From a virus, in the IMG/VR virus record IMGVR_UViG_3300020193_000004, positions 51,145 to 115,144 of that record: a DNA stretch of 64,000 nucleotides. One strand, given 5' to 3'. A program made the translations under genes and the position numbers. A model generated the notes under the pieces. The model did not search any database, was not told the origin of the DNA, and saw nothing but the letters and a program-made list of their open reading frames with translations. Each line of letters starts with the position of its first letter. Within the stretch, counting starts at the first letter, position 1. Shown one piece after another: positions 1-64,000 of the stretch.

Positions 1-1094
1 CGCGCATGTCCCCACAGGCCCTTCGCCAAGGCCAGCCCGACCATCCCTCCAACGATGCCCCGCTCTACCGGCGTCCAGCCAGCGATCTTCTTGCCGTGGT
101 TCTGGCGGTCGTGGAAGATTCCGGCCGTCTTGGGCGGGGCCTGCGGTACTGCAGGATGTACGGCGTCCCAGAGCTTCTTGACGCCATAGCCGCCCAGGTG
201 GTGGGCGGCGTGGAAGATTCCGGCCGTCTTGGGCGGGGCCTGCGGTACTGCAGGATGTACGGCGTCCCAGAGCTTCTTGACGCCATAGCCGCCCAGGGCC
301 GCGGCTCCTGTCGCCAGTGCAGCCCCACCGGCGAACCTACCAGGACGCGCACGTGCGTACTCCGCGATCTCACGCAGACCGACACCTCGATAGTTCTTCG
401 AGCCCTTGATGTACTCTGTCGGTATGGAGTCGACCGCGTGCTCGGCATATGACTGGAGACCGTGCTGTGCGCGCGCAGCGAGCTCGTTGTCCCTGATCAG
501 CGCTGCCTGCTGGTGTGCATTGAAGTCGAGAAAATGGGCGCCCTTTAGACGGTCTAACGTACGCTGCCTCCACGCGTGAAACCCGCCTGCCGTTTCTGGG
601 TTCTCCTGTAGCGGAATCTTCCAGGTTGGTACGGACATCTTGACCGTAGCGGCTCCGCCTTCTCCAGGGCGGAGCTTAGCGGCCTGAGCGGCGTACATTG
701 GCGCCTTCAGGTTCTTGGACGTCGTCACGTACGCCTTGTCTGCCCACTCCTTTGGGAAGTTGCCCTTGTTAATAACGCCGGCGGCGCCACCCCGGTTTGA
801 CGGCAAGAGCCCCTGTTCGCGGATCCGTGCCGCAGACTCCGCCGTAGTGCCGTGGTAGAGCGCCTGCCGTCCTGTGACCCGTGGAACCGACATCTTGGCG
901 AGCACGCCACCACCTGCGAGCGCTCCAACTCCCGTAACGGCATCATCGGTCGTGGAGGGCTCTTGCCGGTCCGCACCCAGCTTCTGGAGCTCGTCCCCGA
1001 AGCTGGTCCAGTGGACGGTCTCTGCTGCGAGCTCGGTAATGCTCGCCTCCTTGGTCAACGGCCCCGCGAGGAGTCGATATAGACGCGCACCCAT
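1..1094 (-). CDS. ADP-ribosyltransferase-like virion-associated protein (3' end outside window)
   Basis: The frame is open from an ATG at 1094, three bases after the upstream stop, to the left edge, so the C-terminus is missing. Residues 79-84 read LYHGTT, followed by EQGLLPS (93-99) and AYVTTS (121-126). This His...Gly-Leu...Tyr layout is typical of the ADP-ribosyltransferase/PARP/KptA fold, in which His and Tyr contact NAD. I could not fix the catalytic acidic residue. A TKEAS motif (14-18) matches many neighbouring virion proteins. A hydrophobic Ala/Gly stretch lies near 254-270, then a perfectly duplicated 33-residue unit and a second hydrophobic stretch near 345-358. It is the last readable gene of the minus-strand structural block, directly after a small membrane protein. 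By analogy with T4 Alt it could be injected to modify host proteins, but that is inference. Confidence 0.55.
   Translation of the reverse strand, partial: MGARLYRLLAGPLTKEASITELAAETVHWTSFGDELQKLGADRQEPSTTDDAVTGVGALAGGGVLAKMSVPRVTGRQALYHGTTAESAARIREQGLLPSNRGGAAGVINKGNFPKEWADKAYVTTSKNLKAPMYAAQAAKLRPGEGGAATVKMSVPTWKIPLQENPETAGGFHAWRQRTLDRLKGAHFLDFNAHQQAALIRDNELAARAQHGLQSYAEHAVDSIPTEYIKGSKNYRGVGLREIAEYARARPGRFAGGAALATGAAALGGYGVKKLWDAVHPAVPQAPPKTAGIFHAAHHLGGYGVKKLWDAVHPAVPQAPPKTAGIFHDRQNHGKKIAGWTPVERGIVGGMVGLALAKGLWGHA
111..297 (-). repeat. Two-copy 99-bp-period tandem duplication inside the ART-like gene
   Basis: Positions 111-198 and 210-297 are identical over 88 bases. The period is 99 bases, exactly 33 codons, so the frame is kept. 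Each copy encodes a unit containing GGYGVKKLWDAVHP and PPKTAGIFH. Complete identity, including synonymous positions, indicates a recent duplication or an assembly artefact. Confidence 0.9.
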
Positions 1095-1097
1095 CAG

Positions 1098-1508
1098 TCA
1101 GAGCTCCCAGACGTAGTTCGGGTCCTTCAGCTTAGCCTGTACCTCACTGACGGACATGTCGCCGATGGCCTTGTCGAGGCCTGCGTCGGTCTTTGCAGAA
1201 GTGGCGTTCATCTTCTTGGCACGCTCGAGGACCTGCTGCATGCGTTCCTTGGGATCTGCAATCGCGGGCTTCACCGTGACCTTGATGTCGGGCGTAGGCA
1301 ATGCAGCCGCGAGGCTTGAGGTTCCAGTCCTCGACCGCAGGGTGTGGCGCGCAAGGAGGCCGCCACCGGCCAGCAGGCCAACGGCACCCAGGCCTGTGGC
1401 GACTGGATGCCTCTTCCAGAACGGCCGATCGCCCTCGTGCTCCTCGTCCCCGACCTTCTCGAGAGCGAGGGCGTACACGTCGTAGACTTCTGCGGCTGTT
1501 TTGAACAT
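1098..1508 (-). CDS. Small membrane-associated protein with N-terminal MFKTA...VYDVY tag
   Basis: A 136-residue protein of unknown function. It starts MFKTAAEVYDVYALALEK, a tag shared almost exactly with the gene at 53354-54193 and in part with 45713-46072 and the C-terminus of 11920-12351. Residues ~35-58 form one hydrophobic, glycine-rich segment (GLGAVGLLAGGGLLA) after a basic stretch (WKRHP), consistent with a single membrane span. The rest is Lys/Ala/Glu-rich and helical. AGGAG precedes the ATG at good spacing. It follows the SNF2 helicase gene by nine bases and precedes the ART-like gene, so the three are probably co-transcribed. It is likely a minor virion or ejected protein; the function is not recognised. 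Confidence 0.75.
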   Translation of the reverse strand: MFKTAAEVYDVYALALEKVGDEEHEGDRPFWKRHPVATGLGAVGLLAGGGLLARHTLRSRTGTSSLAAALPTPDIKVTVKPAIADPKERMQQVLERAKKMNATSAKTDAGLDKAIGDMSVSEVQAKLKDPNYVWEL

Positions 1509-1517
1509 GGAGAACTC

Positions 1518-4343
1518 CTACTTCACTGAGACGGCACGGGCATTCGAGCCCACAGCGAGCCGGTGGAGCTTCTTCTCCTCCTGCTGTACCTCGAGACCGC
1601 GCAGGAGGTGGATCATCTGCTCATCCGTGAGGCGGGCAGAGCGCCTCGCACGTGCCCCAGTCGTGGAGAACTTCGGGTCCTTGTAGCTCGACCACGCGTT
1701 CATGCCTCCCAGAACACCGCCACCCAGGAGACCAATCGCCGCGGCGCGTGGCAGGGCATCCTTCATCGGAAGGCCGCTCTTCAGGCTCTGGACGGCCGCG
1801 GTGACTACCTGCGTGTAGCCTGTGATGAGCGCACCGAGTGCTCCGACCGCCAACGTCTGCTTCAGGATCTCCCTCTTGCGCTCGTCATCGGTCTTGGCCT
1901 TCGACACCAGGCCGTCTCCGCTCCCGGGCTTCGCTGCCTCCCGGTAGTAGGCTCGCAATGCCTCGACGTACTCCTGCTCACGCTCCTGCAGCTCCTTGGG
2001 GAGCACCACCTTGGTGGGGTCCACCGCCTCCTCGAGGTGAGGGGCGAACTCCTTCATGTAGGCCTCCATGATCGGCCTGTCGGACTTCACCAGGCGGTAA
2101 GGCTGCATGGGGAGGCGCTGCGCTGCAAGGCGGCGCTCCTTCGTCTTCTGGTCCGCTGCGGTCTTGATCGCCGCCGCCTCTGGGAGGGACCCGCGGTAGG
2201 ACCACGGGCGCTCCTCCCTCAGCATCTGCGCCTTGATCTCTGGAGTGAGACCCTCCCAGGGCATCCGCTGTGAGGTCCTCAGCATCCCATTGTGCTCGTA
2301 CTGGTGCGACCAAGGCGCCTGCTCCACCTTCCACCCGTGGCCGCCCTTCCCCAGGGAGTTCCAAAGACGAGTGGCCTCCGGAGAGACTTGTCCGTCGCTC
2401 TTCAGGGACGCGCCAGGCATACGACGCGCAACCTCCCCGTAGAACTTCCTTCCGAGCCCGAGGTTCCGGAACTCCTTCTCGATCTCGGTACCCATGATCT
2501 GCCCATCACGGGTCACCATCCGCCCAGCGGGCTTCCCACCGACCAGGAGCGTCCAGTGTGTCCGATCTGGATGCACCGAGCTTACTTCAGAGACCACCCG
2601 AGTCATTGCACGTAGACGACTCCCTGCCATCTTGGTGGCGCCACCCCCGGCGCGAGCCGCGAGGCCGTCCTCGAGGAGGTCCAGCATGTCCTCGACGGTG
2701 TCGCAGGGAGCCTCGGCGGTCTTGTCGAGGTTGCCGCGCAGCTGCTTGTTGCGCTCGTCCTTGTTCCACGCCACCTCGTAGGCCCACTCGTCCGGCGAGC
2801 GCTCACGCTTCAGCGGGTTGTAGAAGACGGGCTGGCCCTCGAGGACGCGACTGAGCATGCCGGACGGCGCGATCAGGTTCATCGTGTCCTTCGCGACCTG
2901 CGTCTTCGAGAGAGGGACGCGCGTGACGTAGCGACGGATGAGGACGTGCCGCTGGTCCTCGGGACGGTGCGCCTGCCCGCCGGCGCGCACGCCGCGGGCC
3001 TCGGCCTGGTGGATCTTCTCGGGGTTGAAGTGCCCGTCGACGTTGGCGACGAAGGTGGTGTTGCCCAGGTTCAGTCCCTCGCCGCCAGCGGAGGAGAGGA
3101 GGATGACCTTCTTCGTCCCCGCCTGGTAGTCGGCGACCGCCTGTGAGCGGCTCTGCTCGGTGGAGCCCGCCTGCCCCTTGCCCATGAAGATGCCGTGCGC
3201 GATGCCGCGGTCCTTCAGGCCTTGGCTGAGGACGTCGACCCCACCCTGGATCATGTTCGAGTAGATGATGACCTGCCCGTCCGGCGTCTCCTTCAGGTGC
3301 GTCTCCACGTCGTCCAGCACCCGCTTGATCTTGGGGGAGCGCTGCGCGGACTCCGCGAGCGTCACCGACTTGTTGACGGTGTGGATGGCGTTCGAGACCT
3401 GGCGCGCCTGGGTCATCTTGTTGAAGATGTTGTTGATATCGTTAGTCTTGAGCTTCGACGAGCCGAAGCGGAACTTCAGTGCCGTCACCGGGTCCATCTT
3501 CCCGACGACGTACTGGTAGAGCTCCTGCTGCTCGGGGGTCATGTCGACCTTGACCGTCTCCACGGTCTTCTTCGGCATCGCGCCGCCACCGGTCGAGGCG
3601 TCGACGTGGTGGATGTAGGGGTTCAGCAGCAGGCGCACGACGGGGGTGTTCTGGAGCTTCCCGTCCTCGGTCATGAACCGCCGCTCGAAGTTCTCCTTCG
3701 TACCGAGGTGGTGCTGCCCGTCCGTCATCGCGTCGACGAGCGGGACCAGGTCCGCCGGCGTGTTGCTCACGATCGAGCCCGTCAGCCCGATGAAGTTGCG
3801 GTGATGCTTCCGCGCCTCGCGGAGCGCCTTACCGGTGATCCCGATGTTCTTGATCTTGTGGAGCTCGTCGTAGATGACGGTGTCCGCCCCCGAGGACTTG
3901 ATGTACTTCTCGGGGTTGGTGCGGAAGAGGTCGTAGCTGACGACGTGGTAGCGCGCAGACGGGTCCGGGTCGTCTACATGACGGCCCGTGCCGTTGGCGA
4001 CCTCCTCGGCGTTGCCGAACACCGCGGCCTTGTCCTTCGTGAACTTGTGCACGCCCTCGTTGGTGAAGTTCTTCCGCAGGGAGGCCGGGGTCACGATGAG
4101 CGCGCGGTCGGCCATCCCGTTCTGGCGGAGACGATCGAACGCCGCGATCGCGGTGACGGTCTTCCCGGAACCGACGGGGTGGCTCAGGATGAGGTTGCCG
4201 TTCTGCCGCACGGCCTTCTGGACGGCGTCCTCCTGGTGCGGACGGAGCTCAACGCCAGCCTGCAGGGCCGAGCCCACAGCGGCCGCGAGCTTCTGCCCCA
4301 GGTTGACGAAGATGTGGAAGCCCTGCCGCTCTCGCATGGACAT
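1518..4343 (-). CDS. SNF2/RapA-like helicase fused to GNAT-like domain and C-terminal membrane segments
   Basis: A 941-residue ATP-dependent translocase. Motif I is SHPVGSGKT (54-62), motif II DELH (159-162) and motif III LTGS (187-190). The second RecA lobe carries SSAGGEGLNLG (417-427) and a motif-VI-like QAEARGVRAGG (446-456). This order fits the SNF2/RapA branch of SF2. Residues ~575-680 look like an N-acetyltransferase: a central strand, then R626-NL-G-L-G631, the acetyl-CoA loop pattern RxxGxG. Two hydrophobic Gly/Ala segments (~829-853 and ~864-882) suggest membrane insertion or a glycine zipper. AGGGGA lies eight bases before the ATG. It sits between a probable tail-tube gene and small tag proteins. 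RapA recycles RNA polymerase in bacteria, so a link to the phage polymerase is possible but unproven. Confidence 0.8.
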   Translation of the reverse strand: MSMRERQGFHIFVNLGQKLAAAVGSALQAGVELRPHQEDAVQKAVRQNGNLILSHPVGSGKTVTAIAAFDRLRQNGMADRALIVTPASLRKNFTNEGVHKFTKDKAAVFGNAEEVANGTGRHVDDPDPSARYHVVSYDLFRTNPEKYIKSSGADTVIYDELHKIKNIGITGKALREARKHHRNFIGLTGSIVSNTPADLVPLVDAMTDGQHHLGTKENFERRFMTEDGKLQNTPVVRLLLNPYIHHVDASTGGGAMPKKTVETVKVDMTPEQQELYQYVVGKMDPVTALKFRFGSSKLKTNDINNIFNKMTQARQVSNAIHTVNKSVTLAESAQRSPKIKRVLDDVETHLKETPDGQVIIYSNMIQGGVDVLSQGLKDRGIAHGIFMGKGQAGSTEQSRSQAVADYQAGTKKVILLSSAGGEGLNLGNTTFVANVDGHFNPEKIHQAEARGVRAGGQAHRPEDQRHVLIRRYVTRVPLSKTQVAKDTMNLIAPSGMLSRVLEGQPVFYNPLKRERSPDEWAYEVAWNKDERNKQLRGNLDKTAEAPCDTVEDMLDLLEDGLAARAGGGATKMAGSRLRAMTRVVSEVSSVHPDRTHWTLLVGGKPAGRMVTRDGQIMGTEIEKEFRNLGLGRKFYGEVARRMPGASLKSDGQVSPEATRLWNSLGKGGHGWKVEQAPWSHQYEHNGMLRTSQRMPWEGLTPEIKAQMLREERPWSYRGSLPEAAAIKTAADQKTKERRLAAQRLPMQPYRLVKSDRPIMEAYMKEFAPHLEEAVDPTKVVLPKELQEREQEYVEALRAYYREAAKPGSGDGLVSKAKTDDERKREILKQTLAVGALGALITGYTQVVTAAVQSLKSGLPMKDALPRAAAIGLLGGGVLGGMNAWSSYKDPKFSTTGARARRSARLTDEQMIHLLRGLEVQQEEKKLHRLAVGSNARAVSVK

Positions 4344-4355
4344 CCGGTGCTTCCC

Positions 4356-5057
4356 CTACAGACCGCTGATCAGGCCAACGACCCTGGTGGCGATCGGGAG
4401 CATCCGCTCGTACTGGATCCCGACACCTTCCTGCAGGACCGTGCCCATGGCGTCGGTCGAGAGGGAGTGGTTGGGGACGTAGCAGGCCTCGAAGTAGTAG
4501 GCGCACATCGTGTCCTCGTTACTGTCCTTCAGCATGAGGAGGATGCCAATCGGCTGCTTGAAGAGGTCGCTGGCCAGATTGAGGTAGATGTTCTCGTAGC
4601 CGGGAGGGATGACGACGTCGTGCGGGTTGGCCACCGTCGAGGCCCCGATGTTCGGGAACACGGCGGGGACGACCGTGGGCGGGACCAGGTCCTGGTAGTA
4701 GGCGTAGAGCGTCCGGAGCAGCGAGGGCCCGTGGTACATGATACGGGACAGCGAGAGGCTGCCCATCACGCGGCCAGGGATGAAGTAGCTGCGCTCGGAC
4801 CCGATCTCGAAGAACCGGGCCAGCTGCATGTTGTTGCCGAGCTGGAAGCTCTGGACCACGCCCACCGGGTAGGCGATCTGGTCGCTACTGCTGCTGCCCG
4901 CCGAGAGCGCGGCCGCGAGGAACGAAGGGCCGCCGATGTTCGCCAGACGTGGGGGACCGGCCGCGATCAGGGTGAAGGCCGCGTTCAGAAAGCGACCGTC
5001 GACCATGCCCCCCTGTACGTACTGATCGTACGGGCTCCATTCGGAAAGCGTTGCCAT
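4356..5057 (-). CDS. Virion structural protein, probable tail tube
   Basis: A 233-residue protein without signal peptide or membrane segment. It is rich in beta-strand-type sequence, with phrases such as LARFFEIGSERSYFIPGR and SLSRIMYHGPSLLR in the centre and LLMLKDSNEDTMCAYYFEAC near the C-terminus. The latter resembles the strand-turn-strand core of myovirus tube proteins. It lies two genes downstream of the tail sheath and behind a strong hairpin terminator, a position and separate transcription unit expected of an abundant tube subunit. It could instead be another abundant baseplate or tail protein; no diagnostic motif settles this. Confidence 0.5.
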   Translation of the reverse strand: MATLSEWSPYDQYVQGGMVDGRFLNAAFTLIAAGPPRLANIGGPSFLAAALSAGSSSSDQIAYPVGVVQSFQLGNNMQLARFFEIGSERSYFIPGRVMGSLSLSRIMYHGPSLLRTLYAYYQDLVPPTVVPAVFPNIGASTVANPHDVVIPPGYENIYLNLASDLFKQPIGILLMLKDSNEDTMCAYYFEACYVPNHSLSTDAMGTVLQEGVGIQYERMLPIATRVVGLISGL

Positions 5058-5099
5058 CAGGTACTCCGCAGGGAGAGGAGGTGTGCGTGGTGAAAGAGT

Positions 5100-5126
5100 G
5101 GTGGCCCCGGTCTAACCGGGGCCACC
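5100..5126 (-). terminator. Hairpin terminator after the lectin-like virion gene
   Basis: The arms GGTGGCCCCGG and CCGGGGCCACC are perfectly complementary over 11 bp around a 5-base loop. On the minus strand the hairpin follows the stop at 5136 and is followed by ACTCTTTC, a weak U-rich tract. It separates 5136-6566 from the probable tail-tube gene. Confidence 0.7.
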
Positions 5127-5135
5127 TACAGCCGA

Positions 5136-6566
5136 CTACCGGGCGGCGCGGACGCGGTACCAGTCGATGCTCATGACCTCGGCCTCGGCCCCGGCGTCGC
5201 GCTGGATGCAGAAGATGGGCTGGAGCATGTTGGAGTTGGTCAGGGCGCCGGCGTCGAGCGTCTGGGTGATCAGCACGCCGTTGACGTAGAACTTGACCGC
5301 GTTGAGGTCGGACGCGTCGATGCGGAACACCGTGTAGGTGTTGTCGACGATGTCCAGCGTGCTGTCGTTGTCGTCGTCGTCGAGGGTACCGTCGTCGGAC
5401 TCGATGAGGATGTTCAGGTTCGCGCCTTCGACCCGGAACCAGAGGTTCGAGACGACGGCGTCGAGCCCGTCCTCGGCGTTGGTGTGTGCGGAGCAGAGCC
5501 CCACGACCGCGCGCTGGTCGGCGGAGAAGGTGGCGCCGTCGAAGTTGATCTTGAGGCGGGCCTCGAAGATCGGGTTCTTCGTGGGGTCGAAGACCAGCTG
5601 GTCGCCGAAGGTGAGCTGTCCGGCTTGGGCTTCCGAGGTGCCGTCGTGGGTGAGGGCCCAGACGCCGCCGGCGACATCGGCCACGAAGTCGCCGGCGATG
5701 TTGGCGGTCTGCAGGTCCTTGGCGAGGGGTGCCGGCAAGGTGCCGGCGGCGTCGAGCTCAAAGTCGTACGACTTGCAGAAGAAGCTCCCGCCGATGGCGC
5801 CCCAGGGCTCGCTGTCGGCGACGAGGGCGGTCTCGTAGGCGAGTACGTCGTCCACCCACAGGCGGAGCATGTAGACCTTGCCCGAGGCGAGCGCGGTCGC
5901 ATCGAAGTCGAAGGTGATCGCCGTGTCGGTGTAGATGGTGATGCCGGTCTTCGAGACGGAGCCGTCGACCGCGACGGTGTCGATCTGGAGCACGGGGAGG
6001 CTCCCCGTACCGCCGTCGACCGTCACGGTCTCGTCGGCGTCGATGTCGCCGGCGGTGCCCACGGTTGCCTGGACCATGAACTTCGCCACCGCATCGGCGT
6101 TGATCGCCGCGACGATCTCGGCCGCTGTCGAGGCCCCGCCCGCACCGCCACCGTCGGAGCCGTGCACGATCTCGATCGTACCGGCCGCGGCGTCCGCGGT
6201 GATTGCGAGGGCCGCGTTGGTGTCCTCGATGGTGACCGTGATGGTCTGCTCGCCGGGGACCACCGCGGTGAAGGTCACCTGGCCGGTGCTGTCTGCCTGG
6301 GTCCCGGTCGACTTCGTCGCGCTGTCGATGAGGTTGGTCCCGGTGATGACCAGGTCCTGGTGCTGGATGAGGGCAAGCCACCCGATCTCCCGGCTGAGCG
6401 ACTGGACCGCCGGGTAGTAGGAGTCGGACCGCGCCTCGATGATCTTGAGCGCGTCGAAGATGGCGTTATCGCGCTCGTCCAGCACGCGGTGCCTGCGGAG
6501 GGTGAGCTGCTCCTTCACGCGCTCGTAGTTGGTGACGCTCGAGAAGGCCTTGGAGTCGGTCGACAT
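5136..6566 (-). CDS. Virion protein with C-terminal concanavalin A/LamG-like domain
   Basis: I start it at the ATG at 6566 (MSTDSKAFSS), with GGAG nine bases upstream; a longer frame would overlap the sheath stop. This gives 476 residues. The N-terminal ~70 residues are helical. The middle is a Thr/Val/Ala-rich beta region with phrases such as GEQTITVTIEDTN that resemble repeats inserted in the adjacent sheath. The last ~200 residues have the jelly-roll pattern of concanavalin A-like/laminin-G domains: FEARLKINFDGATF, then WFRVEGANLNILIES, YTVFRIDA, VKFYVNGVLI and a final MSIDWYRVR. Such domains bind glycans or decorate virions. It lies directly downstream of the sheath and ends at a hairpin terminator, so it may be a tail-surface or whisker-like protein. 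Confidence 0.6.
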   Translation of the reverse strand: MSTDSKAFSSVTNYERVKEQLTLRRHRVLDERDNAIFDALKIIEARSDSYYPAVQSLSREIGWLALIQHQDLVITGTNLIDSATKSTGTQADSTGQVTFTAVVPGEQTITVTIEDTNAALAITADAAAGTIEIVHGSDGGGAGGASTAAEIVAAINADAVAKFMVQATVGTAGDIDADETVTVDGGTGSLPVLQIDTVAVDGSVSKTGITIYTDTAITFDFDATALASGKVYMLRLWVDDVLAYETALVADSEPWGAIGGSFFCKSYDFELDAAGTLPAPLAKDLQTANIAGDFVADVAGGVWALTHDGTSEAQAGQLTFGDQLVFDPTKNPIFEARLKINFDGATFSADQRAVVGLCSAHTNAEDGLDAVVSNLWFRVEGANLNILIESDDGTLDDDDNDSTLDIVDNTYTVFRIDASDLNAVKFYVNGVLITQTLDAGALTNSNMLQPIFCIQRDAGAEAEVMSIDWYRVRAAR

Positions 6567-6603
6567 GGGAGGATTCTCCGCAGATTGAGGCAGTTGAAGT
6601 GTA

Positions 6604-9600
6604 TCAAGAGACGATGGTGATCTTGATCTTGTTGCAGGGGTAGACCGGCTCGACCGAGACATCAATGAGGACGGTGTCGGGCGCGTCGGTATCCTGCAGC
6701 AGCTTCGTGAGCTCGGCCTTGCGGACCACGCCGAGCAGCTCCGCGTAGTCCAGGAAGCCCTCGTTGCAGAGGGTCAGCTGGTCGAGGAAGCCGCTAGTGA
6801 TGACGGACCGCCCGATGAACACGCGGTTCGTCGCCCGCAGGCCCTTCGCGAGCCAGTCGATCGCCTTCGTGATCGACAGCTCCTTGGTCTGGATGCTGGT
6901 CGGGTCGGTCGACAGCTGCTTCCGCGCGACCGGCACACCGCCCAGGTTGACCATCACGTAGCGGCCGGCGTCGGCGATGGTGTCGAGCTGCTTCCCATTG
7001 TAGGTGTCGTCGGTCCCATACACCCGGGTGAAGCCCGCGACCGGGAAGTTCGTGAACGGCTGCTGCGGGGGCTGCTCCGCCACCATACCGGCGATGGCCG
7101 CCGCCAGGTAGAAGCCCTCCACGTTCTGGGTCACGCCGTCGATGCTCGTGTCGACCGAGTCGCACGCCAGGTAGTAAACCCGGCGGTGCGCGAAAGCCGC
7201 GGCCTGCGACGCCGCGGCAGACGCCTCGGCGGCCAGGTCGGGGATCGTGGTCCCGGTCACGTAGAGCCTGTCGCCGCGGATCTTGAGCGTCCAGTCCGCG
7301 GCGGACAGCTCCTCGTCAAGGGTCTCGGTCGTGAAGAACCCGTCCGTGTTCTCGCCGTCCGCGAAGGTCACGCGCAGCGCGATGACCACGCCGTTGACCT
7401 CCTGCACGGAGTAGCGGCGGAGCTCCGAGACGCCCAGGGTCGTTACGACCAGCTCGAGGTAGAGGTTGTCGTCGACCGAGATCTCGTCCGAGGGGTCGAT
7501 GCCGTTCTCGATGAGGTCCGACGCCGGGTTCACGTCGAGCGTGAACGAGTTCTCGGTCCCGTTGCTCTCCCCGTTCTCGCCGCTGGCCACGGTGACGGTG
7601 ACCGCACGGTCCGGCAGCGCCGCCCAGATGAAGAGAATGCGCTCGCCGCGCTCCTCGGGGGCGCTCATCGCCTGGACGTGCGTGGACAGCAGCCCCTGCA
7701 CGTACTCGTCGGCGGTGAGCGGCGCGATGGCGTAGACCTCCTTGCTCTCGATGTACTCGATCGCGCGGCTCCATCCGTCCAGTGTCCCGTAGGGCGCGGC
7801 CGCACTCTCCTCGTCGATGCCGAGGGCGCTGATGGTTTGCGTCGGGCTGTTGGCGAGGGCCAGGAAGACGCCCAGGCACAGCGGGTTGTTGATGCTGATC
7901 GGTCCGATGGACGCCTCGAGGATCTCGGTACTCTCGAATGTCAGGAGCGCCGGGTCCTCCGCCGAGGCCGTCACGTCCTTCCGCAGCGCCGTGTACGGGA
8001 TGTACACGTCGGCGAGGGCCGAGGCGAGCGAGAATGGGATGCCAGAGCTCCGGTTGCGCAGGATGTTGGGGCCGATGTGTACCGCACCGTCCCCGTCCAG
8101 GTAGAAGTCGGGGTCCGGGCGCCCTGCTCCCTCGTCGGTGCCGGTGATGCCGAAGACCGTGTCCGCGGTAGAGGTGGAGTCGATCGCCACCTTCGACGCG
8201 GCGCCTGCGAGCAGGCTGGTCAGGACCAGCTTGCGGGTGTCCTCGGAAGCCACGTCTTCCGCACCATCGACGAGCTCGTTGATATCGTCGATGGCGGCCT
8301 GCAGCGAGTTCGTCGCGAACGTGATCTCGTAGTCGTACGGGTTGTCATCGAGGTTGAAGATCAGGATGGTGCTCTTGAGAGCGTCGGCGCCGCCGTCGTC
8401 CGCGTTGGTCCCGTTGGCTGCGCCCGCGTCGTTGTACGCCGCGGGGTCGACGTCGAAGCCCATCGCTGTGAAGCCGGCCTGCAGTGCGGCCGCCTCCAGC
8501 TCCATCACGACCCCACCGTCGATGGTGCGCACGGACACGACGTCGTTGTCGGCGCTGAACCACTCTACGAGACGCTTCGCTGCGGCGGTGATGCCGTTGA
8601 AGTTCGCCGCCGCGTTGAGCAGCTCGGTGAGCTCCTCAGCATCTGCCGAGCCGGCCATCGCGTAGGTAGCCGTGCCTGTAATGGTGGTAGTGGTGCCGCC
8701 ACCGTCGTCCGACCAGGTGAAGACGATGTCTGCGGGGGTGATACCACTGGGAGTACCACCGAGCCACGTGGCCACGGCCTGCGCGTCGGACGCGCCGGAA
8801 TCAAAGAGAACGTCGCGCAAGTTGGTACCGCCAGTACGGTCCGCGATCGTGATCGACGCCGCGCCCGTGACCGTGATCTCGAACTGCTCGTCATCGAAAT
8901 CGAAGATCACGGAGACAAGGCCCGACGCGGCACCGGCGCCGACCATCGCGGCCTCGAGCTGCGTCTCGAGGTCGGCGGCGAGCTCGTTCAGCGTCAGGCC
9001 CGTCCCGGTCGATAGCGAGATCACCACGGCGGCGGGGTTGCCGCCGGCGACGCCGGTCGTGGAGAAGTCGAAGCCGGAAGTGGCTCCCACGGTGAGGATG
9101 CCACCGAGGCCGCTGAAGTCCGTGACGCCGCCGACAGAGTCGAGCTGCGCGGGAGCGTCGCCAGTATCGTCGTGGAACCCGAGGAATCGGAACCCGTCGG
9201 TCTCGTCCACAGCGGTGATGGCGAGCGTCACGCTCGCGCCACCCTCGATCGTGGTGATGGTGATCGTGCCGGTCGTGTCCGCCCCGCCGGAGTTCGTCAT
9301 CGTCGCGATGGGGATGCCGCCGTCGTAGATGGTCGGGTCGAGGGTTCCATCGGTGGAGCCGAAGGCCTCGCAGAGCTTATCGGTCAGTGCCGCGAGCGTC
9401 CCCGCGTCCGTCGCCAGCGACACCGCCGCCGTGGTGACGGTGTGGGTGCCCTTCGAGTCCTCGATGGTGAGCTCGTAGACCTTCGTGGTCAGGTCGACCA
9501 TGGGCAGGGCGAAGAAGTCGCTCGTGAGCGCTGCCTGGGTCGCGAACTCGACGTCCTTGCCGGTGTCGGTGGTCGCGGCGGTGGTCGAGAACAGGAGCGC

Positions 9601-11130
9601 GGTGTTGGCCGTGCCCGTGGACTTCACGGTAACAGACTGGTCTGCGCCGGCCTTCGTGGTCGTGAGCACGAGACGGTTGTCGACGGAGATGCTGATCGTG
9701 AGCTGGCCGAACTCGTCTGCGGCGGCCAGCAGATCCTTGAGCTCCGTGCGCGTGTACGGGCCGCCGGCGAAGGTGTAGGTGACCTCCTCGCCCTCGACGC
9801 CGTCCTCAGTCACCTGGAAGATCAGCGTGAGGCTGGCCAGGCTCAGCGAGGCGGCGATGGCGCCGGTGCTCTGCACGTAGGCCGAGCGGGACGCGAGCCC
9901 CTGGTTGGAACCGGTGAGCGTGGCGGCCTCGCCCTCGGGGGTGATCGAGCCGTACTCGAGCGCCTGCGCCCGGAAGTACGCGTACTTCGGCGCGAATGGG
10001 GTGCCGTGGTTCTCGGTGTTCACCTCGATGGTGTCGTAGACGCGGTTCGTGGGGTTCCCGTCGTCGTCGAACGTCGAGAGGCTGCTGTTGAGCTTGCCGA
10101 TCTTGAACCGGCTGGCCTCGATCTTGGTGATCTCCCCGCTGCCGACCTGTGAGCCGTCGGCCCACATCTGGTCTCCGGGCTTCGCCGCCGTTGCTGCTGC
10201 GAGCGGCACCGTGGCGGACGTCCCGGTGTAGGTGACCGCGGCCGCCTTCGAGGTGTTGAAGGTCTCGTCGAGGTCGACCTGGCCTGCCCAGAGGAGGTTG
10301 GCGGTGGGAGCCGCGTCGAAGGAGAGCTGCTCGCTGTCGTCCTCGAAGTAGCCGCCACGGTAGAACTCGAGCCACGGCGTGGTGAGGTCGCTGTCCTCGT
10401 CGTCCTGTCCGCGGAAGCCCGCGCCCTCGACGCGGTACTCCTTGGAGGCGTCGAACGAGGCGCCGAAGAGGATGGTGAGGGCCGAGGTCCCGGCTCGGAT
10501 GGTGATACTCGAGGTTGCGCCGAAGGTCGGCGAGGTGAGCTGCACCTTGTCCGAGCCGCTGACGTCGACCACCGTGGCGACCTCGGAACCGACGGCCTCG
10601 TTGATTGCCTCCGCGACCTCCTCTGCCGTCAGGGTCCCGACGAAGGTCACGGTGATGTCGGAGGAGACGTTCACGGGGTTCACGACGTCGAAGGCGAACG
10701 TGAACGCGTCCCCCACGGTGGCGTCGAAGGCGAACGAGTCGCCGACAGAGGTGCGCAGCGCCGCGGCGCGGCACTTGTTCATCAGCTTGAGGAACGCCGA
10801 GCCGTACGAGTCGTTGCTGCCGCGGTCGAGCGTGCGGACACTCCCGCCGAAGTACAGCGAGACCCCGACGGTCTCCTCGTCGATGTTGAGCTCGTCGATG
10901 TTCTCGCGGGGGTCCGGGAAGTCCGCCTGCGGGATGAACATCGACGCTTGGTTGTAGCGTGCGTCGGGGTACTTCGCATCGCTGTTCAGCCCGCCGTCGC
11001 TGTCGAGGACCTCGATGATCTGACGACAGACGCCCATGACGAGAGGGACGAGGGCGGGAGACGAGGGCGTGGAAGAACTCGACGCGATTTCCTGCGTGAT
11101 CTCGACACCGGGGCGGTTGCTGGATGCCAT
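6604..11130 (-). CDS. Giant contractile tail sheath protein
   Basis: A 1,508-residue sheath protein; T4 gp18 has about 660. The N-terminus RPGVEITQEI matches the 'PGVyi.E' handshake region of sheath proteins. The C-terminal ~250 residues hold the conserved sheath core: FTNFPVAGFTRVYG, then QLDTIADAGRYVMVNLGG, a helix AIDWLAKGLRATNRVFIG and a final strand VSVEPVYPCNKIKITIV. Between them lie several ~90-residue acidic beta repeats of the type 'tvtF.G...T..El...in......l.l.....G....i.i'. These are probably surface insertions that enlarge the subunit. The gene heads a run of sheath, lectin-like protein and tube, three bases after the previous stop. No frameshift is seen across 4.5 kb. Confidence 0.9.
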   Translation of the reverse strand: MASSNRPGVEITQEIASSSSTPSSPALVPLVMGVCRQIIEVLDSDGGLNSDAKYPDARYNQASMFIPQADFPDPRENIDELNIDEETVGVSLYFGGSVRTLDRGSNDSYGSAFLKLMNKCRAAALRTSVGDSFAFDATVGDAFTFAFDVVNPVNVSSDITVTFVGTLTAEEVAEAINEAVGSEVATVVDVSGSDKVQLTSPTFGATSSITIRAGTSALTILFGASFDASKEYRVEGAGFRGQDDEDSDLTTPWLEFYRGGYFEDDSEQLSFDAAPTANLLWAGQVDLDETFNTSKAAAVTYTGTSATVPLAAATAAKPGDQMWADGSQVGSGEITKIEASRFKIGKLNSSLSTFDDDGNPTNRVYDTIEVNTENHGTPFAPKYAYFRAQALEYGSITPEGEAATLTGSNQGLASRSAYVQSTGAIAASLSLASLTLIFQVTEDGVEGEEVTYTFAGGPYTRTELKDLLAAADEFGQLTISISVDNRLVLTTTKAGADQSVTVKSTGTANTALLFSTTAATTDTGKDVEFATQAALTSDFFALPMVDLTTKVYELTIEDSKGTHTVTTAAVSLATDAGTLAALTDKLCEAFGSTDGTLDPTIYDGGIPIATMTNSGGADTTGTITITTIEGGASVTLAITAVDETDGFRFLGFHDDTGDAPAQLDSVGGVTDFSGLGGILTVGATSGFDFSTTGVAGGNPAAVVISLSTGTGLTLNELAADLETQLEAAMVGAGAASGLVSVIFDFDDEQFEITVTGAASITIADRTGGTNLRDVLFDSGASDAQAVATWLGGTPSGITPADIVFTWSDDGGGTTTTITGTATYAMAGSADAEELTELLNAAANFNGITAAAKRLVEWFSADNDVVSVRTIDGGVVMELEAAALQAGFTAMGFDVDPAAYNDAGAANGTNADDGGADALKSTILIFNLDDNPYDYEITFATNSLQAAIDDINELVDGAEDVASEDTRKLVLTSLLAGAASKVAIDSTSTADTVFGITGTDEGAGRPDPDFYLDGDGAVHIGPNILRNRSSGIPFSLASALADVYIPYTALRKDVTASAEDPALLTFESTEILEASIGPISINNPLCLGVFLALANSPTQTISALGIDEESAAAPYGTLDGWSRAIEYIESKEVYAIAPLTADEYVQGLLSTHVQAMSAPEERGERILFIWAALPDRAVTVTVASGENGESNGTENSFTLDVNPASDLIENGIDPSDEISVDDNLYLELVVTTLGVSELRRYSVQEVNGVVIALRVTFADGENTDGFFTTETLDEELSAADWTLKIRGDRLYVTGTTIPDLAAEASAAASQAAAFAHRRVYYLACDSVDTSIDGVTQNVEGFYLAAAIAGMVAEQPPQQPFTNFPVAGFTRVYGTDDTYNGKQLDTIADAGRYVMVNLGGVPVARKQLSTDPTSIQTKELSITKAIDWLAKGLRATNRVFIGRSVITSGFLDQLTLCNEGFLDYAELLGVVRKAELTKLLQDTDAPDTVLIDVSVEPVYPCNKIKITIVS

Positions 11131-11132
11131 GT

Positions 11133-11927
11133 TCAGGCCTCGTCAGAGCTGTTGGAGGTGAAAACCGTCTCGAGGAGGACTTCAGCCTCTCGGAGGGTCT
11201 CGGGAGGTGAGCCGATCCGACGTACCACGACGGGCGCCGAAGACATCGCCAACTGTACCTTCTCCAGCACGCTGGGGGAAGAGTAGAGGTAGTCCGAGGC
11301 GCGTCGTTCCTGGTTGATCATGTCGATCGACCGAGCACTTGCGGGAGCAGTGGGCTCTTCTGCCCATGTCCACTGGAACGAGAACGGGAGGTTGACCTGC
11401 ACCATGAAGAGCCCGGTCGGGTCGCCGTGGATCAGTGCCCCCGGTGGGCTCGGGGAGTTCTGCGAGGCCGCCGGGCGCGCTATCTGATGGAACCCACCAG
11501 AGCCTTCGAGGAGGCGGCGGTTGGCGTACGTCCCGTGCACGACCAGGTGTGCCAGCCACTGCGCGACGACGTCGTTCTCGGCCAGGCAGTACACCACGAA
11601 GTGGCCGGAGATCAGGTCCGCGTGGACCCGCCGCCCGGTGGTGAGGTTCATGTACATCAGCTGGTCGATACCGAGCCCCTGGTACTGGACAGGGCCCATG
11701 ACGACGGTCACCGCAGGCTTCTTGCCCACCGTCTTCATGTCGAGCGGGGCCTCGGCGCGGATGATCACTTCCGTCCGCTCGGCATCCGGCTCCCAGTGGA
11801 ACTTCCCCTCTGCGTTGAAGTTGAAGAGTCCCTGCAGGAACCGGACGAAGAGCTTCTGCGCATAGAGCAACGGGTTGTCCCCGCGCTCCAACGAGACGCG
11901 TCGCGAGCGGGTGGCAACCTCACTCAC
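11133..11927 (-). CDS. Neck/tail-terminator candidate
   Basis: A 264-residue protein starting at a GTG at 11927 (VSEVATRSRRVSLERGD). GGAG lies seven bases upstream, and the start overlaps the preceding stop at 11920 by eight bases. The frame further upstream is arginine-rich shadow sequence. The protein is mixed alpha/beta, without membrane segment, with a central VTVVMGPVQYQGLG and a helix DVVAQWLAHLVVHGTYANRR. It lies directly before the sheath in a series of capsid, adaptor, closure protein, this gene, then sheath. That is where myoviruses keep the tail terminator or sheath terminator, so the call rests mainly on order. I do not recognise the sequence itself. Confidence 0.4.
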   Translation of the reverse strand: MSEVATRSRRVSLERGDNPLLYAQKLFVRFLQGLFNFNAEGKFHWEPDAERTEVIIRAEAPLDMKTVGKKPAVTVVMGPVQYQGLGIDQLMYMNLTTGRRVHADLISGHFVVYCLAENDVVAQWLAHLVVHGTYANRRLLEGSGGFHQIARPAASQNSPSPPGALIHGDPTGLFMVQVNLPFSFQWTWAEEPTAPASARSIDMINQERRASDYLYSSPSVLEKVQLAMSSAPVVVRRIGSPPETLREAEVLLETVFTSNSSDEA

Positions 11928-12351
11928 GGGACAGCTCCAGGAGGGCTTGGTGGTACACGTCGTAGATGGAGGCGACCTTCTCAGACCCAGCAGCCTTGCG
12001 CTCCTTCTCCAGTCGAGAGACCTCCTCTGCGATACGGACTTGACCGGCCATGTGCGCGAGTCCAGCGCTGACGGTGGCCACGGAGCCGAGAGCCCCCACG
12101 GCCTGTGTGATGGCCCGACGCTGAACGTCCGGGTGGAGCCGCGCGAAGCGCGCACCGAACCGGGAACGGGCGAGGGCGTCGGCGACCGGTACCCCTGCGT
12201 AGTACCCGAGCGCGTGTGCAGCCGCGATTCCGCCCATGTTCGCCAGGACGAACCCCCAGGGGTACGACGATGGGGGCGTACGCGCAGCCTGCTCCTGGTA
12301 CTCCTGGTACCCGGGCTGCTTCTTCATCTCGGCGACAGGGTCACGCATCAT
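11920..12351 (-). CDS. Small glycine-rich membrane protein with C-terminal VYDVY-type tag
   Basis: Starts at ATG 12351 (MMRDPVAEMKKQ; a second ATG follows at once) and overlaps the upstream stop by eleven bases; 143 residues. Segments around GFVLANMGGIAAAHALGYYAG and AVGALGSVATVSAGLAHMAG are hydrophobic and glycine/alanine-rich, suggesting two membrane-inserting helices. The C-terminus reads EKVASIYDVYHQALLELSRE, a copy of the tag that begins MFKTAAEVYDVYALALEK at 1098-1508. The tag is thus found at either end of different proteins. It also contains the K-V-A-S motif. It sits in the neck-gene series, but its composition is that of a minor or internal virion protein. Function unknown. Confidence 0.7.
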   Translation of the reverse strand: MMRDPVAEMKKQPGYQEYQEQAARTPPSSYPWGFVLANMGGIAAAHALGYYAGVPVADALARSRFGARFARLHPDVQRRAITQAVGALGSVATVSAGLAHMAGQVRIAEEVSRLEKERKAAGSEKVASIYDVYHQALLELSRE

Positions 12352-13234
12352 CGCGGTATCCGTACCGACCGAGTAGCCGATCCAGCTCGTCCGCGGGAGT
12401 CGAACTCGCTGCCTCGATCGTGTGTGGGTTCGTGTAGTTGCGCGACGCCGCGTGCGTGACCTCCCGGTGGTCGACCTGCAACGGAATCGCCGCCTCGATC
12501 GCACTGGGAGACAGCTGCACAGCCTGCGCCTCCTGATGCACCGAGACCCCGAGGCGGGTGGTGGCGGAGACGCTGAGCACTCGGAAACGCTGGTTCCGGT
12601 GGTCGATGATCAAGGACAGCGGGGTGATGCGCGGCGACGCCGTGGTGCGCAGGGTCAGCGTGTTCTGCTGATAGTGGTCGTACGTGGACGAGATCTCGAC
12701 GGTCGGGTTCCGGTCGAACTGGATGAAGCACTCGACGGGGTAGTGGTAACCCCCCGAGAACCCAGTCCCCCAGCACACCGTGCAGGAGTCGTCCAGGCGC
12801 TTTGCGAGGGCGTCGTCCCAGCACTGCGGACAGCGCTGCCCGAAGGTGCGCCGCGGGAAGAGCCATGCCCGTGTACCGGCGAACTCGGTGAAGAGGAGAT
12901 GCTCCAGACTGACGATCTCGGCGCCGATGAGGTCCAGTTCCCCCTCACGATCGGCAACCCCGGACACGACCTCGACGCTGCGCAGCGTGTTCGCGGCCCG
13001 GATGCGGTAGATGAGCACGCGGTTGAACGCGAACTGCGGAGTCGAGTTGTCCCGCACGTAGTAGCGGTCGATGATCGGCCCGGCGATCACATCCCACGGC
13101 CCGGCCTCGGACTCAGACCGCTCGACGAAGAACTCCCACTCCTGCATGTCGTCGTGGGTGGGCGCGATCTCCCAGTCCACGTCGAGGTACCGGCGGTCGA
13201 ACCCCGTGACACGGACCTGCGTGATGGAGATCAT
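12341..13234 (-). CDS. Head-closure-like virion protein with FnIII-like N-terminus and zinc ribbon
   Basis: A 297-residue protein. The first ~100 residues show the strand pattern of a fibronectin type III-like domain (WEIAPTHDDMQEWEFFVERS ... VLIYRIRAAN). Near the middle, CPQCW is followed ~17 residues later by CTVCWGTGFSGGYHYPV, a four-cysteine zinc-ribbon-like site ending in the 'C.GTG..GGY..P' phrase found in several phage neck/head-closure proteins. The C-terminal half is beta-rich (LTLRTTASPRITPLSLIIDH). It overlaps both neighbours (ATGA and an 11-base overlap), so translation is probably coupled. Gene order between a putative adaptor and the sheath supports a role at the head-tail joint. 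The exact role is inferred. Confidence 0.5.
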   Translation of the reverse strand: MISITQVRVTGFDRRYLDVDWEIAPTHDDMQEWEFFVERSESEAGPWDVIAGPIIDRYYVRDNSTPQFAFNRVLIYRIRAANTLRSVEVVSGVADREGELDLIGAEIVSLEHLLFTEFAGTRAWLFPRRTFGQRCPQCWDDALAKRLDDSCTVCWGTGFSGGYHYPVECFIQFDRNPTVEISSTYDHYQQNTLTLRTTASPRITPLSLIIDHRNQRFRVLSVSATTRLGVSVHQEAQAVQLSPSAIEAAIPLQVDHREVTHAASRNYTNPHTIEAASSTPADELDRLLGRYGYRDDA

Positions 13235-14094
13235 CGCAGCACGCGCGGTACGACTCCGGCTGCGGCCAACCCCGCGAGAATCCCGTAAGGCAGTGCCGCC
13301 ACCGCTGCCGAGCGCCGAGGGTTCTCGCTGCCCTCCGCGGCAAGCTCTGCCCGCATGTCATGGTACTTCGTCTTCAGCCGCTGGATGGCCGTGTCCTTGC
13401 TGTGCGCTGCGTGGACCTGGTGAGCTGCGCGAGCTGCCTCTTCCTTGATCTCACGAGACGACTTGCCGCTCTCACCTCGCGTGAGCTTGCTCTTCTCGTA
13501 GAGGTACCCACCAGCGGCCGCCGGTACACCCAGGAGCACCGCGCCGATGGCCGGAGCTGCAGCGGGGTGCGCACGCACGTACTCGCGAATGGCTGCACCA
13601 GCAGCCGAAGCAGCCTTGTTCTGGCCTGAGCCGCGTACAGCAAGCCCAGCGGCTCCGCCCACAGTACCCACACCAGCTCCGACTGCGCCGTGCTGAAGAC
13701 CAGACACAAGGGTCCCTGCGTCGCGCAGCTCCTGTGGGTGCGCGACGCGCCCATGCTGCTTCGCGAACGCCTCGGCCGCATCACCCACCACACTCCGGGT
13801 CCTACGAGCGATCGAGGGTGCAGCGAGGTGGCCAACCGCAGCACCACCAAGTCCGCCGACGCCGGCGCCGATAGCCGCACCCTTCAGACGGTTGCCCTTC
13901 CCAGCAGTCAGGGCACCGACGCCGGCACCGACGCCGGCACCGACAAGCCCCCCGACTACCGAGGCACGCTTCTCCATCGCCTCCTTGGCGATCTCGAACG
14001 CGGCTGCCTGCTTCCGCCCGGTGAGCTCCATCCAGAGGTCAGCGGCGGCAGCCTGCCGGGCCGCGGATGTGCGGACGTCCCAGTGCGGTTCCAT
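13231..14094 (-). CDS. Glycine-zipper virion protein with EKRAS motif
   Basis: I start it at the ATG at 14094 (MEPHWDVRTS), which overlaps the previous stop as TGATG; 287 residues. Residues ~48-90 contain EKRASVVGGLVGAGVGAGVG and AAIGAGVGGLGGAAVGHL, long G-x-A/V-x-G runs typical of glycine-zipper membrane-inserting proteins. A second run (GAVGAGVGTVGGAAGLAV) and a third hydrophobic segment (APAIGAVLLGVPAAAGGYLY) follow, then a charged helix and a final hydrophobic stretch. It is one of several such proteins in this genome. A pore-forming or internal virion protein involved in DNA ejection is plausible. No enzyme motif is seen. Confidence 0.7.
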   Translation of the reverse strand: MEPHWDVRTSAARQAAAADLWMELTGRKQAAAFEIAKEAMEKRASVVGGLVGAGVGAGVGALTAGKGNRLKGAAIGAGVGGLGGAAVGHLAAPSIARRTRSVVGDAAEAFAKQHGRVAHPQELRDAGTLVSGLQHGAVGAGVGTVGGAAGLAVRGSGQNKAASAAGAAIREYVRAHPAAAPAIGAVLLGVPAAAGGYLYEKSKLTRGESGKSSREIKEEAARAAHQVHAAHSKDTAIQRLKTKYHDMRAELAAEGSENPRRSAAVAALPYGILAGLAAAGVVPRVLR

Positions 14095-14585
14095 CACATC
14101 AACCCGTTGAGGTAGACGCCGTTGATGACGAAGTACTCCGAAGTCGCGCCGATCCCGTCCATGGCTGCCTCCACGTTCATCGAGGACTTCATCCTGACCT
14201 TCTTGTCCTCGTAACCGGACTTGAGCATGCTCACCCACTGCATGATCATCGGCGCCTTGTCGTTCACGGAGACGGAGATCCCGCCGTCGCTAAACGAGAT
14301 ATGGTTCCGCATCTGCAGCATGGCGATGCTCTCCAGGAGGGAGATCGCGGCCGCCCGGCACAGCAGGTGCTTCGAGGGGAAGTTGTCGATGGTGGTCGTA
14401 CCCAGGAAGGGTGGCGTCGTGTTCCAGTCATCGAGCGCGTCGACGATGGCCCACGCGATCATGCGGGGCGAGCTCTCATAGCCCTGCGTCAGTCGGTTCA
14501 ACTCCGGGTAGTCGCGCATGTACTGGCGCACGTACGCGATCATCTCGTTCATCCGCGCCGACGCTGATGGGAGAGCAGTAGCCAC
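14094..14585 (-). CDS. Probable head-tail adaptor (neck) protein
   Basis: A 163-residue, mostly helical protein with MIAYVRQYMRDYPELNRLT near the start and a PRMIAWAIVDALDDWNTTPP phrase. The central helix CRAAAISLLESIAML is followed by a beta region (HISFSDGGISVSVND) and a C-terminal SEYFVINGVYLNG. Helical adaptor proteins under the portal often share the 'vR.y..D...lN.l....s...i..aI.dA..d.N..pP' pattern. It lies downstream of the capsid gene and upstream of the zinc-ribbon closure-like gene, the usual place for an adaptor. The call is based on pattern and order. Confidence 0.45.
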   Translation of the reverse strand: MATALPSASARMNEMIAYVRQYMRDYPELNRLTQGYESSPRMIAWAIVDALDDWNTTPPFLGTTTIDNFPSKHLLCRAAAISLLESIAMLQMRNHISFSDGGISVSVNDKAPMIMQWVSMLKSGYEDKKVRMKSSMNVEAAMDGIGATSEYFVINGVYLNGLM

Positions 14586-14588
14586 AGG

Positions 14589-15071
14589 TCACTCCGTCGG
14601 GATGAAGCCGCCACGGGTACGCGTCCAGCGCCCCAGCCAGAAGAACGCCTCGGGGTCGAGCTCGCGACCCTCCTGGAACAGCGCGCGGCTCAGTCGCATG
14701 ACCGCCGCCGCCTTGGAGGCAGGCACGCTGATCGACGGCAGGGCCCGAGTGGCCAGGTTCTGTACCTGCTCGAGCGTGAGGTCGTTCAGGTAGACGCGTA
14801 CCTGCTCGAGGGTGAGCGCGGTGGGGGCCGTGGCCTCCGCCTGCTCACGTGCGGCGCGCAGCCCCGCCTTGCTCGTGCGCGTAAAACGAGCAGGCAGGTC
14901 ACCGATCCAGAGGAGGGTGCCGTGCATCTCGCGGTGCTTCGCGCCAATGGTGGAGGAGTCCACCTCGACGAACTGCCCCGGGCGTACACTCTGCCCGCCG
15001 ATCTTGACCGCGACACCCTCACCGGGGGTGTTCGGCCGGTCGGAGACGTTGTGAACGAGGATCTTGCCCAT
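14589..15071 (-). CDS. Hypothetical head-region protein
   Basis: A 160-residue protein, not recognised. The N-terminal ~70 residues form a compact beta unit (MGKILVHNVSDRPNTPGEG, then VKIGGQSVRPGQFVEVDSS). The C-terminal half is helical, with two copies of a short LTLEQV phrase (ALTLEQVRVYLNDLTLEQVQ). The ATG at 15071 overlaps the previous stop by one base, indicating coupled translation. No membrane segment, signal peptide or catalytic motif is seen. Its place between the capsid gene and neck genes suggests a minor head or neck component. Confidence 0.65.
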   Translation of the reverse strand: MGKILVHNVSDRPNTPGEGVAVKIGGQSVRPGQFVEVDSSTIGAKHREMHGTLLWIGDLPARFTRTSKAGLRAAREQAEATAPTALTLEQVRVYLNDLTLEQVQNLATRALPSISVPASKAAAVMRLSRALFQEGRELDPEAFFWLGRWTRTRGGFIPTE

Positions 15072-15775
15072 CAGACCTCCTCGGTCCGCAGGAGAGCGAC
15101 CGCGCGGTTGGCGATGACCGGGTCGGGGTCACCGGAGAGGCACTCGTTGACCTCCTCGATGAGCGTGGCCTTGTTCTTACCCAGCCACGGCTTCTCGAAG
15201 AGCGCGAGGACGCCGCCCAGCACCTTGTTCTTGGCATCGCGCACCAGCTCGTCGATGTCGAGCGGGAGCGTGAAGGTCTCGTTGTCGGCCACCGGGGGTG
15301 CCTTGGGATCGGTGTGCTCCTCGGCCACGGGGTCCAGGAACGCTTCGACCGGGGGCGGTGCCTCCTCCTCGGGGGTGACATCGCCCTCAGGGGAGACCAC
15401 CGACCCCTCCGCGCCCCCCAGTGGAACTGCAGGGCTGGTGTCGGCGGGAGGAGTCGGCGGTTCGGCTGCTACGGCCTGCGCTGCTGCATCACCCTCGGGA
15501 CCCGGGGTGATGCCCAGGCGCACGCGCAGCTCGGCGAAGTCCACCGACTGGCGAGAGGACCCGAACTCGCGGACCTCGATGTTGCCGATGCTGACCAGAT
15601 ACTCCAGCTGGTCGACGATCGCCGGCAGCAGCAGATCGACAGGCATCACGCGGCGGCCGCGGGGAGGGAGGGGCTGCCCGGCGATCGTCGGCCGCTGGAG
15701 TACCTTGCCCGGGAACCTGGCGCGCAGACGCGCCGTACCAGGGTCCATGACCGTGTTGATGACGAGAAGGCGCAT
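15071..15775 (-). CDS. Hypothetical head-region protein with acidic Pro-rich linker
   Basis: A 234-residue protein. It has a structured N-terminus (MRLLVINTVMDPGTARLRAR), an acidic proline/alanine-rich linker (~110-160, e.g. GDVTPEEEAPPPVEAF) and a C-terminal helical part (ELVRDAKNKVLGGVLALF). No family is recognised. It is the first gene after the hairpin terminator that follows the major capsid gene and overlaps the next gene by one base. GGAG lies six bases before the ATG. The separate structured ends joined by a flexible linker could suit a head-decorating or connector protein. Confidence 0.65.
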   Translation of the reverse strand: MRLLVINTVMDPGTARLRARFPGKVLQRPTIAGQPLPPRGRRVMPVDLLLPAIVDQLEYLVSIGNIEVREFGSSRQSVDFAELRVRLGITPGPEGDAAAQAVAAEPPTPPADTSPAVPLGGAEGSVVSPEGDVTPEEEAPPPVEAFLDPVAEEHTDPKAPPVADNETFTLPLDIDELVRDAKNKVLGGVLALFEKPWLGKNKATLIEEVNECLSGDPDPVIANRAVALLRTEEV

Positions 15776-15793
15776 GTGCAGCTCCTGAAACAG

Positions 15794-15824
15794 GTCGGCC
15801 CCGATCTTGTGGACCGGGGCCGAC
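15794..15824 (-). terminator. Hairpin terminator after the major capsid gene
   Basis: The arms GTCGGCCCCG and CGGGGCCGAC are perfect 10-bp complements around an 11-base loop. On the minus strand they lie 40 bases after the capsid stop and are followed by CTGTTTC. This suits termination or partial read-through after a highly expressed gene. Confidence 0.65.
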
Positions 15825-15863
15825 AGAGGGTGGGAGGCCCGTGGACCTGTCGGCCCGCGAGTC

Positions 15864-17027
15864 TCAGAAGAGCGAGATGTGCGGGAAGGTCAGGCCCTCG
15901 GCGACCTTATTATTCACGCCGCCCATGTCCTCGATCTCGACCGGGATGCCGGCCGCGTAGCCGGAGTCGGTGTCGCCCGCGGTGACGGACCCGGAGTAGA
16001 GCTCGAGCTTCACCACCGAGGCGATGTTCGCGATGCCCAGCCCGATGTCCATCCAGGCCTGCCAGTAGATCCGGTTCGCGATCTTGTCGATGTAGAACTT
16101 CACGTCGTTGAGCGTGTAGTTCCGGCCGAAGTACTGGGCGCTGGTGAAGACGTAGACGTTGCCCTCGCGGAGCAGGTCGTTCTTGATCGTCTTCACGATG
16201 CGCAGGCCGACGGCCTTGTTGTACGACCAGCCGTTCACCGCGGTCTCGCTCTGGAGCCGTGAGCCCAGGTCCTCGTGGGTCCAGGAGTCGAACTCGTCGA
16301 TGTCCGACTCGCAGGCCAGCATGACCTCGGGACGCAAGCGGCCCTGGCGGACCACGTTGCCCGAACCGTCGGTGATCACGCGCTTCAGGAGGCGCTTGAT
16401 CTTGACGATGTCGGGGCGCTGGATCGCCTTGACCACGAAGTTGTCCGAGGCCTGCTGCAGGGCGAGCGAGCCCTTGACCTTCGAGACCTCGAGGCAGGTG
16501 CCGGCATTTACGTTCGTGGTGTTGAAGCCGACCACGGAGCCATTGGCCTCCTCCTGCATCGCCTCGACCGCGGTCTCGGTGTGCACGAGGAAGTTGCGGT
16601 CCTTGACCTCGACCATGTCCTTGAGGCTGTTCTCCTCGATGATGCGCGTCACCGGCATTTCGTAGGCCATCAGCTCTTGCTCCACAATCTCGAACTTGAG
16701 GCTCGAGACAGTGAAGAAGCCGATCGCGAAGCGCTTGCCGGTGACGTACTGGGCGTCGGGCTGGCCGCGGAAGGTGAACGCCATCGCGCGGGACCCGGGC
16801 TCGATGTCCACGATCTTCACGAGGGTGTCGTGCTCGACCGACCGCTGCAGATCGCCGCGCACGACGCGCTCGTTCGGGACGATCATGTCCGTGAAGCTGG
16901 CCTCACGGATACGATCTCGGATGAAGTTGAGGGACTCGGCCGCGGTCTTAGTGGTGCCGTCGGTCTCGAGCCGCTCGACGAACCCTGCGTTGAGATCCCG
17001 GGCGCTGCTGCCGTCGATCGTGTTCAT
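15864..17027 (-). CDS. Probable major capsid protein
   Basis: A 387-residue protein with no membrane segment. The N-terminal ~35 residues include TKTAAESLNFIRDRIRE, a possible region for maturation cleavage. The body has the layout expected of an HK97-fold capsid subunit: an N-arm, long central helix and strands (FIRDRIREASFTDMIVP, VKIVDIEPGSRAMAFTFRG), and a C-terminal P-domain/A-domain pattern (NVYVFTSAQYFGRNYTLNDV, KIANRIYWQAWMDIGLGIAN). It is flanked by a probable decoration protein upstream and a strong terminator downstream, and is followed by head-completion genes. The single-copy position and length fit a capsid protein better than a tail protein. Confidence 0.72.
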   Translation of the reverse strand: MNTIDGSSARDLNAGFVERLETDGTTKTAAESLNFIRDRIREASFTDMIVPNERVVRGDLQRSVEHDTLVKIVDIEPGSRAMAFTFRGQPDAQYVTGKRFAIGFFTVSSLKFEIVEQELMAYEMPVTRIIEENSLKDMVEVKDRNFLVHTETAVEAMQEEANGSVVGFNTTNVNAGTCLEVSKVKGSLALQQASDNFVVKAIQRPDIVKIKRLLKRVITDGSGNVVRQGRLRPEVMLACESDIDEFDSWTHEDLGSRLQSETAVNGWSYNKAVGLRIVKTIKNDLLREGNVYVFTSAQYFGRNYTLNDVKFYIDKIANRIYWQAWMDIGLGIANIASVVKLELYSGSVTAGDTDSGYAAGIPVEIEDMGGVNNKVAEGLTFPHISLF

Positions 17028-17078
17028 GACAGATCCTTGAGAAGGTGGGTGGAGTAGGAGAGGGGGTACCCGGGACGC

Positions 17079-17603
17079 CTACTGGAGCCCGTAGATGACG
17101 CTGATATCGTCCGTGCCGTAGATGCGTGAGACGCGCCCCACGACCCAGCCGGCGCTGAAGACGGCGAGGGCGCGGCGGACCTTGCCCCAGGCGTTGCTGC
17201 CGCCGTCCCAGTCCCACACGGAGACCTTGCTGTTCACCGAGAGGCCGGACGAGCGACAGATCTTAGTGCGGAACTCGAAGCCGAGGGGACCGCGGATGCA
17301 GTGCGCCTGCTGCGACATCTGCGCGTCGTAACGCCCCTCCTCGAGGAAGTACATGAAGGCGGGGTTGGTGCCCTCGCCGTCCGGCGTGCCCTCCACGGCC
17401 ACGGCATTGTTGCCACCTCGGGTGTACTTGGCGGAGGACCCGCTCGAGACGAGCTCGAGGAACTCGCCCTCGACGAGGGCGCGGGTGTCGCTGGGGTCGA
17501 ACGGGTTCACGCCCGACTCGCCGGACCCTGCCGTGTAGGGCAGATCCCGGGTGACGAGAAGGCTGTAACCCGGGTTCAGGATGGTGACGTACTTGCCGGC
17601 CAT
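17079..17603 (-). CDS. Probable capsid decoration/cement protein
   Basis: A 174-residue, beta-rich protein beginning MAGKYVTILNPGYSLLVTRD. Strand phrases include EGEFLELVSSG, AFMYFLEEGRYDAQM, GFEFRTKIC, VNSKVSVWDWDG and GWVVGRVSRIYGTDDISVIY. There is no membrane segment. It lies directly upstream of the probable major capsid gene, with a 51-base gap and its own leader of about 74 bases. Small beta proteins next to the capsid gene are commonly cement or decoration proteins; this is a positional inference. Confidence 0.5.
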   Translation of the reverse strand: MAGKYVTILNPGYSLLVTRDLPYTAGSGESGVNPFDPSDTRALVEGEFLELVSSGSSAKYTRGGNNAVAVEGTPDGEGTNPAFMYFLEEGRYDAQMSQQAHCIRGPLGFEFRTKICRSSGLSVNSKVSVWDWDGGSNAWGKVRRALAVFSAGWVVGRVSRIYGTDDISVIYGLQ

Positions 17604-17677
17604 GATGTGATTCCTCTGGAGGGAGATTCTGCCCTTGCGATGCGCGAAGGGTCAAGTGGGTTGGAGAAGGAGAGCCT

Positions 17678-18061
17678 CTACGAGGAGTGGCCCGTGAGAC
17701 AGAACGCCTCGAAAGAGGACGTGCTGACATCGGTATCGGACCGCGGGGCTCCCTCCTCGACCTTGGCCAGGTCGAGCTTGCCGCCACCGGCGAGCTTGAT
17801 GGACTCGCGGACGATGCCGAGGTCGCTATATCGAGAAACCGAGGCGACCTTCTCCTCGAAGGTCAGCTCGGGGGACAGTCCACGGGACTCCATCTCCCGA
17901 GCCAGGGCCCGCACCTCGTCCGCGCGCGCGTAGCTGGCGACCTTCGCGCGCAGCTGGACGTTCTCGGCCTCGGTGCTTGCGAGCTTCGTCGCGAGCTGGC
18001 GCAGGGTCGCGGCCGACTGTGCGGCGACGGCGGCGACGCCGTCATTCATGTTGGTGCTCAT
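17678..18061 (-). CDS. Coiled-coil scaffold-like protein with K-V-A-S motifs
   Basis: A 127-residue protein. Residues ~15-65 form an amphipathic helix (ATLRQLATKLASTEAENVQL) with a heptad pattern typical of a coiled coil. Two motifs of the class common in this genome follow (RAKVASYAR and EEKVASVSRYSDLG). The C-terminal ~35 residues are Ser/Thr-rich and probably disordered. It starts with an ATGA overlap with the previous gene and lies just upstream of the decoration and capsid genes, where scaffolding proteins are often found. No catalytic motif is present. Confidence 0.6.
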   Translation of the reverse strand: MSTNMNDGVAAVAAQSAATLRQLATKLASTEAENVQLRAKVASYARADEVRALAREMESRGLSPELTFEEKVASVSRYSDLGIVRESIKLAGGGKLDLAKVEEGAPRSDTDVSTSSFEAFCLTGHSS

Positions 18062-18294
18062 GGAGTGGCGTCCTTCGGAGGGGTGGGGGATGCGGAACCG
18101 TTCTCGAGGCTGGAGGGGGCACGGCGACGGAGGAACTCGCCCACGCGACGCAGTCGCGCCTCCTCACTGGTCTCGGCAGATCGGTCGTCGACAGTGGCGG
18201 TCTTGGGAAAGGTCGCACATGCCTTGAACGCACGCGCACGCGTATCCTCGGACACGGAGGCACGCTTCTCGATCATGGCGACCAGTTCGCGCAT
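18058..18294 (-). CDS. Small hypothetical protein with EKRAS motif
   Basis: A 78-residue charged protein beginning MRELVAMIEKRASVSEDT. It has a central basic helix (ARLRRVGEFLRRRAPSSLE) and a disordered Ser/Pro tail. Its start overlaps the upstream stop by one base and its stop overlaps the next start (ATGA), so it is a coupled member of the pre-capsid operon. Function unknown. The N-terminal K-R-A-S motif matches those of neighbouring internal proteins. Confidence 0.6.
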   Translation of the reverse strand: MRELVAMIEKRASVSEDTRARAFKACATFPKTATVDDRSAETSEEARLRRVGEFLRRRAPSSLENGSASPTPPKDATP

Positions 18295-19706
18295 CAGACC
18301 GACAGCTCCTCGGCGAAGCGGATGACGTTCAGGGCGTCCTCGCCGAGCTGCCCGGCGGCGGCGAGGTCGGCGAGCGCCGCGTAGTCAGCCAGCGACGCGC
18401 GCTTCTCTTCCTGGAGGAAGGGCGAGCGTTTGGTGTCCACGTTGTACGGGGAGCCGCCCTTGTTGATGTTGACGTTGAACATGCCGCTGCCGGCAGCGCG
18501 ACGCCCCTCGCGCGCAGCCACGAGGTCGGCGAGCGCGGCGTGCTCCTGCCGCATGTGCCGCTTGTTGTACAGGTGGCTCGCGACGTCGGCGTGGAGGGCC
18601 GAAGGGTCTGCCGCCTCTTCGCGGGCCAGGCGTGCACGTAGCTTGCTCAGTCCGTACGTCGTCCCGCCCAGGAGTACGCCACCGGTCAGGGCGCCAGCGG
18701 CGGCGCCCGACAGCCCTGCGCGCCGGGCGGCCTCCAGAGCGGCCCCGCGGGCGATACCGTGCTGGAACCCGAGCAGGGCACCAACGGCTGCTCCCGGGTA
18801 GGCGCCGACGAGGGAGCCGAGCGCGGTGTTGCCACGTCGTGCTCTGTCGGAACCCTCCGCGCGGTTCTGGAGTCCCTGACGCAGCAGGTCTTCCCGCTCG
18901 GGCGCCGACATCCCCAGAGACTCCCGCGCTGCGCGTATCTGCGTGTTCCCACGAGACATCTGCGCTTCGCCGCCGAACCAGTCGTGCTTGGGAGGGTCGC
19001 CCGCGTCGGCCACCTTCAGCCCACCCTTGGCGGTGGCCATCGGGAAGGCCGCCTCGGCCGCCGCGCGGGAGGCACCGGTGTCATCGGCGTGGGCGAAGAG
19101 CTGCGCGAGGCGGGCGCGGGTCGGGAGCTTCGCCTCGCGCTTGGTGGCGTTGACGATGTCCTGGACCGAGCGGAGCATCTCGATGTTCGTGTTCTCGTTC
19201 CTCGCCGGAGGTGCGGCGGCGTTCTCGCCGGACACACTCTGCTGGGGACCCGGGATCGCACTGGTGTCCGCCCGCTTGGTGATGAGGTCGAAGAGGGTCA
19301 TCGGGGCGCCGGCCTTCTTGGTGCCGGTCTGGTCCAGGGTGGCCTGGGTACCAGTCGGGGCCTCGCTCTCCGGAGGAGACTCGCCACAGGGATGGCCGGT
19401 CGGGAGGATCTTCTTCGAGCCGGACTGGGGCGGCACTGCCTGGGTTCCGGTCGGTGCCACGCTCCGGGCCGGGCCCGGGATCGCCGAAGTGTCGGCGCCC
19501 TTGAAGAACTGCTCGACCACGCTCCGGCGTACTGCCCCGGCGACGGAGCCGTCGTCGACGGCACTCATGGCGATGAACTCGTTGGCGTCTGCCAACTCGT
19601 GTGCGAGCTTCACGAGATCGCCGCCCGGGGCGGCCGCGGTCTTCGTCCCCCCGGCGGAAGCACGCGCCTTGTTGAGCGCGGCGTCGATGATGTGCTGTAC
19701 CGACAT
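18294..19706 (-). CDS. Internal virion protein with repeated ADTSAIPGP units and glycine zipper
   Basis: I start it at ATG 19706 (MSVQHIIDAALNKARAS), with GAGG upstream; 470 residues. Two copies of ADTSAIPGP and two of PTGTQA occur in a low-complexity region (~residues 75-175), showing internal duplication. The middle is helical. Residues ~300-370 are a Gly/Ala-rich hydrophobic stretch (GSLVGAYPGAAVGALLGF, GAAAGALTGGVLLGGTTYGL). The C-terminus has EEKRASLADYAALADLAAAG and resembles motifs in the next gene upstream. No enzyme signature is seen. A processed or ejected internal head protein is plausible. Confidence 0.65.
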   Translation of the reverse strand: MSVQHIIDAALNKARASAGGTKTAAAPGGDLVKLAHELADANEFIAMSAVDDGSVAGAVRRSVVEQFFKGADTSAIPGPARSVAPTGTQAVPPQSGSKKILPTGHPCGESPPESEAPTGTQATLDQTGTKKAGAPMTLFDLITKRADTSAIPGPQQSVSGENAAAPPARNENTNIEMLRSVQDIVNATKREAKLPTRARLAQLFAHADDTGASRAAAEAAFPMATAKGGLKVADAGDPPKHDWFGGEAQMSRGNTQIRAARESLGMSAPEREDLLRQGLQNRAEGSDRARRGNTALGSLVGAYPGAAVGALLGFQHGIARGAALEAARRAGLSGAAAGALTGGVLLGGTTYGLSKLRARLAREEAADPSALHADVASHLYNKRHMRQEHAALADLVAAREGRRAAGSGMFNVNINKGGSPYNVDTKRSPFLQEEKRASLADYAALADLAAAGQLGEDALNVIRFAEELSV

Positions 19707-19716
19707 GGGTGATGCC

Positions 19717-19926
19717 TCAGGCGCTGATGTTGGGAGGTGGGAGTGAGGCCGGCGAGGTCGCCTTGATGGCCTGCGAGATGGAGGGGGTAGACCCGGCTGC
19801 CGGTTGGGATGAGGGGAACTTCCGCATCGCGTTGCCATGGGCCGCAGCACCGGCCGGGTTCCTCCCGAGTGACGCCGCGTGCTTGCGGAGCTCCTCGGAG
19901 AACGCTTCCAGCTGGGCTCTCGGCAT
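19717..19926 (-). CDS. Small hypothetical protein
   Basis: A 69-residue protein starting MPRAQLEAFSEELRKHAASLG at ATG 19926, with GAGGAG six bases upstream; a GTG just before is also possible. The first ~25 residues form an amphipathic helix and the rest is Ser/Pro/Ala-rich and probably disordered. It sits between two K-x-A-S proteins with ~10-base gaps on each side. Function unknown. Confidence 0.55.
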   Translation of the reverse strand: MPRAQLEAFSEELRKHAASLGRNPAGAAAHGNAMRKFPSSQPAAGSTPSISQAIKATSPASLPPPNISA

Positions 19927-19936
19927 CACGGGCTCC

Positions 19937-21442
19937 TCACTCGGCCGTCGCGTATCCGTTGTCGATCAGCCACTGGGCGGCGAGATCCTCGGCGGCGTCC
20001 TGGACGAGCAGGTCGAGCGCGGCATCGGCGGACTTCTCCTCCCCCTCCTCCCTCTCGATCGCCGCGTCGACGATCATGCTGGCCGCCTTCTGCAGCCCAG
20101 CACCGTCCCCAGCGTTGGCGAGCTCGGCCAGGGTGAGGACGTCCTCGCCCGTGAGGGCGATCGCGCTGCTGTTCTTCTCGCTGCCCGCGGTCTTGCTGCG
20201 GTTGCGCAGGGCCTTGACGCCCTTGTACCCACCGAAGCCGAGGCCCGCTGTGCCCGCCGCGGCGACCGCGCGCGCACCGAGGATCTTGCGGGCCTCGACT
20301 GCGTACGGGCCCGAGCCGCGGGCAGCCTCCATGAGTCCGAGCGACGTACGGCGCCTGAACTCGTTGCCGGTGAGCAGCTGCTTGCCGCGCTGACCCGCGG
20401 CCGACGCGAAGTCCATCAGCGTCTCTCGGACCGATGCCTCCTTCTCGAGCGCCGCCTCGACGATCAGGCTGGCCGCCTTCTGGAGGCCTTCGGCATCGCC
20501 GGCCGCGGCGAGGTTGTTGAGGATCAGGACGTCGTCGACCGTGAGGTCGATCGCGCTGCTGGTCTTCTCGCCGTCGTTCTCGGGCGGCGTGCCACGGCTC
20601 ATGCGCTTCTTGGCGGCCATGGCCCCGCCCGCCAGGAGGGTGGCTCCGGCCACCGGGATTCCGTAGCCGATCGCACGAGCGGCGCGGTCGCTGATCGGTC
20701 CGCGCCCCAGTCGGTGGGCGATGTTGGCGCCGAGGTCCAGGGCCCTCGAGTCGATCTTGCCACCCGCCGCGCGCGCCGCGCCGAAGATGCGGTCCGTGAG
20801 CCCCTCCTTCCTCGGGATGAGCGCGAGGGCCCGCTCCCCAGGCGCTGCGACGGGTACTGCGGCGACGGGTACTGCGGCGGCGGCGGCGGCTGCAGCTCTG
20901 CTCCGGTGGCGCCTTCTAACGAAGTCCTCGGGGGTGTCGTTCCACGCCCCGAGCTTGCCCATCTCGTCCACGTAGCTGCGCGCCATCTGCCGTCCGAGGA
21001 TGTCGGCCTCGGCCAGCTTGGCCTGGGCCTCCTCGACCTGGGCCTGCTTCTCGACGTCGACGACGACCGGCTCGAACCCGTTCTCGGCCATCACCGGGAG
21101 CACGTTCTCGAGGAAGTACTCGAACGCCGCGCCGAGCTGCTCGTCGGTGGCGCCCGACAGGTCGAGGCCTTCGGCGCTCGCCTGCTTGTCGAAGAGCGCG
21201 AAGGCCTGCTCCTGGGTCAGGGAGGCGATCTTCTGCTCGGTGGAGGGTGCGTCGAGCAACGCGGGGAGCACGTTCGCCTCGAAGTGCGCGTAGAGCTCCT
21301 CGACCTGCTCCGGGGCCAGCAGGTCGAGGTCGATGCTCTCGGCCGCGGCTACTTTCTGGAAGATACGCACGCTGGCGGCCTTCTCGAGGTCCTCGGGAGT
21401 CACGTTGTGCTGGGCGAGGGTCTCGGCGAGCTTGATGGACAT
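19937..21442 (-). CDS. Repeat-built internal virion protein with six K-x-A-S motifs
   Basis: A 501-residue protein with two nested repeat systems. Residues ~30-125 hold two ~45-residue copies (IDLDLLAPEQVEELYAHFEA versus LDLSGATDEQLGAAFEYFLE, each followed by NVLP). Residues ~295-345 and ~420-470 hold two copies of a longer unit: SSAI.LT..DVL.L..LA.AGD..GLQKAAS.IV.AA. An Ala/Val/Pro linker (AAVPVAAVPVAAP) and Gly/Ala hydrophobic segments lie between. K-x-A-S occurs six times (EKAAS, QKIAS, DKQAS, QKAAS twice, EKEAS). A ~100-base leader precedes it. It resembles a processed core or scaffold protein, but no family is recognised. Confidence 0.7.
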   Translation of the reverse strand: MSIKLAETLAQHNVTPEDLEKAASVRIFQKVAAAESIDLDLLAPEQVEELYAHFEANVLPALLDAPSTEQKIASLTQEQAFALFDKQASAEGLDLSGATDEQLGAAFEYFLENVLPVMAENGFEPVVVDVEKQAQVEEAQAKLAEADILGRQMARSYVDEMGKLGAWNDTPEDFVRRRHRSRAAAAAAAAVPVAAVPVAAPGERALALIPRKEGLTDRIFGAARAAGGKIDSRALDLGANIAHRLGRGPISDRAARAIGYGIPVAGATLLAGGAMAAKKRMSRGTPPENDGEKTSSAIDLTVDDVLILNNLAAAGDAEGLQKAASLIVEAALEKEASVRETLMDFASAAGQRGKQLLTGNEFRRRTSLGLMEAARGSGPYAVEARKILGARAVAAAGTAGLGFGGYKGVKALRNRSKTAGSEKNSSAIALTGEDVLTLAELANAGDGAGLQKAASMIVDAAIEREEGEEKSADAALDLLVQDAAEDLAAQWLIDNGYATAE

Positions 21443-21546
21443 GCGATTCGGGCTCCGTTGGAGGTAGCAATGAAGTGGGAGGTCCGAGGGGACTCTATGA
21501 AGACGCCGCTCGCCCTGCAGGGAGGACTCTATCCTATGTTGTAGTC
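21443..21546 (-). promoter_or_regulatory. Leader with paired GGACTCTAT direct repeats
   Basis: This 104-base gap between minus-strand genes contains GGACTCTAT at 21490-21498 and again at 21524-21532, 34 bases apart. On the minus strand they read ATAGAGTCC. The first copy lies ~50 bases before the start at 21442. Duplicate promoter or operator elements are likely, but no consensus is established. GGAGG-like sequence nearer the start probably serves as the ribosome site. Confidence 0.35.
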
Positions 21547-23457
21547 CTACCAGTAGGCAAGGTGGAGAAGAAGGGAGGAGATCAAGTTCGGGGCATCCGC
21601 GGTCTTGTCACTGAAGAGAGTAGCAGACCTGGACATCGCGGGCACATAACTCCAATCGGGTGGACGCGTCATCAGCCCCGTCCGATAGTCGTTGTACTGC
21701 TGCGAGATCTGGTCAAGAAGCGGGTCGGAAAGCAGTGTACTGACTCCGCCGTCCTGCGGAGCGGGACACATCGTAATGCGGATCGCGACGGCCCTGGGTG
21801 CGAACGACCGCCCGAGAAGCACCGGGCCGAGTGCGCTCACGAGTCGAGAGATCGTGTCGCCGCGCAAGGCACCAGGCAGCCACCGCGGCTCGTGGTAGGG
21901 GTCGAGCGGCGTACGCTCGAAGCAGCTGCCCTCCGCAGCCAGCTCCTGCGCCCTGGCCGACTGCCCCATGGAGCTCAACGAGCAGTACTGGAACTCCTCT
22001 GGGCGGAGAACGACCCCGAGGGCGCCCAGGTGCGACAGCATGTCGTGCATGCTGGAGGGGCCAGCACCGCACTCGTCGTAGATCTCACGAGGCAGCACCG
22101 GGACCAGGCGCCCCATGTGATCCCTCAGCAGCGCCCGCTGGTGCTCGCTCGGAGCCGGAATCCGCTTCACGAGCTCCGCCCACTTGGCCAGAGAGCCCAG
22201 CTTCTCCCCGACCGGCAGCGCATTCATGCGGCTGGTAAGCAAAGCGATCGCGCGGTCCTGCTGCGCAGGCGTGACCGAGGCAGCGTGCAGATCTTGCCCG
22301 CTCCGCCCCTCCCAGAACCGCTGCTCCTCGTCCGTGATCGTACGGTCTCGCACGCCGGCGCGACGTCGCAACGTCTCCTGCGCGTGCTCCATCGCCTTCG
22401 CCTCGGCGTCCGAACGCGCGGCAGGGAGCGCGGACAGCACACTGGCAATGTTCGCGCCGACGCGGGACTCCGCGGGACCGCGCACGCGGGAGTTGAGGAC
22501 ATTGGCAACTGCGTTCCCGAGACGCGCATGCCGTTCGTCGAGCGGCAGGAGAGGCGCGTCGGCCGAGACCTCACGAGTCGAGAGACCAATACCGCCGGGG
22601 GCGAAGAGCCTCTCCGTGTACGGGCGGTTCCCGCGTACCCTGGAGGTAACGTTCGCCATCACCTTCGCCGATCGCTCCGCACCGATGAAGACGTAGGAGT
22701 CGTCGAAGAAGCGCGGGTAGTCGTTGTAGACGCCGCACATCCTCCCGTCGGGGAGGATGGCGCGCATCCCGAACGGAGGAAGCGCCCCGCGCACGACGTG
22801 CTCGCAGTAGTGCTCGGGCGACCGCGCGTAGTGGTTGCAGATCGAGCAGCGGTCGTAAGGCACCTTCGCGCCCATCGAGGTGTCCGGGAACTCCCCCGCG
22901 GCGATCCGATCGTAGAGGTCGACCGCACCCAGGCGAACGCAGAGGTCCCGTACCAGCTCCGAGACGAGGACGACCCGACGCATCCGCGCATCCCAGAACG
23001 CCCCGAGGATGTACCCGTAGGCGCGCTCCGGGTCCTTGTTCACGTGGTGGCGGAAACGGTGCGCGTTGTAGAAGGTCGGGTACCCCCACGCGAGGGAGCC
23101 CCAGTCTTTGACGGTCTCCGTGGTGCTGGCAGCTCGCCGACGTCCCTCGATGTCCCAGACCGGGATCGTGTCCCAGCCCGGCGGCGTGTGGAGCAGCCCG
23201 CGCTCGGTGAACCAGTCGCCCCGGAGGTTGAAGCCAACGAACTCCCCTGCGCCGAGAGCGGAGTTCACCAGGTAGAGCCGCCCCGGCTGGGGCTGGATCG
23301 ACTCGATGAGCTCGAGGACTTCGGGCAGGTGCTCGCCACTCGCGACCTTGTCCAGTCCCGCGGACGTACCCAGGCCGTAGCCGGTGCTCGGCTCGACCAG
23401 GTGGATGAGAGGACGGCCCTCGGCCGTCTTCCCGTGGAGCTGGAAGTGCTTGTCCAT
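21547..23457 (-). CDS. Putative prohead (capsid maturation) protease with zinc-ribbon-like cysteines
   Basis: A 636-residue protein. The N-terminal ~270 residues contain YNAHRFRHHVNKDPERAYGY, then ELVRDLCVRLGAVDLYDRIA, then GEFPDTSMGAKVPYDRCSIC and YCEHVVRG. A His followed ~60 residues later by Ser-Met-Gly fits the His...Ser layout of phage prohead proteases. The C-x2-C...C-x2-H cluster is a likely zinc site often seen after that serine in large-phage homologues. The C-terminal ~350 residues are helical and not recognised. It lies in the run of internal/scaffold-like genes upstream of the capsid gene. The protease role is a reasoned guess; a scaffold or portal-associated protein is the alternative. 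Confidence 0.45.
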   Translation of the reverse strand: MDKHFQLHGKTAEGRPLIHLVEPSTGYGLGTSAGLDKVASGEHLPEVLELIESIQPQPGRLYLVNSALGAGEFVGFNLRGDWFTERGLLHTPPGWDTIPVWDIEGRRRAASTTETVKDWGSLAWGYPTFYNAHRFRHHVNKDPERAYGYILGAFWDARMRRVVLVSELVRDLCVRLGAVDLYDRIAAGEFPDTSMGAKVPYDRCSICNHYARSPEHYCEHVVRGALPPFGMRAILPDGRMCGVYNDYPRFFDDSYVFIGAERSAKVMANVTSRVRGNRPYTERLFAPGGIGLSTREVSADAPLLPLDERHARLGNAVANVLNSRVRGPAESRVGANIASVLSALPAARSDAEAKAMEHAQETLRRRAGVRDRTITDEEQRFWEGRSGQDLHAASVTPAQQDRAIALLTSRMNALPVGEKLGSLAKWAELVKRIPAPSEHQRALLRDHMGRLVPVLPREIYDECGAGPSSMHDMLSHLGALGVVLRPEEFQYCSLSSMGQSARAQELAAEGSCFERTPLDPYHEPRWLPGALRGDTISRLVSALGPVLLGRSFAPRAVAIRITMCPAPQDGGVSTLLSDPLLDQISQQYNDYRTGLMTRPPDWSYVPAMSRSATLFSDKTADAPNLISSLLLHLAYW

Positions 23458-24464
23458 CAGGGCATGTGGCGGCGCAGGTTCGGGTACAGATGCAGCACGT
23501 CACCGATGGTCGGAGGGGTCTTCTGCCCCGTCACGGGATCCAGGTACTCCTGGTTGACTGCGTCGCGCAGGATCGCCTGGGCGAATACGCGGCGGTCGTT
23601 CGCCTCCCGGTCGAGCTTCTTCTCGTGGCGGTCGTCGGCGCGGTCCCGGCGACTGGCATAGAACTGCCGCGCCTTCATGCCCAGTTCCTGGCGCTTGAGC
23701 TTGAGGTCCTGCTGCCGGCGAAAATAGGCGTCCAGCTCCTTGGCCTCCTCGCCGCGCTCCTTCCGCACCCGCTCGGCCTTCGCCTCGGCCAGCTCATCCC
23801 TGCGCTGCGCGATCTGTGCGTCGTTCTGCGCCGCCTGCCAGCTCTGCTGATGCTGCGCACTGCGCAGCTTGGACGCCTCGTTGAAGCCGATGCCCATGCC
23901 CACCGACATGGCGTCGCGCATGATTTCCTCGCCGGTATGCCGCTCCTCCGGGCGCAGGCGCAGGAGGTTGCCGGCGAGATCGGTCTCCATACGCATGGTC
24001 TTGGGGTCCAGGTTGTCCCGCTGGCGGAGGACCTGTCCGAGGAGCGACCCACCTGCGAGGGGGTCCTTCGCGATGTGCGGATTCATATGGCGGATGGAGT
24101 TGTAGGCGAGCTCGATCTCGTTCGGCGGGTACTCCTTGAGGCGCGGGAACACCTCGAGGATGCGCTCCAGGTCCTTCTTCTTAGAGAGTCGCTCGTTGAT
24201 CGCACGTGCACCGCTGGCGACCCCGTGCACGCCGAGGCCTGCCAGACCGATGCCGAGACTCGACGCCAGGCCGGTGGTGATGGCCTGCTGCGTCGCCGGG
24301 CTGAGCGTGAGACGCCCGAGGGCATTGCGTACGGCCGGAGGCACCAAGAGCGCCTCCTTCTTCATCCCAAGCAGCCCGGCGAGCTTCACGGCAGACGCCG
24401 TATCCGCCGGCGTGATCCTCCCAGCCGCCTGCTTTTCCAGCACATTGACGAGAACTGCATCCAT
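23457..24464 (-). CDS. Membrane-anchored coiled-coil virion protein
   Basis: A 335-residue protein. The N-terminus MDAVLVNVLEKQAAGRITPA includes the E-K-x-A motif. One hydrophobic segment follows (ITTGLASSLGIGLAGLGVHGVASG, ~80-103). The C-terminal half is a long, highly charged helix (AEAKAERVRKERGEEAKELD) likely to form a coiled coil, ending in a short PTIGDVLHLYPNL tail. It overlaps both neighbours by one base. The function is not recognised. Composition suggests an internal or DNA-ejection protein rather than an enzyme. Confidence 0.6.
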   Translation of the reverse strand: MDAVLVNVLEKQAAGRITPADTASAVKLAGLLGMKKEALLVPPAVRNALGRLTLSPATQQAITTGLASSLGIGLAGLGVHGVASGARAINERLSKKKDLERILEVFPRLKEYPPNEIELAYNSIRHMNPHIAKDPLAGGSLLGQVLRQRDNLDPKTMRMETDLAGNLLRLRPEERHTGEEIMRDAMSVGMGIGFNEASKLRSAQHQQSWQAAQNDAQIAQRRDELAEAKAERVRKERGEEAKELDAYFRRQQDLKLKRQELGMKARQFYASRRDRADDRHEKKLDREANDRRVFAQAILRDAVNQEYLDPVTGQKTPPTIGDVLHLYPNLRRHMP

Positions 24465-24742
24465 CAGAAACCTCTCACGGTGGGTCCAGTACCACGGACG
24501 AAGCGCTCGTCCTGCGCCAGCCTACCAGCCATCTGCGGGACCTGGGTAGCTGCACCGACCCCGATCGTGCCAAGGAGTCCGGCGCGCATGATCGGGTTCG
24601 GGGCAACGACACCGGCGCCGTGCCAGATGCCCTTCCCGAGTAGTCCGACTCCCTGCCCGACGGCCTTGACGGTGGTACCGAGCCAGCCGGCCTGCTTGCA
24701 CCACTCGGTGAGCGGACCACCCAGACTACTGGTAGAGCGCAT
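24464..24742 (-). CDS. Small glycine-rich membrane protein
   Basis: A 92-residue protein starting MRSTSSLGGPLTEWCKQAGW at ATG 24742, with GGAG seven bases upstream; it overlaps the end of the previous gene by 17 bases. Two hydrophobic Gly/Val-rich segments (TTVKAVGQGVGLLGKGIWHG and IMRAGLLGTIGVGAATQV) suggest membrane insertion. Function unknown; one of several similar small proteins in the structural block. Confidence 0.6.
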   Translation of the reverse strand: MRSTSSLGGPLTEWCKQAGWLGTTVKAVGQGVGLLGKGIWHGAGVVAPNPIMRAGLLGTIGVGAATQVPQMAGRLAQDERFVRGTGPTVRGF

Positions 24743-25628
24743 CCTTAAGCTCCCGCTCGACCCGGCCGAGCTGCGTCTGGATGTCCTGCAGCGCGACCCC
24801 TCCATGCACACGGTACTCGCGGAGCTCGGCGACCTTGACCGCCTGGGCCCGCAGGGGGTGCCGCACGTTCAGCCCGTAGCCACCCATGTGAGCGAGCTTC
24901 TCGTTGTCGAGGGGGACGCCACGGCGCGGGAGCGCACGCAGCAGATCCGTCGCGATCGTGTCGAGCACGTTGTCCGAGGCGTCGGCCGTCTTCCCGAACT
25001 CCAGACACGCTTCGACGGCGTGCAGCGGTGCCACGCCCTGGCGCACCGAGGAGACCACCCCGTCGAGGAGCTCGAGGAACGCGATCTTCTCGGCGCCCGC
25101 GGCAGACCCCAGGTCGAGGGAGAGCTTGCGCGCGGCCTCCTTGAGGGTGTCCCGCGTACTGAGGAGCTGGTACCGCGCCTCCTTCTTCATCCCGCTGATG
25201 TCCGCAACGGTCCGCGACATGGCAGCGACGAACGCGTTCTGCGCAGGAGGAGGTCCCCGGGACACCGAGTGACTTGCCGTCTTGTCCATGGAGGTGCCTC
25301 CGCGCGGAGCGCTGGCGAGCTTCGCGCTGAATGATTCGATGCGATGCGCGCGCACGGCCGACGCCGCCTTCACGGCATCCGGTGGATCGAAACTGACGAG
25401 GCGGTCCGGGCCCGGGTTCTCGCGGAACGCGCGCTCGAACACGTCGTGGTAGACCATCTCGCAGACTCGCTGGATGTGCTCGCTGGTGAGCCCTTCCTCC
25501 GAGGTCGAAGCGACCTTGATGACCGCGTCCGTTGCGGACAGATCACCCCCACTCTCGCGGTACAAAGACGCGGCCTCGCGAGCCATGGCGCGGAGGTCGG
25601 TCTCAGTAACTTCGCTGAAGTGTGGCAT
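24726..25628 (-). CDS. Helical K-x-A-S-rich virion protein, first gene of the left structural block
   Basis: I prefer the ATG at 25628 (MPHFSEVTETDLRAMAREA), giving 300 residues; an in-frame start at 25685 would add 19 residues but overlaps the divergent promoter region. The protein is almost wholly helical, with motifs IKVAS, VKAAS, AKLAS and DKTAS in the first half and MKKEA and KTADAS later. There is no membrane span or enzyme motif. It heads the minus-strand series that runs to position 1 and diverges from the MerR-type regulator at 25697. Confidence 0.6.
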   Translation of the reverse strand: MPHFSEVTETDLRAMAREAASLYRESGGDLSATDAVIKVASTSEEGLTSEHIQRVCEMVYHDVFERAFRENPGPDRLVSFDPPDAVKAASAVRAHRIESFSAKLASAPRGGTSMDKTASHSVSRGPPPAQNAFVAAMSRTVADISGMKKEARYQLLSTRDTLKEAARKLSLDLGSAAGAEKIAFLELLDGVVSSVRQGVAPLHAVEACLEFGKTADASDNVLDTIATDLLRALPRRGVPLDNEKLAHMGGYGLNVRHPLRAQAVKVAELREYRVHGGVALQDIQTQLGRVERELKDALYQ

Positions 25629-25696
25629 CTTGAGTACCTGCAGGGGTGCTTGCGCAAGAATATACCCTTCTTCGACCTTGCGCACGGGAGGAGTAA
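25629..25696. promoter_or_regulatory. Divergent intergenic region with AT-rich element
   Basis: This 68-base gap separates the minus-strand structural block from the MerR-type gene. It holds AAGAATATACCC, unusually AT-rich for the window; on the minus strand it reads GGGTATATTC. A similar minus-strand GGGTATGTTA occurs upstream of the block starting at 58735. It is a probable promoter region for one or both directions. A strong GGAGGAG serves the plus-strand GTG. Confidence 0.4.
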
Positions 25697-26407
25697 GTGT
25701 CTACGACCCTGATGACCATCGAAGATAGCGCTCGGCACCTCGGGGTGAGCACGAGAACTATCCGCTCCTACATCGCGCAGCACCTCCTGTCTACCCGGCA
25801 GGGTGAGGGTAGCCGCCGGAAGTGGCTCGACCCTGCAGAGGTCGAGGAGCTCCGGAAGGATCAGATCGAGCACTGCGCAGCCACGCCCGGTGCCAGAAAG
25901 CGCGAGACCCTTGAGCTGCGCGCGACGGTCCGCCGCCTGCGGGCCGAGATGGACCTGGTGCTCCGGATCCTCGACGTCCACGAAGCGCCGCTGCGGCTCG
26001 ACGCCGCTGGTGCACACACGATCTACGAGAGCGCACAGGCGGGGCTCCGGAAGACGAACTGGGCCCTGGACGAGCTGACCCAGTGGGCGGAGGTGCTCCT
26101 CCGCATCAACGAAGAGGACCTCCACGTGATCTCTGCGGAGGCAGGAGAGCGCCCCTGGAGTGTGCTCTTGCGCCTCTGCGTGGACTTGATCGTCTACGTG
26201 CACGGCTGTCCAGACTACAAGACGTCGCTCGACCTCCAGGTGATGCACCGGCGACTGACAGAAGCACGCCGTCGACTCCGGATCGCCGCGCTCTGCTACG
26301 AGGACATGTACGGCAGGGAGATGGAACGGGAGCTGAAGCGCGCGGCCCTGCTCGACACACCCACCTCGGTGCGGGAGGCCCTGGTAGCGCGGGCACGCCG
26401 AAAGTAG
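25697..26407 (+). CDS. MerR/excisionase-type helix-turn-helix regulator
   Basis: A 236-residue protein starting at GTG 25697 (GGAGGAG just upstream) or ATG 25712. Residues ~5-52 form a MerR-like winged helix: MTIEDSARHLGVSTRTIRSY is the helix-turn-helix, and the wing follows (GSRRKWLDPAEVEELR). A helical dimerisation part comes next (ETLELRATVRRLRAEMDLVL). The C-terminal ~140 residues are helical and unrecognised; they lack the cysteine cluster of metal-sensing MerR proteins. It is divergent from the structural block and stands at its head, so it may switch between gene programs. The target sites are unknown. Confidence 0.75.
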   Translation: MSTTLMTIEDSARHLGVSTRTIRSYIAQHLLSTRQGEGSRRKWLDPAEVEELRKDQIEHCAATPGARKRETLELRATVRRLRAEMDLVLRILDVHEAPLRLDAAGAHTIYESAQAGLRKTNWALDELTQWAEVLLRINEEDLHVISAEAGERPWSVLLRLCVDLIVYVHGCPDYKTSLDLQVMHRRLTEARRRLRIAALCYEDMYGREMERELKRAALLDTPTSVREALVARARRK

Positions 26408-26420
26408 ACCTAAGGACGGC

Positions 26421-26426
26421 ATAAGA
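26421..26426 (+). promoter_or_regulatory. ATAAGA promoter-like box
   Basis: GGC-ATAAGA lies 38 bases before the ATG of the next plus-strand gene. It is one of a recurring set of (G/C)(C/T)-ATAAG(A/G) boxes upstream of plus-strand genes. Confidence 0.5.
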
Positions 26427-26458
26427 ACCTCGGCAGTCAACAACCTGCTGGAGGTTCC

Positions 26459-26776
26459 ATGGATACGAATGAGGGAGAGAGGGGCAGCCAACGCGTCCGG
26501 GGCACATCAGCGGCGGACGGCGTGGACGCCGCCGCACGCGGGAAGGGGAAGCCCGTACAGGCACCCCCGGTCACGGAAAACCCGAGGCAGAGGGCACCGA
26601 CCCGGCGTCCCTCCTCCCGGGAGGTGCACGAGGACACGGGCCTGGCCGCGAAGGTCGCCGCGCTCGAGGCGGAGAACGTGGAGCTCCGGGACGACCTCCG
26701 CGTCATGCGAACGCACCTCGACGATCTCCACCGGCTGTGCACGACCCACGTGCACTATGTGCGCAGCACCGGGTAG
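26459..26776 (+). CDS. Small protein with C-terminal coiled coil
   Basis: A 105-residue protein. The first ~55 residues are disordered and charged (Arg/Gly/Pro-rich). Residues ~60-95 form a regular heptad helix (LAAKVAALEAENVELRDDLR, then MRTHLDDLHRL), a short leucine-zipper-type coiled coil. GGAGG lies four bases before the ATG, and an ATAAGA box is 38 bases upstream. The function is not recognised. A small dimeric regulator or adaptor is possible. Confidence 0.6.
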   Translation: MDTNEGERGSQRVRGTSAADGVDAAARGKGKPVQAPPVTENPRQRAPTRRPSSREVHEDTGLAAKVAALEAENVELRDDLRVMRTHLDDLHRLCTTHVHYVRSTG

Positions 26777-26817
26777 GCGCAGGCCAGAATGCCCTAAAAA
26801 CAGGCACTTTCCCAGTC

Positions 26818-26823
26818 ATAAGG
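26818..26823 (+). promoter_or_regulatory. ATAAGG promoter-like box
   Basis: GTC-ATAAGG lies 59 bases before the ATG at 26877 and matches the recurring box except for the last base. An A-rich patch (CCCTAAAAACAGG) is ~25 bases upstream. Confidence 0.4.
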
Positions 26824-26876
26824 AGCCTACGGAAGCTCCCAAGCCCCCGTGTGTCCACAACTACCAGGAGTCAACC

Positions 26877-27518
26877 ATGTCGTTCAAGTCCAGTGTCACG
26901 AAGTTCCGACTCGGGCTCACCTCCCTCCTCGCCGCCGTGGCCCGCCCCGCGGCGGAGGGCGCCGTCGCGGCGTCCATCCTGACCTGGGGGGTGCCCCGCG
27001 TGACGATGTACTTCCGCGGGTCGCCCATGGTCCTCTCGATGACCGCCATCATCGGCGGCACCATCGCGACGGTCGCCATGGTCGAGGGCATCTGGTGGGT
27101 TCTCAACGACGAGACCACCGTGGCGAAGGCCCAGGCGGACGCCTGGGCCAGCTTCGGCAGGGAGCTCCTCGCCGACGAGCAGCTCCTTGCCGACTACGCC
27201 CTCCTCCGCGGCAAGTCCCCGGAGGAGGTCAGGGAGCTGGCGGCCATGCTCATCAGCGGGGGCCACGTCAACCCGCTGGCGGCCAAGGTGACCGCGCTCG
27301 AGGAGCAGGTCGCCAAGCTGGCCGCCGCGGCGGCCCCGGCCCCGGTCGTGGCGGCCCCGGCCCCGGTCGTGGCGGCCCCGGCCCCGGTCGTGGCGGCCCC
27401 GGCCCCGGTCGCGGCCCCGGTGGTCCAGACCGGTCCCGCCGTGATGCCGGCGGAGGCCCCCGCCGACGAGGCGGTCCCCGCCAAGAAGGGCGGGAAGAAG
27501 GAGGCGGCCGCGGCCTGA
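26877..27518 (+). CDS. Membrane protein with Ala-Pro-Val heptad repeats
   Basis: A 213-residue protein starting MSFKSSVTKFRLGLTSLLAA, with AGGAG six bases upstream. Residues ~12-40 are moderately hydrophobic, and ~51-76 form a clear membrane span (VLSMTAIIGGTIATVAMVEG). A helical region (EEVRELAAMLISGGHVNPLA) is followed by heptads of the form APAPVVA repeated about four times. The C-terminus is Lys/Ala-rich (AKKGGKKEAAAA). The repeats are encoded by a 21-bp tandem repeat. It has its own ATAAGG box and ends at a bidirectional terminator. A membrane or envelope-associated role is likely; holin or superinfection exclusion are guesses. Confidence 0.65.
   Translation: MSFKSSVTKFRLGLTSLLAAVARPAAEGAVAASILTWGVPRVTMYFRGSPMVLSMTAIIGGTIATVAMVEGIWWVLNDETTVAKAQADAWASFGRELLADEQLLADYALLRGKSPEEVRELAAMLISGGHVNPLAAKVTALEEQVAKLAAAAAPAPVVAAPAPVVAAPAPVVAAPAPVAAPVVQTGPAVMPAEAPADEAVPAKKGGKKEAAAA
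27330..27411 (+). repeat. 21-bp tandem repeat encoding APAPVVA heptads
   Basis: Three exact copies and a partial fourth of a 21-base unit starting GCGGCCCCGG and ending GGTCGTG lie in frame within the membrane-protein gene. Copy-number change would keep the frame. Confidence 0.85.
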
Positions 27519-27531
27519 TGGCCATGAGCAT

Positions 27532-27566
27532 CGCGGGAGAGATGGGGGCAACCCCTCTCTCCCGCG
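27532..27566. terminator. Bidirectional hairpin terminator between convergent genes
   Basis: CGCGGGAGAGA pairs with TCTCTCCCGCG, and the stem continues as GGGG/CCCC with a one-base bulge around a short loop. It lies between the stop at 27518 (plus) and the terminase stop at 27576 (minus), so it can serve both. Confidence 0.7.
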
Positions 27567-27575
27567 GCCGCTCGC

Positions 27576-30500
27576 TTAGCTCTCGAGCCTCCGATCGATC
27601 GCCGCGCTCGGCACGAAGATGTCAGGGCGCGGGGTGTCCAGCATCGACACGCAGGTGAGGAACAGCAGCGCGTGGAAGGAGTCGTCGGTGTTGTTCGACG
27701 ACTTCTTGTACTGCGTCATGTGCATGTGCTCGTTGTACTCGGAGAAGATCGAGAGCATGTCGGCGGCGTAGGGAGCTGCAAAGTCCTTCCAGGCGGGGAA
27801 CTTGTAGACGGTGCCGCGCTTGATGGCGTTGAAGATCGCAGACATCACTTCCGAGCGGTGGATGATGTAGCGGCCCAGTTGCGAGTCCCACTTCATGAAG
27901 ACGCTGGGGGTCGAGTACTGGAAGCGGACGATACGCTGCGAGCCGTACTTCCGCAGGAGCTCGTCGTTGGGGTGGAGCCCGCCGCCGTAGTCGACTCCAA
28001 CACGAGCGAGCTGGAAGGTGTCGATGAGGCGACAGATCTTGTCCATCTGCACGCGGATGTCGGTGTCTGCTCCGATGAAGCGGTACGCGTAGATGACGCG
28101 GAACCGCCCCTGGTAGTAGCCGCCGATCTTCATGACGGTGTGGGACTTCGTGCTGTCCTGCCCCCAGTCGATCCCGCCGTAGAGTGGGATGCCGTTCAGC
28201 TTCTCCCGCCAGAGCTTCACGATCTCCGGGAGGAGGCGCATCTGCTCGTCGCAGTTGATCTGGATGTCGGCCGCCGTCAACGGGCGCTGGCCGCTGTCGT
28301 ACGAGAGCCCGAGGCACTCGTTGAAGAACATGGCGCGCGGGTAGTCGTTGTACTTGGTGTACAGGTCCTTCCAGTCGATCCACGGCACCATCAGCTGCGG
28401 GATGCGGTAGCCCTCGTACACACTGAGCGTGGGGTCGGGAGAGCCCGTGCGAACCCACTGCGCGAGCGGGTGTGCCGGGTCGATCGGACCGCCGCACTTG
28501 TCGCAGATGAGCCCCAGCTTGCCGATGTTCAACTCGCCGAGGATGTTCCAGTGCCAGGACCCGGGGTCCTTCGGCGTGCCGTGGCGCTCGCAGGGGACGC
28601 CCCACTCGTTCTGCGTGGAGAAGTTCGACCAGTAGTGCTCGATGGGGTTGTCGTTGGACTTCGGCGTCCCCGAGTAGATGAAGTACCTGTATGGGGAGTG
28701 GGAGGCGGCCTCCTCGATGACGGGGATGTTCTCGAGGAGGATGTCCTGGATCTCGTCGAGGGCAACCAGGTCCGCGCGCAGCCCGCGGCACCGGTCCGCG
28801 TTGAGGAAGGCGTACCGGAGCGTCACCGTGCTGCGATTGATGGCCTTCTTCTCGAAGACGTTGTCGGTGAGGTGGATGGGGAACCACTTCCGCAGGTCGG
28901 GCGAGGTCTCCAGGGTCTCGCGGATGCGTGTCTTCGAGAACTCCTGCGTCTGCTGCGCGGAGGGCGAGACATAGAGCGTTCGGAAGTGCGGGATGAGGCA
29001 GCTGCTCGCGAGGATCCGGTTCCCGAGCGTTGTGCTGTTGTGCGTGACGATCGCGCCGGCGACACAGTTGTGGTGGTCCGCGACGGTCAGGTCGTAGCAC
29101 CACTGCTCGCCGAGGTCCTCGACGGCCTGGACCTCGTCCCAGTACACGTCGGAGTCGAGGTGGGCCTCGAGCAGGTCCACGTGGGCCTGGTCATATCGCT
29201 CGTCACCGCGGAAGAACTCGACAAACTGCGCGAGCTTGTCCTTCGTGAGGCAGTACTCGTCAGGGGGCAGACGGGCGATGCCACATGACCGAAGGGTGCG
29301 GTCTCCCTTCCTCGGCTGCACCGCCGCGTAGACCTCCCGGACGAGCTGCGTGACCTCGGGTGGGTACGTGTCGGTGTTCGAGTTCGACTCCCATGGTTCG
29401 AGCTCTTGGCACTCGATCTTGTCCAGCGCGCCGATCTCGCGTACGAAGGCGCGGATGCCCTCCTGCGTCTCCACACGCAGGATGTACGCGAGCTTCTTCT
29501 CCCCGCGCTTCTTGTAGATGTTCGGCCAGTTCTCGCGGATGCACGAGGGGATACCGAACTTGTGCAGCAGCGACTGCACCTGCAGGACGAGCCTCTGCGA
29601 CATCGAGCAGTACTCGATGGACCACTTCGTCGCGTGGTTCATCTTCACATGGCCGTCGGTCGACCACAGGCGGTTCAGGAAGAGCGCAGTCTGCTCGCGG
29701 GAGAGCTGAAAGACCCAGTCCGGGACGAACTTCGTGTACGAACTCGTGCCGAGGAGGCCGTCCTCGTCGAACCAGTCGTAGAGCTTCTGAGCGCTGTAGC
29801 GGGGGAGCTGAAAGTCGACGGCCCTGGAGCGAGGGTCGTCCTGGAACGTATAGCTCATGCCCTCGTCGCAAAGAGCGCGGTCGAAGTCGTCGAGCACGGC
29901 GTACGAGGCGTTCGTGAAGCGGAGGGCCTTGGCGGCGCAGGAACCGTCCCCGATCATGAACGCCGTCAGCCTCACGCGGGACTCGGGTTGCGGCTCGGCG
30001 AGGAAGACGCCGGCCTGGCGCACGACTGCGATGCGGTCGCCCACACGGACGTCGCTGGCGTCCCGCCAACCGGCCCACACGCGCACGGGGTGCGTGGTCG
30101 CCATCTCGGATGCGTGGCCCTGGCGCGTGCGCACGCGGACGCAGGGCTTCTGATAGCGCCTGGACTTCCACGTGACCTCAGATGTTGTCGTACGGTGACC
30201 ATACCCACGTTCGACGCCGGGCTCCGCCTCGTCCGTCTTGAGGCACACGAGCTCATCACCGAGTTCGACGTCCTTGACCTGCTTGAAGGTCCCATCAGCG
30301 CTTCGTAGAAAGGTAGTTTCTACCCAACTTTTCTCGACCTGCCGCGCACACTTCAACAGGATCCGTTTGTGCGGCGTGTCGTAGATCCGACGGAGGTAGG
30401 GACGTTCCGAGAAGTCGAAGCTCCTGAGGGACTTCGTCTCCGCGTCCGGCATCATGACCGACGTCTCGACGAACTGCGAGGGCGAGACCGCGAGGAGGGA

Positions 30501-30662
30501 GCGCGCCTCCTTCAGTGCCTCGCTGAACTCCCAGTCCGCCGCGTCAGGGGTCGGAGGCTCGTAGTCCCAGGGCTCCGCGTAGTCCAGGAGCGTCGTGTCC
30601 TCGCACTCCTGCTTGACGAGGCGGAAGACGTCGAGGGGATCCTGACGATCTGAAAGATTCAC
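27576..30662 (-). CDS. Large terminase subunit (TerL) interrupted by an intein
   Basis: A 1,028-residue precursor; removing a 431-residue intein leaves a 597-residue DNA-packaging motor. The N-extein ends CARQVEK (105-111) and the C-extein begins STTLGNR. Splicing restores the P-loop CARQVEKST, so ATPase activity depends on intein removal. The Walker B is DLVALDEIQD. The nuclease domain has YGGIDWGQDS, ARVGVDYGGG and NNTDDSFHALLF, supplying the acidic metal ligands of TerL nucleases. A CDKCGGPID phrase lies between the two domains, with one C-x2-C pair. The start is a GTG at 30662 with GAGG upstream. It is a single minus-strand gene between two plus-strand islands. Confidence 0.92.
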   Translation of the reverse strand: MNLSDRQDPLDVFRLVKQECEDTTLLDYAEPWDYEPPTPDAADWEFSEALKEARSLLAVSPSQFVETSVMMPDAETKSLRSFDFSERPYLRRIYDTPHKRILLKCARQVEKSWVETTFLRSADGTFKQVKDVELGDELVCLKTDEAEPGVERGYGHRTTTSEVTWKSRRYQKPCVRVRTRQGHASEMATTHPVRVWAGWRDASDVRVGDRIAVVRQAGVFLAEPQPESRVRLTAFMIGDGSCAAKALRFTNASYAVLDDFDRALCDEGMSYTFQDDPRSRAVDFQLPRYSAQKLYDWFDEDGLLGTSSYTKFVPDWVFQLSREQTALFLNRLWSTDGHVKMNHATKWSIEYCSMSQRLVLQVQSLLHKFGIPSCIRENWPNIYKKRGEKKLAYILRVETQEGIRAFVREIGALDKIECQELEPWESNSNTDTYPPEVTQLVREVYAAVQPRKGDRTLRSCGIARLPPDEYCLTKDKLAQFVEFFRGDERYDQAHVDLLEAHLDSDVYWDEVQAVEDLGEQWCYDLTVADHHNCVAGAIVTHNSTTLGNRILASSCLIPHFRTLYVSPSAQQTQEFSKTRIRETLETSPDLRKWFPIHLTDNVFEKKAINRSTVTLRYAFLNADRCRGLRADLVALDEIQDILLENIPVIEEAASHSPYRYFIYSGTPKSNDNPIEHYWSNFSTQNEWGVPCERHGTPKDPGSWHWNILGELNIGKLGLICDKCGGPIDPAHPLAQWVRTGSPDPTLSVYEGYRIPQLMVPWIDWKDLYTKYNDYPRAMFFNECLGLSYDSGQRPLTAADIQINCDEQMRLLPEIVKLWREKLNGIPLYGGIDWGQDSTKSHTVMKIGGYYQGRFRVIYAYRFIGADTDIRVQMDKICRLIDTFQLARVGVDYGGGLHPNDELLRKYGSQRIVRFQYSTPSVFMKWDSQLGRYIIHRSEVMSAIFNAIKRGTVYKFPAWKDFAAPYAADMLSIFSEYNEHMHMTQYKKSSNNTDDSFHALLFLTCVSMLDTPRPDIFVPSAAIDRRLES
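29037..30329 (-). mobile_element. LAGLIDADG intein in the TerL P-loop
   Basis: The intein spans residues 112-542 of the precursor. It begins with Ser (SWVETTFLRSADG, splicing block A), has ATTHPVRVW (block B) and ends CYDLTVADHHNCV...VTHN (blocks F/G), followed by Ser+1 of the C-extein. Two LAGLIDADG-type motifs, LTAFMIGDGS (232-241) and FLNRLWSTDG (328-337), mark an endonuclease domain with both Asp residues present. It is thus probably an active homing element. The site lies between Lys and Ser of the Walker A motif. Confidence 0.92.
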
Positions 30663-30673
30663 GTTGCCTCGCC

Positions 30674-30679
30674 ATAAGA
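30674..30679 (+). promoter_or_regulatory. ATAAGA promoter-like box
   Basis: GCC-ATAAGA lies 54 bases before the ATG at 30728 and 12 bases from the terminase start on the other strand. It is the likely promoter of the RNase HII operon. Confidence 0.5.
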
Positions 30680-30727
30680 CCCTTGCTGGCGAAACACGCC
30701 AGTTCTACCACCAAGAGGCTCCCTACC

Positions 30728-31522
30728 ATGAAATCCGTCTTCACGCTCGCCCTCGAGGGCCGTCGTCTCCCCGAACACACGGAGGAGGTGAACGGCCAGC
30801 CGGTCCTCATCCCGGCACACTGGACCATCCTTGCCGTGTTCGGCGGGGTCGATCCCCGCGGTGTCGTGCGGATGTGGTCCACGGATACGGGGCTCGTCCA
30901 CCGCGGCGAGAACCCGGAGGGGCTGCGCCCGCTCTTTCACGAGGCGGCGCGCGCGTTCCCGCTCGACGGGCGCGACCTGCGTGTGCAGGGCCGCTACGTC
31001 TGCGGCAGGCTGCGCGGTGCCGGCGGTGAACTCCGCGACTACCACCTGTGGGTGCCTCCGAAGGACATCTTCAGCGACGGGTACGACGTGGTCGAGGTGA
31101 CGGGAACCGTCGTGGGACTCGGCATCGGGCTCGAGACGCGCAAGGACACCCGGGACGTCGAGGGAAACCGGGCGGTCTTCCTCGCCCCGTACTACGCCAC
31201 GCTGGTCTACGAGGAGTTCGAGGACGGGCGGAAGGTGCCCATCGTCGTGCCCGTGCGCTGGATGGCTCCGTGGGACGAGAAGACGCGGCTTGTGGAGGAC
31301 GACGAGCCGCTGACGGTGTTCCTCCCCAAGATCGTGCGGCGCATGCAGGACCGGGCGAGGATCGGCTCGTCGCTGACCGTGCACGTCCGGAAGGACCCCA
31401 CGCCGCACTACTACCTGGAAGGGATCGTGGCCCCCGACACGATCATGGGCGCCGCGGTCAAAGGCGCCGGACTCGACAACCGGGCCTTCCCTGAGGCGCC
31501 GCTGAAGGTCGGTACGGCGTGA
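30728..31522 (+). CDS. Hypothetical protein, first gene of the RNase HII operon
   Basis: A 264-residue protein starting MKSVFTLALEGRRLPEHTEE at ATG 30728, with GAGG upstream; an upstream TTG in frame is less likely. The sequence is mainly beta, with phrases such as WTILAVFGGVDPRGVVRMWS, VEVTGTVVGLGIGLETRKD and SLTVHVRKDPTPHYYLEGIV. There is no membrane segment, signal peptide or known catalytic motif. It overlaps the next gene by four bases. Function unknown; context suggests early nucleic-acid metabolism or regulation. Confidence 0.7.
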   Translation: MKSVFTLALEGRRLPEHTEEVNGQPVLIPAHWTILAVFGGVDPRGVVRMWSTDTGLVHRGENPEGLRPLFHEAARAFPLDGRDLRVQGRYVCGRLRGAGGELRDYHLWVPPKDIFSDGYDVVEVTGTVVGLGIGLETRKDTRDVEGNRAVFLAPYYATLVYEEFEDGRKVPIVVPVRWMAPWDEKTRLVEDDEPLTVFLPKIVRRMQDRARIGSSLTVHVRKDPTPHYYLEGIVAPDTIMGAAVKGAGLDNRAFPEAPLKVGTA

Positions 31523-31896
31523 CCGAGCTGCCGGCATCGCTGCGCTGGGTACCCCTGTTCGCCGCCTCGGCGAACAGAGCCCTGGATGGTGACATCCTCG
31601 ACGCCAAGATCAGTCAGCGAACCGACCCTCTCCAGTGGGTTCTGGTCCTCACCACGAGCTTCCAGTGGACCGCCATGACCTCGAAAGTCATGCGCGGTCT
31701 GCTGGAGGCCTGGTGCGCAGCGAACGACGCGGTGCTCGACCGCGCGGGTATCGGTACCCCTGCGACGACATGGTCTGCACTCATACTCATCAAGGGGCTG
31801 GGCCCCGAGAAGACGATCAACCCCTACGAGGAGGACAGCGATGCAGCTCGCAACGCGGCCCGTCGACTCCATCAGCGACCCAAGATTCGCCGCTGA
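31519..31896 (+). CDS. Hypothetical protein
   Basis: A 125-residue protein starting at a GTG that overlaps the previous stop (GTGA). It has Trp-rich amphipathic segments (LRWVPLFAASANRALDG, LQWVLVLTTSFQWTAM) and a basic C-terminus (NAARRLHQRPKIRR). No family is recognised. It belongs to the same tightly coupled operon as RNase HII. Confidence 0.6.
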   Translation: MTELPASLRWVPLFAASANRALDGDILDAKISQRTDPLQWVLVLTTSFQWTAMTSKVMRGLLEAWCAANDAVLDRAGIGTPATTWSALILIKGLGPEKTINPYEEDSDAARNAARRLHQRPKIRR

Positions 31897-32029
31897 GATG
31901 GCCCACGCCAGGCAGGTCTGGCTTCAGACGCTCGAGTGGCGGCGCATCGAGGCGCACGTAAGCACACCGCCGATGCGCATCGTACGCGTCGGGGACGAGC
32001 TCCTCCTACCGGGTGATCTCCCCAGATGA
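31841..32029 (+). CDS. Small hypothetical protein overlapping its neighbour
   Basis: A 62-residue protein starting MQLATRPVDSISDPRFAAEM, with GGAGG about six bases upstream. It overlaps the previous gene by 56 bases in another frame and the next by one base overlap of stop and start. The C-terminus (MRIVRVGDELLLPGDLP) is beta-like. Function unknown. The good ribosome site and the chain of overlaps support it being real. Confidence 0.5.
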   Translation: MQLATRPVDSISDPRFAAEMAHARQVWLQTLEWRRIEAHVSTPPMRIVRVGDELLLPGDLPR

Positions 32030-32211
32030 AGGACTCCCACAACGACAGCGAGGCTCACCTGCGTGATCTGATCGCGAAGCTCGCGCCAGCAGATCGCGAG
32101 GCTGTTCGCGCGGACTTGACCAAGTGGCATGGCCTCCTCTGGTCATTGCTCCTCGGCACGTCGGAGCAGGATACCGAGCAGGCGCGACAGCGTCTGCTGA
32201 GGCTCCTGTGA
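32026..32211 (+). CDS. Small helical hypothetical protein
   Basis: A 61-residue protein starting MKDSHNDSEAHLRDLIAKLA with an ATGA overlap. It is all-helical, with a central Trp-containing helix (LTKWHGLLWSLLLGT) and a basic C-terminal helix. It is immediately followed, with a GTGA overlap, by RNase HII, so the two may be translationally coupled. Function unknown. Confidence 0.6.
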   Translation: MKDSHNDSEAHLRDLIAKLAPADREAVRADLTKWHGLLWSLLLGTSEQDTEQARQRLLRLL

Positions 32212-32831
32212 GGTACGCCGGCGTGGACGAGGTCGGGTACGGGGCCCTGGCAGGGCCCCTGGTCTCCGTGGCGGTGGCGGTCGACGTTGACCTGTCGTTC
32301 GAGCGACTCCGCCGTTGGTGGCCTGTCGACCGCGTGCGGGACTCGAAGAAGACCACGCCGGCGCAGCGCGCGGAGATCATGTCCAGGCTGATGCCCTGGC
32401 TGGTCGAGCAGCACGCGTCGGTGGGGATCGGAGAGATCCCGCCGTCGACGATCGACCAGTACGGGTACAGCAAGGCGCTGCTCTGGTCGAAGCAGGACGC
32501 ACTGAAGGTGCTGACCGCGGAGGCTCCCGTGGACCTGCTGATCGTCGACGGGTCCGTCGGCGTCGGCGACCTCCCCGGTGTACGGGAGTGCCGCGTCATC
32601 CCGCAGGCAGACGCCGATTACTGGGTCGTGTCGGCAGCGTCGATCATCGCGAAGGTCTACCGGGACGCGCTCATGCGCGACCTGGCCAGCGAGTACCCGC
32701 AGTACGACTGGACGAACAACATGGGGTACGCCGGCGGAGGGAAGCTGACGAGCGTGCACATCGCAGCCCTGCGGAAGCACGGGCTCACCGTGCACCACCG
32801 GAAGCAGGCATGCAGGACCGCCCTCTCGTAG
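32208..32831 (+). CDS. rnhB: Ribonuclease HII
   Basis: A 207-residue enzyme that cuts the RNA strand of RNA-DNA hybrids. It starts at GTG 32208, overlapping the previous stop, with GAGG five bases upstream. The signature GVDEVGYGALAGPLV near the N-terminus supplies the first Asp-Glu pair. DSKK, LIVDGS and DADYWVVSAASIIAKVYRD supply the remaining conserved blocks of the family, and the length is normal. It ends the plus-strand operon at a hairpin terminator. Likely roles are removal of replication primers or R-loops left by the phage polymerase. Confidence 0.92.
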   Translation: MRYAGVDEVGYGALAGPLVSVAVAVDVDLSFERLRRWWPVDRVRDSKKTTPAQRAEIMSRLMPWLVEQHASVGIGEIPPSTIDQYGYSKALLWSKQDALKVLTAEAPVDLLIVDGSVGVGDLPGVRECRVIPQADADYWVVSAASIIAKVYRDALMRDLASEYPQYDWTNNMGYAGGGKLTSVHIAALRKHGLTVHHRKQACRTALS

Positions 32832-32842
32832 GAGGCGGTCCT
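32814..32842. terminator. Hairpin terminator between convergent genes
   Basis: AGGACCGCC pairs with GGCGGTCCT (9 bp, 11-base loop). The hairpin overlaps the rnhB stop and is followed by CTTAG. It lies eight bases from the minus-strand stop at 32850 and could serve both directions. Confidence 0.6.
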
Positions 32843-32849
32843 CTTAGCC

Positions 32850-33254
32850 CTATCGGGCGAGCCAGCTCACGAAGTAGAGGCTGTTCGCACCGATTGCGAT
32901 GCGGTTCGCCGCGGTCGCGGTGCCGTCTCCTTCGTACCGCCCTTCCCAGTCGATCTCGAAGGTGTCGCCGCTGAGGATGGTGAACGACCCCTTGTTGAGG
33001 ATGTTCAGAGTGGTGTTGCCGCCTGAGGCGGTGACGCGGATGCGGTGGAGGCGTGCACCGTCAGCGAGGTCGACGTTGGCCGCTCCTGCACCGGCTGCGA
33101 TGCCGGTCGGGTCCGCGTCGTCGTACATGATGTCGATGTGGCCAGACTGGTTCGACCCACCGAAGATCGTGATGTCCTCGGGACCCATGTCGTTCGCGAC
33201 CAGCCAGGTGGATAGCGCGTGCGCGTGGGGGAACGTGTTGGTACGGATGGCCAT
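32850..33254 (-). CDS. Small beta-rich virion protein
   Basis: A 134-residue protein starting MAIRTNTFPHAHALSTWLVA. The body is beta-sheet-type (ITIFGGSNQSGHIDIMYDD, LHRIRVTASGGNTTLNIL, FTILSGDTFEIDWEG) and closes with NSLYFVSWLAR. There is no membrane segment. It is the last gene of the middle minus-strand block. Small proteins of this type often act as decoration, fibre or tail-tip components; no specific family is recognised. Confidence 0.6.
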   Translation of the reverse strand: MAIRTNTFPHAHALSTWLVANDMGPEDITIFGGSNQSGHIDIMYDDADPTGIAAGAGAANVDLADGARLHRIRVTASGGNTTLNILNKGSFTILSGDTFEIDWEGRYEGDGTATAANRIAIGANSLYFVSWLAR

Positions 33255-33263
33255 GAAGAGCTC

Positions 33264-33680
33264 CTACAGGTCAGCGAGCGCCTGGTTGACGAAGCGAGCG
33301 AACCCGGCGACGTGATGTTCCTTGTCGTAGCTGATCATCCCTGTCAGGTCGCGAGCTATCAGCCCCCAGCTCGAGAGCTCGGAGATGTACGAGGCCGAGA
33401 AGCGATCGAGGCCCCCAAAGTAGATCATGACCATGTCTGTGAGTAAGGCGCGCCCGTCCCCCACGTCCCTGGGCCACTTCTTCTTGGGGAAGATCTGGAA
33501 GACCACGTCGCCGTTCTCGCGGAAGACGACGGTGATGTCGCAGAACTTCCCCTCGAACTCCTCCCGCGGCTCGATCGCGAACTGCGTGCGGTTGAACGAC
33601 TCGAGACCCCGCTCGAACTGGCCGAGGAGGCGTGCACGATCCTTGTCGGTGAACGAGATGTCGGCGGTCTGGGGGGTCAT
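33264..33680 (-). CDS. Hypothetical protein of the structural block
   Basis: A 138-residue alpha/beta protein. The centre reads EFEGKFCDITVVFRENGDVV then FQIFPKKKWPRD; the C-terminus is helical (EHHVAGFARFVNQALADL). There is no membrane segment and no recognised motif. It overlaps the upstream gene by four bases (ATGA). Function unknown; a virion assembly role is inferred only from position. Confidence 0.6.
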   Translation of the reverse strand: MTPQTADISFTDKDRARLLGQFERGLESFNRTQFAIEPREEFEGKFCDITVVFRENGDVVFQIFPKKKWPRDVGDGRALLTDMVMIYFGGLDRFSASYISELSSWGLIARDLTGMISYDKEHHVAGFARFVNQALADL

Positions 33681-34555
33681 GCAGTCTCCTTGGCAGTAAT
33701 CTGCGCCACCTGGCGCCCCCTATCACTGATCGTGCCGGTGGGAGCAAGGTCACGCATCGACGGCACCTCGCCGGGTGCCGAGACAAGACGGAAGCGCTCG
33801 AACTTCCGGAGCACGTCGGCCAGCGCGGTGTCGCCTGCCTCGAGGCGCTCCTCGATCCGCACGACGCTGCGCGAGATGTTCGACAGCATCTCCACCTTCT
33901 TGTCCGAGAGAGGCAGCGCACGCACCTCCTGGAAGGTGAAGTAGAGCTCGCGGTGCATCTCCTCGAGCGTCTTGCGCCGGTCGATCTCGACGCGGATGCC
34001 CGTGCGGTAGAGCGCGAACTGCGGGCCCGAGATGCGCGCCGCGTCGTACTGCTCCTGCAGGTCGCGCGTGCGGCCGCGGTTGTCGCTGCGGTAGTAGTGC
34101 GCCCAGTCGCCCGCACCCATGATCTCGGTGTTCCAGAAGTAGTGCCGGAAGTCCGCGACCGCCGACTCGTTCACCCGGTAGCCCAGCTCCTGCAGGCGGA
34201 AGGCTACCTCCTGGTGCGGCACGTTGCCGATGAGCAGGCGCTCCACGGCCTCCCGCAGGCGCCGGTGGGCCACGATGGCCATCATCTCGGTGGTCGCCGC
34301 GTCCTGGTGCAGGACCGAGTAGATCTTCCGCTGGCGGAGCCACCGAGACGACGGCAGATGGGTCGCGTCCCACGGGCGGAAGTCGATCGGCTGCTCGCGC
34401 ACGCTCGCGATCGCCTCCTCGACCTGCGCGTCGTCCAGCTCCGCCACCCCGTAGCGCCCAAGTGCCGGATTCAACTCCTCGCGGGGGTTGTCGAGCACCA
34501 GCACCAGGTACCTGGCGTAGTAGGTTGCGGGGTGGACGAAGACGTTGTTGGTCAT
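33677..34555 (-). CDS. Helical protein with HTH-like segment, possible small terminase-like role
   Basis: A 292-residue protein beginning MTNNVFVHPATYYARYLVLV. The middle segment EAVERLLIGNVPHQEVAFRL, then LGYRVNESAVADFRHYFWN, resembles the 'lL....p..eIA..l....v....v..Y...FWn' pattern of DNA-recognising domains in some small terminase subunits. The C-terminal half is a long charged helix (TLEEMHRELYFTFQEVRALP, VEMLSNISRSVVRIEERLE), compatible with oligomerisation. No small terminase is evident elsewhere in the window. The resemblance is weak, and the gene is distant from TerL and on a different transcript, so the role is a hypothesis. Confidence 0.4.
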   Translation of the reverse strand: MTNNVFVHPATYYARYLVLVLDNPREELNPALGRYGVAELDDAQVEEAIASVREQPIDFRPWDATHLPSSRWLRQRKIYSVLHQDAATTEMMAIVAHRRLREAVERLLIGNVPHQEVAFRLQELGYRVNESAVADFRHYFWNTEIMGAGDWAHYYRSDNRGRTRDLQEQYDAARISGPQFALYRTGIRVEIDRRKTLEEMHRELYFTFQEVRALPLSDKKVEMLSNISRSVVRIEERLEAGDTALADVLRKFERFRLVSAPGEVPSMRDLAPTGTISDRGRQVAQITAKETA

Positions 34556-34585
34556 GGCTACTTCCTGTACACACGCCCGGCAGGA

Positions 34586-34783
34586 TCACGCAAGCGCGCG
34601 GCCCAGCGCAATGCCTCCCACGCCCGAGATCCCGCCGATCCCGGCCCCCGTGAGGGCGCCGCGGAGGCGGTGCCCCTTCTCCTCCGTGGCGGCCCCGTAC
34701 GCGGCACCGGCGAGTGCACCGAGTCCGCCGAAGGTGGCGGCCGCGCGCACCGGGTTCACTCCCGCACTGGCGGTCTTGAACAT
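34586..34783 (-). CDS. Small glycine-zipper protein with MFKTAS start
   Basis: A 65-residue protein. GAGGAGG stands six bases before the ATG at 34783, eleven bases after the previous stop. It starts MFKTASAGVNPVR, the same leader as 1098-1508 and 53354-54193. The rest is a glycine zipper (FGGLGALAGAAYGAAT, then GALTGAGIGGISGVGGIALG) with a short basic loop KGHRLRG between two hydrophobic halves. The same loop type occurs in 13231-14094 (KGNRLKG) and 38154-41222 (GHGLRG). Probably a membrane-inserting virion protein. Confidence 0.7.
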   Translation of the reverse strand: MFKTASAGVNPVRAAATFGGLGALAGAAYGAATEEKGHRLRGALTGAGIGGISGVGGIALGRALA

Positions 34784-34794
34784 GGTGAACCTCC

Positions 34795-37584
34795 TCAGAG
34801 TTTGTAGGTCTTGAGCCCCTTGAGCCCGGTGATGACCTCCTCGAGGGACGTCATCGCGCGGACCGCGGCGGTCTTGGGGATGGACTGCAGGCCGAGCTGG
34901 GTAGCGAAGACCAAGCTGGCGAGCTTGCTCTGGGTCTCCTCGAGCTCGGGGATCGCGTTGACGAAGTCCTGTACGTTCTCGGCGTTGATGAAGCCGAGGG
35001 AGAGCAGGGTGTCGAGCGAGTCGACGCCGGCCAGGGCCTTCGCCTCCTTGTACAGCTCGATGGCCATGGCCTCCTTGAGGAGGCACACCGGCTTGGGCAC
35101 CGGCCCCCTGGTAGTGGCGATGTCCGCCACCGCGTCGGCGAAGGCCTCCTTCACGATGGCCGGGTCGGGCGACAGGGTGCGCAGGCCGTAGATACGTACA
35201 GGCTCCCCGGTCATGGCCGCCTTCTCCATCAGGGCGACGGAGAGGTTCTGGGGCACACCCGCGGCCGCGAGGTAGAAGATCGCGTCCGGCACGCCGTAGT
35301 CGCCCGAGCCGACCTTCTCGAAGACGGGGCCGGTGAGCTTCGCGCCCTGGAGCCCGCCGTAGCCGTCGGTCCAGGCGCGGATGACCGCGGAGCTGGAGAA
35401 GGAAGCAATCTTGGCGGGCATCATCGGATCGGCGCCTGCGCCCATCAGCTCGACCTGCCCGTTCAGGGGCATCCAGACGTAGTCGGCCGGCATCGCGATC
35501 TCGGTGGGGCTGGTCGCGATCGGGCGGCGGATGCCGTCGCTCGGGGTGATCTGGACCTCCATCCCCTCCATCGTCTGCGCGGCGTAGTAGCGCACGCCCT
35601 CGACGCTCACCGCGGTCATCACCGTGAACGGGATGGTGGCGATGATGCCCTTGCCGTCGGTCTTGTAGAAGACGCCGAGGCCGCGGGGTTCGGACTGCCC
35701 GCCAGGCAGGTTGTAGCTGACGCCCACCAGCACGCCGGCGATGTCCGGCTGCAGGGCGAAGGCGCTGCCGTTGGTGAAGAGCTTGGTCGGCGTCGTCTGC
35801 CCGGTGCGCGGGTCGAAGAGCGTCGGGATGACGTAGCCGACGAGCTCGTTGCCGGTGCTGGCCTCGTGGACCTTGTAGGTACCGAAGCCCTCGACGGGCT
35901 GCACCTGCTCCTCGAGGGGGTCGGGCTCCGCCTCGACACCGGTCATCGTGGCCACGCCCTGCTGGTCGGCGGTCTGGAGGGCCTCGGGCGGGAGGGTCTG
36001 CTGGGCCTGCGCCTGCGACATCTCCTGCTGCTGGGGCTGCACGCCATCCGGCGCCGCGGCCCACTTCACCAGGTAGCCGAACTCGGTGGGGCGCACCTGC
36101 ACGACGTCGAACCGGCCACGCGACGCGAGCTTCGTCGCGCCCTGGACGGTCATGCGGGTGCCTACGCCCTTCGAGGCGATCTTGTTCAGCGCGGCCATGG
36201 TCGAGGGGCAGATGGGCAGGAGGTCAGCGACCGCCGCGTCCTTGTACATCTCCTCGAAGACGGCGAAGTCGCTCGCGCGGACGGTGCCGGCGATCTTGGT
36301 CGAGAGGTTCACGGAGCTCTCCTTGACGATGAAGTCTCGAATGTGGCCGGCTGCACGACGGAACGGAGACAGTACGCGGTCACGTGCAGCACCGACCTCC
36401 GACTTCGCCGCGCTCATACCACCTGCGACCGCGGCATGTCCTGCCTCCTGCGCCAAGGGAGTCACGTGAGGTGCCACTGCGGCAACCGCGGCGTCTGCCA
36501 TGTTCTTCCCGACTTCTCGGGAGAGGGGGGCGATGTGCGGGGCCAGCGCCTTAACCGTGGCGTTGGCGTACTCGTCTCCGACCATCCTGGCGCGGGTCTT
36601 GATGAAGTCGTCCAGGTGCCCGAGAGCGGCAGGTGCGTAGTGGGCTGCTGCGCCGGCGCCGAGACCAAGCACGCCACCCTTCGCGGCACCGACGAGTGCA
36701 CGGTGACGCGCGAGCTGGTTGCCGAGTTCCTTGCTGCGATCGGCGTCCTCCTTCTTCATGAGGCCGCGCTGGACAAGGTCGTCCATCCCCATGCGCCCGA
36801 CGTGCTGGCGCTCACGCTCCTTGAGGTACGCCCCGATGCCCCCGAGCGTGGAGCCCCCGAGACTGGTGAGCGCGATGGTGCCGGCGGAGGCCTCCTTCTG
36901 CCGCTCCGAGTACGCATGGGGCATGTGGCCGATCACGGACTTGTGGTGCCAGTCCGGACCGTGCTGCTGCTCCAACGCACGCTGAAGAGGGCCCCAGGAC
37001 CCAACGCTGTCTCCGCCGCAGTAGGCTGCGCGCATCGCGGCTTGTCCGTGCATCCAGTTCATGTAGTGCCTGTCCAGCTCGGCGCTGTGCTGCTGCAGAA
37101 ACGCCTTCTCTTCGGCCGAGCCTTCCGCGTGCCGCATCAACTGCTGCTGCAACGGGTTGTACTTCTTCTCCTTCACTTCCCACACGGGGTGCAGATCCTT
37201 GGCGAACTGCTTGGCGTCGACCATGAACCGGTGCGGACGGATGTTGCGGACGTAGGGGCGTACCTGATCTTCCGGAATGCCCGAGGCGGCTGAGACCTGG
37301 GCCACGTAGGCGGAGGGGGCCTCGCTCTCCATGAGCTTCCTGGTAAGAAAGCTACCGATCCCGGCGTGCTTGTCCACCTCCGCAGAGGCCTCCTTCCCGA
37401 TGTCTGGGAAGCGGGCGTGGACGGCGTCCTGGACCTGCTTCTTCTCCGCGGGTGTGCCGTGTTGCGCGACGCGGGCGAGCGCGTTGCGGGCATGAGCAAG
37501 ATCGTGCACGGGGTACTTCCTCTTCTCGGGGAGGGCGAACGCCCCATCTGAGAGGCTATTCCGCTGTTGCGTTGTCAGATCCAT
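34795..37584 (-). CDS. Large multidomain virion protein with N-terminal 'LTTQQRN' domain and many K-x-A-S motifs
   Basis: A 929-residue protein. Residues 1-60 form a conserved phage unit: LTTQQRNSLSDGAFALP, YPVHDLAHARNALARVAQHG and a basic helix. The part to ~430 is helical, with a hydrophobic Gly/Ala segment (LVGAAKGGVLGLGAGAAAHY). Residues ~520-560 are a Gln-rich linker (PQQQEMSQAQAQQ). The C-terminal ~350 residues are beta-rich (ELVGYVIPTLFDPRTGQTTP) and then helical. K-x-A-S appears at least six times (GKEAS, QKEAS, NKIAS, TKLAS, AKIAS, SKLAS). Its start overlaps the HNH gene by 29 bases. No enzyme motif is seen; a structural or injected protein is likely. Confidence 0.65.
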   Translation of the reverse strand: MDLTTQQRNSLSDGAFALPEKRKYPVHDLAHARNALARVAQHGTPAEKKQVQDAVHARFPDIGKEASAEVDKHAGIGSFLTRKLMESEAPSAYVAQVSAASGIPEDQVRPYVRNIRPHRFMVDAKQFAKDLHPVWEVKEKKYNPLQQQLMRHAEGSAEEKAFLQQHSAELDRHYMNWMHGQAAMRAAYCGGDSVGSWGPLQRALEQQHGPDWHHKSVIGHMPHAYSERQKEASAGTIALTSLGGSTLGGIGAYLKERERQHVGRMGMDDLVQRGLMKKEDADRSKELGNQLARHRALVGAAKGGVLGLGAGAAAHYAPAALGHLDDFIKTRARMVGDEYANATVKALAPHIAPLSREVGKNMADAAVAAVAPHVTPLAQEAGHAAVAGGMSAAKSEVGAARDRVLSPFRRAAGHIRDFIVKESSVNLSTKIAGTVRASDFAVFEEMYKDAAVADLLPICPSTMAALNKIASKGVGTRMTVQGATKLASRGRFDVVQVRPTEFGYLVKWAAAPDGVQPQQQEMSQAQAQQTLPPEALQTADQQGVATMTGVEAEPDPLEEQVQPVEGFGTYKVHEASTGNELVGYVIPTLFDPRTGQTTPTKLFTNGSAFALQPDIAGVLVGVSYNLPGGQSEPRGLGVFYKTDGKGIIATIPFTVMTAVSVEGVRYYAAQTMEGMEVQITPSDGIRRPIATSPTEIAMPADYVWMPLNGQVELMGAGADPMMPAKIASFSSSAVIRAWTDGYGGLQGAKLTGPVFEKVGSGDYGVPDAIFYLAAAGVPQNLSVALMEKAAMTGEPVRIYGLRTLSPDPAIVKEAFADAVADIATTRGPVPKPVCLLKEAMAIELYKEAKALAGVDSLDTLLSLGFINAENVQDFVNAIPELEETQSKLASLVFATQLGLQSIPKTAAVRAMTSLEEVITGLKGLKTYKL

Positions 37585-38026
37585 GGGACGTCTCCAGATA
37601 CGCGATCATCTTCCTCAGCAGCACGGGGCTGTCTCGGATCGACCCGAGCACCCGATTACACCGATTGCACAGCCACCCACGAAACGTCCCGCTTGCGTGG
37701 CAGTGGTCGAACACGACCTTACCGGACTCTCCGCACAGCTCACAAGCGGCTGGACGCGGGCGCCCGGCAAGAGCCACACGCGCCGCTTCCTGCCGGGCTT
37801 TGAACTGCTGTTGCCGGCGTTGTGCTCCCTCAGGGTCGGCCGAGCGGCGGCGACGCTGCGCCTCCCGATCGAGATCTCGAACTCGTTCCTGGTTCTGCTC
37901 CCGGTGTCGATCGCGAGCAGCCCTGACTTTGTCCGGGTGGCGCTCTCGGTACCTACGCGCTTGCTCTGCGACCTTGTCGGGATTCTGCTTCCGCCATGCC
38001 TTGACCACTGCGTAGTCGCCAGACAT
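37556..38026 (-). CDS. Endonuclease VII-like HNH nuclease, probable free-standing homing endonuclease
   Basis: A 156-residue protein. The C-terminal ~55 residues carry CELCGESGKVVFDHCHASG, then FRGWLCNRCNRVLG and a final LLRKMIAYLET. This is the recombination endonuclease VII pattern: a four-cysteine zinc site, catalytic D-H-x-H, then R-G-x-L-C-x2-C-N. The N-terminal ~90 residues are very basic helices with two copies of a 'NPDKV / HPDKV' unit (KQNPDKVAEQARRYRERHPD), probably DNA-contacting. It lies between two structural genes and overlaps the downstream gene by 29 bases. A fragment of that gene's N-terminal domain lies upstream, which suggests insertion. A genuine junction-resolving role cannot be excluded. 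Confidence 0.8.
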   Translation of the reverse strand: MSGDYAVVKAWRKQNPDKVAEQARRYRERHPDKVRAARDRHREQNQERVRDLDREAQRRRRSADPEGAQRRQQQFKARQEAARVALAGRPRPAACELCGESGKVVFDHCHASGTFRGWLCNRCNRVLGSIRDSPVLLRKMIAYLETSHGSDNATAE

Positions 38027-38070
38027 CGACCACCTCCATAAGTCATGGAGATGATAACCCTCGGCTCCGC

Positions 38071-38154
38071 GTCATGGATGGGGTAGCGCCGCCCAGGAAG
38101 CGCGAAGGCACCCTCACCGAGGTTGTTGCGCTGGTCCGTGGTGAGCTCGGACAT
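38071..38154 (-). pseudogene. Truncated copy of the 'LTTDQRN' N-terminal domain
   Basis: From the ATG at 38154, overlapping the previous stop, 28 codons read MSELTTDQRNNLGEGAFALP followed by YPIHD. They match the first ~28 residues of the gene at 34795-37584 (LTTQQRN...GAFALP...YPVHD). After that the similarity ends and the HNH gene starts ~45 bases further on. It is either a relic left by endonuclease insertion or a 5' flank carried in with it. The two copies differ clearly in DNA sequence, so this is not a recent duplication. Confidence 0.6.
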
Positions 38155-41100
38155 CAGCGACCTCCCAGGGTCGGCTGCGGCGCGGGCTCGGGGTTGCGCT
38201 TCTTGAGGAAGTGACGGATGCCAAGAGCCCCGGCAGCCCCAGCAGCCGCGACCCCAGCCCCGAGCACGGCATTGCGCCTGGTCAGGTGCCTGGCGAACCC
38301 ACCTGCAGCAGGCGCCGCCGCGTGCGCGGCCTCCGCAACAACCGGGGCCGCGTGCGACGCCGCCGCTGCCGGCACAGGCGTGTGAACGGGCGCAGGCGTG
38401 TGCACGGGTGCTGCAGGCGGTGGTACCGGCTTCGGAGGTGCTGCTGCAGGCGCAGACGGTGCTGCAGGTGCAACGTCGGAGATCTGCGGGGTCGCAGCCG
38501 GCTGCCGACTGTGGACACGGTCCTGGAGCTTCTGGTATCGATCGGCCACGCGGTTCAGACGCTGCGCCTTGTCAGCATCGCCTGCGGCAGCAGCGGCGGC
38601 GGCGTGTGCACGTAGCTCCTTCGCGCTACCTGTTAGCTCCCTCGCGGAAATGACCGTCTTGCCCCTCCGGACTTGCGCGGCACCCGCATCCGCGGCCTGC
38701 TGCACCGCTGGTGCGTGAGAGATCTGCGGGGTCGCAGCGGCTGGCGTCGGTGCAGCCGGTCGAGGTGCCGTGGGCTCCGCGGTCCAATGTCCGTCATAGG
38801 CAGCCGCGATGTCCTGACCCGTGTTGATGTGCGCCGGAGAAGGGTTCTTCTTTACATGCTCCCCCCACTCGTTCACAGCTCGAGAGACCTGTGCACGCCG
38901 AGCCTCCTGCGCAGCGTTGTGCTGTGCCGCCGCCTGCGCCTCCTGCGCTGCTTGTGCCTGCTGCGCACGCGCCAGCTGCGCCGGGGCCAGCCTCTGCGAG
39001 TTCTCTACGGCAACCGCAGGCGCCTGGGCCGCACGACGGGCCGCTTCCCGTGCCTGCAGCTCTGCTCCGGTGAGCGCCTCCTTCACGAAGAAGGCACGGA
39101 TGCTCGCCATCTTGGATGCTTCGGACATGGGCGCCCCACAGCTCGAGCAGTGACCGGTGTTCCCGACAGTACCCGTACCGCAGTACGCGCACTTGTACTT
39201 CTGCGGGGCGGCCGGGGACGACGACGACGACGAGCGGTCGCCGTAGTGGTGGTGCTCCGTCCGTGCAGGACGAAGCGCGTTGGAGATGACCGCGGCCTGG
39301 AGAGCATGCCGGTGGCGCCGCTCCTCGCCAGCGACGCCCTCGATCGCATGCCGGATCGCCTGGTGTGCCTCGTCCCTCTCCGCCGCCGGTCCTGCGGTGT
39401 TGACTCGCTTCCACTTTGCGATGGCCGCGTCATCGGATGCCTTCATGCCCCCGCCGATGAGCGCGCCGCCGAGACCGCCCACCACAGCCCCCAGCGCGGC
39501 CCCGCGGAGCCCGTGCCCGCGCCCGCCGTGCATTCCTGCGAGAGCTCCCGTGAGGAGGCCGAGTCCACCGCCGACACCCCCGCCGGTCGTCAGCGCGGTA
39601 CCGAGATCAGTCTGCTTTTCCTTCGCCTTCTTCCTGCCGTAGTCGATGACCGCCTTCTCCCGATCACCTTGGCTGACTGCGGCAGAGGCGAGGTAGTCAC
39701 GTCCGGGGTGGCTGGCTCCGAAGACCGCGGCGCCCTTCTCGCCAGCGGGCATCGCCGGTGACATCGGCATGGGCTGCGCTGCCGGGACCGTCTGTGGGTC
39801 CGGAGCGGTCGGTGCGGGCTGCATCGCATCGGCGATCTGGGGAACTGGTTGTTCCTGCGTGGCGGCAGGCGGGGCCGCCGCGGACGGATCGCGCTGCTTG
39901 AGTAGGTACTGGTTCGTCTCGTGCGTGCTCGCGATGCCCATCAGCAGGTCGTCGATCCCAAGGGAGAGCCCGCCGCCCTGGTCGAGGGAGCTGTAGGCCT
40001 CGAACAGGGTTGCCTGGAGCTCTCCCTCAGCGATGAGCGCCGCCTCGAAGATGCTGCCCGCGCCCTGCATCCACTGCTGGGAGCGGGCGGAGGCCTCGGC
40101 GAAGATCGTGCCGGGGTCCAGGCTCTGGTTGCCACCGTGCCCGACGATGCGCTCCGCCACGCTGTCGAACTCCTCCCGCACACCCTCGTACAGGCGCGTG
40201 AAGAGCTGGTGGTCTGAGTACGACGCCTCGCCCTGGCTGGTCCAGTGGGCGAAGTAGTAGAGCTGGTGGAGCGCGAAGAGCGTCGAGAGTACGGGGGCCA
40301 GTGAGGATGCGACGGCGTCCGGCACGGGGGTCGGGGTGTGCTCGGCGGCCTTCTCCGGCCCAGCTTCTCGAAGACGCTCCTCGATCCGCCCCAGTCGAGA
40401 CTTCAAGCCTGACCTGAACCCATAGTGTCCCGCGGCCGCACCCAGTGCCATCGAGCCGAGAGCGATCGGAAGGTCTGCCGCGCCAAGACGCGGACCGAAG
40501 TGAGAGGCGATGCCCATCCCCAAGGCGCCTCCCGCAGCCCCCGGAAGCGTCGCCGTGCGGCTCGCGAGCTGCTGCTCGACACGCTCCTTCTCGGCCAGCA
40601 GCTCCTCGCGCGTCATGGAGCCTACGAGTCTCGGCGTACCTACAAGTGCCGGCCCCCCGACCTTGGTGGCGGCACCAGCCAGCGGGATGGGCGCCGCGCT
40701 GATCTTGTTGAGGCCCATCGCCGGCTCGGTGACGCGGCCGAAGCCGTTGCGCTGCTGGTAGGGCGGGTAGAGCGAGTCCAGCAGCCCGGGCGAGCTCGGC
40801 ATGCTGGTGGCGTCGGTGTCGAAGATCGCCGGGTTCAGCATGGCCTGCTGGATGCGCTCCTCGGTCAGCGGGTAGACCTGGCCGCCCGCCTCGAAGATGT
40901 AGAACTTCTGAAGGCGGCGGTTCTCCACGACGATGGGGATGCGGAGGACGTTGCCCGCGTTCGGGAGGTTGTCCTGGGGGCGCGACATCGTGCGGTTCTG
41001 GACCTGCGCGTAGCCCAGCGCGCCGCCGGCCTCGGGGTCCATCCGGTCGAGGACGATCTCGATGTCGTACCGCGTGAGGAAGGGGTTCTCCTTCTGCAGC

Positions 41101-41222
41101 TCGGAGAAGATGTGCGCGGGCCACTTCTTCTCGTCGTCCGGCATACGCGAGATCGCCGACGCGACCTTCGTGGCGAAGAGGTCGTCGGAGGTCTTGAGCT
41201 GGATCAGAAGGGGTTCATGCAT
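38154..41222 (-). CDS. Large virion protein with an internal Dps/ferritin-like domain
   Basis: A 1,022-residue mosaic. Residues ~305-445 match Dps: H326-W, H338, D353 and E357 in HQLYYFAHWTSQGEASYSDH and FDSVAERI. Spacings 12, 15 and 4 are exactly those of Dps ferroxidase ligands. Upstream is an N-terminal alpha/beta part and a Gly/Ala segment (~226-266). Downstream come a Pro/Ala linker, a glycine zipper (TGGGVGGGLGLLTGALAG), a zinc ribbon (KCAYCGTG...HCSSCGAPM), an Ala/Gln-rich helix, Pro-rich repeats (PAPVHTPVPAAAA) and a C-terminal membrane-like helix (VLGAGVAAAGAAGALGI). TKVAS and SKMAS motifs are present. A role in DNA condensation, metal binding or protection of packaged DNA is inferred. 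Confidence 0.75.
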   Translation of the reverse strand: MHEPLLIQLKTSDDLFATKVASAISRMPDDEKKWPAHIFSELQKENPFLTRYDIEIVLDRMDPEAGGALGYAQVQNRTMSRPQDNLPNAGNVLRIPIVVENRRLQKFYIFEAGGQVYPLTEERIQQAMLNPAIFDTDATSMPSSPGLLDSLYPPYQQRNGFGRVTEPAMGLNKISAAPIPLAGAATKVGGPALVGTPRLVGSMTREELLAEKERVEQQLASRTATLPGAAGGALGMGIASHFGPRLGAADLPIALGSMALGAAAGHYGFRSGLKSRLGRIEERLREAGPEKAAEHTPTPVPDAVASSLAPVLSTLFALHQLYYFAHWTSQGEASYSDHQLFTRLYEGVREEFDSVAERIVGHGGNQSLDPGTIFAEASARSQQWMQGAGSIFEAALIAEGELQATLFEAYSSLDQGGGLSLGIDDLLMGIASTHETNQYLLKQRDPSAAAPPAATQEQPVPQIADAMQPAPTAPDPQTVPAAQPMPMSPAMPAGEKGAAVFGASHPGRDYLASAAVSQGDREKAVIDYGRKKAKEKQTDLGTALTTGGGVGGGLGLLTGALAGMHGGRGHGLRGAALGAVVGGLGGALIGGGMKASDDAAIAKWKRVNTAGPAAERDEAHQAIRHAIEGVAGEERRHRHALQAAVISNALRPARTEHHHYGDRSSSSSSPAAPQKYKCAYCGTGTVGNTGHCSSCGAPMSEASKMASIRAFFVKEALTGAELQAREAARRAAQAPAVAVENSQRLAPAQLARAQQAQAAQEAQAAAQHNAAQEARRAQVSRAVNEWGEHVKKNPSPAHINTGQDIAAAYDGHWTAEPTAPRPAAPTPAAATPQISHAPAVQQAADAGAAQVRRGKTVISARELTGSAKELRAHAAAAAAAGDADKAQRLNRVADRYQKLQDRVHSRQPAATPQISDVAPAAPSAPAAAPPKPVPPPAAPVHTPAPVHTPVPAAAASHAAPVVAEAAHAAAPAAGGFARHLTRRNAVLGAGVAAAGAAGALGIRHFLKKRNPEPAPQPTLGGR

Positions 41223-41318
41223 CGAGGGACCTCGCGTAGCAAGCAGCAGGATAACAGGAGGGGGCAGTTCTGGCTCACACCAGGGCGGGGACGAGGGCGG
41301 CGTTCTGGACGATCTCCT
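41223..41318. other. Short gap with a possible 19-codon frame
   Basis: This 96-base gap holds no clear gene. On the minus strand 41334-41275 can encode MGGRVKEIVQNAALVPALV, with GGAG only 11 bases upstream. It may be translated by coupling to the preceding stop, but there is no further support. Confidence 0.2.
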
Positions 41319-41459
41319 TCACCCGCCCGCCCATCGTACCAGGAGCTGGAGCCCCGCAGTGCCCTCGGCGACTTCCCCGGCGACAACGGGGAAGTCGCCG
41401 TTCACGGCGGCGATCATGCAGTCAGCGCACAGTTCGATGCCATCGCGTTCAAGTTCCAT
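41319..41459 (-). CDS. Small hypothetical protein with C-x2-C
   Basis: A 46-residue protein starting MELERDGIELCADCMIAAVN at ATG 41459; GGAGG stands five bases upstream, which favours this over an in-frame start at 41513. It has one C-A-D-C pair followed by NGDFPVVAGEVAEG. Small phage proteins with a 'C.dC...ianGd' phrase are common and uncharacterised. Function unknown. Confidence 0.5.
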   Translation of the reverse strand: MELERDGIELCADCMIAAVNGDFPVVAGEVAEGTAGLQLLVRWAGG

Positions 41460-41555
41460 ATGAGCCTCCGTGCTCACCCTGGAGTAGTAGCCGACCTCCC
41501 CGAGCTGGTTCACTTTTTCAGGGAAGGTGATCGCCGGGCGGCAATGGCAGGTCGC

Positions 41556-41741
41556 CTATCCTTTCCCGGGCTCGGTCTGGGGCGCGGGTCGGCGCTGGAT
41601 CTTCACGTCGTCGAGCGCGGTCACGGCGAGCGAGACCCGCCCCGAGTCGGCCCTCGCGACAAAGACCTCCACGAGGCGACCGTCGGGGCCCGTCAACAGG
41701 ATCGCCTCCCCGGTCTTCAGGGTCAGGGTCAGGCGGCCCAC
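41556..41741 (-). CDS. CsrA-like RNA-binding regulator
   Basis: A 61-residue protein, the same length as E. coli CsrA, starting at GTG 41741 that overlaps the previous stop (TAGTG). The strand order matches CsrA: LTLTLKTGEAILL (CsrA LTRRVGE-), then LVEVFVARADSGRVSLAVTA (CsrA -VTVTVL...VRIGVNAP) and DDVKIQRRP (CsrA -EVSVHREE). The C-terminal Arg of the RNA-binding face is kept; the N-terminal Arg pair is replaced by Leu-Lys. CsrA binds GGA-containing leaders and blocks or stabilises translation, so this one could control phage or host mRNAs. The call rests on pattern and length. Confidence 0.6.
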   Translation of the reverse strand: MGRLTLTLKTGEAILLTGPDGRLVEVFVARADSGRVSLAVTALDDVKIQRRPAPQTEPGKG

Positions 41742-41836
41742 TATAGCGCCCGCAGTGCCGCGATCTCGGTCGCGTAGGTGGTCGCGTCGCGAACGGCATA
41801 ACGCTGGGCGCAAGCAAGGAAGGCGACGATCAGCAC
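41741..41836 (-). CDS. Small hydrophobic peptide upstream of the CsrA-like gene
   Basis: A 31-residue peptide starting VLIVAFLACAQRYAVRDATT at GTG 41836, with AGGAG seven bases upstream. The first 10 residues are hydrophobic. It overlaps the CsrA-like start by one base. The frame also extends upstream without a stop to 41977, but without a ribosome site. It could be a leader peptide coupling translation or a tiny membrane protein. Function unknown. Confidence 0.4.
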   Translation of the reverse strand: MLIVAFLACAQRYAVRDATTYATEIAALRAL

Positions 41837-42016
41837 GGGACTACTCCTGGACAGGCGCGCAGAGCCAGAAAAACGGTTCGCCCCAGCGATGCGGGTCAAA
41901 GCAGTCTCCACGCCCATCCTACCCGACGAGATGTGATCCGCGAGCGTCGCGACCCACGACGGGACCACGCCGGGCACTCGCGCCCGTACTGTCAGTTGCT
42001 CACGATCCTACGCGCG

Positions 42017-42382
42017 TCAGCGACGTTCTCGGCGTCTGCCTTTCTCACCCGTGCCTCCCTGCACGGGCGTATTCATGCCCACGGGGGCGCCCGGCGTGGA
42101 GGTCTCCACGCCGGGCGACAATCCCGGGGCCTCTGGGCCGCCGGGCTCCCAGCCGCCGGGGACGCTCATGCGCAGGGGCAGCATGTCGCCCACGCTGTAG
42201 GAGACAACGACCGACCGGCGGATGCTCCAATCGCGCACGACAAGCCGGGGGAAGGCTTCCTCGACGACCCCCTGGATGCCGCGCAGTAGCACGTTGTCGG
42301 AGAGCAACGGACAGGGTCCGATGCTCTCCGCGAGCTGGACACTCTCGGTGCCATCCGGAGCACGCAGACGGACGGCGACCAC
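42017..42382 (-). CDS. Hypothetical protein downstream of the fibre gene
   Basis: A 121-residue protein starting at GTG 42382 (VAVRLRAPDGTESVQLAESI), three bases after the fibre gene stop. The first ~75 residues are beta-like (VVVSYSVGDMLPLRMSV) and the C-terminus is a Pro/Gly-rich basic tail (TGEKGRRRERR). There is no membrane segment or known motif. A small baseplate- or fibre-associated protein is plausible. About 180 bases between it and the next gene (41837-42016) hold nothing I can support beyond an open frame extending 41741-41836. Confidence 0.5.
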   Translation of the reverse strand: MVAVRLRAPDGTESVQLAESIGPCPLLSDNVLLRGIQGVVEEAFPRLVVRDWSIRRSVVVSYSVGDMLPLRMSVPGGWEPGGPEAPGLSPGVETSTPGAPVGMNTPVQGGTGEKGRRRERR

Positions 42383-42385
42383 GCG

Positions 42386-43729
42386 CTATACCATGTAGTC
42401 GATCTGGACGGTCTGCCCGGCGGGGATAGACGCGCCCCACTCGATCTTCGTGGCGCCGCCCTCCTCGATCACGCGGTACTCGTCGATGCTGGCCGGGACG
42501 CCCGTGACGAACCTGGCACGCTGCCCGTTGCGGAAGGCATGGATACCCGGGTAGTGTGCGGCGGGGACCACGTTCACCAGCGCGTGCTTCGTGGCGTTGC
42601 CGCCGTCCAGCGACTCGGCCTTCGCGCGGGCACCGATCTTGGCGAGGGTCACGGCGTCGTTGGCGAGGTCGCCGGTCGCGATGGCACCAGCCGCGAACTT
42701 ACCCGCGCCGATGGTGCTCGAGGCGATCTTATCGTTCGTGATCGCGAGGTTGCGAATGTGGTTCGTGGTCACGGCGCGGTCGGCATCGGTAGCCACGCTG
42801 TCCTTCAGCTTGCCCGCGTCCACCGCGTCATCCGCGATGTCAGCCGTGGCAATGCTGCCCGCAGCGTACTTCCCGGCGCTGACGCCGCCGTTGGCGATCT
42901 TCGCGCCGCTCACGGCAGAGTCGGCCATGTCGGCGTTGGCGATGCTACCCGCCGCGTACTTCCCGGCCACGACCGCGCCGTTCGCGATCTTCGTGGACGA
43001 GATCGCGGAGTCCTTGACGTGGTTCGTGGACACGGCGCGGGCGGAGTCATCGGCAGCGGAGGACGAGAGCTTGGCGCTGGTGACGGCGTCGGCGGCCAGG
43101 AGGCTGGTGACGATCTGCCCGGCGGCGAGCTGCGCGGCCGACTTGTCAACCATGGCGACGGTCGCGTCATCCCAGACCGGCATGTCGTTCAGGTCGAAAA
43201 TCTGCGCGTAGGCGAAGACGAACGGCGATGCCATCGTGTAGGCGATCTCGGTCCCGCTGCCGAACTCGCCGCTGAAGAAGCGGAGGGTGTAGCTGCCCGC
43301 CGTGGTGCGGGCGGAACAGGAGATCACGCCCCAGACCTCGCGACCGACGCTGTCCACGATGGCATCGCCGCTCGCGTCCATGATGGGCACCTTGCTGCTG
43401 CGGGCGCGAGCGTTCGCACCGACCTTGCCGGTCGTGGTGTTGAACTCGTTGCCGTTCGCCGCTTCCAGGAGAGCATCCTTGCCCTTGGCGACACCCTCGG
43501 GGTCCACGCCCGCGGCGCTGTCGAAGCCCAGCAGGGTCTTGACGTTCATCGTGCTTGCGGAAGGGCTCGCCTGCTCCGCGACCTGGACCCAGCGGCCCAC
43601 CAGCTTCGACTGGAGTGCGCTGGCCTTCGCGTCGGCGGCGAGCTTGGCGCCCGTGATGGAGGCGTCGGCGAGTTTGCTGGTGGTGACGCTGCTGTCGGTG
43701 TACTGGTCGGTGACAAACTGGAGAGGCAC
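42386..43729 (-). CDS. Tail-fibre protein with KIANGAV-type repeats
   Basis: A 447-residue protein. It opens with LQFVTDQYTDSSVTTSKLAD, typical of fibre shafts. A repeated unit of ~20-30 residues occurs in both halves: KIANGAVVAGKYAAGSIANA, KIANGGVSAGKYAAGSIATA, and later IGAGKFAAGAIATGDLANDA. These 'S/T-KIA...' units resemble the trimeric beta-shaft repeats of phage and bacterial fibres. A non-repetitive domain (~50-190) and a C-terminal VPASIDEYRVIEEGGATKIE region flank them. It is downstream of a two-repeat tail protein and the spike-like gene, consistent with a baseplate/fibre module. Confidence 0.7.
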   Translation of the reverse strand: MPLQFVTDQYTDSSVTTSKLADASITGAKLAADAKASALQSKLVGRWVQVAEQASPSASTMNVKTLLGFDSAAGVDPEGVAKGKDALLEAANGNEFNTTTGKVGANARARSSKVPIMDASGDAIVDSVGREVWGVISCSARTTAGSYTLRFFSGEFGSGTEIAYTMASPFVFAYAQIFDLNDMPVWDDATVAMVDKSAAQLAAGQIVTSLLAADAVTSAKLSSSAADDSARAVSTNHVKDSAISSTKIANGAVVAGKYAAGSIANADMADSAVSGAKIANGGVSAGKYAAGSIATADIADDAVDAGKLKDSVATDADRAVTTNHIRNLAITNDKIASSTIGAGKFAAGAIATGDLANDAVTLAKIGARAKAESLDGGNATKHALVNVVPAAHYPGIHAFRNGQRARFVTGVPASIDEYRVIEEGGATKIEWGASIPAGQTVQIDYMV

Positions 43730-43778
43730 GGTAGGCTCCGAGCGTGAGGGGTAAAAGCGAGCGTGCCGCTTCCGACTC

Positions 43779-44531
43779 CTACGTCACGGCGACGATGTAT
43801 TCTACCTCGATGCTCTCCAGGGCGGAAGGGGTCAAGCCCTCCAGTAGCTCAAATGTCGATGCGCTTGCCTCCGCGAAGTCAACGCCGGTTAGGAGCCGCT
43901 GACCGTTCCGGTAGACGCGCATGGAACCGGTGACAGCGGGCTCGGGTAGCACGAAGACCTGCGTCTCCCCGTCGCACTGCTCGGACAGGTCGGACGACTT
44001 CAGCACCGCGTTCGGTCCGGTGATCCCGTACTCGGCTTCCAGTGCCTGCCCCGCGCCGGGGATGAACGAAAATGCGTCCAGCGTGACCAGCGCCCCGGCG
44101 ACGGTGAAGTCTCGCCCGGGGATCAGCCGCTGTCCGTTCCAGTACAGGCGCACCGTGGTCGCGGCGGCCGGGGTCTCGGGCAGGTCGAAGGTGATTGTCG
44201 CTCCGTCGCACTGCGCCGACAGGTCCGCAGACTTCCACTCCAGGCTCGCGTAGTAGATAACTTGTGGTTCCCCGAGGGGCTGGTAGAACTCGGCGTAGTC
44301 TTCTGACTGCGCGGAAACGTCGCCTGAGCGGCTGAACACGCTGGTCACGGGGGCCGCGGTCACGGGGACCTGCGCCTCCTTGATCGCGTCGAAGAGCCAC
44401 GTGGCGAGCGCCTGCGCATAGCCGGTCCTGTACCGGCGCTTCTCCTCCGCGCTCCACTCGGCGAAGCCCGGAGTGTACTGCTCCATCGCCGCGATCAGCG
44501 CCTTGCGCAGGGAGTTCTCGCTGACCGCCAT
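43779..44531 (-). CDS. Baseplate- or fibre-associated protein with two 75-residue repeats
   Basis: A 250-residue protein. After a helical N-terminus (MAVSENSLRKALIAAMEQYT), two copies of a beta unit follow. Copy one runs ADLSAQCDGATITFDLPE, VRLYWNGQRLIPGRDFTV, ALEAEYGI; copy two SDLSEQCDGETQVFVLPE, MRVYRNGQRLLTGVDFAE, SIEVEYIV. Units of the form 'vyrNGqrL..g.DFt' are common in phage fibre and receptor-binding proteins. It overlaps the spike-like gene by one base and is followed by the fibre gene. Confidence 0.6.
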   Translation of the reverse strand: MAVSENSLRKALIAAMEQYTPGFAEWSAEEKRRYRTGYAQALATWLFDAIKEAQVPVTAAPVTSVFSRSGDVSAQSEDYAEFYQPLGEPQVIYYASLEWKSADLSAQCDGATITFDLPETPAAATTVRLYWNGQRLIPGRDFTVAGALVTLDAFSFIPGAGQALEAEYGITGPNAVLKSSDLSEQCDGETQVFVLPEPAVTGSMRVYRNGQRLLTGVDFAEASASTFELLEGLTPSALESIEVEYIVAVT

Positions 44532-45706
44532 CAGTCCGTCTCCAGCTTTTGCGCGGTGTAGGCCTGCGCGCCGAGGGAGGCAGCGTGCTTGTCGATATTC
44601 GTGGAGGGCAGGCCGAGCGCCTTCGCCAGCGCGGAGACCTCGGTCCAGGCAGCCGCTGCGTCGGCGCTGAAACTCAGGTCGAAGAGAGCGCGCGCGGTCC
44701 CGTTCCCCACCTTCACCTTGTCTCCGGTGTGCGTGACTGCCAGCCCCGCTGCCGTGGTGGTGACGGAGGTGTCCGCGTCCAGAGTGACCGTACCATCGGT
44801 GTTGACCGTCAGCGTGACGGTGCTGCTCCCGAGGATTTTGATGACGGTCTTGCCCTTCGTGGTGAGCTCGATCTCTCCACCCTTGTTGATCGCGAGGGAC
44901 GAGGCTGCTGTGAGGTCCGCCTCCTCGACGTCCCCGTCCTCGTAGACGCGGAGGCGGACAACCGGGCCCGCGAGCTCGACGCTGTCCGGAGGTGCGCCGC
45001 TCTCGCCGGCCTCTCCATCAACCGCACCCTCAGTCGTGGCGTCGAGGGACCCACCCACCTGCAGACGCGCTGCGTAGGCCCGGTCGTCCGCGTACTCCTT
45101 CATCTTCAGGTCGAGTCGCGTCGCCTGGTGACCGTCCGGGTCCGACTCCGGGCGGTCGACCTCCCAGCGGGCAGACCCGCCGAACACGTCGAGCTTCGCC
45201 ACCTGGCAGATCGAGTGGATCGTGCTCGTGCGTCCGAGGTAAAGCGTGCGCGCGAGAGGGCCGCCGAAGATCTCCGTCACCTGGCCACGCCGAACGAACA
45301 GGCCGTTCCGGTCTCGGCCGAAGATGGCCATGTCGCCGGGGCCCATGCGCGGGCGGTTGTTCGTCGCCGACGGCTTGTTCTCGTCGCTCGAGGTGGCGAC
45401 GGAGCGGCTCGGATAGGGGCGGTACGCGACGATGAAGGGTGGCGAGTCCCCCTCGCTCGGTTCGCAGACCTGCACCAGCGCGCCGATGTCGGGCATGACA
45501 TACATGCCCTCCCCGTTCAGCAGGTGCAGGTAGCTACCGCCGAGCGGGACGTCGTACAGGACCTTGGAGACGTCTGTCCCCTCCGTGCGGACGATGCACG
45601 TCCAGCGGAGGGGATCGACGTCGATGATCTTCCCCGCCAGGATGATCGCGCCGCTGGGAGGTCCGCTGCTGGAGCTCCCGCGGTGTGCCCGCCTCGCGGT
45701 GGTCAT
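44531..45706 (-). CDS. Probable baseplate spike (gp5/gpV-like) protein
   Basis: A 391-residue protein. Residues ~20-110 have the five-strand pattern of an OB-fold (GAIILAGKIIDVDPLRWTCI, VMPDIGALVQVCEPSEGD, PFIVAYRPYP). A middle region (GDMAIFGRDRNGLFVRRGQV) is followed by a repetitive beta part (INKGGEIELTTKGKTVIKIL, STVTLTVNTDGTVTLDADTS), as in membrane-puncturing spikes of contractile phages. No lysozyme motif is visible. The start is ATG 45706 and it overlaps the next gene (ATGA). It lies beside fibre genes. Confidence 0.6.
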   Translation of the reverse strand: MTTARRAHRGSSSSGPPSGAIILAGKIIDVDPLRWTCIVRTEGTDVSKVLYDVPLGGSYLHLLNGEGMYVMPDIGALVQVCEPSEGDSPPFIVAYRPYPSRSVATSSDENKPSATNNRPRMGPGDMAIFGRDRNGLFVRRGQVTEIFGGPLARTLYLGRTSTIHSICQVAKLDVFGGSARWEVDRPESDPDGHQATRLDLKMKEYADDRAYAARLQVGGSLDATTEGAVDGEAGESGAPPDSVELAGPVVRLRVYEDGDVEEADLTAASSLAINKGGEIELTTKGKTVIKILGSSTVTLTVNTDGTVTLDADTSVTTTAAGLAVTHTGDKVKVGNGTARALFDLSFSADAAAAWTEVSALAKALGLPSTNIDKHAASLGAQAYTAQKLETD

Positions 45707-45712
45707 GCAGGC

Positions 45713-46072
45713 CTACTGCTGGCGCCGCGGTGCGGTCATGCGGCCGGCGAGGACGCCCGCGCCTCCGGCACCGATCATGCCGGCGCCAGCGAGCCCCGCG
45801 ACGCCCGCGGCCGTGCCGGGGTTCGCCGCGATGCCCCTGCCGAGGTTGCGCACGCCCTGGCCCGCTTCGTGGAGCCACGTCGTGCCCCGCGTAGGAACCC
45901 CCTGGCTCGCCTGGTACGCCGTGCGCTGCATCGCACCGCCGAGGCGCCCAACCTGGTGTCCCACCCACTTTGCACCGCTGGTGACGGCCTCGCCGACGGG
46001 CGCGAAGCTGATGGCCTCCTTGTCGAAACCCGCTTCCTTGTAGATCTCGTAGACGTGGGCGACCTTGTTCAT
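45713..46072 (-). CDS. Small glycine-zipper protein with N-terminal VYEIY tag
   Basis: A 119-residue protein starting MNKVAHVYEIYKEAGFDKEA, a clear variant of the VYDxY tag. The C-terminal ~45 residues are a glycine zipper (GTAAGVAGLAGAGMIGAGGAGVLAG) ending in a basic tail. The middle is helical (VGHQVGRLGGAMQRTAYQAS). Its start overlaps the beta' stop (ATGA), so it is translated with the polymerase genes. Function unknown. Confidence 0.65.
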   Translation of the reverse strand: MNKVAHVYEIYKEAGFDKEAISFAPVGEAVTSGAKWVGHQVGRLGGAMQRTAYQASQGVPTRGTTWLHEAGQGVRNLGRGIAANPGTAAGVAGLAGAGMIGAGGAGVLAGRMTAPRRQQ

Positions 46073-49000
46073 CGACGTACTCCAGCGGCGGGTGAGGGTG
46101 CAGAGATAGCACGCGGCGGGCGTGTTCCGAACTCCGCTCCGTGCGCGAGCCCCGGGATCGGGTGCTCGTGGATGTTGGACTTCCAGCCCTGGGCGGCACC
46201 CTCGGTGTAGGTGTCCTTCAGGCGCTGGTAGTTGAGGCGCGCCATCCAGTCCTCGGTGCCGCTGAGCGGGACCTGGGTCATGGCGCGGAGCACCGGTGCG
46301 TGCGAGACCGTCTCGTGCCCTTCGGCTTCGGCCTCCGCGTTGTGCGCCTCGACGGCAGACAGCGGCACGACCTCGCCGCGACGGAACGGGCTGGCGTGCG
46401 GGGCATCGTGGATCTCGGCGAGGTTCGTCATCCCCCGCACGACGGTCTCGATGTTCCGCTGCCGCACCATCCCCTGGTAGGCTGTGGCCACCTCGTCCGT
46501 GATGTAGTTCCGGACGCGCCCGATGCTCTTCGTGTGGTGCAGCAGCTCGTGTGGATCCGTGGGGCCCGTGGAGAGCGCATCGCCGCGATGGACGCGAGCG
46601 CCGACCTTCACATGCTCGAGCAGGTGCCCGGTCACCACGCGGTGGGGCTTGCCTTCAATGACCACGGTGAATCCGCCGAGGGCGTCCGTGGAGATCTTCT
46701 CGACCACGCCTCCGACCGTGGCCAGGGTGGCGCGGTCCGGGAGCTTGTCCGGCAGCATGAACAGCTGCTTCACGCGCTTGAAGGAGTCGACAGCGGTCTT
46801 TGCCCCCGAGACGCCTCCCGTGTGGAAGGTCTTCATCGTGAGCTGGGTGATCGGCTCACCGAGCGCCTGGCCTGCGATGACCCCGATGTTCGTCCCGACG
46901 GCGTGCAGGGCCCCGCGCTCCGAGTGCCCATAGCACTTCGCACAGATGCCGCGCGGCATCCGGCAGAACAGCGGGGAGCGCGCCACTACCTCCTGCACAC
47001 CAGCGTTCCGCAGCTGAGAGACCAGCGCCGGCGTCACGAGAGTGCCCGCGGGGATGGCATGGCCGTCCGGGAGCTTGACGTCGGTGGCGAGGAAGCGGTC
47101 GACCAGGTCCACTGCGCCCACGCTGACCGTCTTGCCGGCCGTGGCCCCGCAATCTTCGCCCGTGATCTGGATGCCCATCGTGGTGTTCACGATGTCCTTC
47201 GTCACGGCACCAGGCTCCTTGGTGCCCTGCGCGCGGTCGATGGTGCCCTTGCGAGCACCGTGCATCGACGCCCAGTACTCGGAGACAGACAGTCCCTCAC
47301 CGAAGGACTTGGTGATGGGGACCGGCACGGGACGCTTCATCAGGTCGTCGACGAGGATGGGGGCGACGGTCAGCTGCGAGAACTGCCCCCAGTTGCCGCG
47401 CGCACCGGCCTGCGCCCACTCCCACACGCGGTTGTCACCCTGGTTGTAGCGGACCACCCCGAGCTGCTTCAGCTCGGCCTGTGCGTCCTGGTAGAGCTTG
47501 ACGATCTCCTGGTCACGCTTCCGGCTCGACATCGGCGTGGCGTGCAGCTTCTTCTCCTGCTCCCGGTACTTCTTCAGGACCTGGTCGCGGAACGCCGCGC
47601 CGTCGTGGAAGTCGTCGATCGAGAAGGAGCTCCCGTTCTTGAACGACATGGTGTTGCCCAGGTCCTTCCACGCATCGACGACGTGCGGGAAGGCCTGCTC
47701 GTGCTCCTTGCCAACGCGCGTGAGTAGCGCCTTCAGCCGCCCCGAGTCGAGGCGGAACGCGGGGTCGTGCAGGAGCTGCTCATGCTTCGCCATCTCGCCG
47801 GGAAGGTGCGCGGCCAAGGCCAGTCGACCGGGAGTCGTCTTCTTCCCATCGACCGTGATCACGTCCGACGGCTTCAGCTTCCCGTCGTGCATCATCTGGA
47901 CGGCCCGCTCGGCCGTGAGACCGGCGGGGGTCTTCGCCTCTTCGCCCCACTTGGTAGACTGGAAGAGCCCAAGCAGGGAGTCCTGATCGGGCACCGTCAT
48001 GAGTCCATAGGTAGTGGGCGAGAACAGGTTCTTGGAAGGGAGGACCTTCCGGGCCTCGTCGACCGCCTGCGGAGAGACGGGCACGTAGAGGGCCATCGTG
48101 TCGCCGTCGAAGTCCGCGTTGAAGCCCTTGGTCACCAGTGGGTGGATCTTGATGGCGCTGCCGTCCACGATCTTCGGGTTGAACGCCATGATGCTGAACT
48201 TGTGCAGGCCGGGGTCGCGCTTGAGGAACACCGGGTGGTCCGCGACGGCGCGCTCGAGTGCCGCGAGGACCTGAGGGTGGTCCCGCTTCTCGGTGGCCCA
48301 CTTGAGCGCGTCGATGTGCGTCTTCCCGCCCCGCACGAGCTCGCGGATCACGAAGGGCTTGTACATCTCCATAAGGATCGGGCGCGGGACTCCGACCTCG
48401 TCGAGCCCAAGCGTCGGCTCAGGGACGATCGTCGAGCGTCCGGAGAGATCCTGGCGCCGCGCAAGCACACCCTCCTGGAAGAAGCTCTCCTTCGGAGCCC
48501 CGCGATCCTCCGTCTTCCCGGAGAGGAGCTCCATGAGCCCCTGCATGTGCCGCGGCTTGCCGGTGCCTGCGGGAGAGGTCATGCCCTCGACACGGAGCGC
48601 CCTGATGCTGTTGTAGAGCTCAGCGCGTGCCTTCTGGGCCCCGGCGTGCGTCGACGACTTGTCGAGGTTCTTGAGGATGCCGTTGTTGTACCCGACGTTC
48701 AGGTACAAGGGATTCCGGTCGTCGGTCACTTGCTTGCCGTCGAGCCCGATGGACACGCGACGCACCGCGGGCGGCAGCACGGGCAGGTGCTGGTTCGTGT
48801 AGGCCTCGAGGGGCGACATGTCGTGCGCCTTGAGGGCCTCGAGGTACCGGATCTTCTTGAGCCCGCGGTTCAGATCGGTCCTGCTCGCCGTGGCCAGCTT
48901 CGCCTGCTCCGCCTTCAGTTCCTTGTCCACGTCGATGGCGGACAGCCGCGCGTTGATGATGTGGAACCCTGACTTCCCGCCGACCAGCCCCTTCTCGCTG

Positions 49001-49278
49001 GTGAGCATGTCGTATTCCTTCTTCGTCAGGCCCGTCAGGTTCTGGATGGCCCCCTCGAAGATGGGGTTCGGCATGCGCTCGGCGAGCGTCACGTGGCTCC
49101 AGAACTTGCCCTGGAGGCCGCCCGTGACGCGCGGGTCGAACAGGCCGCCCGACTCTTCGACGGTCCGCGCCCCGCGAGCGACGGTCTGCTTCTCCGGGAG
49201 CCGGATCTCTCCGTTCGAGATGCCGTGGATGCCGCGCTTCGTGTCGCCCAGCAGGTGCGCGTCCGTCATCGGCATCAT
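46069..49278 (-). CDS. RNA polymerase beta' subunit homologue (single polypeptide)
   Basis: A 1,069-residue protein; E. coli RpoC has 1,407. The catalytic loop NADFDGD is at 387-393 with all three Asp. Upstream are DLSGRSTIV (277-285) and YKPFVIREL (306-314). A zinc site is formed by C710, C772, C779 and C782 (FCRMPRGICAKCYGH). The bridge-helix/trigger-loop region reads GEPITQLTMKTFHTGG (807-822). The C-terminus has the bacterial-type VATAYQGMVRQRNIETVVRG and MARLNYQRLKDTY. The N-terminal zinc finger is absent: GGLFDPRVTGG runs straight into LAERMPNPIF. It overlaps the beta gene by four bases. Confidence 0.95.
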   Translation of the reverse strand: MMPMTDAHLLGDTKRGIHGISNGEIRLPEKQTVARGARTVEESGGLFDPRVTGGLQGKFWSHVTLAERMPNPIFEGAIQNLTGLTKKEYDMLTSEKGLVGGKSGFHIINARLSAIDVDKELKAEQAKLATASRTDLNRGLKKIRYLEALKAHDMSPLEAYTNQHLPVLPPAVRRVSIGLDGKQVTDDRNPLYLNVGYNNGILKNLDKSSTHAGAQKARAELYNSIRALRVEGMTSPAGTGKPRHMQGLMELLSGKTEDRGAPKESFFQEGVLARRQDLSGRSTIVPEPTLGLDEVGVPRPILMEMYKPFVIRELVRGGKTHIDALKWATEKRDHPQVLAALERAVADHPVFLKRDPGLHKFSIMAFNPKIVDGSAIKIHPLVTKGFNADFDGDTMALYVPVSPQAVDEARKVLPSKNLFSPTTYGLMTVPDQDSLLGLFQSTKWGEEAKTPAGLTAERAVQMMHDGKLKPSDVITVDGKKTTPGRLALAAHLPGEMAKHEQLLHDPAFRLDSGRLKALLTRVGKEHEQAFPHVVDAWKDLGNTMSFKNGSSFSIDDFHDGAAFRDQVLKKYREQEKKLHATPMSSRKRDQEIVKLYQDAQAELKQLGVVRYNQGDNRVWEWAQAGARGNWGQFSQLTVAPILVDDLMKRPVPVPITKSFGEGLSVSEYWASMHGARKGTIDRAQGTKEPGAVTKDIVNTTMGIQITGEDCGATAGKTVSVGAVDLVDRFLATDVKLPDGHAIPAGTLVTPALVSQLRNAGVQEVVARSPLFCRMPRGICAKCYGHSERGALHAVGTNIGVIAGQALGEPITQLTMKTFHTGGVSGAKTAVDSFKRVKQLFMLPDKLPDRATLATVGGVVEKISTDALGGFTVVIEGKPHRVVTGHLLEHVKVGARVHRGDALSTGPTDPHELLHHTKSIGRVRNYITDEVATAYQGMVRQRNIETVVRGMTNLAEIHDAPHASPFRRGEVVPLSAVEAHNAEAEAEGHETVSHAPVLRAMTQVPLSGTEDWMARLNYQRLKDTYTEGAAQGWKSNIHEHPIPGLAHGAEFGTRPPRAISAPSPAAGVRR

Positions 49279-52200
49279 GACGTATCGTCGCCACGCTTCT
49301 CGGTGTTCACCCCCATGGCGCGTAGGTAGTGCTGGAAGTTGGTCATCCCACGCGAGGGCTGCGGCGGCGGGAGCGGACTCCCGGAGATCACGGCGGCCCA
49401 GGCGGCGTGCTGGTCCCCGTCGCTCTTGAAGGTGTAGGCCTCCCGGAGGTTCTGGTTCGCACCGTGCGCGAGCATCGCGTACGTCGTGAGCATGTCCATC
49501 TTCTGCCCGCCGCCAGGGACGCCGGAGCCCTTCGGGGCCTCCCCGGAGTGCGTGTAGCCGGTCGCGAAGGACCGACCGGTCATCTTCTTCTCGACCTGGT
49601 GATGCAGCTGCATCATGTACTGCTTGCCGACCATCACCTGCCCGACCGAGCGTCCGGTCTCCGGGTCGATGAGCTCTTCCGTATCGGAGAGCCCGTACCG
49701 TGCCAGATCCCGCTTGACCTGCGCGGCGTAGTCGACGCCGGGCACGAAGTTCTCCACGACGTAGGGCTTGCCGGTCTTGTCCGCGATCTTCGACGCGGCC
49801 GTCTCGAGCACCTGCCCCACGTTCATACGGCTGGGCACGCCCGCGGGGTTCAGGAGGACCTCGACGTGCTGCCCGTCCTTCGTGTGGGGCATCTGGGAGT
49901 CGGGGACGATGCGGCTGATGATGCCCTTGTTGCCGTGCCGCCCCGCCATCTTGTCACCGATCTCGAGCGGCTTGGACGTCTTCACGTGGACCGCGATCTG
50001 GCGCCGGTTCAGAGTCTCGTTGACGATGATCTTGACTACGGTCCCGGAGTACGGGTGGTCCCACAGGAGCGACACGTCCTTGTAGGGCTTCGCGAGGGAC
50101 TTGTGGATGCGCGCAGCGATCTTGTCGTCCTCGCTCATCTGCTTCGGGCTGAGGACGGCCACGAGGATGTCGCCGGTGTGTACAGGCGTCCCCTCCTTCA
50201 CGATCCCGCGGTCGTCGAGCTTGGCCAGGTGCTCCGGCGAAGCCGCGGCAGGGGTCGCGTAGTCCGCCCAGCGCGCCTTCGACCCGCCGGTGCCGCCGAG
50301 CATGCTCGCGTAGACCGTGATCTCCGAGACGTGCAGGTGGTCCGACGCCATCTTCTGCGCGGCGGACTCGGACACGACGATCCCGTCCTCGAAGGTCAGA
50401 CCCTTCCACGGGATGTAGGCCACCCGCAGATTGGCCCCCATCGCGAGCGCGCCGCCCTTCGTGTAGTTCGTGTCCGCGAGCAGCGTGCCCTTCTGTACGG
50501 TGTCGCCCGCCTTCACGAGCGGTGCAGCGTGGAGCGAGTTCTTCCCCCCGTTCAGCGGGAAGTGGTTGTAGACCGGGACCGCCACGGAGCCCGTGGGCGT
50601 CTGGACATGGATGGCGCCCGGCTCCACCTTCCTGACCACGCCGGCCACGGGCGACGTGTGCGAGACGAAGGAGCCCACAACCTGCTCGAAGGTCTGGGCG
50701 CCGTCCGTCTTCACCTGCACGAGCGGAGCTTCCCGGTGCACCAGTGCGAGCGCCTGCTCCTGCTGCTTGGCAGCCATCATGGCGCGGTTGCCGTTGTCGT
50801 TCTGGAGGAACGGGATGAGGTTCGCACTGAAGGAGAGCAGGGCCTTCGACGACGGGAGCACGTACCGGACCTTCGCCCAGGGACGCTTCGACGTGCGACG
50901 CTCCTCGTCGTAGCAGACGACCTCGTTCGACACCGGCTCGGGCATGCCCCGCACCCAGCGCACCTGGTCCGGGTAGGCCACGATGGCGTGCTCGAGGTCC
51001 GCCGGCGAGGCCAAGATCATCTTCCCCGTCTTCGTGTCGAAGACCTTTGTGCGTAGGTCCTGGCCGGAAGACGTCTTGCTCTTCGAGCCCTCGCGCACGT
51101 CGGCACGCGACATGTGGATCCCCAGGGGCAGGTTCAGCGCGATCCCGGTGTCCTCTCCCTCTGGGGTCTGGATCGGATCGATGAACCCAAGGTGCGTGGG
51201 GTTCAGTTCCTTGTCGGGGTCGAGGTTGATCTTGTCACTGCCGACGCCGCCAAAGTCCTTGCCGCGGATCGTCGTCCGCATGTGCCCCGAGAGGAACTGG
51301 AGCGGGTTGGTCTGGTCGGGCCGCTGCGCGTGGGCGAACGGTGCCAGGACGACCTTGTTGTAGGTGTTCGGCGACATGATCTGGTCGATGCCGTACTCGG
51401 GCTTGTCGATCCGGTCGCGCACCTGGCGCCGCAGCAGCGTCTCGTGATGGCGGATGGCCTCCACGACGAAGTCCTCGGTCGTGGTCAGGTACTTGGCCGA
51501 CAGCGCCTGTCGATCATCGGGGAGCTCGGACGGCGGCGGGTCTTCCTTCGTGCGTCCCTTCTGGATGTCCAGGAGCCGGCGCGAGGATGCGAGGAGGTTC
51601 TCGCCGTTGACGTTGGAGGACTCCCTGCCGAACGCCGACTTCATCGCGTCTGGCCAGACCTCGGTCTCCCTGTCGAAGTACTCGCGGACGCGCTGGGCAC
51701 GCGCCTGCGGCGTCCCGTGCGACCGGTCCTCGAGGCGCAGCCCGAGCGCTGCGAAGAGCTTGTCCACGTCCTTGTCGAGGTGGACCGCCTTCGTGTTGGC
51801 GGCGTAGACGGCGTTCCCCCAGGCGTGCTCGATCTCCGCATCCGTGACACCGAGTGTGCGAAGCACGGAGTAGAGCGGCAGGTTCGAGGTCCCCACCGAG
51901 AATGTCATCTTGCCGGCCTTGGGTTCGTAGCCGATGTCGAACCCGCGGCCGCGCGCCAGGTTCCAGCGCCCCTGGAGGTCGCCGTTGCCCGCAATGCGGT
52001 GGTAGGGGCGGGGCTTCGAGCGGAAGACGCTGTCGTGCTGTCGCTCCTGCCCCTCGATGATGTAGGAGTACCGGCGCGTCATCTTCGGGAGGCGTGCGAG
52101 CGTGACGAGCTTCTCCTCCACGAGGGCACCGCTCGTCTTGTCAACGAGACGCAGTCGTGCCCGGACCGGCACGCCCCAGGTCATACCGGTCGTCCGCGCG

Positions 52201-52385
52201 CGGAACTGCTCCTCAAGGTTGTCGACGTGATGGATGTCGGAGGAGATGGCCGCGCGGTCGTCGAAGACGATCTCAGCCAGCTCCAGCCGCCGCCGCGCCC
52301 CCTCGAACGGGAACTGCGCGCGGATCGCCTCGGCGGCGCGCTCCTTGAGACTCTCGAAAGCGGCTTCTGGGTTAAGGTTCGGCAT
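49275..52385 (-). CDS. RNA polymerase beta subunit homologue (single polypeptide)
   Basis: I start it at ATG 52385 (MPNLNPEAAFESLKERAAEA), giving 1,036 residues; a longer frame runs through the divergent promoter and is rejected. Signature blocks: PTHLGFIDPIQTPEGEDTGI (396-415), FEDGIVVSES (665-674), GDKMAGRHGNKG (810-821), LLNPAGVPSRMNVGQVLE (844-861) and GKQYMMQLHHQVEKKM (920-935). The rifampicin region (~361-385, LQFLSGHMRTTIRGKDFGG) is short and divergent. The ribosome site is weak. It is the first gene of the middle minus-strand block, beta followed by beta'. No alpha, omega or sigma gene is seen in the window. Confidence 0.95.
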   Translation of the reverse strand: MPNLNPEAAFESLKERAAEAIRAQFPFEGARRRLELAEIVFDDRAAISSDIHHVDNLEEQFRARTTGMTWGVPVRARLRLVDKTSGALVEEKLVTLARLPKMTRRYSYIIEGQERQHDSVFRSKPRPYHRIAGNGDLQGRWNLARGRGFDIGYEPKAGKMTFSVGTSNLPLYSVLRTLGVTDAEIEHAWGNAVYAANTKAVHLDKDVDKLFAALGLRLEDRSHGTPQARAQRVREYFDRETEVWPDAMKSAFGRESSNVNGENLLASSRRLLDIQKGRTKEDPPPSELPDDRQALSAKYLTTTEDFVVEAIRHHETLLRRQVRDRIDKPEYGIDQIMSPNTYNKVVLAPFAHAQRPDQTNPLQFLSGHMRTTIRGKDFGGVGSDKINLDPDKELNPTHLGFIDPIQTPEGEDTGIALNLPLGIHMSRADVREGSKSKTSSGQDLRTKVFDTKTGKMILASPADLEHAIVAYPDQVRWVRGMPEPVSNEVVCYDEERRTSKRPWAKVRYVLPSSKALLSFSANLIPFLQNDNGNRAMMAAKQQEQALALVHREAPLVQVKTDGAQTFEQVVGSFVSHTSPVAGVVRKVEPGAIHVQTPTGSVAVPVYNHFPLNGGKNSLHAAPLVKAGDTVQKGTLLADTNYTKGGALAMGANLRVAYIPWKGLTFEDGIVVSESAAQKMASDHLHVSEITVYASMLGGTGGSKARWADYATPAAASPEHLAKLDDRGIVKEGTPVHTGDILVAVLSPKQMSEDDKIAARIHKSLAKPYKDVSLLWDHPYSGTVVKIIVNETLNRRQIAVHVKTSKPLEIGDKMAGRHGNKGIISRIVPDSQMPHTKDGQHVEVLLNPAGVPSRMNVGQVLETAASKIADKTGKPYVVENFVPGVDYAAQVKRDLARYGLSDTEELIDPETGRSVGQVMVGKQYMMQLHHQVEKKMTGRSFATGYTHSGEAPKGSGVPGGGQKMDMLTTYAMLAHGANQNLREAYTFKSDGDQHAAWAAVISGSPLPPPQPSRGMTNFQHYLRAMGVNTEKRGDDTS

Positions 52386-52411
52386 CTGTGAAGAGCGCTC
52401 CACTACTGGCC

Positions 52412-52417
52412 ATAAGA
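52412..52417 (+). promoter_or_regulatory. ATAAGA promoter-like box
   Basis: GCC-ATAAGA lies 25 bases before the GTG at 52437, in the 51-base gap divergent from RNA polymerase beta. GGAGG stands six bases before that GTG. Confidence 0.5.
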
Positions 52418-52436
52418 GCCATGACGGAGGTAGCCT

Positions 52437-52688
52437 GTGACTCAAAGTTCTACCACGCCCCGGAAGCGCGCGCTGCATGACAAGACGGCGGGGGCGCACC
52501 GGTCCACCCTGTCAGAGTTCGCGAGTTTGGTACACCAGATGGTATCGGGGCCGATGGCCCAGGAGGATGTCGTAGATGAGCACGCTCGAGTGGATGCTCC
52601 TGTTCGCCTTCATCAGCGGGGTGGCCACCGGCCTCGCGGAGTACGGGGCCGGGCTGTTGCCGCGGATTGGAAGGAAGAGACGGAGTAG
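52437..52688 (+). CDS. Possible small protein in the early plus-strand island
   Basis: An 83-codon frame starting at GTG 52437 with a good GGAGG and an ATAAGA box upstream (MTQSSTTPRKRALHDKTAGA). The first ~45 residues look protein-like. The last ~35 are Arg/His-rich and overlap the better-supported frame at 52576, so the end may be wrong or the overlap real. Function unknown. Confidence 0.4.
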   Translation: MTQSSTTPRKRALHDKTAGAHRSTLSEFASLVHQMVSGPMAQEDVVDEHARVDAPVRLHQRGGHRPRGVRGRAVAADWKEETE

Positions 52689-52698
52689 GTATGCCTGA
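52576..52698 (+). CDS. 40-residue membrane peptide
   Basis: Starts MSTLEWMLLFAFISGVATGL at ATG 52576, with AGGAGG ~10 bases upstream. A single membrane helix is followed by EYGAGLLPRIG and a strongly basic C-terminus (RKRRSRYA), giving a clear inside-positive orientation. The stop overlaps the next ATG (52691) by eight bases. Small phage membrane peptides of this form include holin-like, antiholin and exclusion proteins; the role here is unknown. Confidence 0.55.
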   Translation: MSTLEWMLLFAFISGVATGLAEYGAGLLPRIGRKRRSRYA

Positions 52699-53086
52699 GC
52701 GCCGCAAGGCGTCACCCCTGCGAGAACTACGCGATCAGCTGAGTCCGCGAGTACGCCGGGCGCCGACAGCACTACGGGTAGATCCAACACTGCCTGGTGA
52801 GGCAGGTGAAGAGACGCTGGTCTTCTGCCCGAAGCTGAAGCACGCAACGCAGTACCTGCGCCGGCGGCTGCCGCCGGGGCGGTACAACCGCGGCGGGATG
52901 TGTGGGGACGTGAACTGCGGCAGGTGCCCCGTGCTGTTGGCAGATCTGGAGGAGCGATCGCCCGACTACGCGTGGGTGTGCTCCTCGTGCACGGACGGGT
53001 TCTACATCGAGCCGTACTGGACTGACGGGGCCTGCGTGGCCTGTGGCTTCCAGAGCTCGGTCTTGATGCTCGCCACCCCCAGGTAG
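52691..53086 (+). CDS. Small cysteine-rich (zinc-binding) protein
   Basis: A 131-residue protein starting MPERRKASPLRELRDQLSPR. Cysteine groups are MCGDVNCGRCPV, then WVCSSCTDGFY and GACVACGFQ, enough for two zinc sites. The N-terminus is basic and helical. It is translated from an overlap with the membrane peptide in an island driven by an ATAAGA box and divergent from the polymerase genes. A nucleic-acid-binding or host-interaction role is possible; no family is recognised. Confidence 0.6.
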   Translation: MPERRKASPLRELRDQLSPRVRRAPTALRVDPTLPGEAGEETLVFCPKLKHATQYLRRRLPPGRYNRGGMCGDVNCGRCPVLLADLEERSPDYAWVCSSCTDGFYIEPYWTDGACVACGFQSSVLMLATPR

Positions 53087-53131
53087 GGGAGCGAGTCCGA
53101 CCTCCGCAGCAATATCTGGCGTAACACGGCT

Positions 53132-53137
53132 ATAAGA
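53132..53137 (+). promoter_or_regulatory. ATAAGA promoter-like box
   Basis: GCT-ATAAGA lies 22 bases before the ATG at 53154 with AGGAGG between. Preceded by GTAACACGG; compare GTAACATACC before the box at 58785. Confidence 0.5.
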
Positions 53138-53153
53138 TAATCAGGAGGTAGAA

Positions 53154-53360
53154 ATGGTGGACAGCCTGATGACGTGGATGTGGTTCTTCACGACCGGACC
53201 CATCTCGACCATAAGAACAGTTTTGAGAGCTATGAGGCGGCCGCCTCATCAGGAGGGACCGCCGCCTCATCAGGAGGGACCGCCGCCTCATCAGGAGGGA
53301 CCGCCGCCTCATCAGGAGGGACCGCCGCCTCATCAGGAGGGACCGCCGCCTCATCAGTAG
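53154..53360 (+). CDS. Short peptide with hydrophobic N-terminus and HQEGPPP repeats
   Basis: A 68-codon frame starting MVDSLMTWMWFFTTGPISTI with an ideal AGGAGG five bases from the ATG. After a ~28-residue hydrophobic/basic part it enters six heptads of the form EGPPPHQ, encoded by a 21-bp repeat, and then stops. It may be a real repeat peptide, or the start may drive translation over a DNA element whose main role is the repeats. It converges with 53354-54193 and overlaps its end by 7 bases. Confidence 0.4.
   Translation: MVDSLMTWMWFFTTGPISTIRTVLRAMRRPPHQEGPPPHQEGPPPHQEGPPPHQEGPPPHQEGPPPHQ
53211..53216 (+). promoter_or_regulatory. Second ATAAGA box before the repeat block
   Basis: ACC-ATAAGA lies 21 bases before an ATG that is also the first base triplet of an 18-bp palindrome at 53232. 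It is inside the preceding frame, so it may be coincidental or a start for an RNA across the repeats. Confidence 0.3.
53232..53357. repeat. 18-bp palindrome plus six 21-bp direct repeats
   Basis: ATGAGGCGGCCGCCTCAT (53232-53249) is a perfect palindrome. Its right half begins the first of six copies, the last partial, of a 21-base unit containing GCCGCCTCATCAGGAGGG, running to 53357. All copies are identical. The block lies between convergent genes. Spacing of 21 bp, two helical turns, is typical of iterons or repeated protein-binding sites; it is also in frame as a heptad repeat. Confidence 0.85.
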
Positions 53361-54193
53361 AGGCTGCGCAGCGCGGCGCGCAGCGCGCCACCTGCGCGGG
53401 AGGCCTCTCCCCTAAGATAGCGGGATGTCCTTGATGCCTCCCCAGCGATTCGGCTGGGGAGGCTCGGGGCCTGCATGTGCTGGAAGAAATGCTCGGCGTT
53501 CGCCGCCGCTGCCTGTGGTGACATGCCGTGGTGCGAAACCAGGCGGGCCTGCACTTTCTTAGCAGTCGAAGAACCGAAGCGCTCCGAACGCGCAAGGGCC
53601 GCGCGATCGACCGCGGAGGACTCGGGGCGCAGCCGATCGAGATCCGCGTGCAGTCCGTCCCTTTTCAGCTTCATCCCGGAGAGATGGTGCTCCCGCCCGG
53701 AAATAAGTCCGCCCCCGTATCCGTGCTCCTTCCCCTTCATGACACCGCGCAGGCGTGTCACCTGGCCCTCCCGCTCGGGACGTTCCATGTGTGCCCCGAT
53801 GTCCATCAGCTGGTGGTGCCCCTCTCCAAGGTTCATCAAACCGCGGTGTGCGCGCGCACCGGAAAGGGGACTTCCCTTGGTGGCGATGGACTTGGCGATA
53901 TCGTGCACTGCCAAGTCCTGTTTCTGCGCGACATTCTTGCCGACCATCGATCGCGTCTGCGACCCGGGAAAGGAGTGCAAGGGATCCGTATGTGGCAGCC
54001 ACGGATGACGAATGCCGCTATCCACCTTCAGGGCGCCGCGCTGGATCGTAGACGCGACCGCTGGCGACGGAGCGCCGCTACCCACTGACTTCGCCGCGAT
54101 GTCTGCGAGCTGCGCGTGCTCCTCGTTTCCATAAGCCAGCTTCTCGTAGGCAAGAGCGTAAGTATCGTAGACAGCAGAGGCAGTCTTGAACAT
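53354..54193 (-). CDS. Virion protein with N-terminal MFKTAS...VYDTY tag
   Basis: A 279-residue protein starting MFKTASAVYDTYALAYEKLA, nearly identical to the start of 1098-1508. The remainder is basic and helical, rich in His, Gly and Arg (SGIRHPWLPHTDPLHSF, REHHLSGMKLKRDGL), without membrane segments. It ends with an amphipathic basic helix (TSRYLRGEASRAGGALRAAL). It follows the portal gene. Strong basicity and the shared tag suggest a DNA-associated or internal virion protein. A stem (GCCTCCCCAGC/GCTGGGGAGGC, 53436-53463) lies within its coding sequence. Confidence 0.65.
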   Translation of the reverse strand: MFKTASAVYDTYALAYEKLAYGNEEHAQLADIAAKSVGSGAPSPAVASTIQRGALKVDSGIRHPWLPHTDPLHSFPGSQTRSMVGKNVAQKQDLAVHDIAKSIATKGSPLSGARAHRGLMNLGEGHHQLMDIGAHMERPEREGQVTRLRGVMKGKEHGYGGGLISGREHHLSGMKLKRDGLHADLDRLRPESSAVDRAALARSERFGSSTAKKVQARLVSHHGMSPQAAAANAEHFFQHMQAPSLPSRIAGEASRTSRYLRGEASRAGGALRAALRSLY

Positions 54194-56329
54194 TTAACCT
54201 CCCACTGCCCGGCTTGCGTCGACCTGCGCACCGGACCGTGGCGTGATGGGGGACTTGAGCGGGTCTAACGGGTTCCGCGCCGAGCCGCTGCTGTTCAGCA
54301 GCTGGATGACCATCTGGTAGAGCTGCGGGCTCTCCATCTGCAGCTTATTGAGCTCCTGGTACATCAGCTGCTCGCCGCCGGGCTGCTGCTTCAGCGTGTT
54401 CATGTAGGCAGCGACACGCTGGGCGACGTAGCGCATGTCGAAGCCGCCCTGTCCCATCTGCAGCGTGGACTCGAGACCCGCCATCGGGGTAGGCCCTCGG
54501 GATGCGTTGGGGGTCGCCGCGTTCTCGTCGTAGAGCGTTGCCCCCTCGGGCACCCCCGGGGTCTGCTGCACGGCGTCCTGCCCAGGTGCACCCGCGGGTG
54601 CACCTGGCGCTGCTCCGGGGGCTGCCTCGGGCTGCTGCGCACCTGCTGCTGGATCGCCAGCTGCGGGAGCACCGCTGGCTGCCGCTGCCGCCGGATCGCC
54701 CGCAGGCGCGGCACCGGGGACCATCCCCATGGCCGCCTGCTCCTGCTGGATGTCCATCTGCGTGGAGGCCTGCGCCTTCATCGTGATCTCGGTCGCCTTG
54801 GCCTGGTACCGCGACGTACGGAGCATTGCGGCGCCCTGGATGTCGGCAGACGCGAGCTGCGTGGCGCGCTGGGTCGTGACCTGCTTCCGCATCTCGGCGG
54901 TGAGCCGCGCCTGCTCGGTGTCGAAGTCCTCGCCGATCTCCTCGAGCAGACGCTGGTCGGAGACCTTGCTCGCCTGGTTGAGCTGGAAGTAGAACATCGC
55001 CCGCTGCAGGTCGTCCGCCATGCGGAACTTCTCGAAGCGGAAGGGGATGCGCGGCCACCCCATGTGGGAGGCGACTTTGTCGATGACAAAGCGCGTGAGG
55101 TTGTACCGCTCCTTGTTGTAGCCCAGGAAGGTGTTTTCGAGAGCGCGCAGCGAGGTATTGGAGCTCGACCACTGCAAGCCGCCGTAGACGAACTCTACGG
55201 GGATGCCTGCGCCCGCCAGCATCGCCTCGGCGTGAATGCGGAACTCCTGGTGCAGGATGAGCGCCTTCGCCTGCCCGCCGATCTGCTGGTACCCGATGTT
55301 CATCGGGAGGATCGGGATGTAGTTATGGTCCCGCTTCCACATCGCCATCTCGACCTCGACCTTCTGCTTCCAGTTGACGAGGTTGTACGCGCCGAAGGGT
55401 CCATCGTTGCCGCCGGTGGTGGGCCCGGGGAAGATGATGCGCAGGGGAACGACGTGTTCGAGAAGCAGACTCTCCTGGGCCTTCTTCATGACCTGCATGT
55501 AGAAGGCGTCCTTGAGGAGCGGGAAGATCAGCGGCATCCCCCAGCCCTGGTCCTTCTGGGCGATGGTGGGGCGCTTCAGGTGGAAGAAGTTGTCGGGGTG
55601 GAACAGGAGCGCGCGGTTCGTGCGCGCCGCCTCGAGGAACTGGTAGGGGAGGGTCTCGATCGTCTCGGGGTCGCCGAGCCGGACATCGTTGACGACGCTC
55701 CTCGGCAGGCGGAAGTAGTACCGGCTGTTGCCGGTGATCTCGTTGTACTTGATCTCGATGTTCTCGGGGTTCCAGCGGACGAGGCGGGCCCCTCGCGCGT
55801 TGCGCGGGTAGTTGTCGGCCTGGTCGGCGTAATCCTCGACAGCGCACTTCGGGCAGTGCAGGTAGAACCGGCCCCCGCGCCACTTGTAGCGGCTCCGGTT
55901 CTTCGAGGCACGCACCCGCTCCTGGCAGTGTCTGCAGATGAGGTACTTCTCCAGCTGGAAGAAGACGCTGGCGAAGGCGTTGCCGTAGACGAAGTAGTCC
56001 AGGCCGATCTCGACCTGGAACTGCCGCAGCTTCAACTGCTCCTCGAGGTCGAGGTACAGCTTCCCGAGCTGGTCGTCGTCTGTCTCCCAGACCAGCGGCG
56101 TCACCGGGTACTCCGCCATCTTCTGGCAGGCGACGTTGATCACCGGGTTCGTGAGGAAGTAGTACCGACACCAGGTGTGCAGCTGGTGGACGTTCTCGGG
56201 GAGGAACTGTTGAGCGACGTCGAAGAACGGAGACGGGTAGCGGACGCCGTACCCGCGGCTCGTCCAGTAGGACGTGGCCTGGCGCGGGGTGAAGCGGCTG
56301 GCGTCGCCGCCGAGGACACCGATGCTCAT
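54194..56329 (-). CDS. Portal protein with an inserted zinc ribbon
   Basis: A 711-residue protein starting at ATG 56329, with a GGGGGG stretch upstream. The portal core is recognisable: an N-terminal NPVINVACQKMAEYPVTPLV, the wing, and the crown-proximal helix region GIPVEFVYGGLQWSSSNTSL then RALENTFLGYNKERYNLTRF. Residues ~133-165 carry CRHCQERV and HCPKCAVEDY, a four-cysteine zinc ribbon inserted in the wing. The last ~200 residues are a Gln/Ala/Pro-rich extension (GMVPGAAPAGDPAAAAASGA) with a final helix. IDKVAS occurs once. It overlaps the upstream gene. Confidence 0.82.
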   Translation of the reverse strand: MSIGVLGGDASRFTPRQATSYWTSRGYGVRYPSPFFDVAQQFLPENVHQLHTWCRYYFLTNPVINVACQKMAEYPVTPLVWETDDDQLGKLYLDLEEQLKLRQFQVEIGLDYFVYGNAFASVFFQLEKYLICRHCQERVRASKNRSRYKWRGGRFYLHCPKCAVEDYADQADNYPRNARGARLVRWNPENIEIKYNEITGNSRYYFRLPRSVVNDVRLGDPETIETLPYQFLEAARTNRALLFHPDNFFHLKRPTIAQKDQGWGMPLIFPLLKDAFYMQVMKKAQESLLLEHVVPLRIIFPGPTTGGNDGPFGAYNLVNWKQKVEVEMAMWKRDHNYIPILPMNIGYQQIGGQAKALILHQEFRIHAEAMLAGAGIPVEFVYGGLQWSSSNTSLRALENTFLGYNKERYNLTRFVIDKVASHMGWPRIPFRFEKFRMADDLQRAMFYFQLNQASKVSDQRLLEEIGEDFDTEQARLTAEMRKQVTTQRATQLASADIQGAAMLRTSRYQAKATEITMKAQASTQMDIQQEQAAMGMVPGAAPAGDPAAAAASGAPAAGDPAAGAQQPEAAPGAAPGAPAGAPGQDAVQQTPGVPEGATLYDENAATPNASRGPTPMAGLESTLQMGQGGFDMRYVAQRVAAYMNTLKQQPGGEQLMYQELNKLQMESPQLYQMVIQLLNSSGSARNPLDPLKSPITPRSGAQVDASRAVGG

Positions 56330-56928
56330 CACGCCCCCCGAGCGACGGGTGTACCGCCAGCGGCAGTCGCTGGGTGCGCGGCGTACATACTGCCCATGCG
56401 CCCGGTCGGGCGCGCGGTGTACATACTGCTCATGCGCCCGATCGCGGCGCCGCCCTGCGGCGCCGTCGGCATCAACTTCCGATCAAGGAACCGTCCCGCG
56501 TGCCGCGTAATCATGTCCGTGCCGAGCCCCGCAGCCATCGCGACCCCGAGCCCGCGAAAAAGACCTCCATGGTTCAACGCGGTCATGCCTGCCACCCCAG
56601 AGGTGACCTTCCCCAGGGCGGTTGCACCGCGCTCGAACACTCCGATGGGCTTGCCGCTCACAGGGTCCGTCTTGGTGCGAAGGGTGTTCGCCGTGTCCCA
56701 TGCCGTGAACGGAACCGCTACGCCCACCCCGATACGCGAGAATGCGTCCCCGTGCAGGAGCTGCTGCTTACCGGCCTGGAAGCCCTCCCGGATTCCGGAA
56801 GGTGTGAACCCACGCAGTGTGAGTTCTCCGGCATCGCGGGCGAAGTTCCCTACGGCGCGGGCGGCGCCGCCCAGCGAGGCGGCCTTGCTGAGTTCTGCGA
56901 AGCAGGTCCTGTAGACGTCAGCGTTCAT
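56329..56928 (-). CDS. Glycine-rich membrane-associated protein with DVY tag
   Basis: A 199-residue protein starting MNADVYRTCFAELSKAASLG at ATG 56928 (TCATG overlap with the previous stop). The tag resembles the VYDxY tags, and it carries SKAAS. Hydrophobic Gly/Ala segments (IGVGVAVPFTAWDTANTLR, GLFRGLGVAMAAGLGTDMI) follow. Near the C-terminus a short unit is repeated: IGRMSSMYTARPTGRMGSMYAA. It directly precedes the portal gene. Function unknown; a minor virion or ejection protein. Confidence 0.6.
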   Translation of the reverse strand: MNADVYRTCFAELSKAASLGGAARAVGNFARDAGELTLRGFTPSGIREGFQAGKQQLLHGDAFSRIGVGVAVPFTAWDTANTLRTKTDPVSGKPIGVFERGATALGKVTSGVAGMTALNHGGLFRGLGVAMAAGLGTDMITRHAGRFLDRKLMPTAPQGGAAIGRMSSMYTARPTGRMGSMYAAHPATAAGGTPVARGA

Positions 56929-57713
56929 GTGAAACCTGCACCAGGCTGGTTGGCGTACTCTATCGCGGCGAGGAGCCGGCTCACGCAGATGTCCGTCTGC
57001 GTCTCCTGCAACGTGCGTCCCGGGTGCTCGGTCAACTCCTTCAGGCGCTTCGCGACTGGGGCCGTGGGGTTCGCCTCGAAGTACTCGATGTTGCTCCCCC
57101 AGCCCTTCGCGAGTCGTTCTGGATCCGGGCGCCAGGCACCGAGCCTGCTGGTGTTGAAGCGGTCGACGCAGACGTCGCACATGCCGTCGTCCACCAGCAC
57201 CTCGGAGACCGTGCCGCAGTCCTTACACCGGTAGCGCAGTCCGCTCGCATGGCGCGTCGCGAAGTCGAGGGGCGGAGGCAGGTACCAGACACCCGCCTGC
57301 AGCGCCTGCGTAGCGACGTACCGCGCGACCTCCTCCGAGAAGGGGACCTGCGACGACAGGCCTCCGAGGTCCTCACGGATCTGCTCCGCCACGCGAACGG
57401 CGCGCATCATCTGCCCGACGGAGAGCTCCTGGTGGTTCTTGAAGTCGGGGACCTGCCCGTTGAGCGCCTGGGTCAGGAAGTGGAAGTGCTCCCAGTTCTG
57501 CCAGAACATGTCGTGCTGCGCGACGGCGGCCCCGGCCAGGGCCAGGCTCATCACGGCCGGCAGGACCTGCACGCCGAGCTCGCGCTCCAGGGTCATCTGG
57601 AGGGCGTCCGGCTCCCAGGTCAGCCAGTCAAGCCCGAAACGCGCAGTGAGACCGCGCATAAGGGCCAGCGGAGATGTAGTTCGATCTCCAAGTAGGGCCT
57701 CGAGCGTCGGCAT
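56925..57713 (-). CDS. Virion protein with C-terminal zinc ribbon
   Basis: A 262-residue protein starting MPTLEALLGDRTTSPLALMR at ATG 57713, with GAGG about seven bases upstream. It is helical through residue ~150 (VGQMMRAVRVAEQIREDLGG). A four-cysteine site follows (YRCKDCGTVSEV, MCDVCVDRF), then a helical C-terminus. It sits between two virion proteins and next to the portal, which also has a zinc ribbon. No family is recognised. A portal-associated or head-vertex protein is possible. Confidence 0.6.
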   Translation of the reverse strand: MPTLEALLGDRTTSPLALMRGLTARFGLDWLTWEPDALQMTLERELGVQVLPAVMSLALAGAAVAQHDMFWQNWEHFHFLTQALNGQVPDFKNHQELSVGQMMRAVRVAEQIREDLGGLSSQVPFSEEVARYVATQALQAGVWYLPPPLDFATRHASGLRYRCKDCGTVSEVLVDDGMCDVCVDRFNTSRLGAWRPDPERLAKGWGSNIEYFEANPTAPVAKRLKELTEHPGRTLQETQTDICVSRLLAAIEYANQPGAGFT

Positions 57714-57715
57714 GC

Positions 57716-58735
57716 CTACACCTCGCGAGCCATGCGCGACAGGATCACCTTCTGCTCGTGGGGCATGGCCTTGAACGTACCGACCGGGTCCTTCTCGATG
57801 CGGGCACACAGCTCGTCCGTGAAGGTGCCCTTGAGCCGCATCAGGCGGCGCGGGTCGTGAACCATGTCGTAGAGCTCGTTCTCGTTGGTGGCCTCGGCCC
57901 CGTGGTTCCACGAGAAGCTGGCGATCTTGTTGCAGTCGTAGACGCACCGCACGGGGTCAGCCAGCTTCTCGCCGTAGCGGTCTCCGCCGCCCCAGCGCAG
58001 CCCTGCGAGCTCGTCGAGCGCGTACAGCGACTGCACGACGGAGTCGGGCGTGCATGCCTCGGCGATCTTGGCCAAGGTCTGGTACCCCTCGGCCACCTCG
58101 GGGTCGCTCACATAGTCGAGCCGCTCGCGCATGTAGGACGCGAACTTCCCGCTGAGACGCTCACCGGCGTACCGGTAGAAGTGGTCCGGGATCGAGAGCG
58201 GGACGGCCGACGCCGCCTTGGTGAGCTCCAACGCAACCTCGCGCCGCGCGAACGGGTCCATGTCGGCCCACTGCAGCTTCGCGCCAGCGAGCTTCGCGAA
58301 CGGCCCCTCCGACTTCCGCGGAGCGGCCGCCACCTTCGGCGGGTGGTAATGCACGCGCCGTGCATCGACGACGTGGCGCTGGTCCTCCGGGCTCAGCTCA
58401 ATGCTGGCCATCTTCGCGATCTCGGAGGGTACGGGGAGCCCCCAGTCCTGCGCGGCCGCGGCGAGGGTGGTGGCCGCGACCTTGATGGCGGCCGGGTTGA
58501 GGTGCGGTCGCGCGTGCTCGAGGTAGAGCATGGAGACCGCCGTATTCCCGGGATCGAAGCACGCGTACTTCACGTACTCCTTGCCGTCGGTGTCGATGAG
58601 GATGAGCGCACCGTCCCGAGGTCGGAGCGCGCTGGGCTCACGCCAGGCGGCGGTCTTGACCAGCCCCATCTGCATGACCGGCATGGCCGCCTTGAGGAAG
58701 GCGCCGAAGTCGTCGGCAACATCGAGAACACGCAT
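57716..58735 (-). CDS. K-x-A-S-rich virion protein, first gene of the portal block
   Basis: A 339-residue protein starting MRVLDVADDFGAFLKAAMPV at ATG 58735, with GAGG upstream. Motifs VKTAA, AKMAS, TKAAS and NKIAS are spread through a helical protein. The central MASIELSPEDQRHVVDARRV and the DPVRCVYDCNKIASFSWNH phrase are notable; the latter holds two Cys. There is no membrane span. It heads the portal transcript, downstream of a divergent region containing GGGTATGTTA on the minus strand. Function unknown. Confidence 0.6.
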   Translation of the reverse strand: MRVLDVADDFGAFLKAAMPVMQMGLVKTAAWREPSALRPRDGALILIDTDGKEYVKYACFDPGNTAVSMLYLEHARPHLNPAAIKVAATTLAAAAQDWGLPVPSEIAKMASIELSPEDQRHVVDARRVHYHPPKVAAAPRKSEGPFAKLAGAKLQWADMDPFARREVALELTKAASAVPLSIPDHFYRYAGERLSGKFASYMRERLDYVSDPEVAEGYQTLAKIAEACTPDSVVQSLYALDELAGLRWGGGDRYGEKLADPVRCVYDCNKIASFSWNHGAEATNENELYDMVHDPRRLMRLKGTFTDELCARIEKDPVGTFKAMPHEQKVILSRMAREV

Positions 58736-58784
58736 CTCTACCTCGACGGAAGGGGTCGATGTGCAGACCGTAACATACCCCGGC

Positions 58785-58790
58785 ATAAGA
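58785..58790 (+). promoter_or_regulatory. ATAAGA promoter-like box
   Basis: GGC-ATAAGA lies 29 bases before the GTG at 58814, with AGGAGG between. It is the likely promoter of the replication/repair operon. Confidence 0.5.
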
Positions 58791-58813
58791 GAGTCGAACC
58801 AGGAGGGCACTAA

Positions 58814-59287
58814 GTGGCTCGCTATGAAGAAAACACGCTCCGCAGGCCCAGTTGCTTCGGAGATGAACGAGAACACGACGAGAACGACCGCATCTGCCGC
58901 AACTGCCGCTGGCAGGCGACGTGCGCCGTCATCGTCAAGAACAACCTGCGGGACAAGCGGGAGCGGGATAGTCGGCGAGACGATCGGGACGACAGGGATG
59001 ACCGCCGCTCCGCCGGACGAAAGGGCCCGGGGAACAGCATCGCAGTCACGCCGGACCCGGAGAGCTTCGTGGAGCGGAACGACGAGGCGCTGGGTTTCTT
59101 CGAGGCGTTGATGTTCAACGGGGCCCTGGCAGGGATCCGCGCAGGCATGGTCGAGGGTATCTTCGCGATGGACCAGATCCCGCGCGCGCCCTACCGGGAT
59201 CCCTTCAAGCACGTCTTCGAGGAACGGGCACGGAAGCCGAAGCGCAGCACTCGGCACCGCGACGAGGACGAGGAGGAGGAAGATTGA
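58814..59287 (+). CDS. Small zinc-binding protein, first gene of the replication operon
   Basis: A 157-residue protein starting at GTG 58814 (VARYEENTLRRPSCFGDERE), with AGGAGG seven bases upstream. Cysteines at ~14, 28, 31 and 37 (PSCFG, ICRNCRWQATC) form a likely zinc or metal site. A very charged Arg/Asp stretch (RDSRRDDRDDRDDRRS) follows. The second half is helical (ALGFFEALMFNGALAGIRAG), and the C-terminus is acidic. Its stop lies just before the helicase start. Function unknown; perhaps a helicase- or DNA-binding partner. Confidence 0.6.
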   Translation: MARYEENTLRRPSCFGDEREHDENDRICRNCRWQATCAVIVKNNLRDKRERDSRRDDRDDRDDRRSAGRKGPGNSIAVTPDPESFVERNDEALGFFEALMFNGALAGIRAGMVEGIFAMDQIPRAPYRDPFKHVFEERARKPKRSTRHRDEDEEEED

Positions 59288-59289
59288 CG

Positions 59290-60726
59290 ATGCGGCTCCG
59301 CCTGCCCATTCTTGATCCAGACGTGGCCTACATCGGCGCGTCGCTGTTCTTGCCGCGGAGTGCCGTAACGGAGGCGCCGATCGTGCGCGCCCTCACCTTC
59401 GGGATCGAGGCCGGGATGGAGCCCAGGATCCTGGTACGGCGGCACCCGCACCACCTGGAGGTACCGCGCAACTACGTGCGGCGAGTGGACCTGCCTCGGC
59501 TGGGGGTCGACTCGGTAGTCGATCTCCGGCCCCAGACCTTCCGCGCCAGCACCCTGCGTGTGCGGGACTCCTTCGCGTTCAGACCTAACCAGATCCCGGC
59601 GTGGGCTGCGCTGCAGCAGGCCGCCGCGGATGGCCAGGACGGCGTCCTACGCCTCGACACCGGGAAGGGGAAGACCGTGCTGGGGCTCCGCTACGCCTGC
59701 GAGATCGGCGCGCCCGTACTCGTGGTCTCTGCCCAGGAGGCGCACCTGCGGAACTGGGAGCGCGAGCTTCGCGAGCTCTTCCACATGGATGGAGAGGTCG
59801 GTTGGGTGCTCGGAGACCGGCTGGATTATCGGCGAGACGTGGTGTTCTCCACCATCCAGACGCTGGTGAAGCGCGCGGAGGCCGGCAAGCTCCCGCACGA
59901 CTTCCACTCGTACTACGGGCTCACCATCTACGACGAGGTGCACCACCAGGCCGCAGAGTGGTTCGCCCGCGGGTCCGACCTGACGAACGGTCAGCGTCTC
60001 GGGCTGACCGCAACGCTGAAGCGACGGGACCGCTGCGAGGGCATCGTGCTCTACCACATAGGCCCGGTGCTCTACGACGACCCGTCCGATGACTCGCTCG
60101 TGCCAACGGTCTGGCTGCACGAGACGGATACGGTGATAGCCGAGGACGACCCGGACATCTGCGACGTGAAGGGCATGCCGAACGTCTCGAAGCTGCGCGG
60201 GAAGCTGGCGGCGGACGACCAGCGGAACCGCAAGATCGTGGACGTCGTGGTCAGAAGAACTCGTGAAGGGCACAAGGTGTACGTCCTGAGCCACTCGAAG
60301 GCCCACGTCTTCACCCTCGTCGGACTGATCACGGATGAGGGTATCCGGTGCGGCGGGATCACCGGCGACGAGAAGGACGCACAGGAGCGTCTACGTCAGC
60401 TGAACGATTACGACGTAGTGGTCGCGACCCTGCACGTCGGCAAGGAGAACTACAACCGCCCCGCGCTCAGCGCACTGGTCATGACCACCCCGCTCGCGGT
60501 CGACTCTTACGCACCCACTGAGTGGGTGCAGGCGGTGGGGCGCGTGCTCCGACCGCTCCGCGGCAAGCTCGACCCGGTCGTAGACATCTTCTCCGACCGC
60601 GGCGTCAAGCAGAGCTTCGGAATGCTCCGGTCCGTCCTGAAATGGTGCCGAACCTCTGGCTGGAAAATCAAAGGAGACACATGGGACAGCAAACACTCCA
60701 AGGCCCTCCGTACGTGGAAGGCGTAG
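59290..60726 (+). CDS. SF2 DNA helicase (UvsW-like)
   Basis: A 478-residue helicase; I prefer ATG 59290 to a TTG two codons upstream. The first ~90 residues form an accessory domain. Motif Q/I: FRPNQIPAW ... LRLDTGKGKTVLG (Walker A). Motif Ia VLVVSAQEAH; motif II IYDEVHH; motif III LTATLKR. The second lobe has VYVLSHSKAH and YDVVVATLHVGKENYN. Motif VI is WVQAVGRVLRP. This order matches SF2 helicases of the T4 UvsW type, which remodel forks and drive recombination-dependent replication. It overlaps the next gene by 46 bases. Confidence 0.85.
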   Translation: MRLRLPILDPDVAYIGASLFLPRSAVTEAPIVRALTFGIEAGMEPRILVRRHPHHLEVPRNYVRRVDLPRLGVDSVVDLRPQTFRASTLRVRDSFAFRPNQIPAWAALQQAAADGQDGVLRLDTGKGKTVLGLRYACEIGAPVLVVSAQEAHLRNWERELRELFHMDGEVGWVLGDRLDYRRDVVFSTIQTLVKRAEAGKLPHDFHSYYGLTIYDEVHHQAAEWFARGSDLTNGQRLGLTATLKRRDRCEGIVLYHIGPVLYDDPSDDSLVPTVWLHETDTVIAEDDPDICDVKGMPNVSKLRGKLAADDQRNRKIVDVVVRRTREGHKVYVLSHSKAHVFTLVGLITDEGIRCGGITGDEKDAQERLRQLNDYDVVVATLHVGKENYNRPALSALVMTTPLAVDSYAPTEWVQAVGRVLRPLRGKLDPVVDIFSDRGVKQSFGMLRSVLKWCRTSGWKIKGDTWDSKHSKALRTWKA

Positions 60727-61052
60727 CCGGCCTCGTCGGAGTCCGGTCCGACAGGTACTACTACGTTGGCAAGCTCGACCGCGAGGCGCACACCCCGCTC
60801 GCAGCGGAGGAGGGCTACGTCGCGCTCAAGGACGCGTACGAGATCGTCATCCAGCACCGGCCACGTGCGGGCGAGGACCTCGAGATGACGGTGGTCCCGC
60901 TGCCGATCGGGCCGTTCGAGAAGCCCACGAAGGTCGTGGTCCGCGTCGACGCCTACCTCGACCTCAGCCAGTGCAGGAGCATGGTCGAGATCGACCGCGT
61001 CATGACGGGGAGCACCGGGCTGCTCCTGCCGGGAATGGGACCGAGGCGCTGA
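60681..61052 (+). CDS. Hypothetical protein between helicase and glycosylase genes
   Basis: A 123-residue protein starting MGQQTLQGPPYVEGVAGLVG, with AAGGAG five bases before ATG 60681. Mostly beta (RSDRYYYVGKLDREAHTPLA, LEMTVVPLPIGPFEKPTKVV), without membrane segments. It overlaps the helicase end by 46 bases in another frame. Not recognised; a DNA-metabolism role is inferred from context. Confidence 0.6.
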   Translation: MGQQTLQGPPYVEGVAGLVGVRSDRYYYVGKLDREAHTPLAAEEGYVALKDAYEIVIQHRPRAGEDLEMTVVPLPIGPFEKPTKVVVRVDAYLDLSQCRSMVEIDRVMTGSTGLLLPGMGPRR

Positions 61053-61053
61053 C

Positions 61054-61797
61054 ATGCCGTTCGAGACCTGCGGCAGGAAGGCCCTCGAGGACCTCTCGGA
61101 CGAGTACGACGCGTGCGAGCGGTGCACGTATCTCAAAGATTCCCGGACCCAGGTCGTGTTCGGGAGCGGGAGCAGCACGGCGCCGATCGTCATGATCGGC
61201 GAGGCGCCGGGCGCGTTGGAGGACGAGGAGGGCGCCGCCTTCCTCGGGGAGTCGGGGCAGCTCCTCATGGACATGCTGCGGAAGGCGTGGCCGGAAGATG
61301 ACGAGCTCAACAACCTCTCACAGATCCAGGAGGACTCCCTGTTCTTCATGAAGCTCCGCGACTACCTCGATCGGTACATCTTCTGGACCAACGCGGTCCT
61401 GTGTCGACCCGAGGAGAACCGCACCCCTACGACGGCCGAGGTCAAGGAGTGCCTCGACCGGCTGCACCGAACCATCTACGCCGTGGACCCGCTCCTGATC
61501 ATCGCTGCCGGCAAGACCGCGGCCACAGCCCTCCTGGGGAAGGCGGTGGCCATCACGGACAAGCGCGGCACGATCTACGACATCAGCATCCCCAGTCCCG
61601 TGACGGGTACGCCCGTCCGCTACCCAATGCTCGTCATCCTGCTTCCGTCGTACCTCCTGCGCGAGGGAGACCAGAAGCTGGTCAAGAGCAAGAAGGGCAA
61701 GACTTACCAGACCATCTGCGACCTGAAGAACGGGTTGCACCTGGTCGACAACCTACACCGGAACGCCTACGGGCGTTCCTTCCTGGAGAAGAGATGA
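61054..61797 (+). CDS. Family-4-like uracil-DNA glycosylase
   Basis: A 247-residue protein. The [4Fe-4S] ligands are visible: ACERCTYL near the N-terminus and NAVLC...KECL in the middle (CRPEENRTPTTAEVKEC). Motif A is GEAPGALEDEEG; FLGESGQLLMDM follows. The usual C-terminal H-P-S/A-x-L-L-R is LPSYLLR here, with Leu in place of the His. Family-4 enzymes excise uracil from DNA; loss of the His could lower activity or change function. It overlaps the next gene by four bases (ATGA) in the replication operon. Confidence 0.8.
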   Translation: MPFETCGRKALEDLSDEYDACERCTYLKDSRTQVVFGSGSSTAPIVMIGEAPGALEDEEGAAFLGESGQLLMDMLRKAWPEDDELNNLSQIQEDSLFFMKLRDYLDRYIFWTNAVLCRPEENRTPTTAEVKECLDRLHRTIYAVDPLLIIAAGKTAATALLGKAVAITDKRGTIYDISIPSPVTGTPVRYPMLVILLPSYLLREGDQKLVKSKKGKTYQTICDLKNGLHLVDNLHRNAYGRSFLEKR

Positions 61798-62270
61798 GCC
61801 GCAGCAATAGCGAGAACGACGAGCCCGCCGACGGCCTCTACCTGCTGGAGCGAGCGGTCGCCGCCCTCGAGAGCCGGAAGAACACCATCATCACCATCAA
61901 GGCGGCGCTCCGCGAGCAGATGCCGGACGTGATCCGGGAGCTGGAAGAGGCCGAGACCGAGCTCCCCGGGCTGCAGGAGGATGTCAAGAAGGCCATCCGC
62001 CCGATGGGCAAGGGTCTGCACATGATCAATGGGCACGCCATCGAGGTGAAGTCGGCGAGTACCACGACCGAGGTCGACGACCTCGGTCTCATCGACCGGG
62101 CCATCGAGGTGGGCGAGATCGACGAGCTCCTCAAGCTCGGTGTTCTCAAGTACAAGGTGGAGCCGCACCAGATCGCGCGCCTCCCCACGAAGCAGCGGAT
62201 CCGGTACGAGACCTACCTGAAGACCAAGACCGGCACCGCGTCGGTGGTCCTCCCGCCCGAGCTCAAGTAG
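61794..62270 (+). CDS. Coiled-coil protein of the replication operon
   Basis: A 158-residue protein starting MSRSNSENDEPADGLYLLER at an ATGA overlap. Residues ~20-65 are a charged helix (RELEEAETELPGLQEDVKKA) likely to form a coiled coil. A beta part follows (LHMINGHAIEVKSASTTTE), then a helix-rich C-terminus (IGEIDELLKLGVLKYK type). There is no catalytic motif. Size and form recall phage nuclease-inhibitor or helicase-loader accessory proteins, but no match is clear. Confidence 0.6.
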   Translation: MSRSNSENDEPADGLYLLERAVAALESRKNTIITIKAALREQMPDVIRELEEAETELPGLQEDVKKAIRPMGKGLHMINGHAIEVKSASTTTEVDDLGLIDRAIEVGEIDELLKLGVLKYKVEPHQIARLPTKQRIRYETYLKTKTGTASVVLPPELK

Positions 62271-62293
62271 GCGCCGCCGTGGTCATGCTGGGC

Positions 62294-62320
62294 GCCGTGC
62301 ACTACACGGTAGTGCACGGC
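62294..62320 (+). promoter_or_regulatory. Long perfect inverted repeat in the leader of 62369
   Basis: GCCGTGCACTAC and GTAGTGCACGGC are perfect 12-bp arms around ACG. The stem lies 23 bases after the previous stop and ~48 bases before ATG 62369. It could be an operator, an attenuator or an internal terminator. No T-run follows, which argues against a simple terminator. Confidence 0.5.
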
Positions 62321-62368
62321 GAGGAACGCCGCTATTTCGACAAGAACATCACCGAGGAGGACGTGCCC

Positions 62369-62623
62369 ATGCCACGTGATAGGCTGGCTGCTCTGGTCGG
62401 CGATGGACAGGCCCGCGTGACCTGCTCCTTCGACCTGAGCGACAAGGACTTCGGCGCCGGCTTCGGCGCGCACTGCACCGTCTCGCTGACGGTCAACCAG
62501 TCGGAGGAAGACGTGGAGCGCGCGTCCGACATCGCCGCGGCTCTGGCGTCCCAGTACACCGAGGACGCCGTGAAGGTCGCCGAGGCGCTCTACCAGGCCG
62601 CCCTCGGCCGGCGGAAGCGGTAG
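62369..62623 (+). CDS. Hypothetical protein
   Basis: I choose ATG 62369 (MPRDRLAALVGDGQARVTCS), preceded by GAGGAGG at good spacing; an in-frame GTG at 62279 has no ribosome site and would run through the hairpin. The protein has 84 residues with a beta core (ARVTCSFDLSDKDFGAGFGA, HCTVSLTVNQ) and a C-terminal helix (ASDIAAALASQYTEDAVKVA). Function unknown; it lies between accessory genes and the DnaB-type helicase. Confidence 0.6.
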   Translation: MPRDRLAALVGDGQARVTCSFDLSDKDFGAGFGAHCTVSLTVNQSEEDVERASDIAAALASQYTEDAVKVAEALYQAALGRRKR

Positions 62624-62624
62624 C

Positions 62625-62945
62625 ATGCGCGCGGGTGTACGCGTCGAGGTCCAGGTGACGGGCGTGCTCACCCCGCCGGCCCAGCACGGAGCCGGGTTCG
62701 TCGTCCGCTACAACGTCGTGGTGGTGAACGAGACGTTGAAGCAGGTCGACGTGCTGGCTCGAGACCAGGAGACCCTAATCTCGCTTCCCCAGGAGATGGT
62801 GGACGACATGACCGGCCTCATGCACGAGGTTGCCGTGCACATGATGGGCATCGTCGGTCTGGCCACCACCGAAGTCTCTCCCTTGGCCGCCGCCAGCGAG
62901 GATGGGACGCCCACGCAGAACGTCGATGACGACACGGAGCTCTGA
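62625..62945 (+). CDS. Hypothetical protein upstream of the helicase
   Basis: A 106-residue protein starting MRAGVRVEVQVTGVLTPPAQ one base after the previous stop. The N-terminal ~55 residues are beta (AGFVVRYNVVVVNETLKQVD), the middle is helical (MVDDMTGLMHEVAVHMMGIV) and the tail is disordered. It ends just before the DnaB-type gene. Not recognised; possibly a replisome accessory protein. Confidence 0.55.
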   Translation: MRAGVRVEVQVTGVLTPPAQHGAGFVVRYNVVVVNETLKQVDVLARDQETLISLPQEMVDDMTGLMHEVAVHMMGIVGLATTEVSPLAAASEDGTPTQNVDDDTEL

Positions 62946-64000
62946 ATGCCGAATGCGGAACTGACCCTCATCTCGAACATTATCCGGGATGGGGACCTCT
63001 CGTCACTTCGGCGGTCCGGGTTCAACGCGGCGTACCTGCAGACGGAAGAGGCGCGGGAGATGTACCGCTGGCTCACCGCGGCCTTCTCGGACCCGCGGGC
63101 CCCTGGTGTCGTCCCGAGCCTGGAGAGGGTCCGGCGCGTCTTCCCCGAGTTCGACTACCACCCCTCCAGGGACCCGATCGAGGCCCTGATGAAGGAGGTG
63201 ATCGACAACAACGTGAAGGCCGAGATCCGCACACTGGTCGAGGAGGTGGACAGCCTGCTCGACGAGGGGGAGGACCCGCAGGTCATCCTCGGCGCATACC
63301 TTCCCCAACTACGTGAGTTGGGCTTGCAGGGCAGCTCCAGCAAGCACCTCATGATGTCGACCGCCGCCAAGCTCCTGCGTGAGGACTACGACAGGATGCA
63401 GGAGGCTGGTGGGATCACTGGCATCCCCTTCCCTTGGGCGCCCCTCAACAAGGCGACTGCGGGGATGCAGAACGAGGACTTCATCGTCATCTACGCACGG
63501 CCGAAGCAGATGAAGACCTGGGTGGCGCTGGCCATCGCGGTCTACGCCTACATGGCCGGGTACAGGGTGCTCGTGTACTCGAAGGAGATGGCTGACAAGA
63601 TCCTCGTCCGGCGTGCGGCAGCCATCATCGCCGAGGTCGACTACGAGGAGGTGAAGAGTGGCACCCTCTCCGCGCAGGACGAGCGCCGGTTCTTCGACAC
63701 CCTGGAGGGCCTGGAGGACTGGGAGAAGTCCGGCGCGCGAGAGGGCGGGAAGAAGGCGGCCATGACCTTCCTCAGCGACCGGAAGCTGAGCAGCGGGTCG
63801 AAGGGTGCGACGGTCGACCTCATCTCGGCGGAGGCGGAGCGCTTCGGAACCGACCTCATCATCGTCGACGGGTTCTACCTGATGCGCGATGGGCGCACGA
63901 ACCAGCGCAGCCGGGAATGGAAGCAGATCTCGAACATCTCGTCGGACCTGAAGGCGATGGCGCAGGCGCTTCAGGTGCCCGTGGTCGGCACGACCCAGGC
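62946..64000 (+). CDS. DnaB-type replicative helicase (3' end outside window)
   Basis: Open from ATG 62946 to the right edge; 351 codons are visible. The N-terminal ~140 residues (LISNIIRDGDLSSLRRSGFN) match the helical primase-interaction part of DnaB-family proteins. The RecA core follows: GIPFPWAPLNKATAGMQNED, a P-loop IYARPKQMKTWVAL (variant GRPGxGKT), YRVLVYSKEM, and the Walker B DLIIVDGFYLM. The visible end, QVPVVGTTQ, is the strand of motif H3. It is the replicative helicase candidate and closes the visible operon of UvsW-like helicase, glycosylase and accessory genes. Confidence 0.85.
   Translation, partial: MPNAELTLISNIIRDGDLSSLRRSGFNAAYLQTEEAREMYRWLTAAFSDPRAPGVVPSLERVRRVFPEFDYHPSRDPIEALMKEVIDNNVKAEIRTLVEEVDSLLDEGEDPQVILGAYLPQLRELGLQGSSSKHLMMSTAAKLLREDYDRMQEAGGITGIPFPWAPLNKATAGMQNEDFIVIYARPKQMKTWVALAIAVYAYMAGYRVLVYSKEMADKILVRRAAAIIAEVDYEEVKSGTLSAQDERRFFDTLEGLEDWEKSGAREGGKKAAMTFLSDRKLSSGSKGATVDLISAEAERFGTDLIIVDGFYLMRDGRTNQRSREWKQISNISSDLKAMAQALQVPVVGTTQ

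Follow-up and report, generated by a model that had tools for sequence, protein, structure and literature searches.

The locus and its neighbourhood

The window (the whole stretch of 64,000 nucleotides of viral DNA analysed here) carries on its minus strand a gene, 38154-41222, that encodes a protein of 1,022 residues, exactly as an initial annotation of this DNA had it. The product is large and multi-domain. The glycine zipper, the zinc ribbon and the Pro/Ala linkers which that annotation described are all present (Table 1). Pfam profiles matched Ferritin and gave otherwise sub-threshold matches; no hallmark polyvalent domain was found in this search.

Table 1. Features of the platform gene and of its neighbour in the window.
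Feature	Coordinates	Strand	Remarks
Whole gene, 1,022 aa	38154..41222	-	conserved platform domain and accessory modules including Dps
Conserved virion platform domain, residues 1-180	40683..41222	-	in 13/13 phage-family records; homology to Arash gp218 family
K291-A-A-E-H-T-P, K-x-A motif just ahead of Dps domain	40332..40352	-	also in L011, L012; processing role hypothetical
Dps domain, residues 298-450	39873..40331	-	AlphaFold2 pLDDT 94.9; listed PDB fold matches Dps; PHROG 3636; pN/pS 0.31-0.34 versus L011, L012
H326, ferroxidase ligand	40245..40247	-	Dps spacing; alignment of phage relatives
H338, ferroxidase ligand	40209..40211	-	Dps spacing; alignment of phage relatives
T342, fifth canonical ligand position	40197..40199	-	E in 67/70 relatives
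D353, ferroxidase ligand	40164..40166	-	invariant in relatives
E357, ferroxidase ligand	40152..40154	-	invariant in relatives
K496-G-A-A-V, K-x-A motif following Dps domain and its Pro/Ala linker	39723..39737	-	processing role hypothetical
Glycine-zipper segment, residues 547-592	39447..39584	-	similar Gly-rich segments in relatives L134, L148, L138
Zinc-ribbon knuckles CAYC...CSSC (C-x2-C...C-x2-C), residues 678-695	39138..39191	-	sequence
C-terminal hydrophobic segment, residues 982-1008	38199..38279	-	similar segment upstream of Dps in L011, L012
C-domain of next gene (34795-37584), other half of ancestral undivided virion protein	34795..36330	-	fused to platform domain in L147, L149, L150

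The platform gene is placed between RNAP/portal and the large terminase (TerL), in a conserved order. The neighbourhood that is kept comprises the genes for RNAP beta and beta', the 44531-45706 gene, the platform gene, the domain encoded at 34795-36330, several small genes and TerL. The gene upstream of that for the platform protein shows a weak baseplate-type match. Three further features belong to this description. TerL (27576-30662) contains an intein, with Intein_splicing and LAGLIDADG_3 matches within residues 164-542, a stretch missing from the relatives L003 and L004. At 37556-38154 an Endonuclease VII-type ORF adjoins a short and disrupted repeat of the beginning of the 34795-37584 protein (MSELTTDQRNN...GAFALP...YPIHD), which looks like the insertion of an endonuclease accompanied by a partial duplication. 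Finally, in one relative (L005:1199-5551) the RNAP beta' gene is broken by about 1.2 kb of unrelated sequence, a possible intron or insertion.

A conserved platform and a split gene

Full-length and N-terminal searches found the first 180 residues to be common to phages that have no Dps. Among the 13 phage-family records searched the platform domain is present in all and Dps in three. Neither sequence nor fold searches of the PDB gave a match to the platform domain. In distant members of the family this domain makes a single ORF with the C-domain that the window encodes in its next gene. A scan with these undivided proteins retrieved 127 relatives. The alignment made from them comprises 52 distinct long open frames, mostly undivided, and Dps was found in none of the 127 loci. 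The simplest history to be read from the sequences would be that an undivided ancestral protein was divided in the lineage leading to the window and that accessory modules came to fill the break. The gap of the split gene is now occupied by the Dps domain, the glycine zipper, the zinc ribbon and the Pro/Ala segments. The Dps domain is an optional cargo, not part of the conserved protein. Another type of cargo appears in a platform relative (L004:7980-9956), where a SUKH/SMI1_KNR4-like stretch replaces Dps (E 7e-5, just below the Pfam cut-off).

The major capsid protein (MCP) of the window (15864-17027) is a homologue of that of Salmonella phage Arash, and a search based on it brought together 34 loci of the same phage group. 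The two other carriers of Dps have MCPs 94% and 88% identical to that of the window, the remaining loci reaching at most about 74%, one fragmentary 47-kb contig being left aside. Since the three carriers are also nearest to one another in MCP, the domain was probably acquired in a single event, before the window phage and its two relatives diverged.

Homology with a protein found in phage particles

Comparison of profiles connects this family with a protein detected in particles. Aligned by hhalign with Arash gp218 and eight of its relatives, the undivided family gave a probability of 97.4% and an E-value of 1.5e-11 over 535 colinear columns. As controls, eight further Arash proteins gave E-values of at least 0.0026, but they were single sequences, and gp218 itself as a single sequence reached just 0.0009, so that the match owes its strength to the greater depth of the two alignments, and the controls are a less powerful comparison than the test itself. 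Direct HMMER searches of Arash and of Vibrio phage D69 with shallow and deeper platform profiles were not significant, and pairwise hhalign with profiles of two to six sequences was weak; the link emerges only from deeper profile-profile comparison. Both halves, platform and C-domain, are homologous to and colinear with the gp218 family, in which Arash gp218 and D69_0266 lie in the same gene region, after RNAP beta'. There, however, a single gene encodes both halves in a protein of 615-622 residues, with neither Dps nor other cargo between them, whereas the window carries them in two genes.

Mass spectrometry of purified Arash particles assigned 36 unique peptides to gp218 and 1,149 spectra, a count near those of RNAP beta' (1,210) and of the helicase gp217 (1,148) (PMC10585845). 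The initial annotation had spoken of a virion-type protein, and the conserved part of the chain bears this out: being homologous to a protein detected in particles, it makes the window protein very likely virion-derived. In the particle the chain may lie in the head or in its ejected content, or else in the tail, the upstream gene having a weak baseplate-type match. The RNAP beta and beta' genes of the window (46069-52499) are also homologous to those of Arash, where RNAP is the most detected protein of the particle (PMC10585845); their product is likely a virion RNAP.

The Dps domain

The same annotation had noticed that H326, H338, D353 and E357 follow one another at intervals of 12, 15 and 4 residues, and this is exactly the ferroxidase spacing of Dps proteins. 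The corresponding pattern, H-x11-H-x14-D-x3-E, occurs a single time in the six-frame translation of the window. Pfam Ferritin (PF00210) matches residues 312-410 with an E-value of 3e-5, at 24.4 bits for a cut-off of 24.5, and the relative L012 scores 31.0 bits. PHROG 3636, annotated as 'DNA binding protein', gives 2e-8 for the whole protein and 9e-10 for the domain, and the sequence matches of the window protein in the PDB are overwhelmingly Dps proteins. The structure prediction that had been proposed as a check, and that we made with AlphaFold2 for a single chain of residues 298-450 using 70 aligned sequences, returned a four-helix bundle with a short BC helix, that is, a Dps fold (pLDDT 94.9, pTM 0.90; helices A, B, BC, C and D, the BC helix being of Dps type). 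Any other fold would, according to the initial annotation, have refuted its proposal. Compared with the PDB by Foldseek, all 50 among the matches listed are Dps or Dps homologues, with a best TM-score of about 0.79. On this model, the virion-type protein contains a genuine Dps-fold domain.

The order of helices, the H/H/D/E ligands and the tryptophan after the first histidine (W327, retained here) are those of the Dps family (PF00210; PDB 8ff9, Pseudomonas aeruginosa PA0962; 2c41, Thermosynechococcus; 2chp). The window domain differs from that family in its threonine at the fifth ligand, its very acidic character and its embedding in a chain of 1,022 residues. D353 and E357 are invariant in all 70 aligned phage relatives; so are H326 and H338, but with a bias, because both were part of the search patterns, which contained neither D353 nor E357. 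Four residues after the second histidine, where a canonical Dps has an Asp or Glu as fifth ligand, the window has Thr342, a difference that the initial annotation had passed over. We take this position to be that of Asp67 in E. coli Dps and of Asp47 in Listeria Dps. The relatives have glutamate there in 67 cases of 70, and threonine solely in the window, L011 and L012, so that one canonical ligand is taken away exactly in the fused clade. The fifth ligand is not a strict criterion of the Dps family, and only canonical activity is put in doubt: it may be weak or lost. The domain is under purifying selection, with pN/pS of 0.21-0.34 at dS of 0.86-1.09, the platform domain being less constrained (0.41-0.59).

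A family of phage Dps proteins

A scan of viral contigs with a Dps alignment found 79 loci, most of which encode stand-alone proteins of about 145-280 residues, and all 70 aligned members matched PHROG 3636. By profile and alignment (26-74% identity) the domain belongs to this phage family, whose members mostly stand alone and have glutamate at the fifth ligand where the window has threonine. The statement that there is no standard phage equivalent was therefore too strong, Dps-like proteins being a recognised phage family, though one whose members usually stand alone. Nor are phage Dps proteins new as such, since stand-alone ones have been published, including those of Lactobacillus and gut phages (PMC8008677, PMC6669764). 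Within annotated phage records the only close relative was the stand-alone Dps of LR745208, a 485-kb phage. Two scans of genome contigs for cellular members of the subfamily, made with narrow patterns, gave no confirmed relative.

A minority of the loci have the domain embedded in a longer open frame: L022 (1,387 residues), L023 (871), L012 (796), L011 (626), L020 (564), L013 (429), L084 (427), and L071 and L072 (388 each). L011, L012 and the window group together in a fully supported clade that has no close sister. In L020 and L022 a single ORF joins Dps to an inorganic pyrophosphatase domain (InPase, PF18823; E 1.6e-40 and 2e-37) of the polyvalent-protein type, and the embedded Dps proteins of L013 and L023 are encoded near TerL. 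Both arrangements would fit a link of embedded Dps with late genes. Two large-phage records have a Dps gene close upstream of a GroEL-type gene, identified through PHROG in one (L016:5944-8996) and by eye from the translation in the other (L007:3835-6698).

A recurrent K-x-A motif

Several virion-type proteins of the window are enriched in K-x-A, often K-x-A-S/A, while RNAP and TerL are not. The overall count is 70 for K-x-A-[SAG] and 27 for its reversal; for K-x-A-[SA] in the 52 aligned platform relatives the corresponding counts are 353 and 36. Enrichment of K-x-A-[S/A] was seen in the MCP (15864-17027) and in the products of 19937-21442, 24726-25685, 34795-37584 and 57716-59257. In all 35 aligned phages the MCP has K-x-A at one N-terminal position, a few of them lacking S, A or G next to it; 47 of the 52 platform proteins have it near the N-terminus; and in all three Dps fusions it flanks the domain on both sides. 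From these positions, K-x-A might be a candidate site for a head-maturation protease or a packaging tag. A protease site with alanine at P1 would account for the positions in the MCP and at the N-termini, and would release the Dps domain. A universal cleavage site is another matter: conserved regions hold so many copies of K-x-A that not all of them can be cut.

What the fused domain may do

The reading that we prefer, to which we give about an even chance, is that of a virion-borne mini-ferritin cargo, a sink for iron or peroxide placed on a split protein of the gp218 family, and not mainly a DNA-condensing device. In this reading the window gene holds the N-terminal half of a conserved virion protein, which became divided in the lineage of this phage; the gap turned into a variable region for cargo, and there a Dps from the phage pool was inserted, probably once. 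Built into the particle, the chain would bring along a predicted Dps domain able to bind and oxidise iron, or to consume peroxide, either inside the particle or in the host cell just entered. Protection from oxidation and entry into the host, both suggested by the initial annotation, are plausible. A head-maturation protease may free this domain at the flanking K-x-A sites, permitting its assembly. A fuller version of this scenario, tentative and somewhat unlikely in our opinion, makes the mini-ferritin a removable cargo: cut out at K-x-A, Dps would assemble in the head, enter the host together with the genome and the virion RNA polymerase, and take up iron and peroxide ahead of the expression of any phage gene.

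It may be argued that the domain is an oligomerisation or scaffolding module, its subunit contacts gathering the virion protein while its iron chemistry is vestigial. The well-preserved fold and the loss of the fifth ligand in the fused clade alone speak in this direction; the retention, under purifying selection, of the four ligands and of W327 does not, and we find this proposal rather unlikely. Alternatively, the domain could act late in the infected cell as stand-alone phage Dps would, protecting replicating phage DNA, the fusion being incidental. This agrees with the prevalence of separate relatives and with the published interpretation of phage Dps (PMC8008677, PMC6669764), but sits badly with a domain that three phages have fixed within a gene for a virion protein and with a family homologous to an abundant particle protein; we judge it quite unlikely.

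Compaction of DNA in the head, which the initial annotation had put forward, or its coating, fares worse. E. coli Dps condenses DNA, and the chain does have basic stretches outside the domain, at residues 181-293 and 703-1022. The domain itself (residues 294-450) has a pI of 4.47, a net charge of about -14 and one lysine; the linker adjoining it (451-498) has a pI of 4.05; and the basic N- or C-terminal tail which serves DNA binding in a subset of Dps proteins is absent, there being no Lys-rich tail on the domain. Such acidity argues against condensation by the domain itself, and disfavours it as the main role. Several Dps proteins, moreover, do not bind DNA, for example that of Agrobacterium (1o9r, according to the title of the entry), and we hold this explanation to be very improbable. 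As for the idea that the spacing arose by chance in some helical region that has nothing to do with Dps, the single-sequence Pfam score, 0.1 bit short of the cut-off, is what could be said for it. It is contradicted by the PHROG 3636 and PDB matches, the predicted fold, the invariant ligands and the Ferritin score of L012; fold and family together rule it out, and it retains next to no credit.

Known systems and significance

Polyvalent proteins are likewise multi-domain late proteins with optional enzymatic cargo (PMC5512222), and the Dps-InPase fusions of L020 and L022 recall them; by contrast, the Pfam search showed no hallmark domain of theirs in the window protein, whose platform is a different one, and the phages found with InPase are Dps carriers other than that of the window. 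That paper mentions neither Dps nor ferritin. A further analogue for the carriage of packaged enzymes may be seen in the ejection proteins of SPN3US (PMC7411985, PMC10052503). In the open-access literature we found no published case of a virion-borne Dps. What is new is the placement of Dps in the variable region of a conserved virion protein, and this placement suggests that the particle carries an iron-handling cargo.

Published accounts treat phage Dps proteins as enzymes in their own right, whose place of action is taken to be the infected cell. If a Dps domain forms part of the polypeptide of a conserved virion protein, the genome could arrive together with protection against redox stress or iron; virions and iron would be linked in a way that can be tested. 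Divided, and with a cargo region whose contents can be exchanged, the virion gene also illustrates clearly the way in which large phages vary the contents of their particles.
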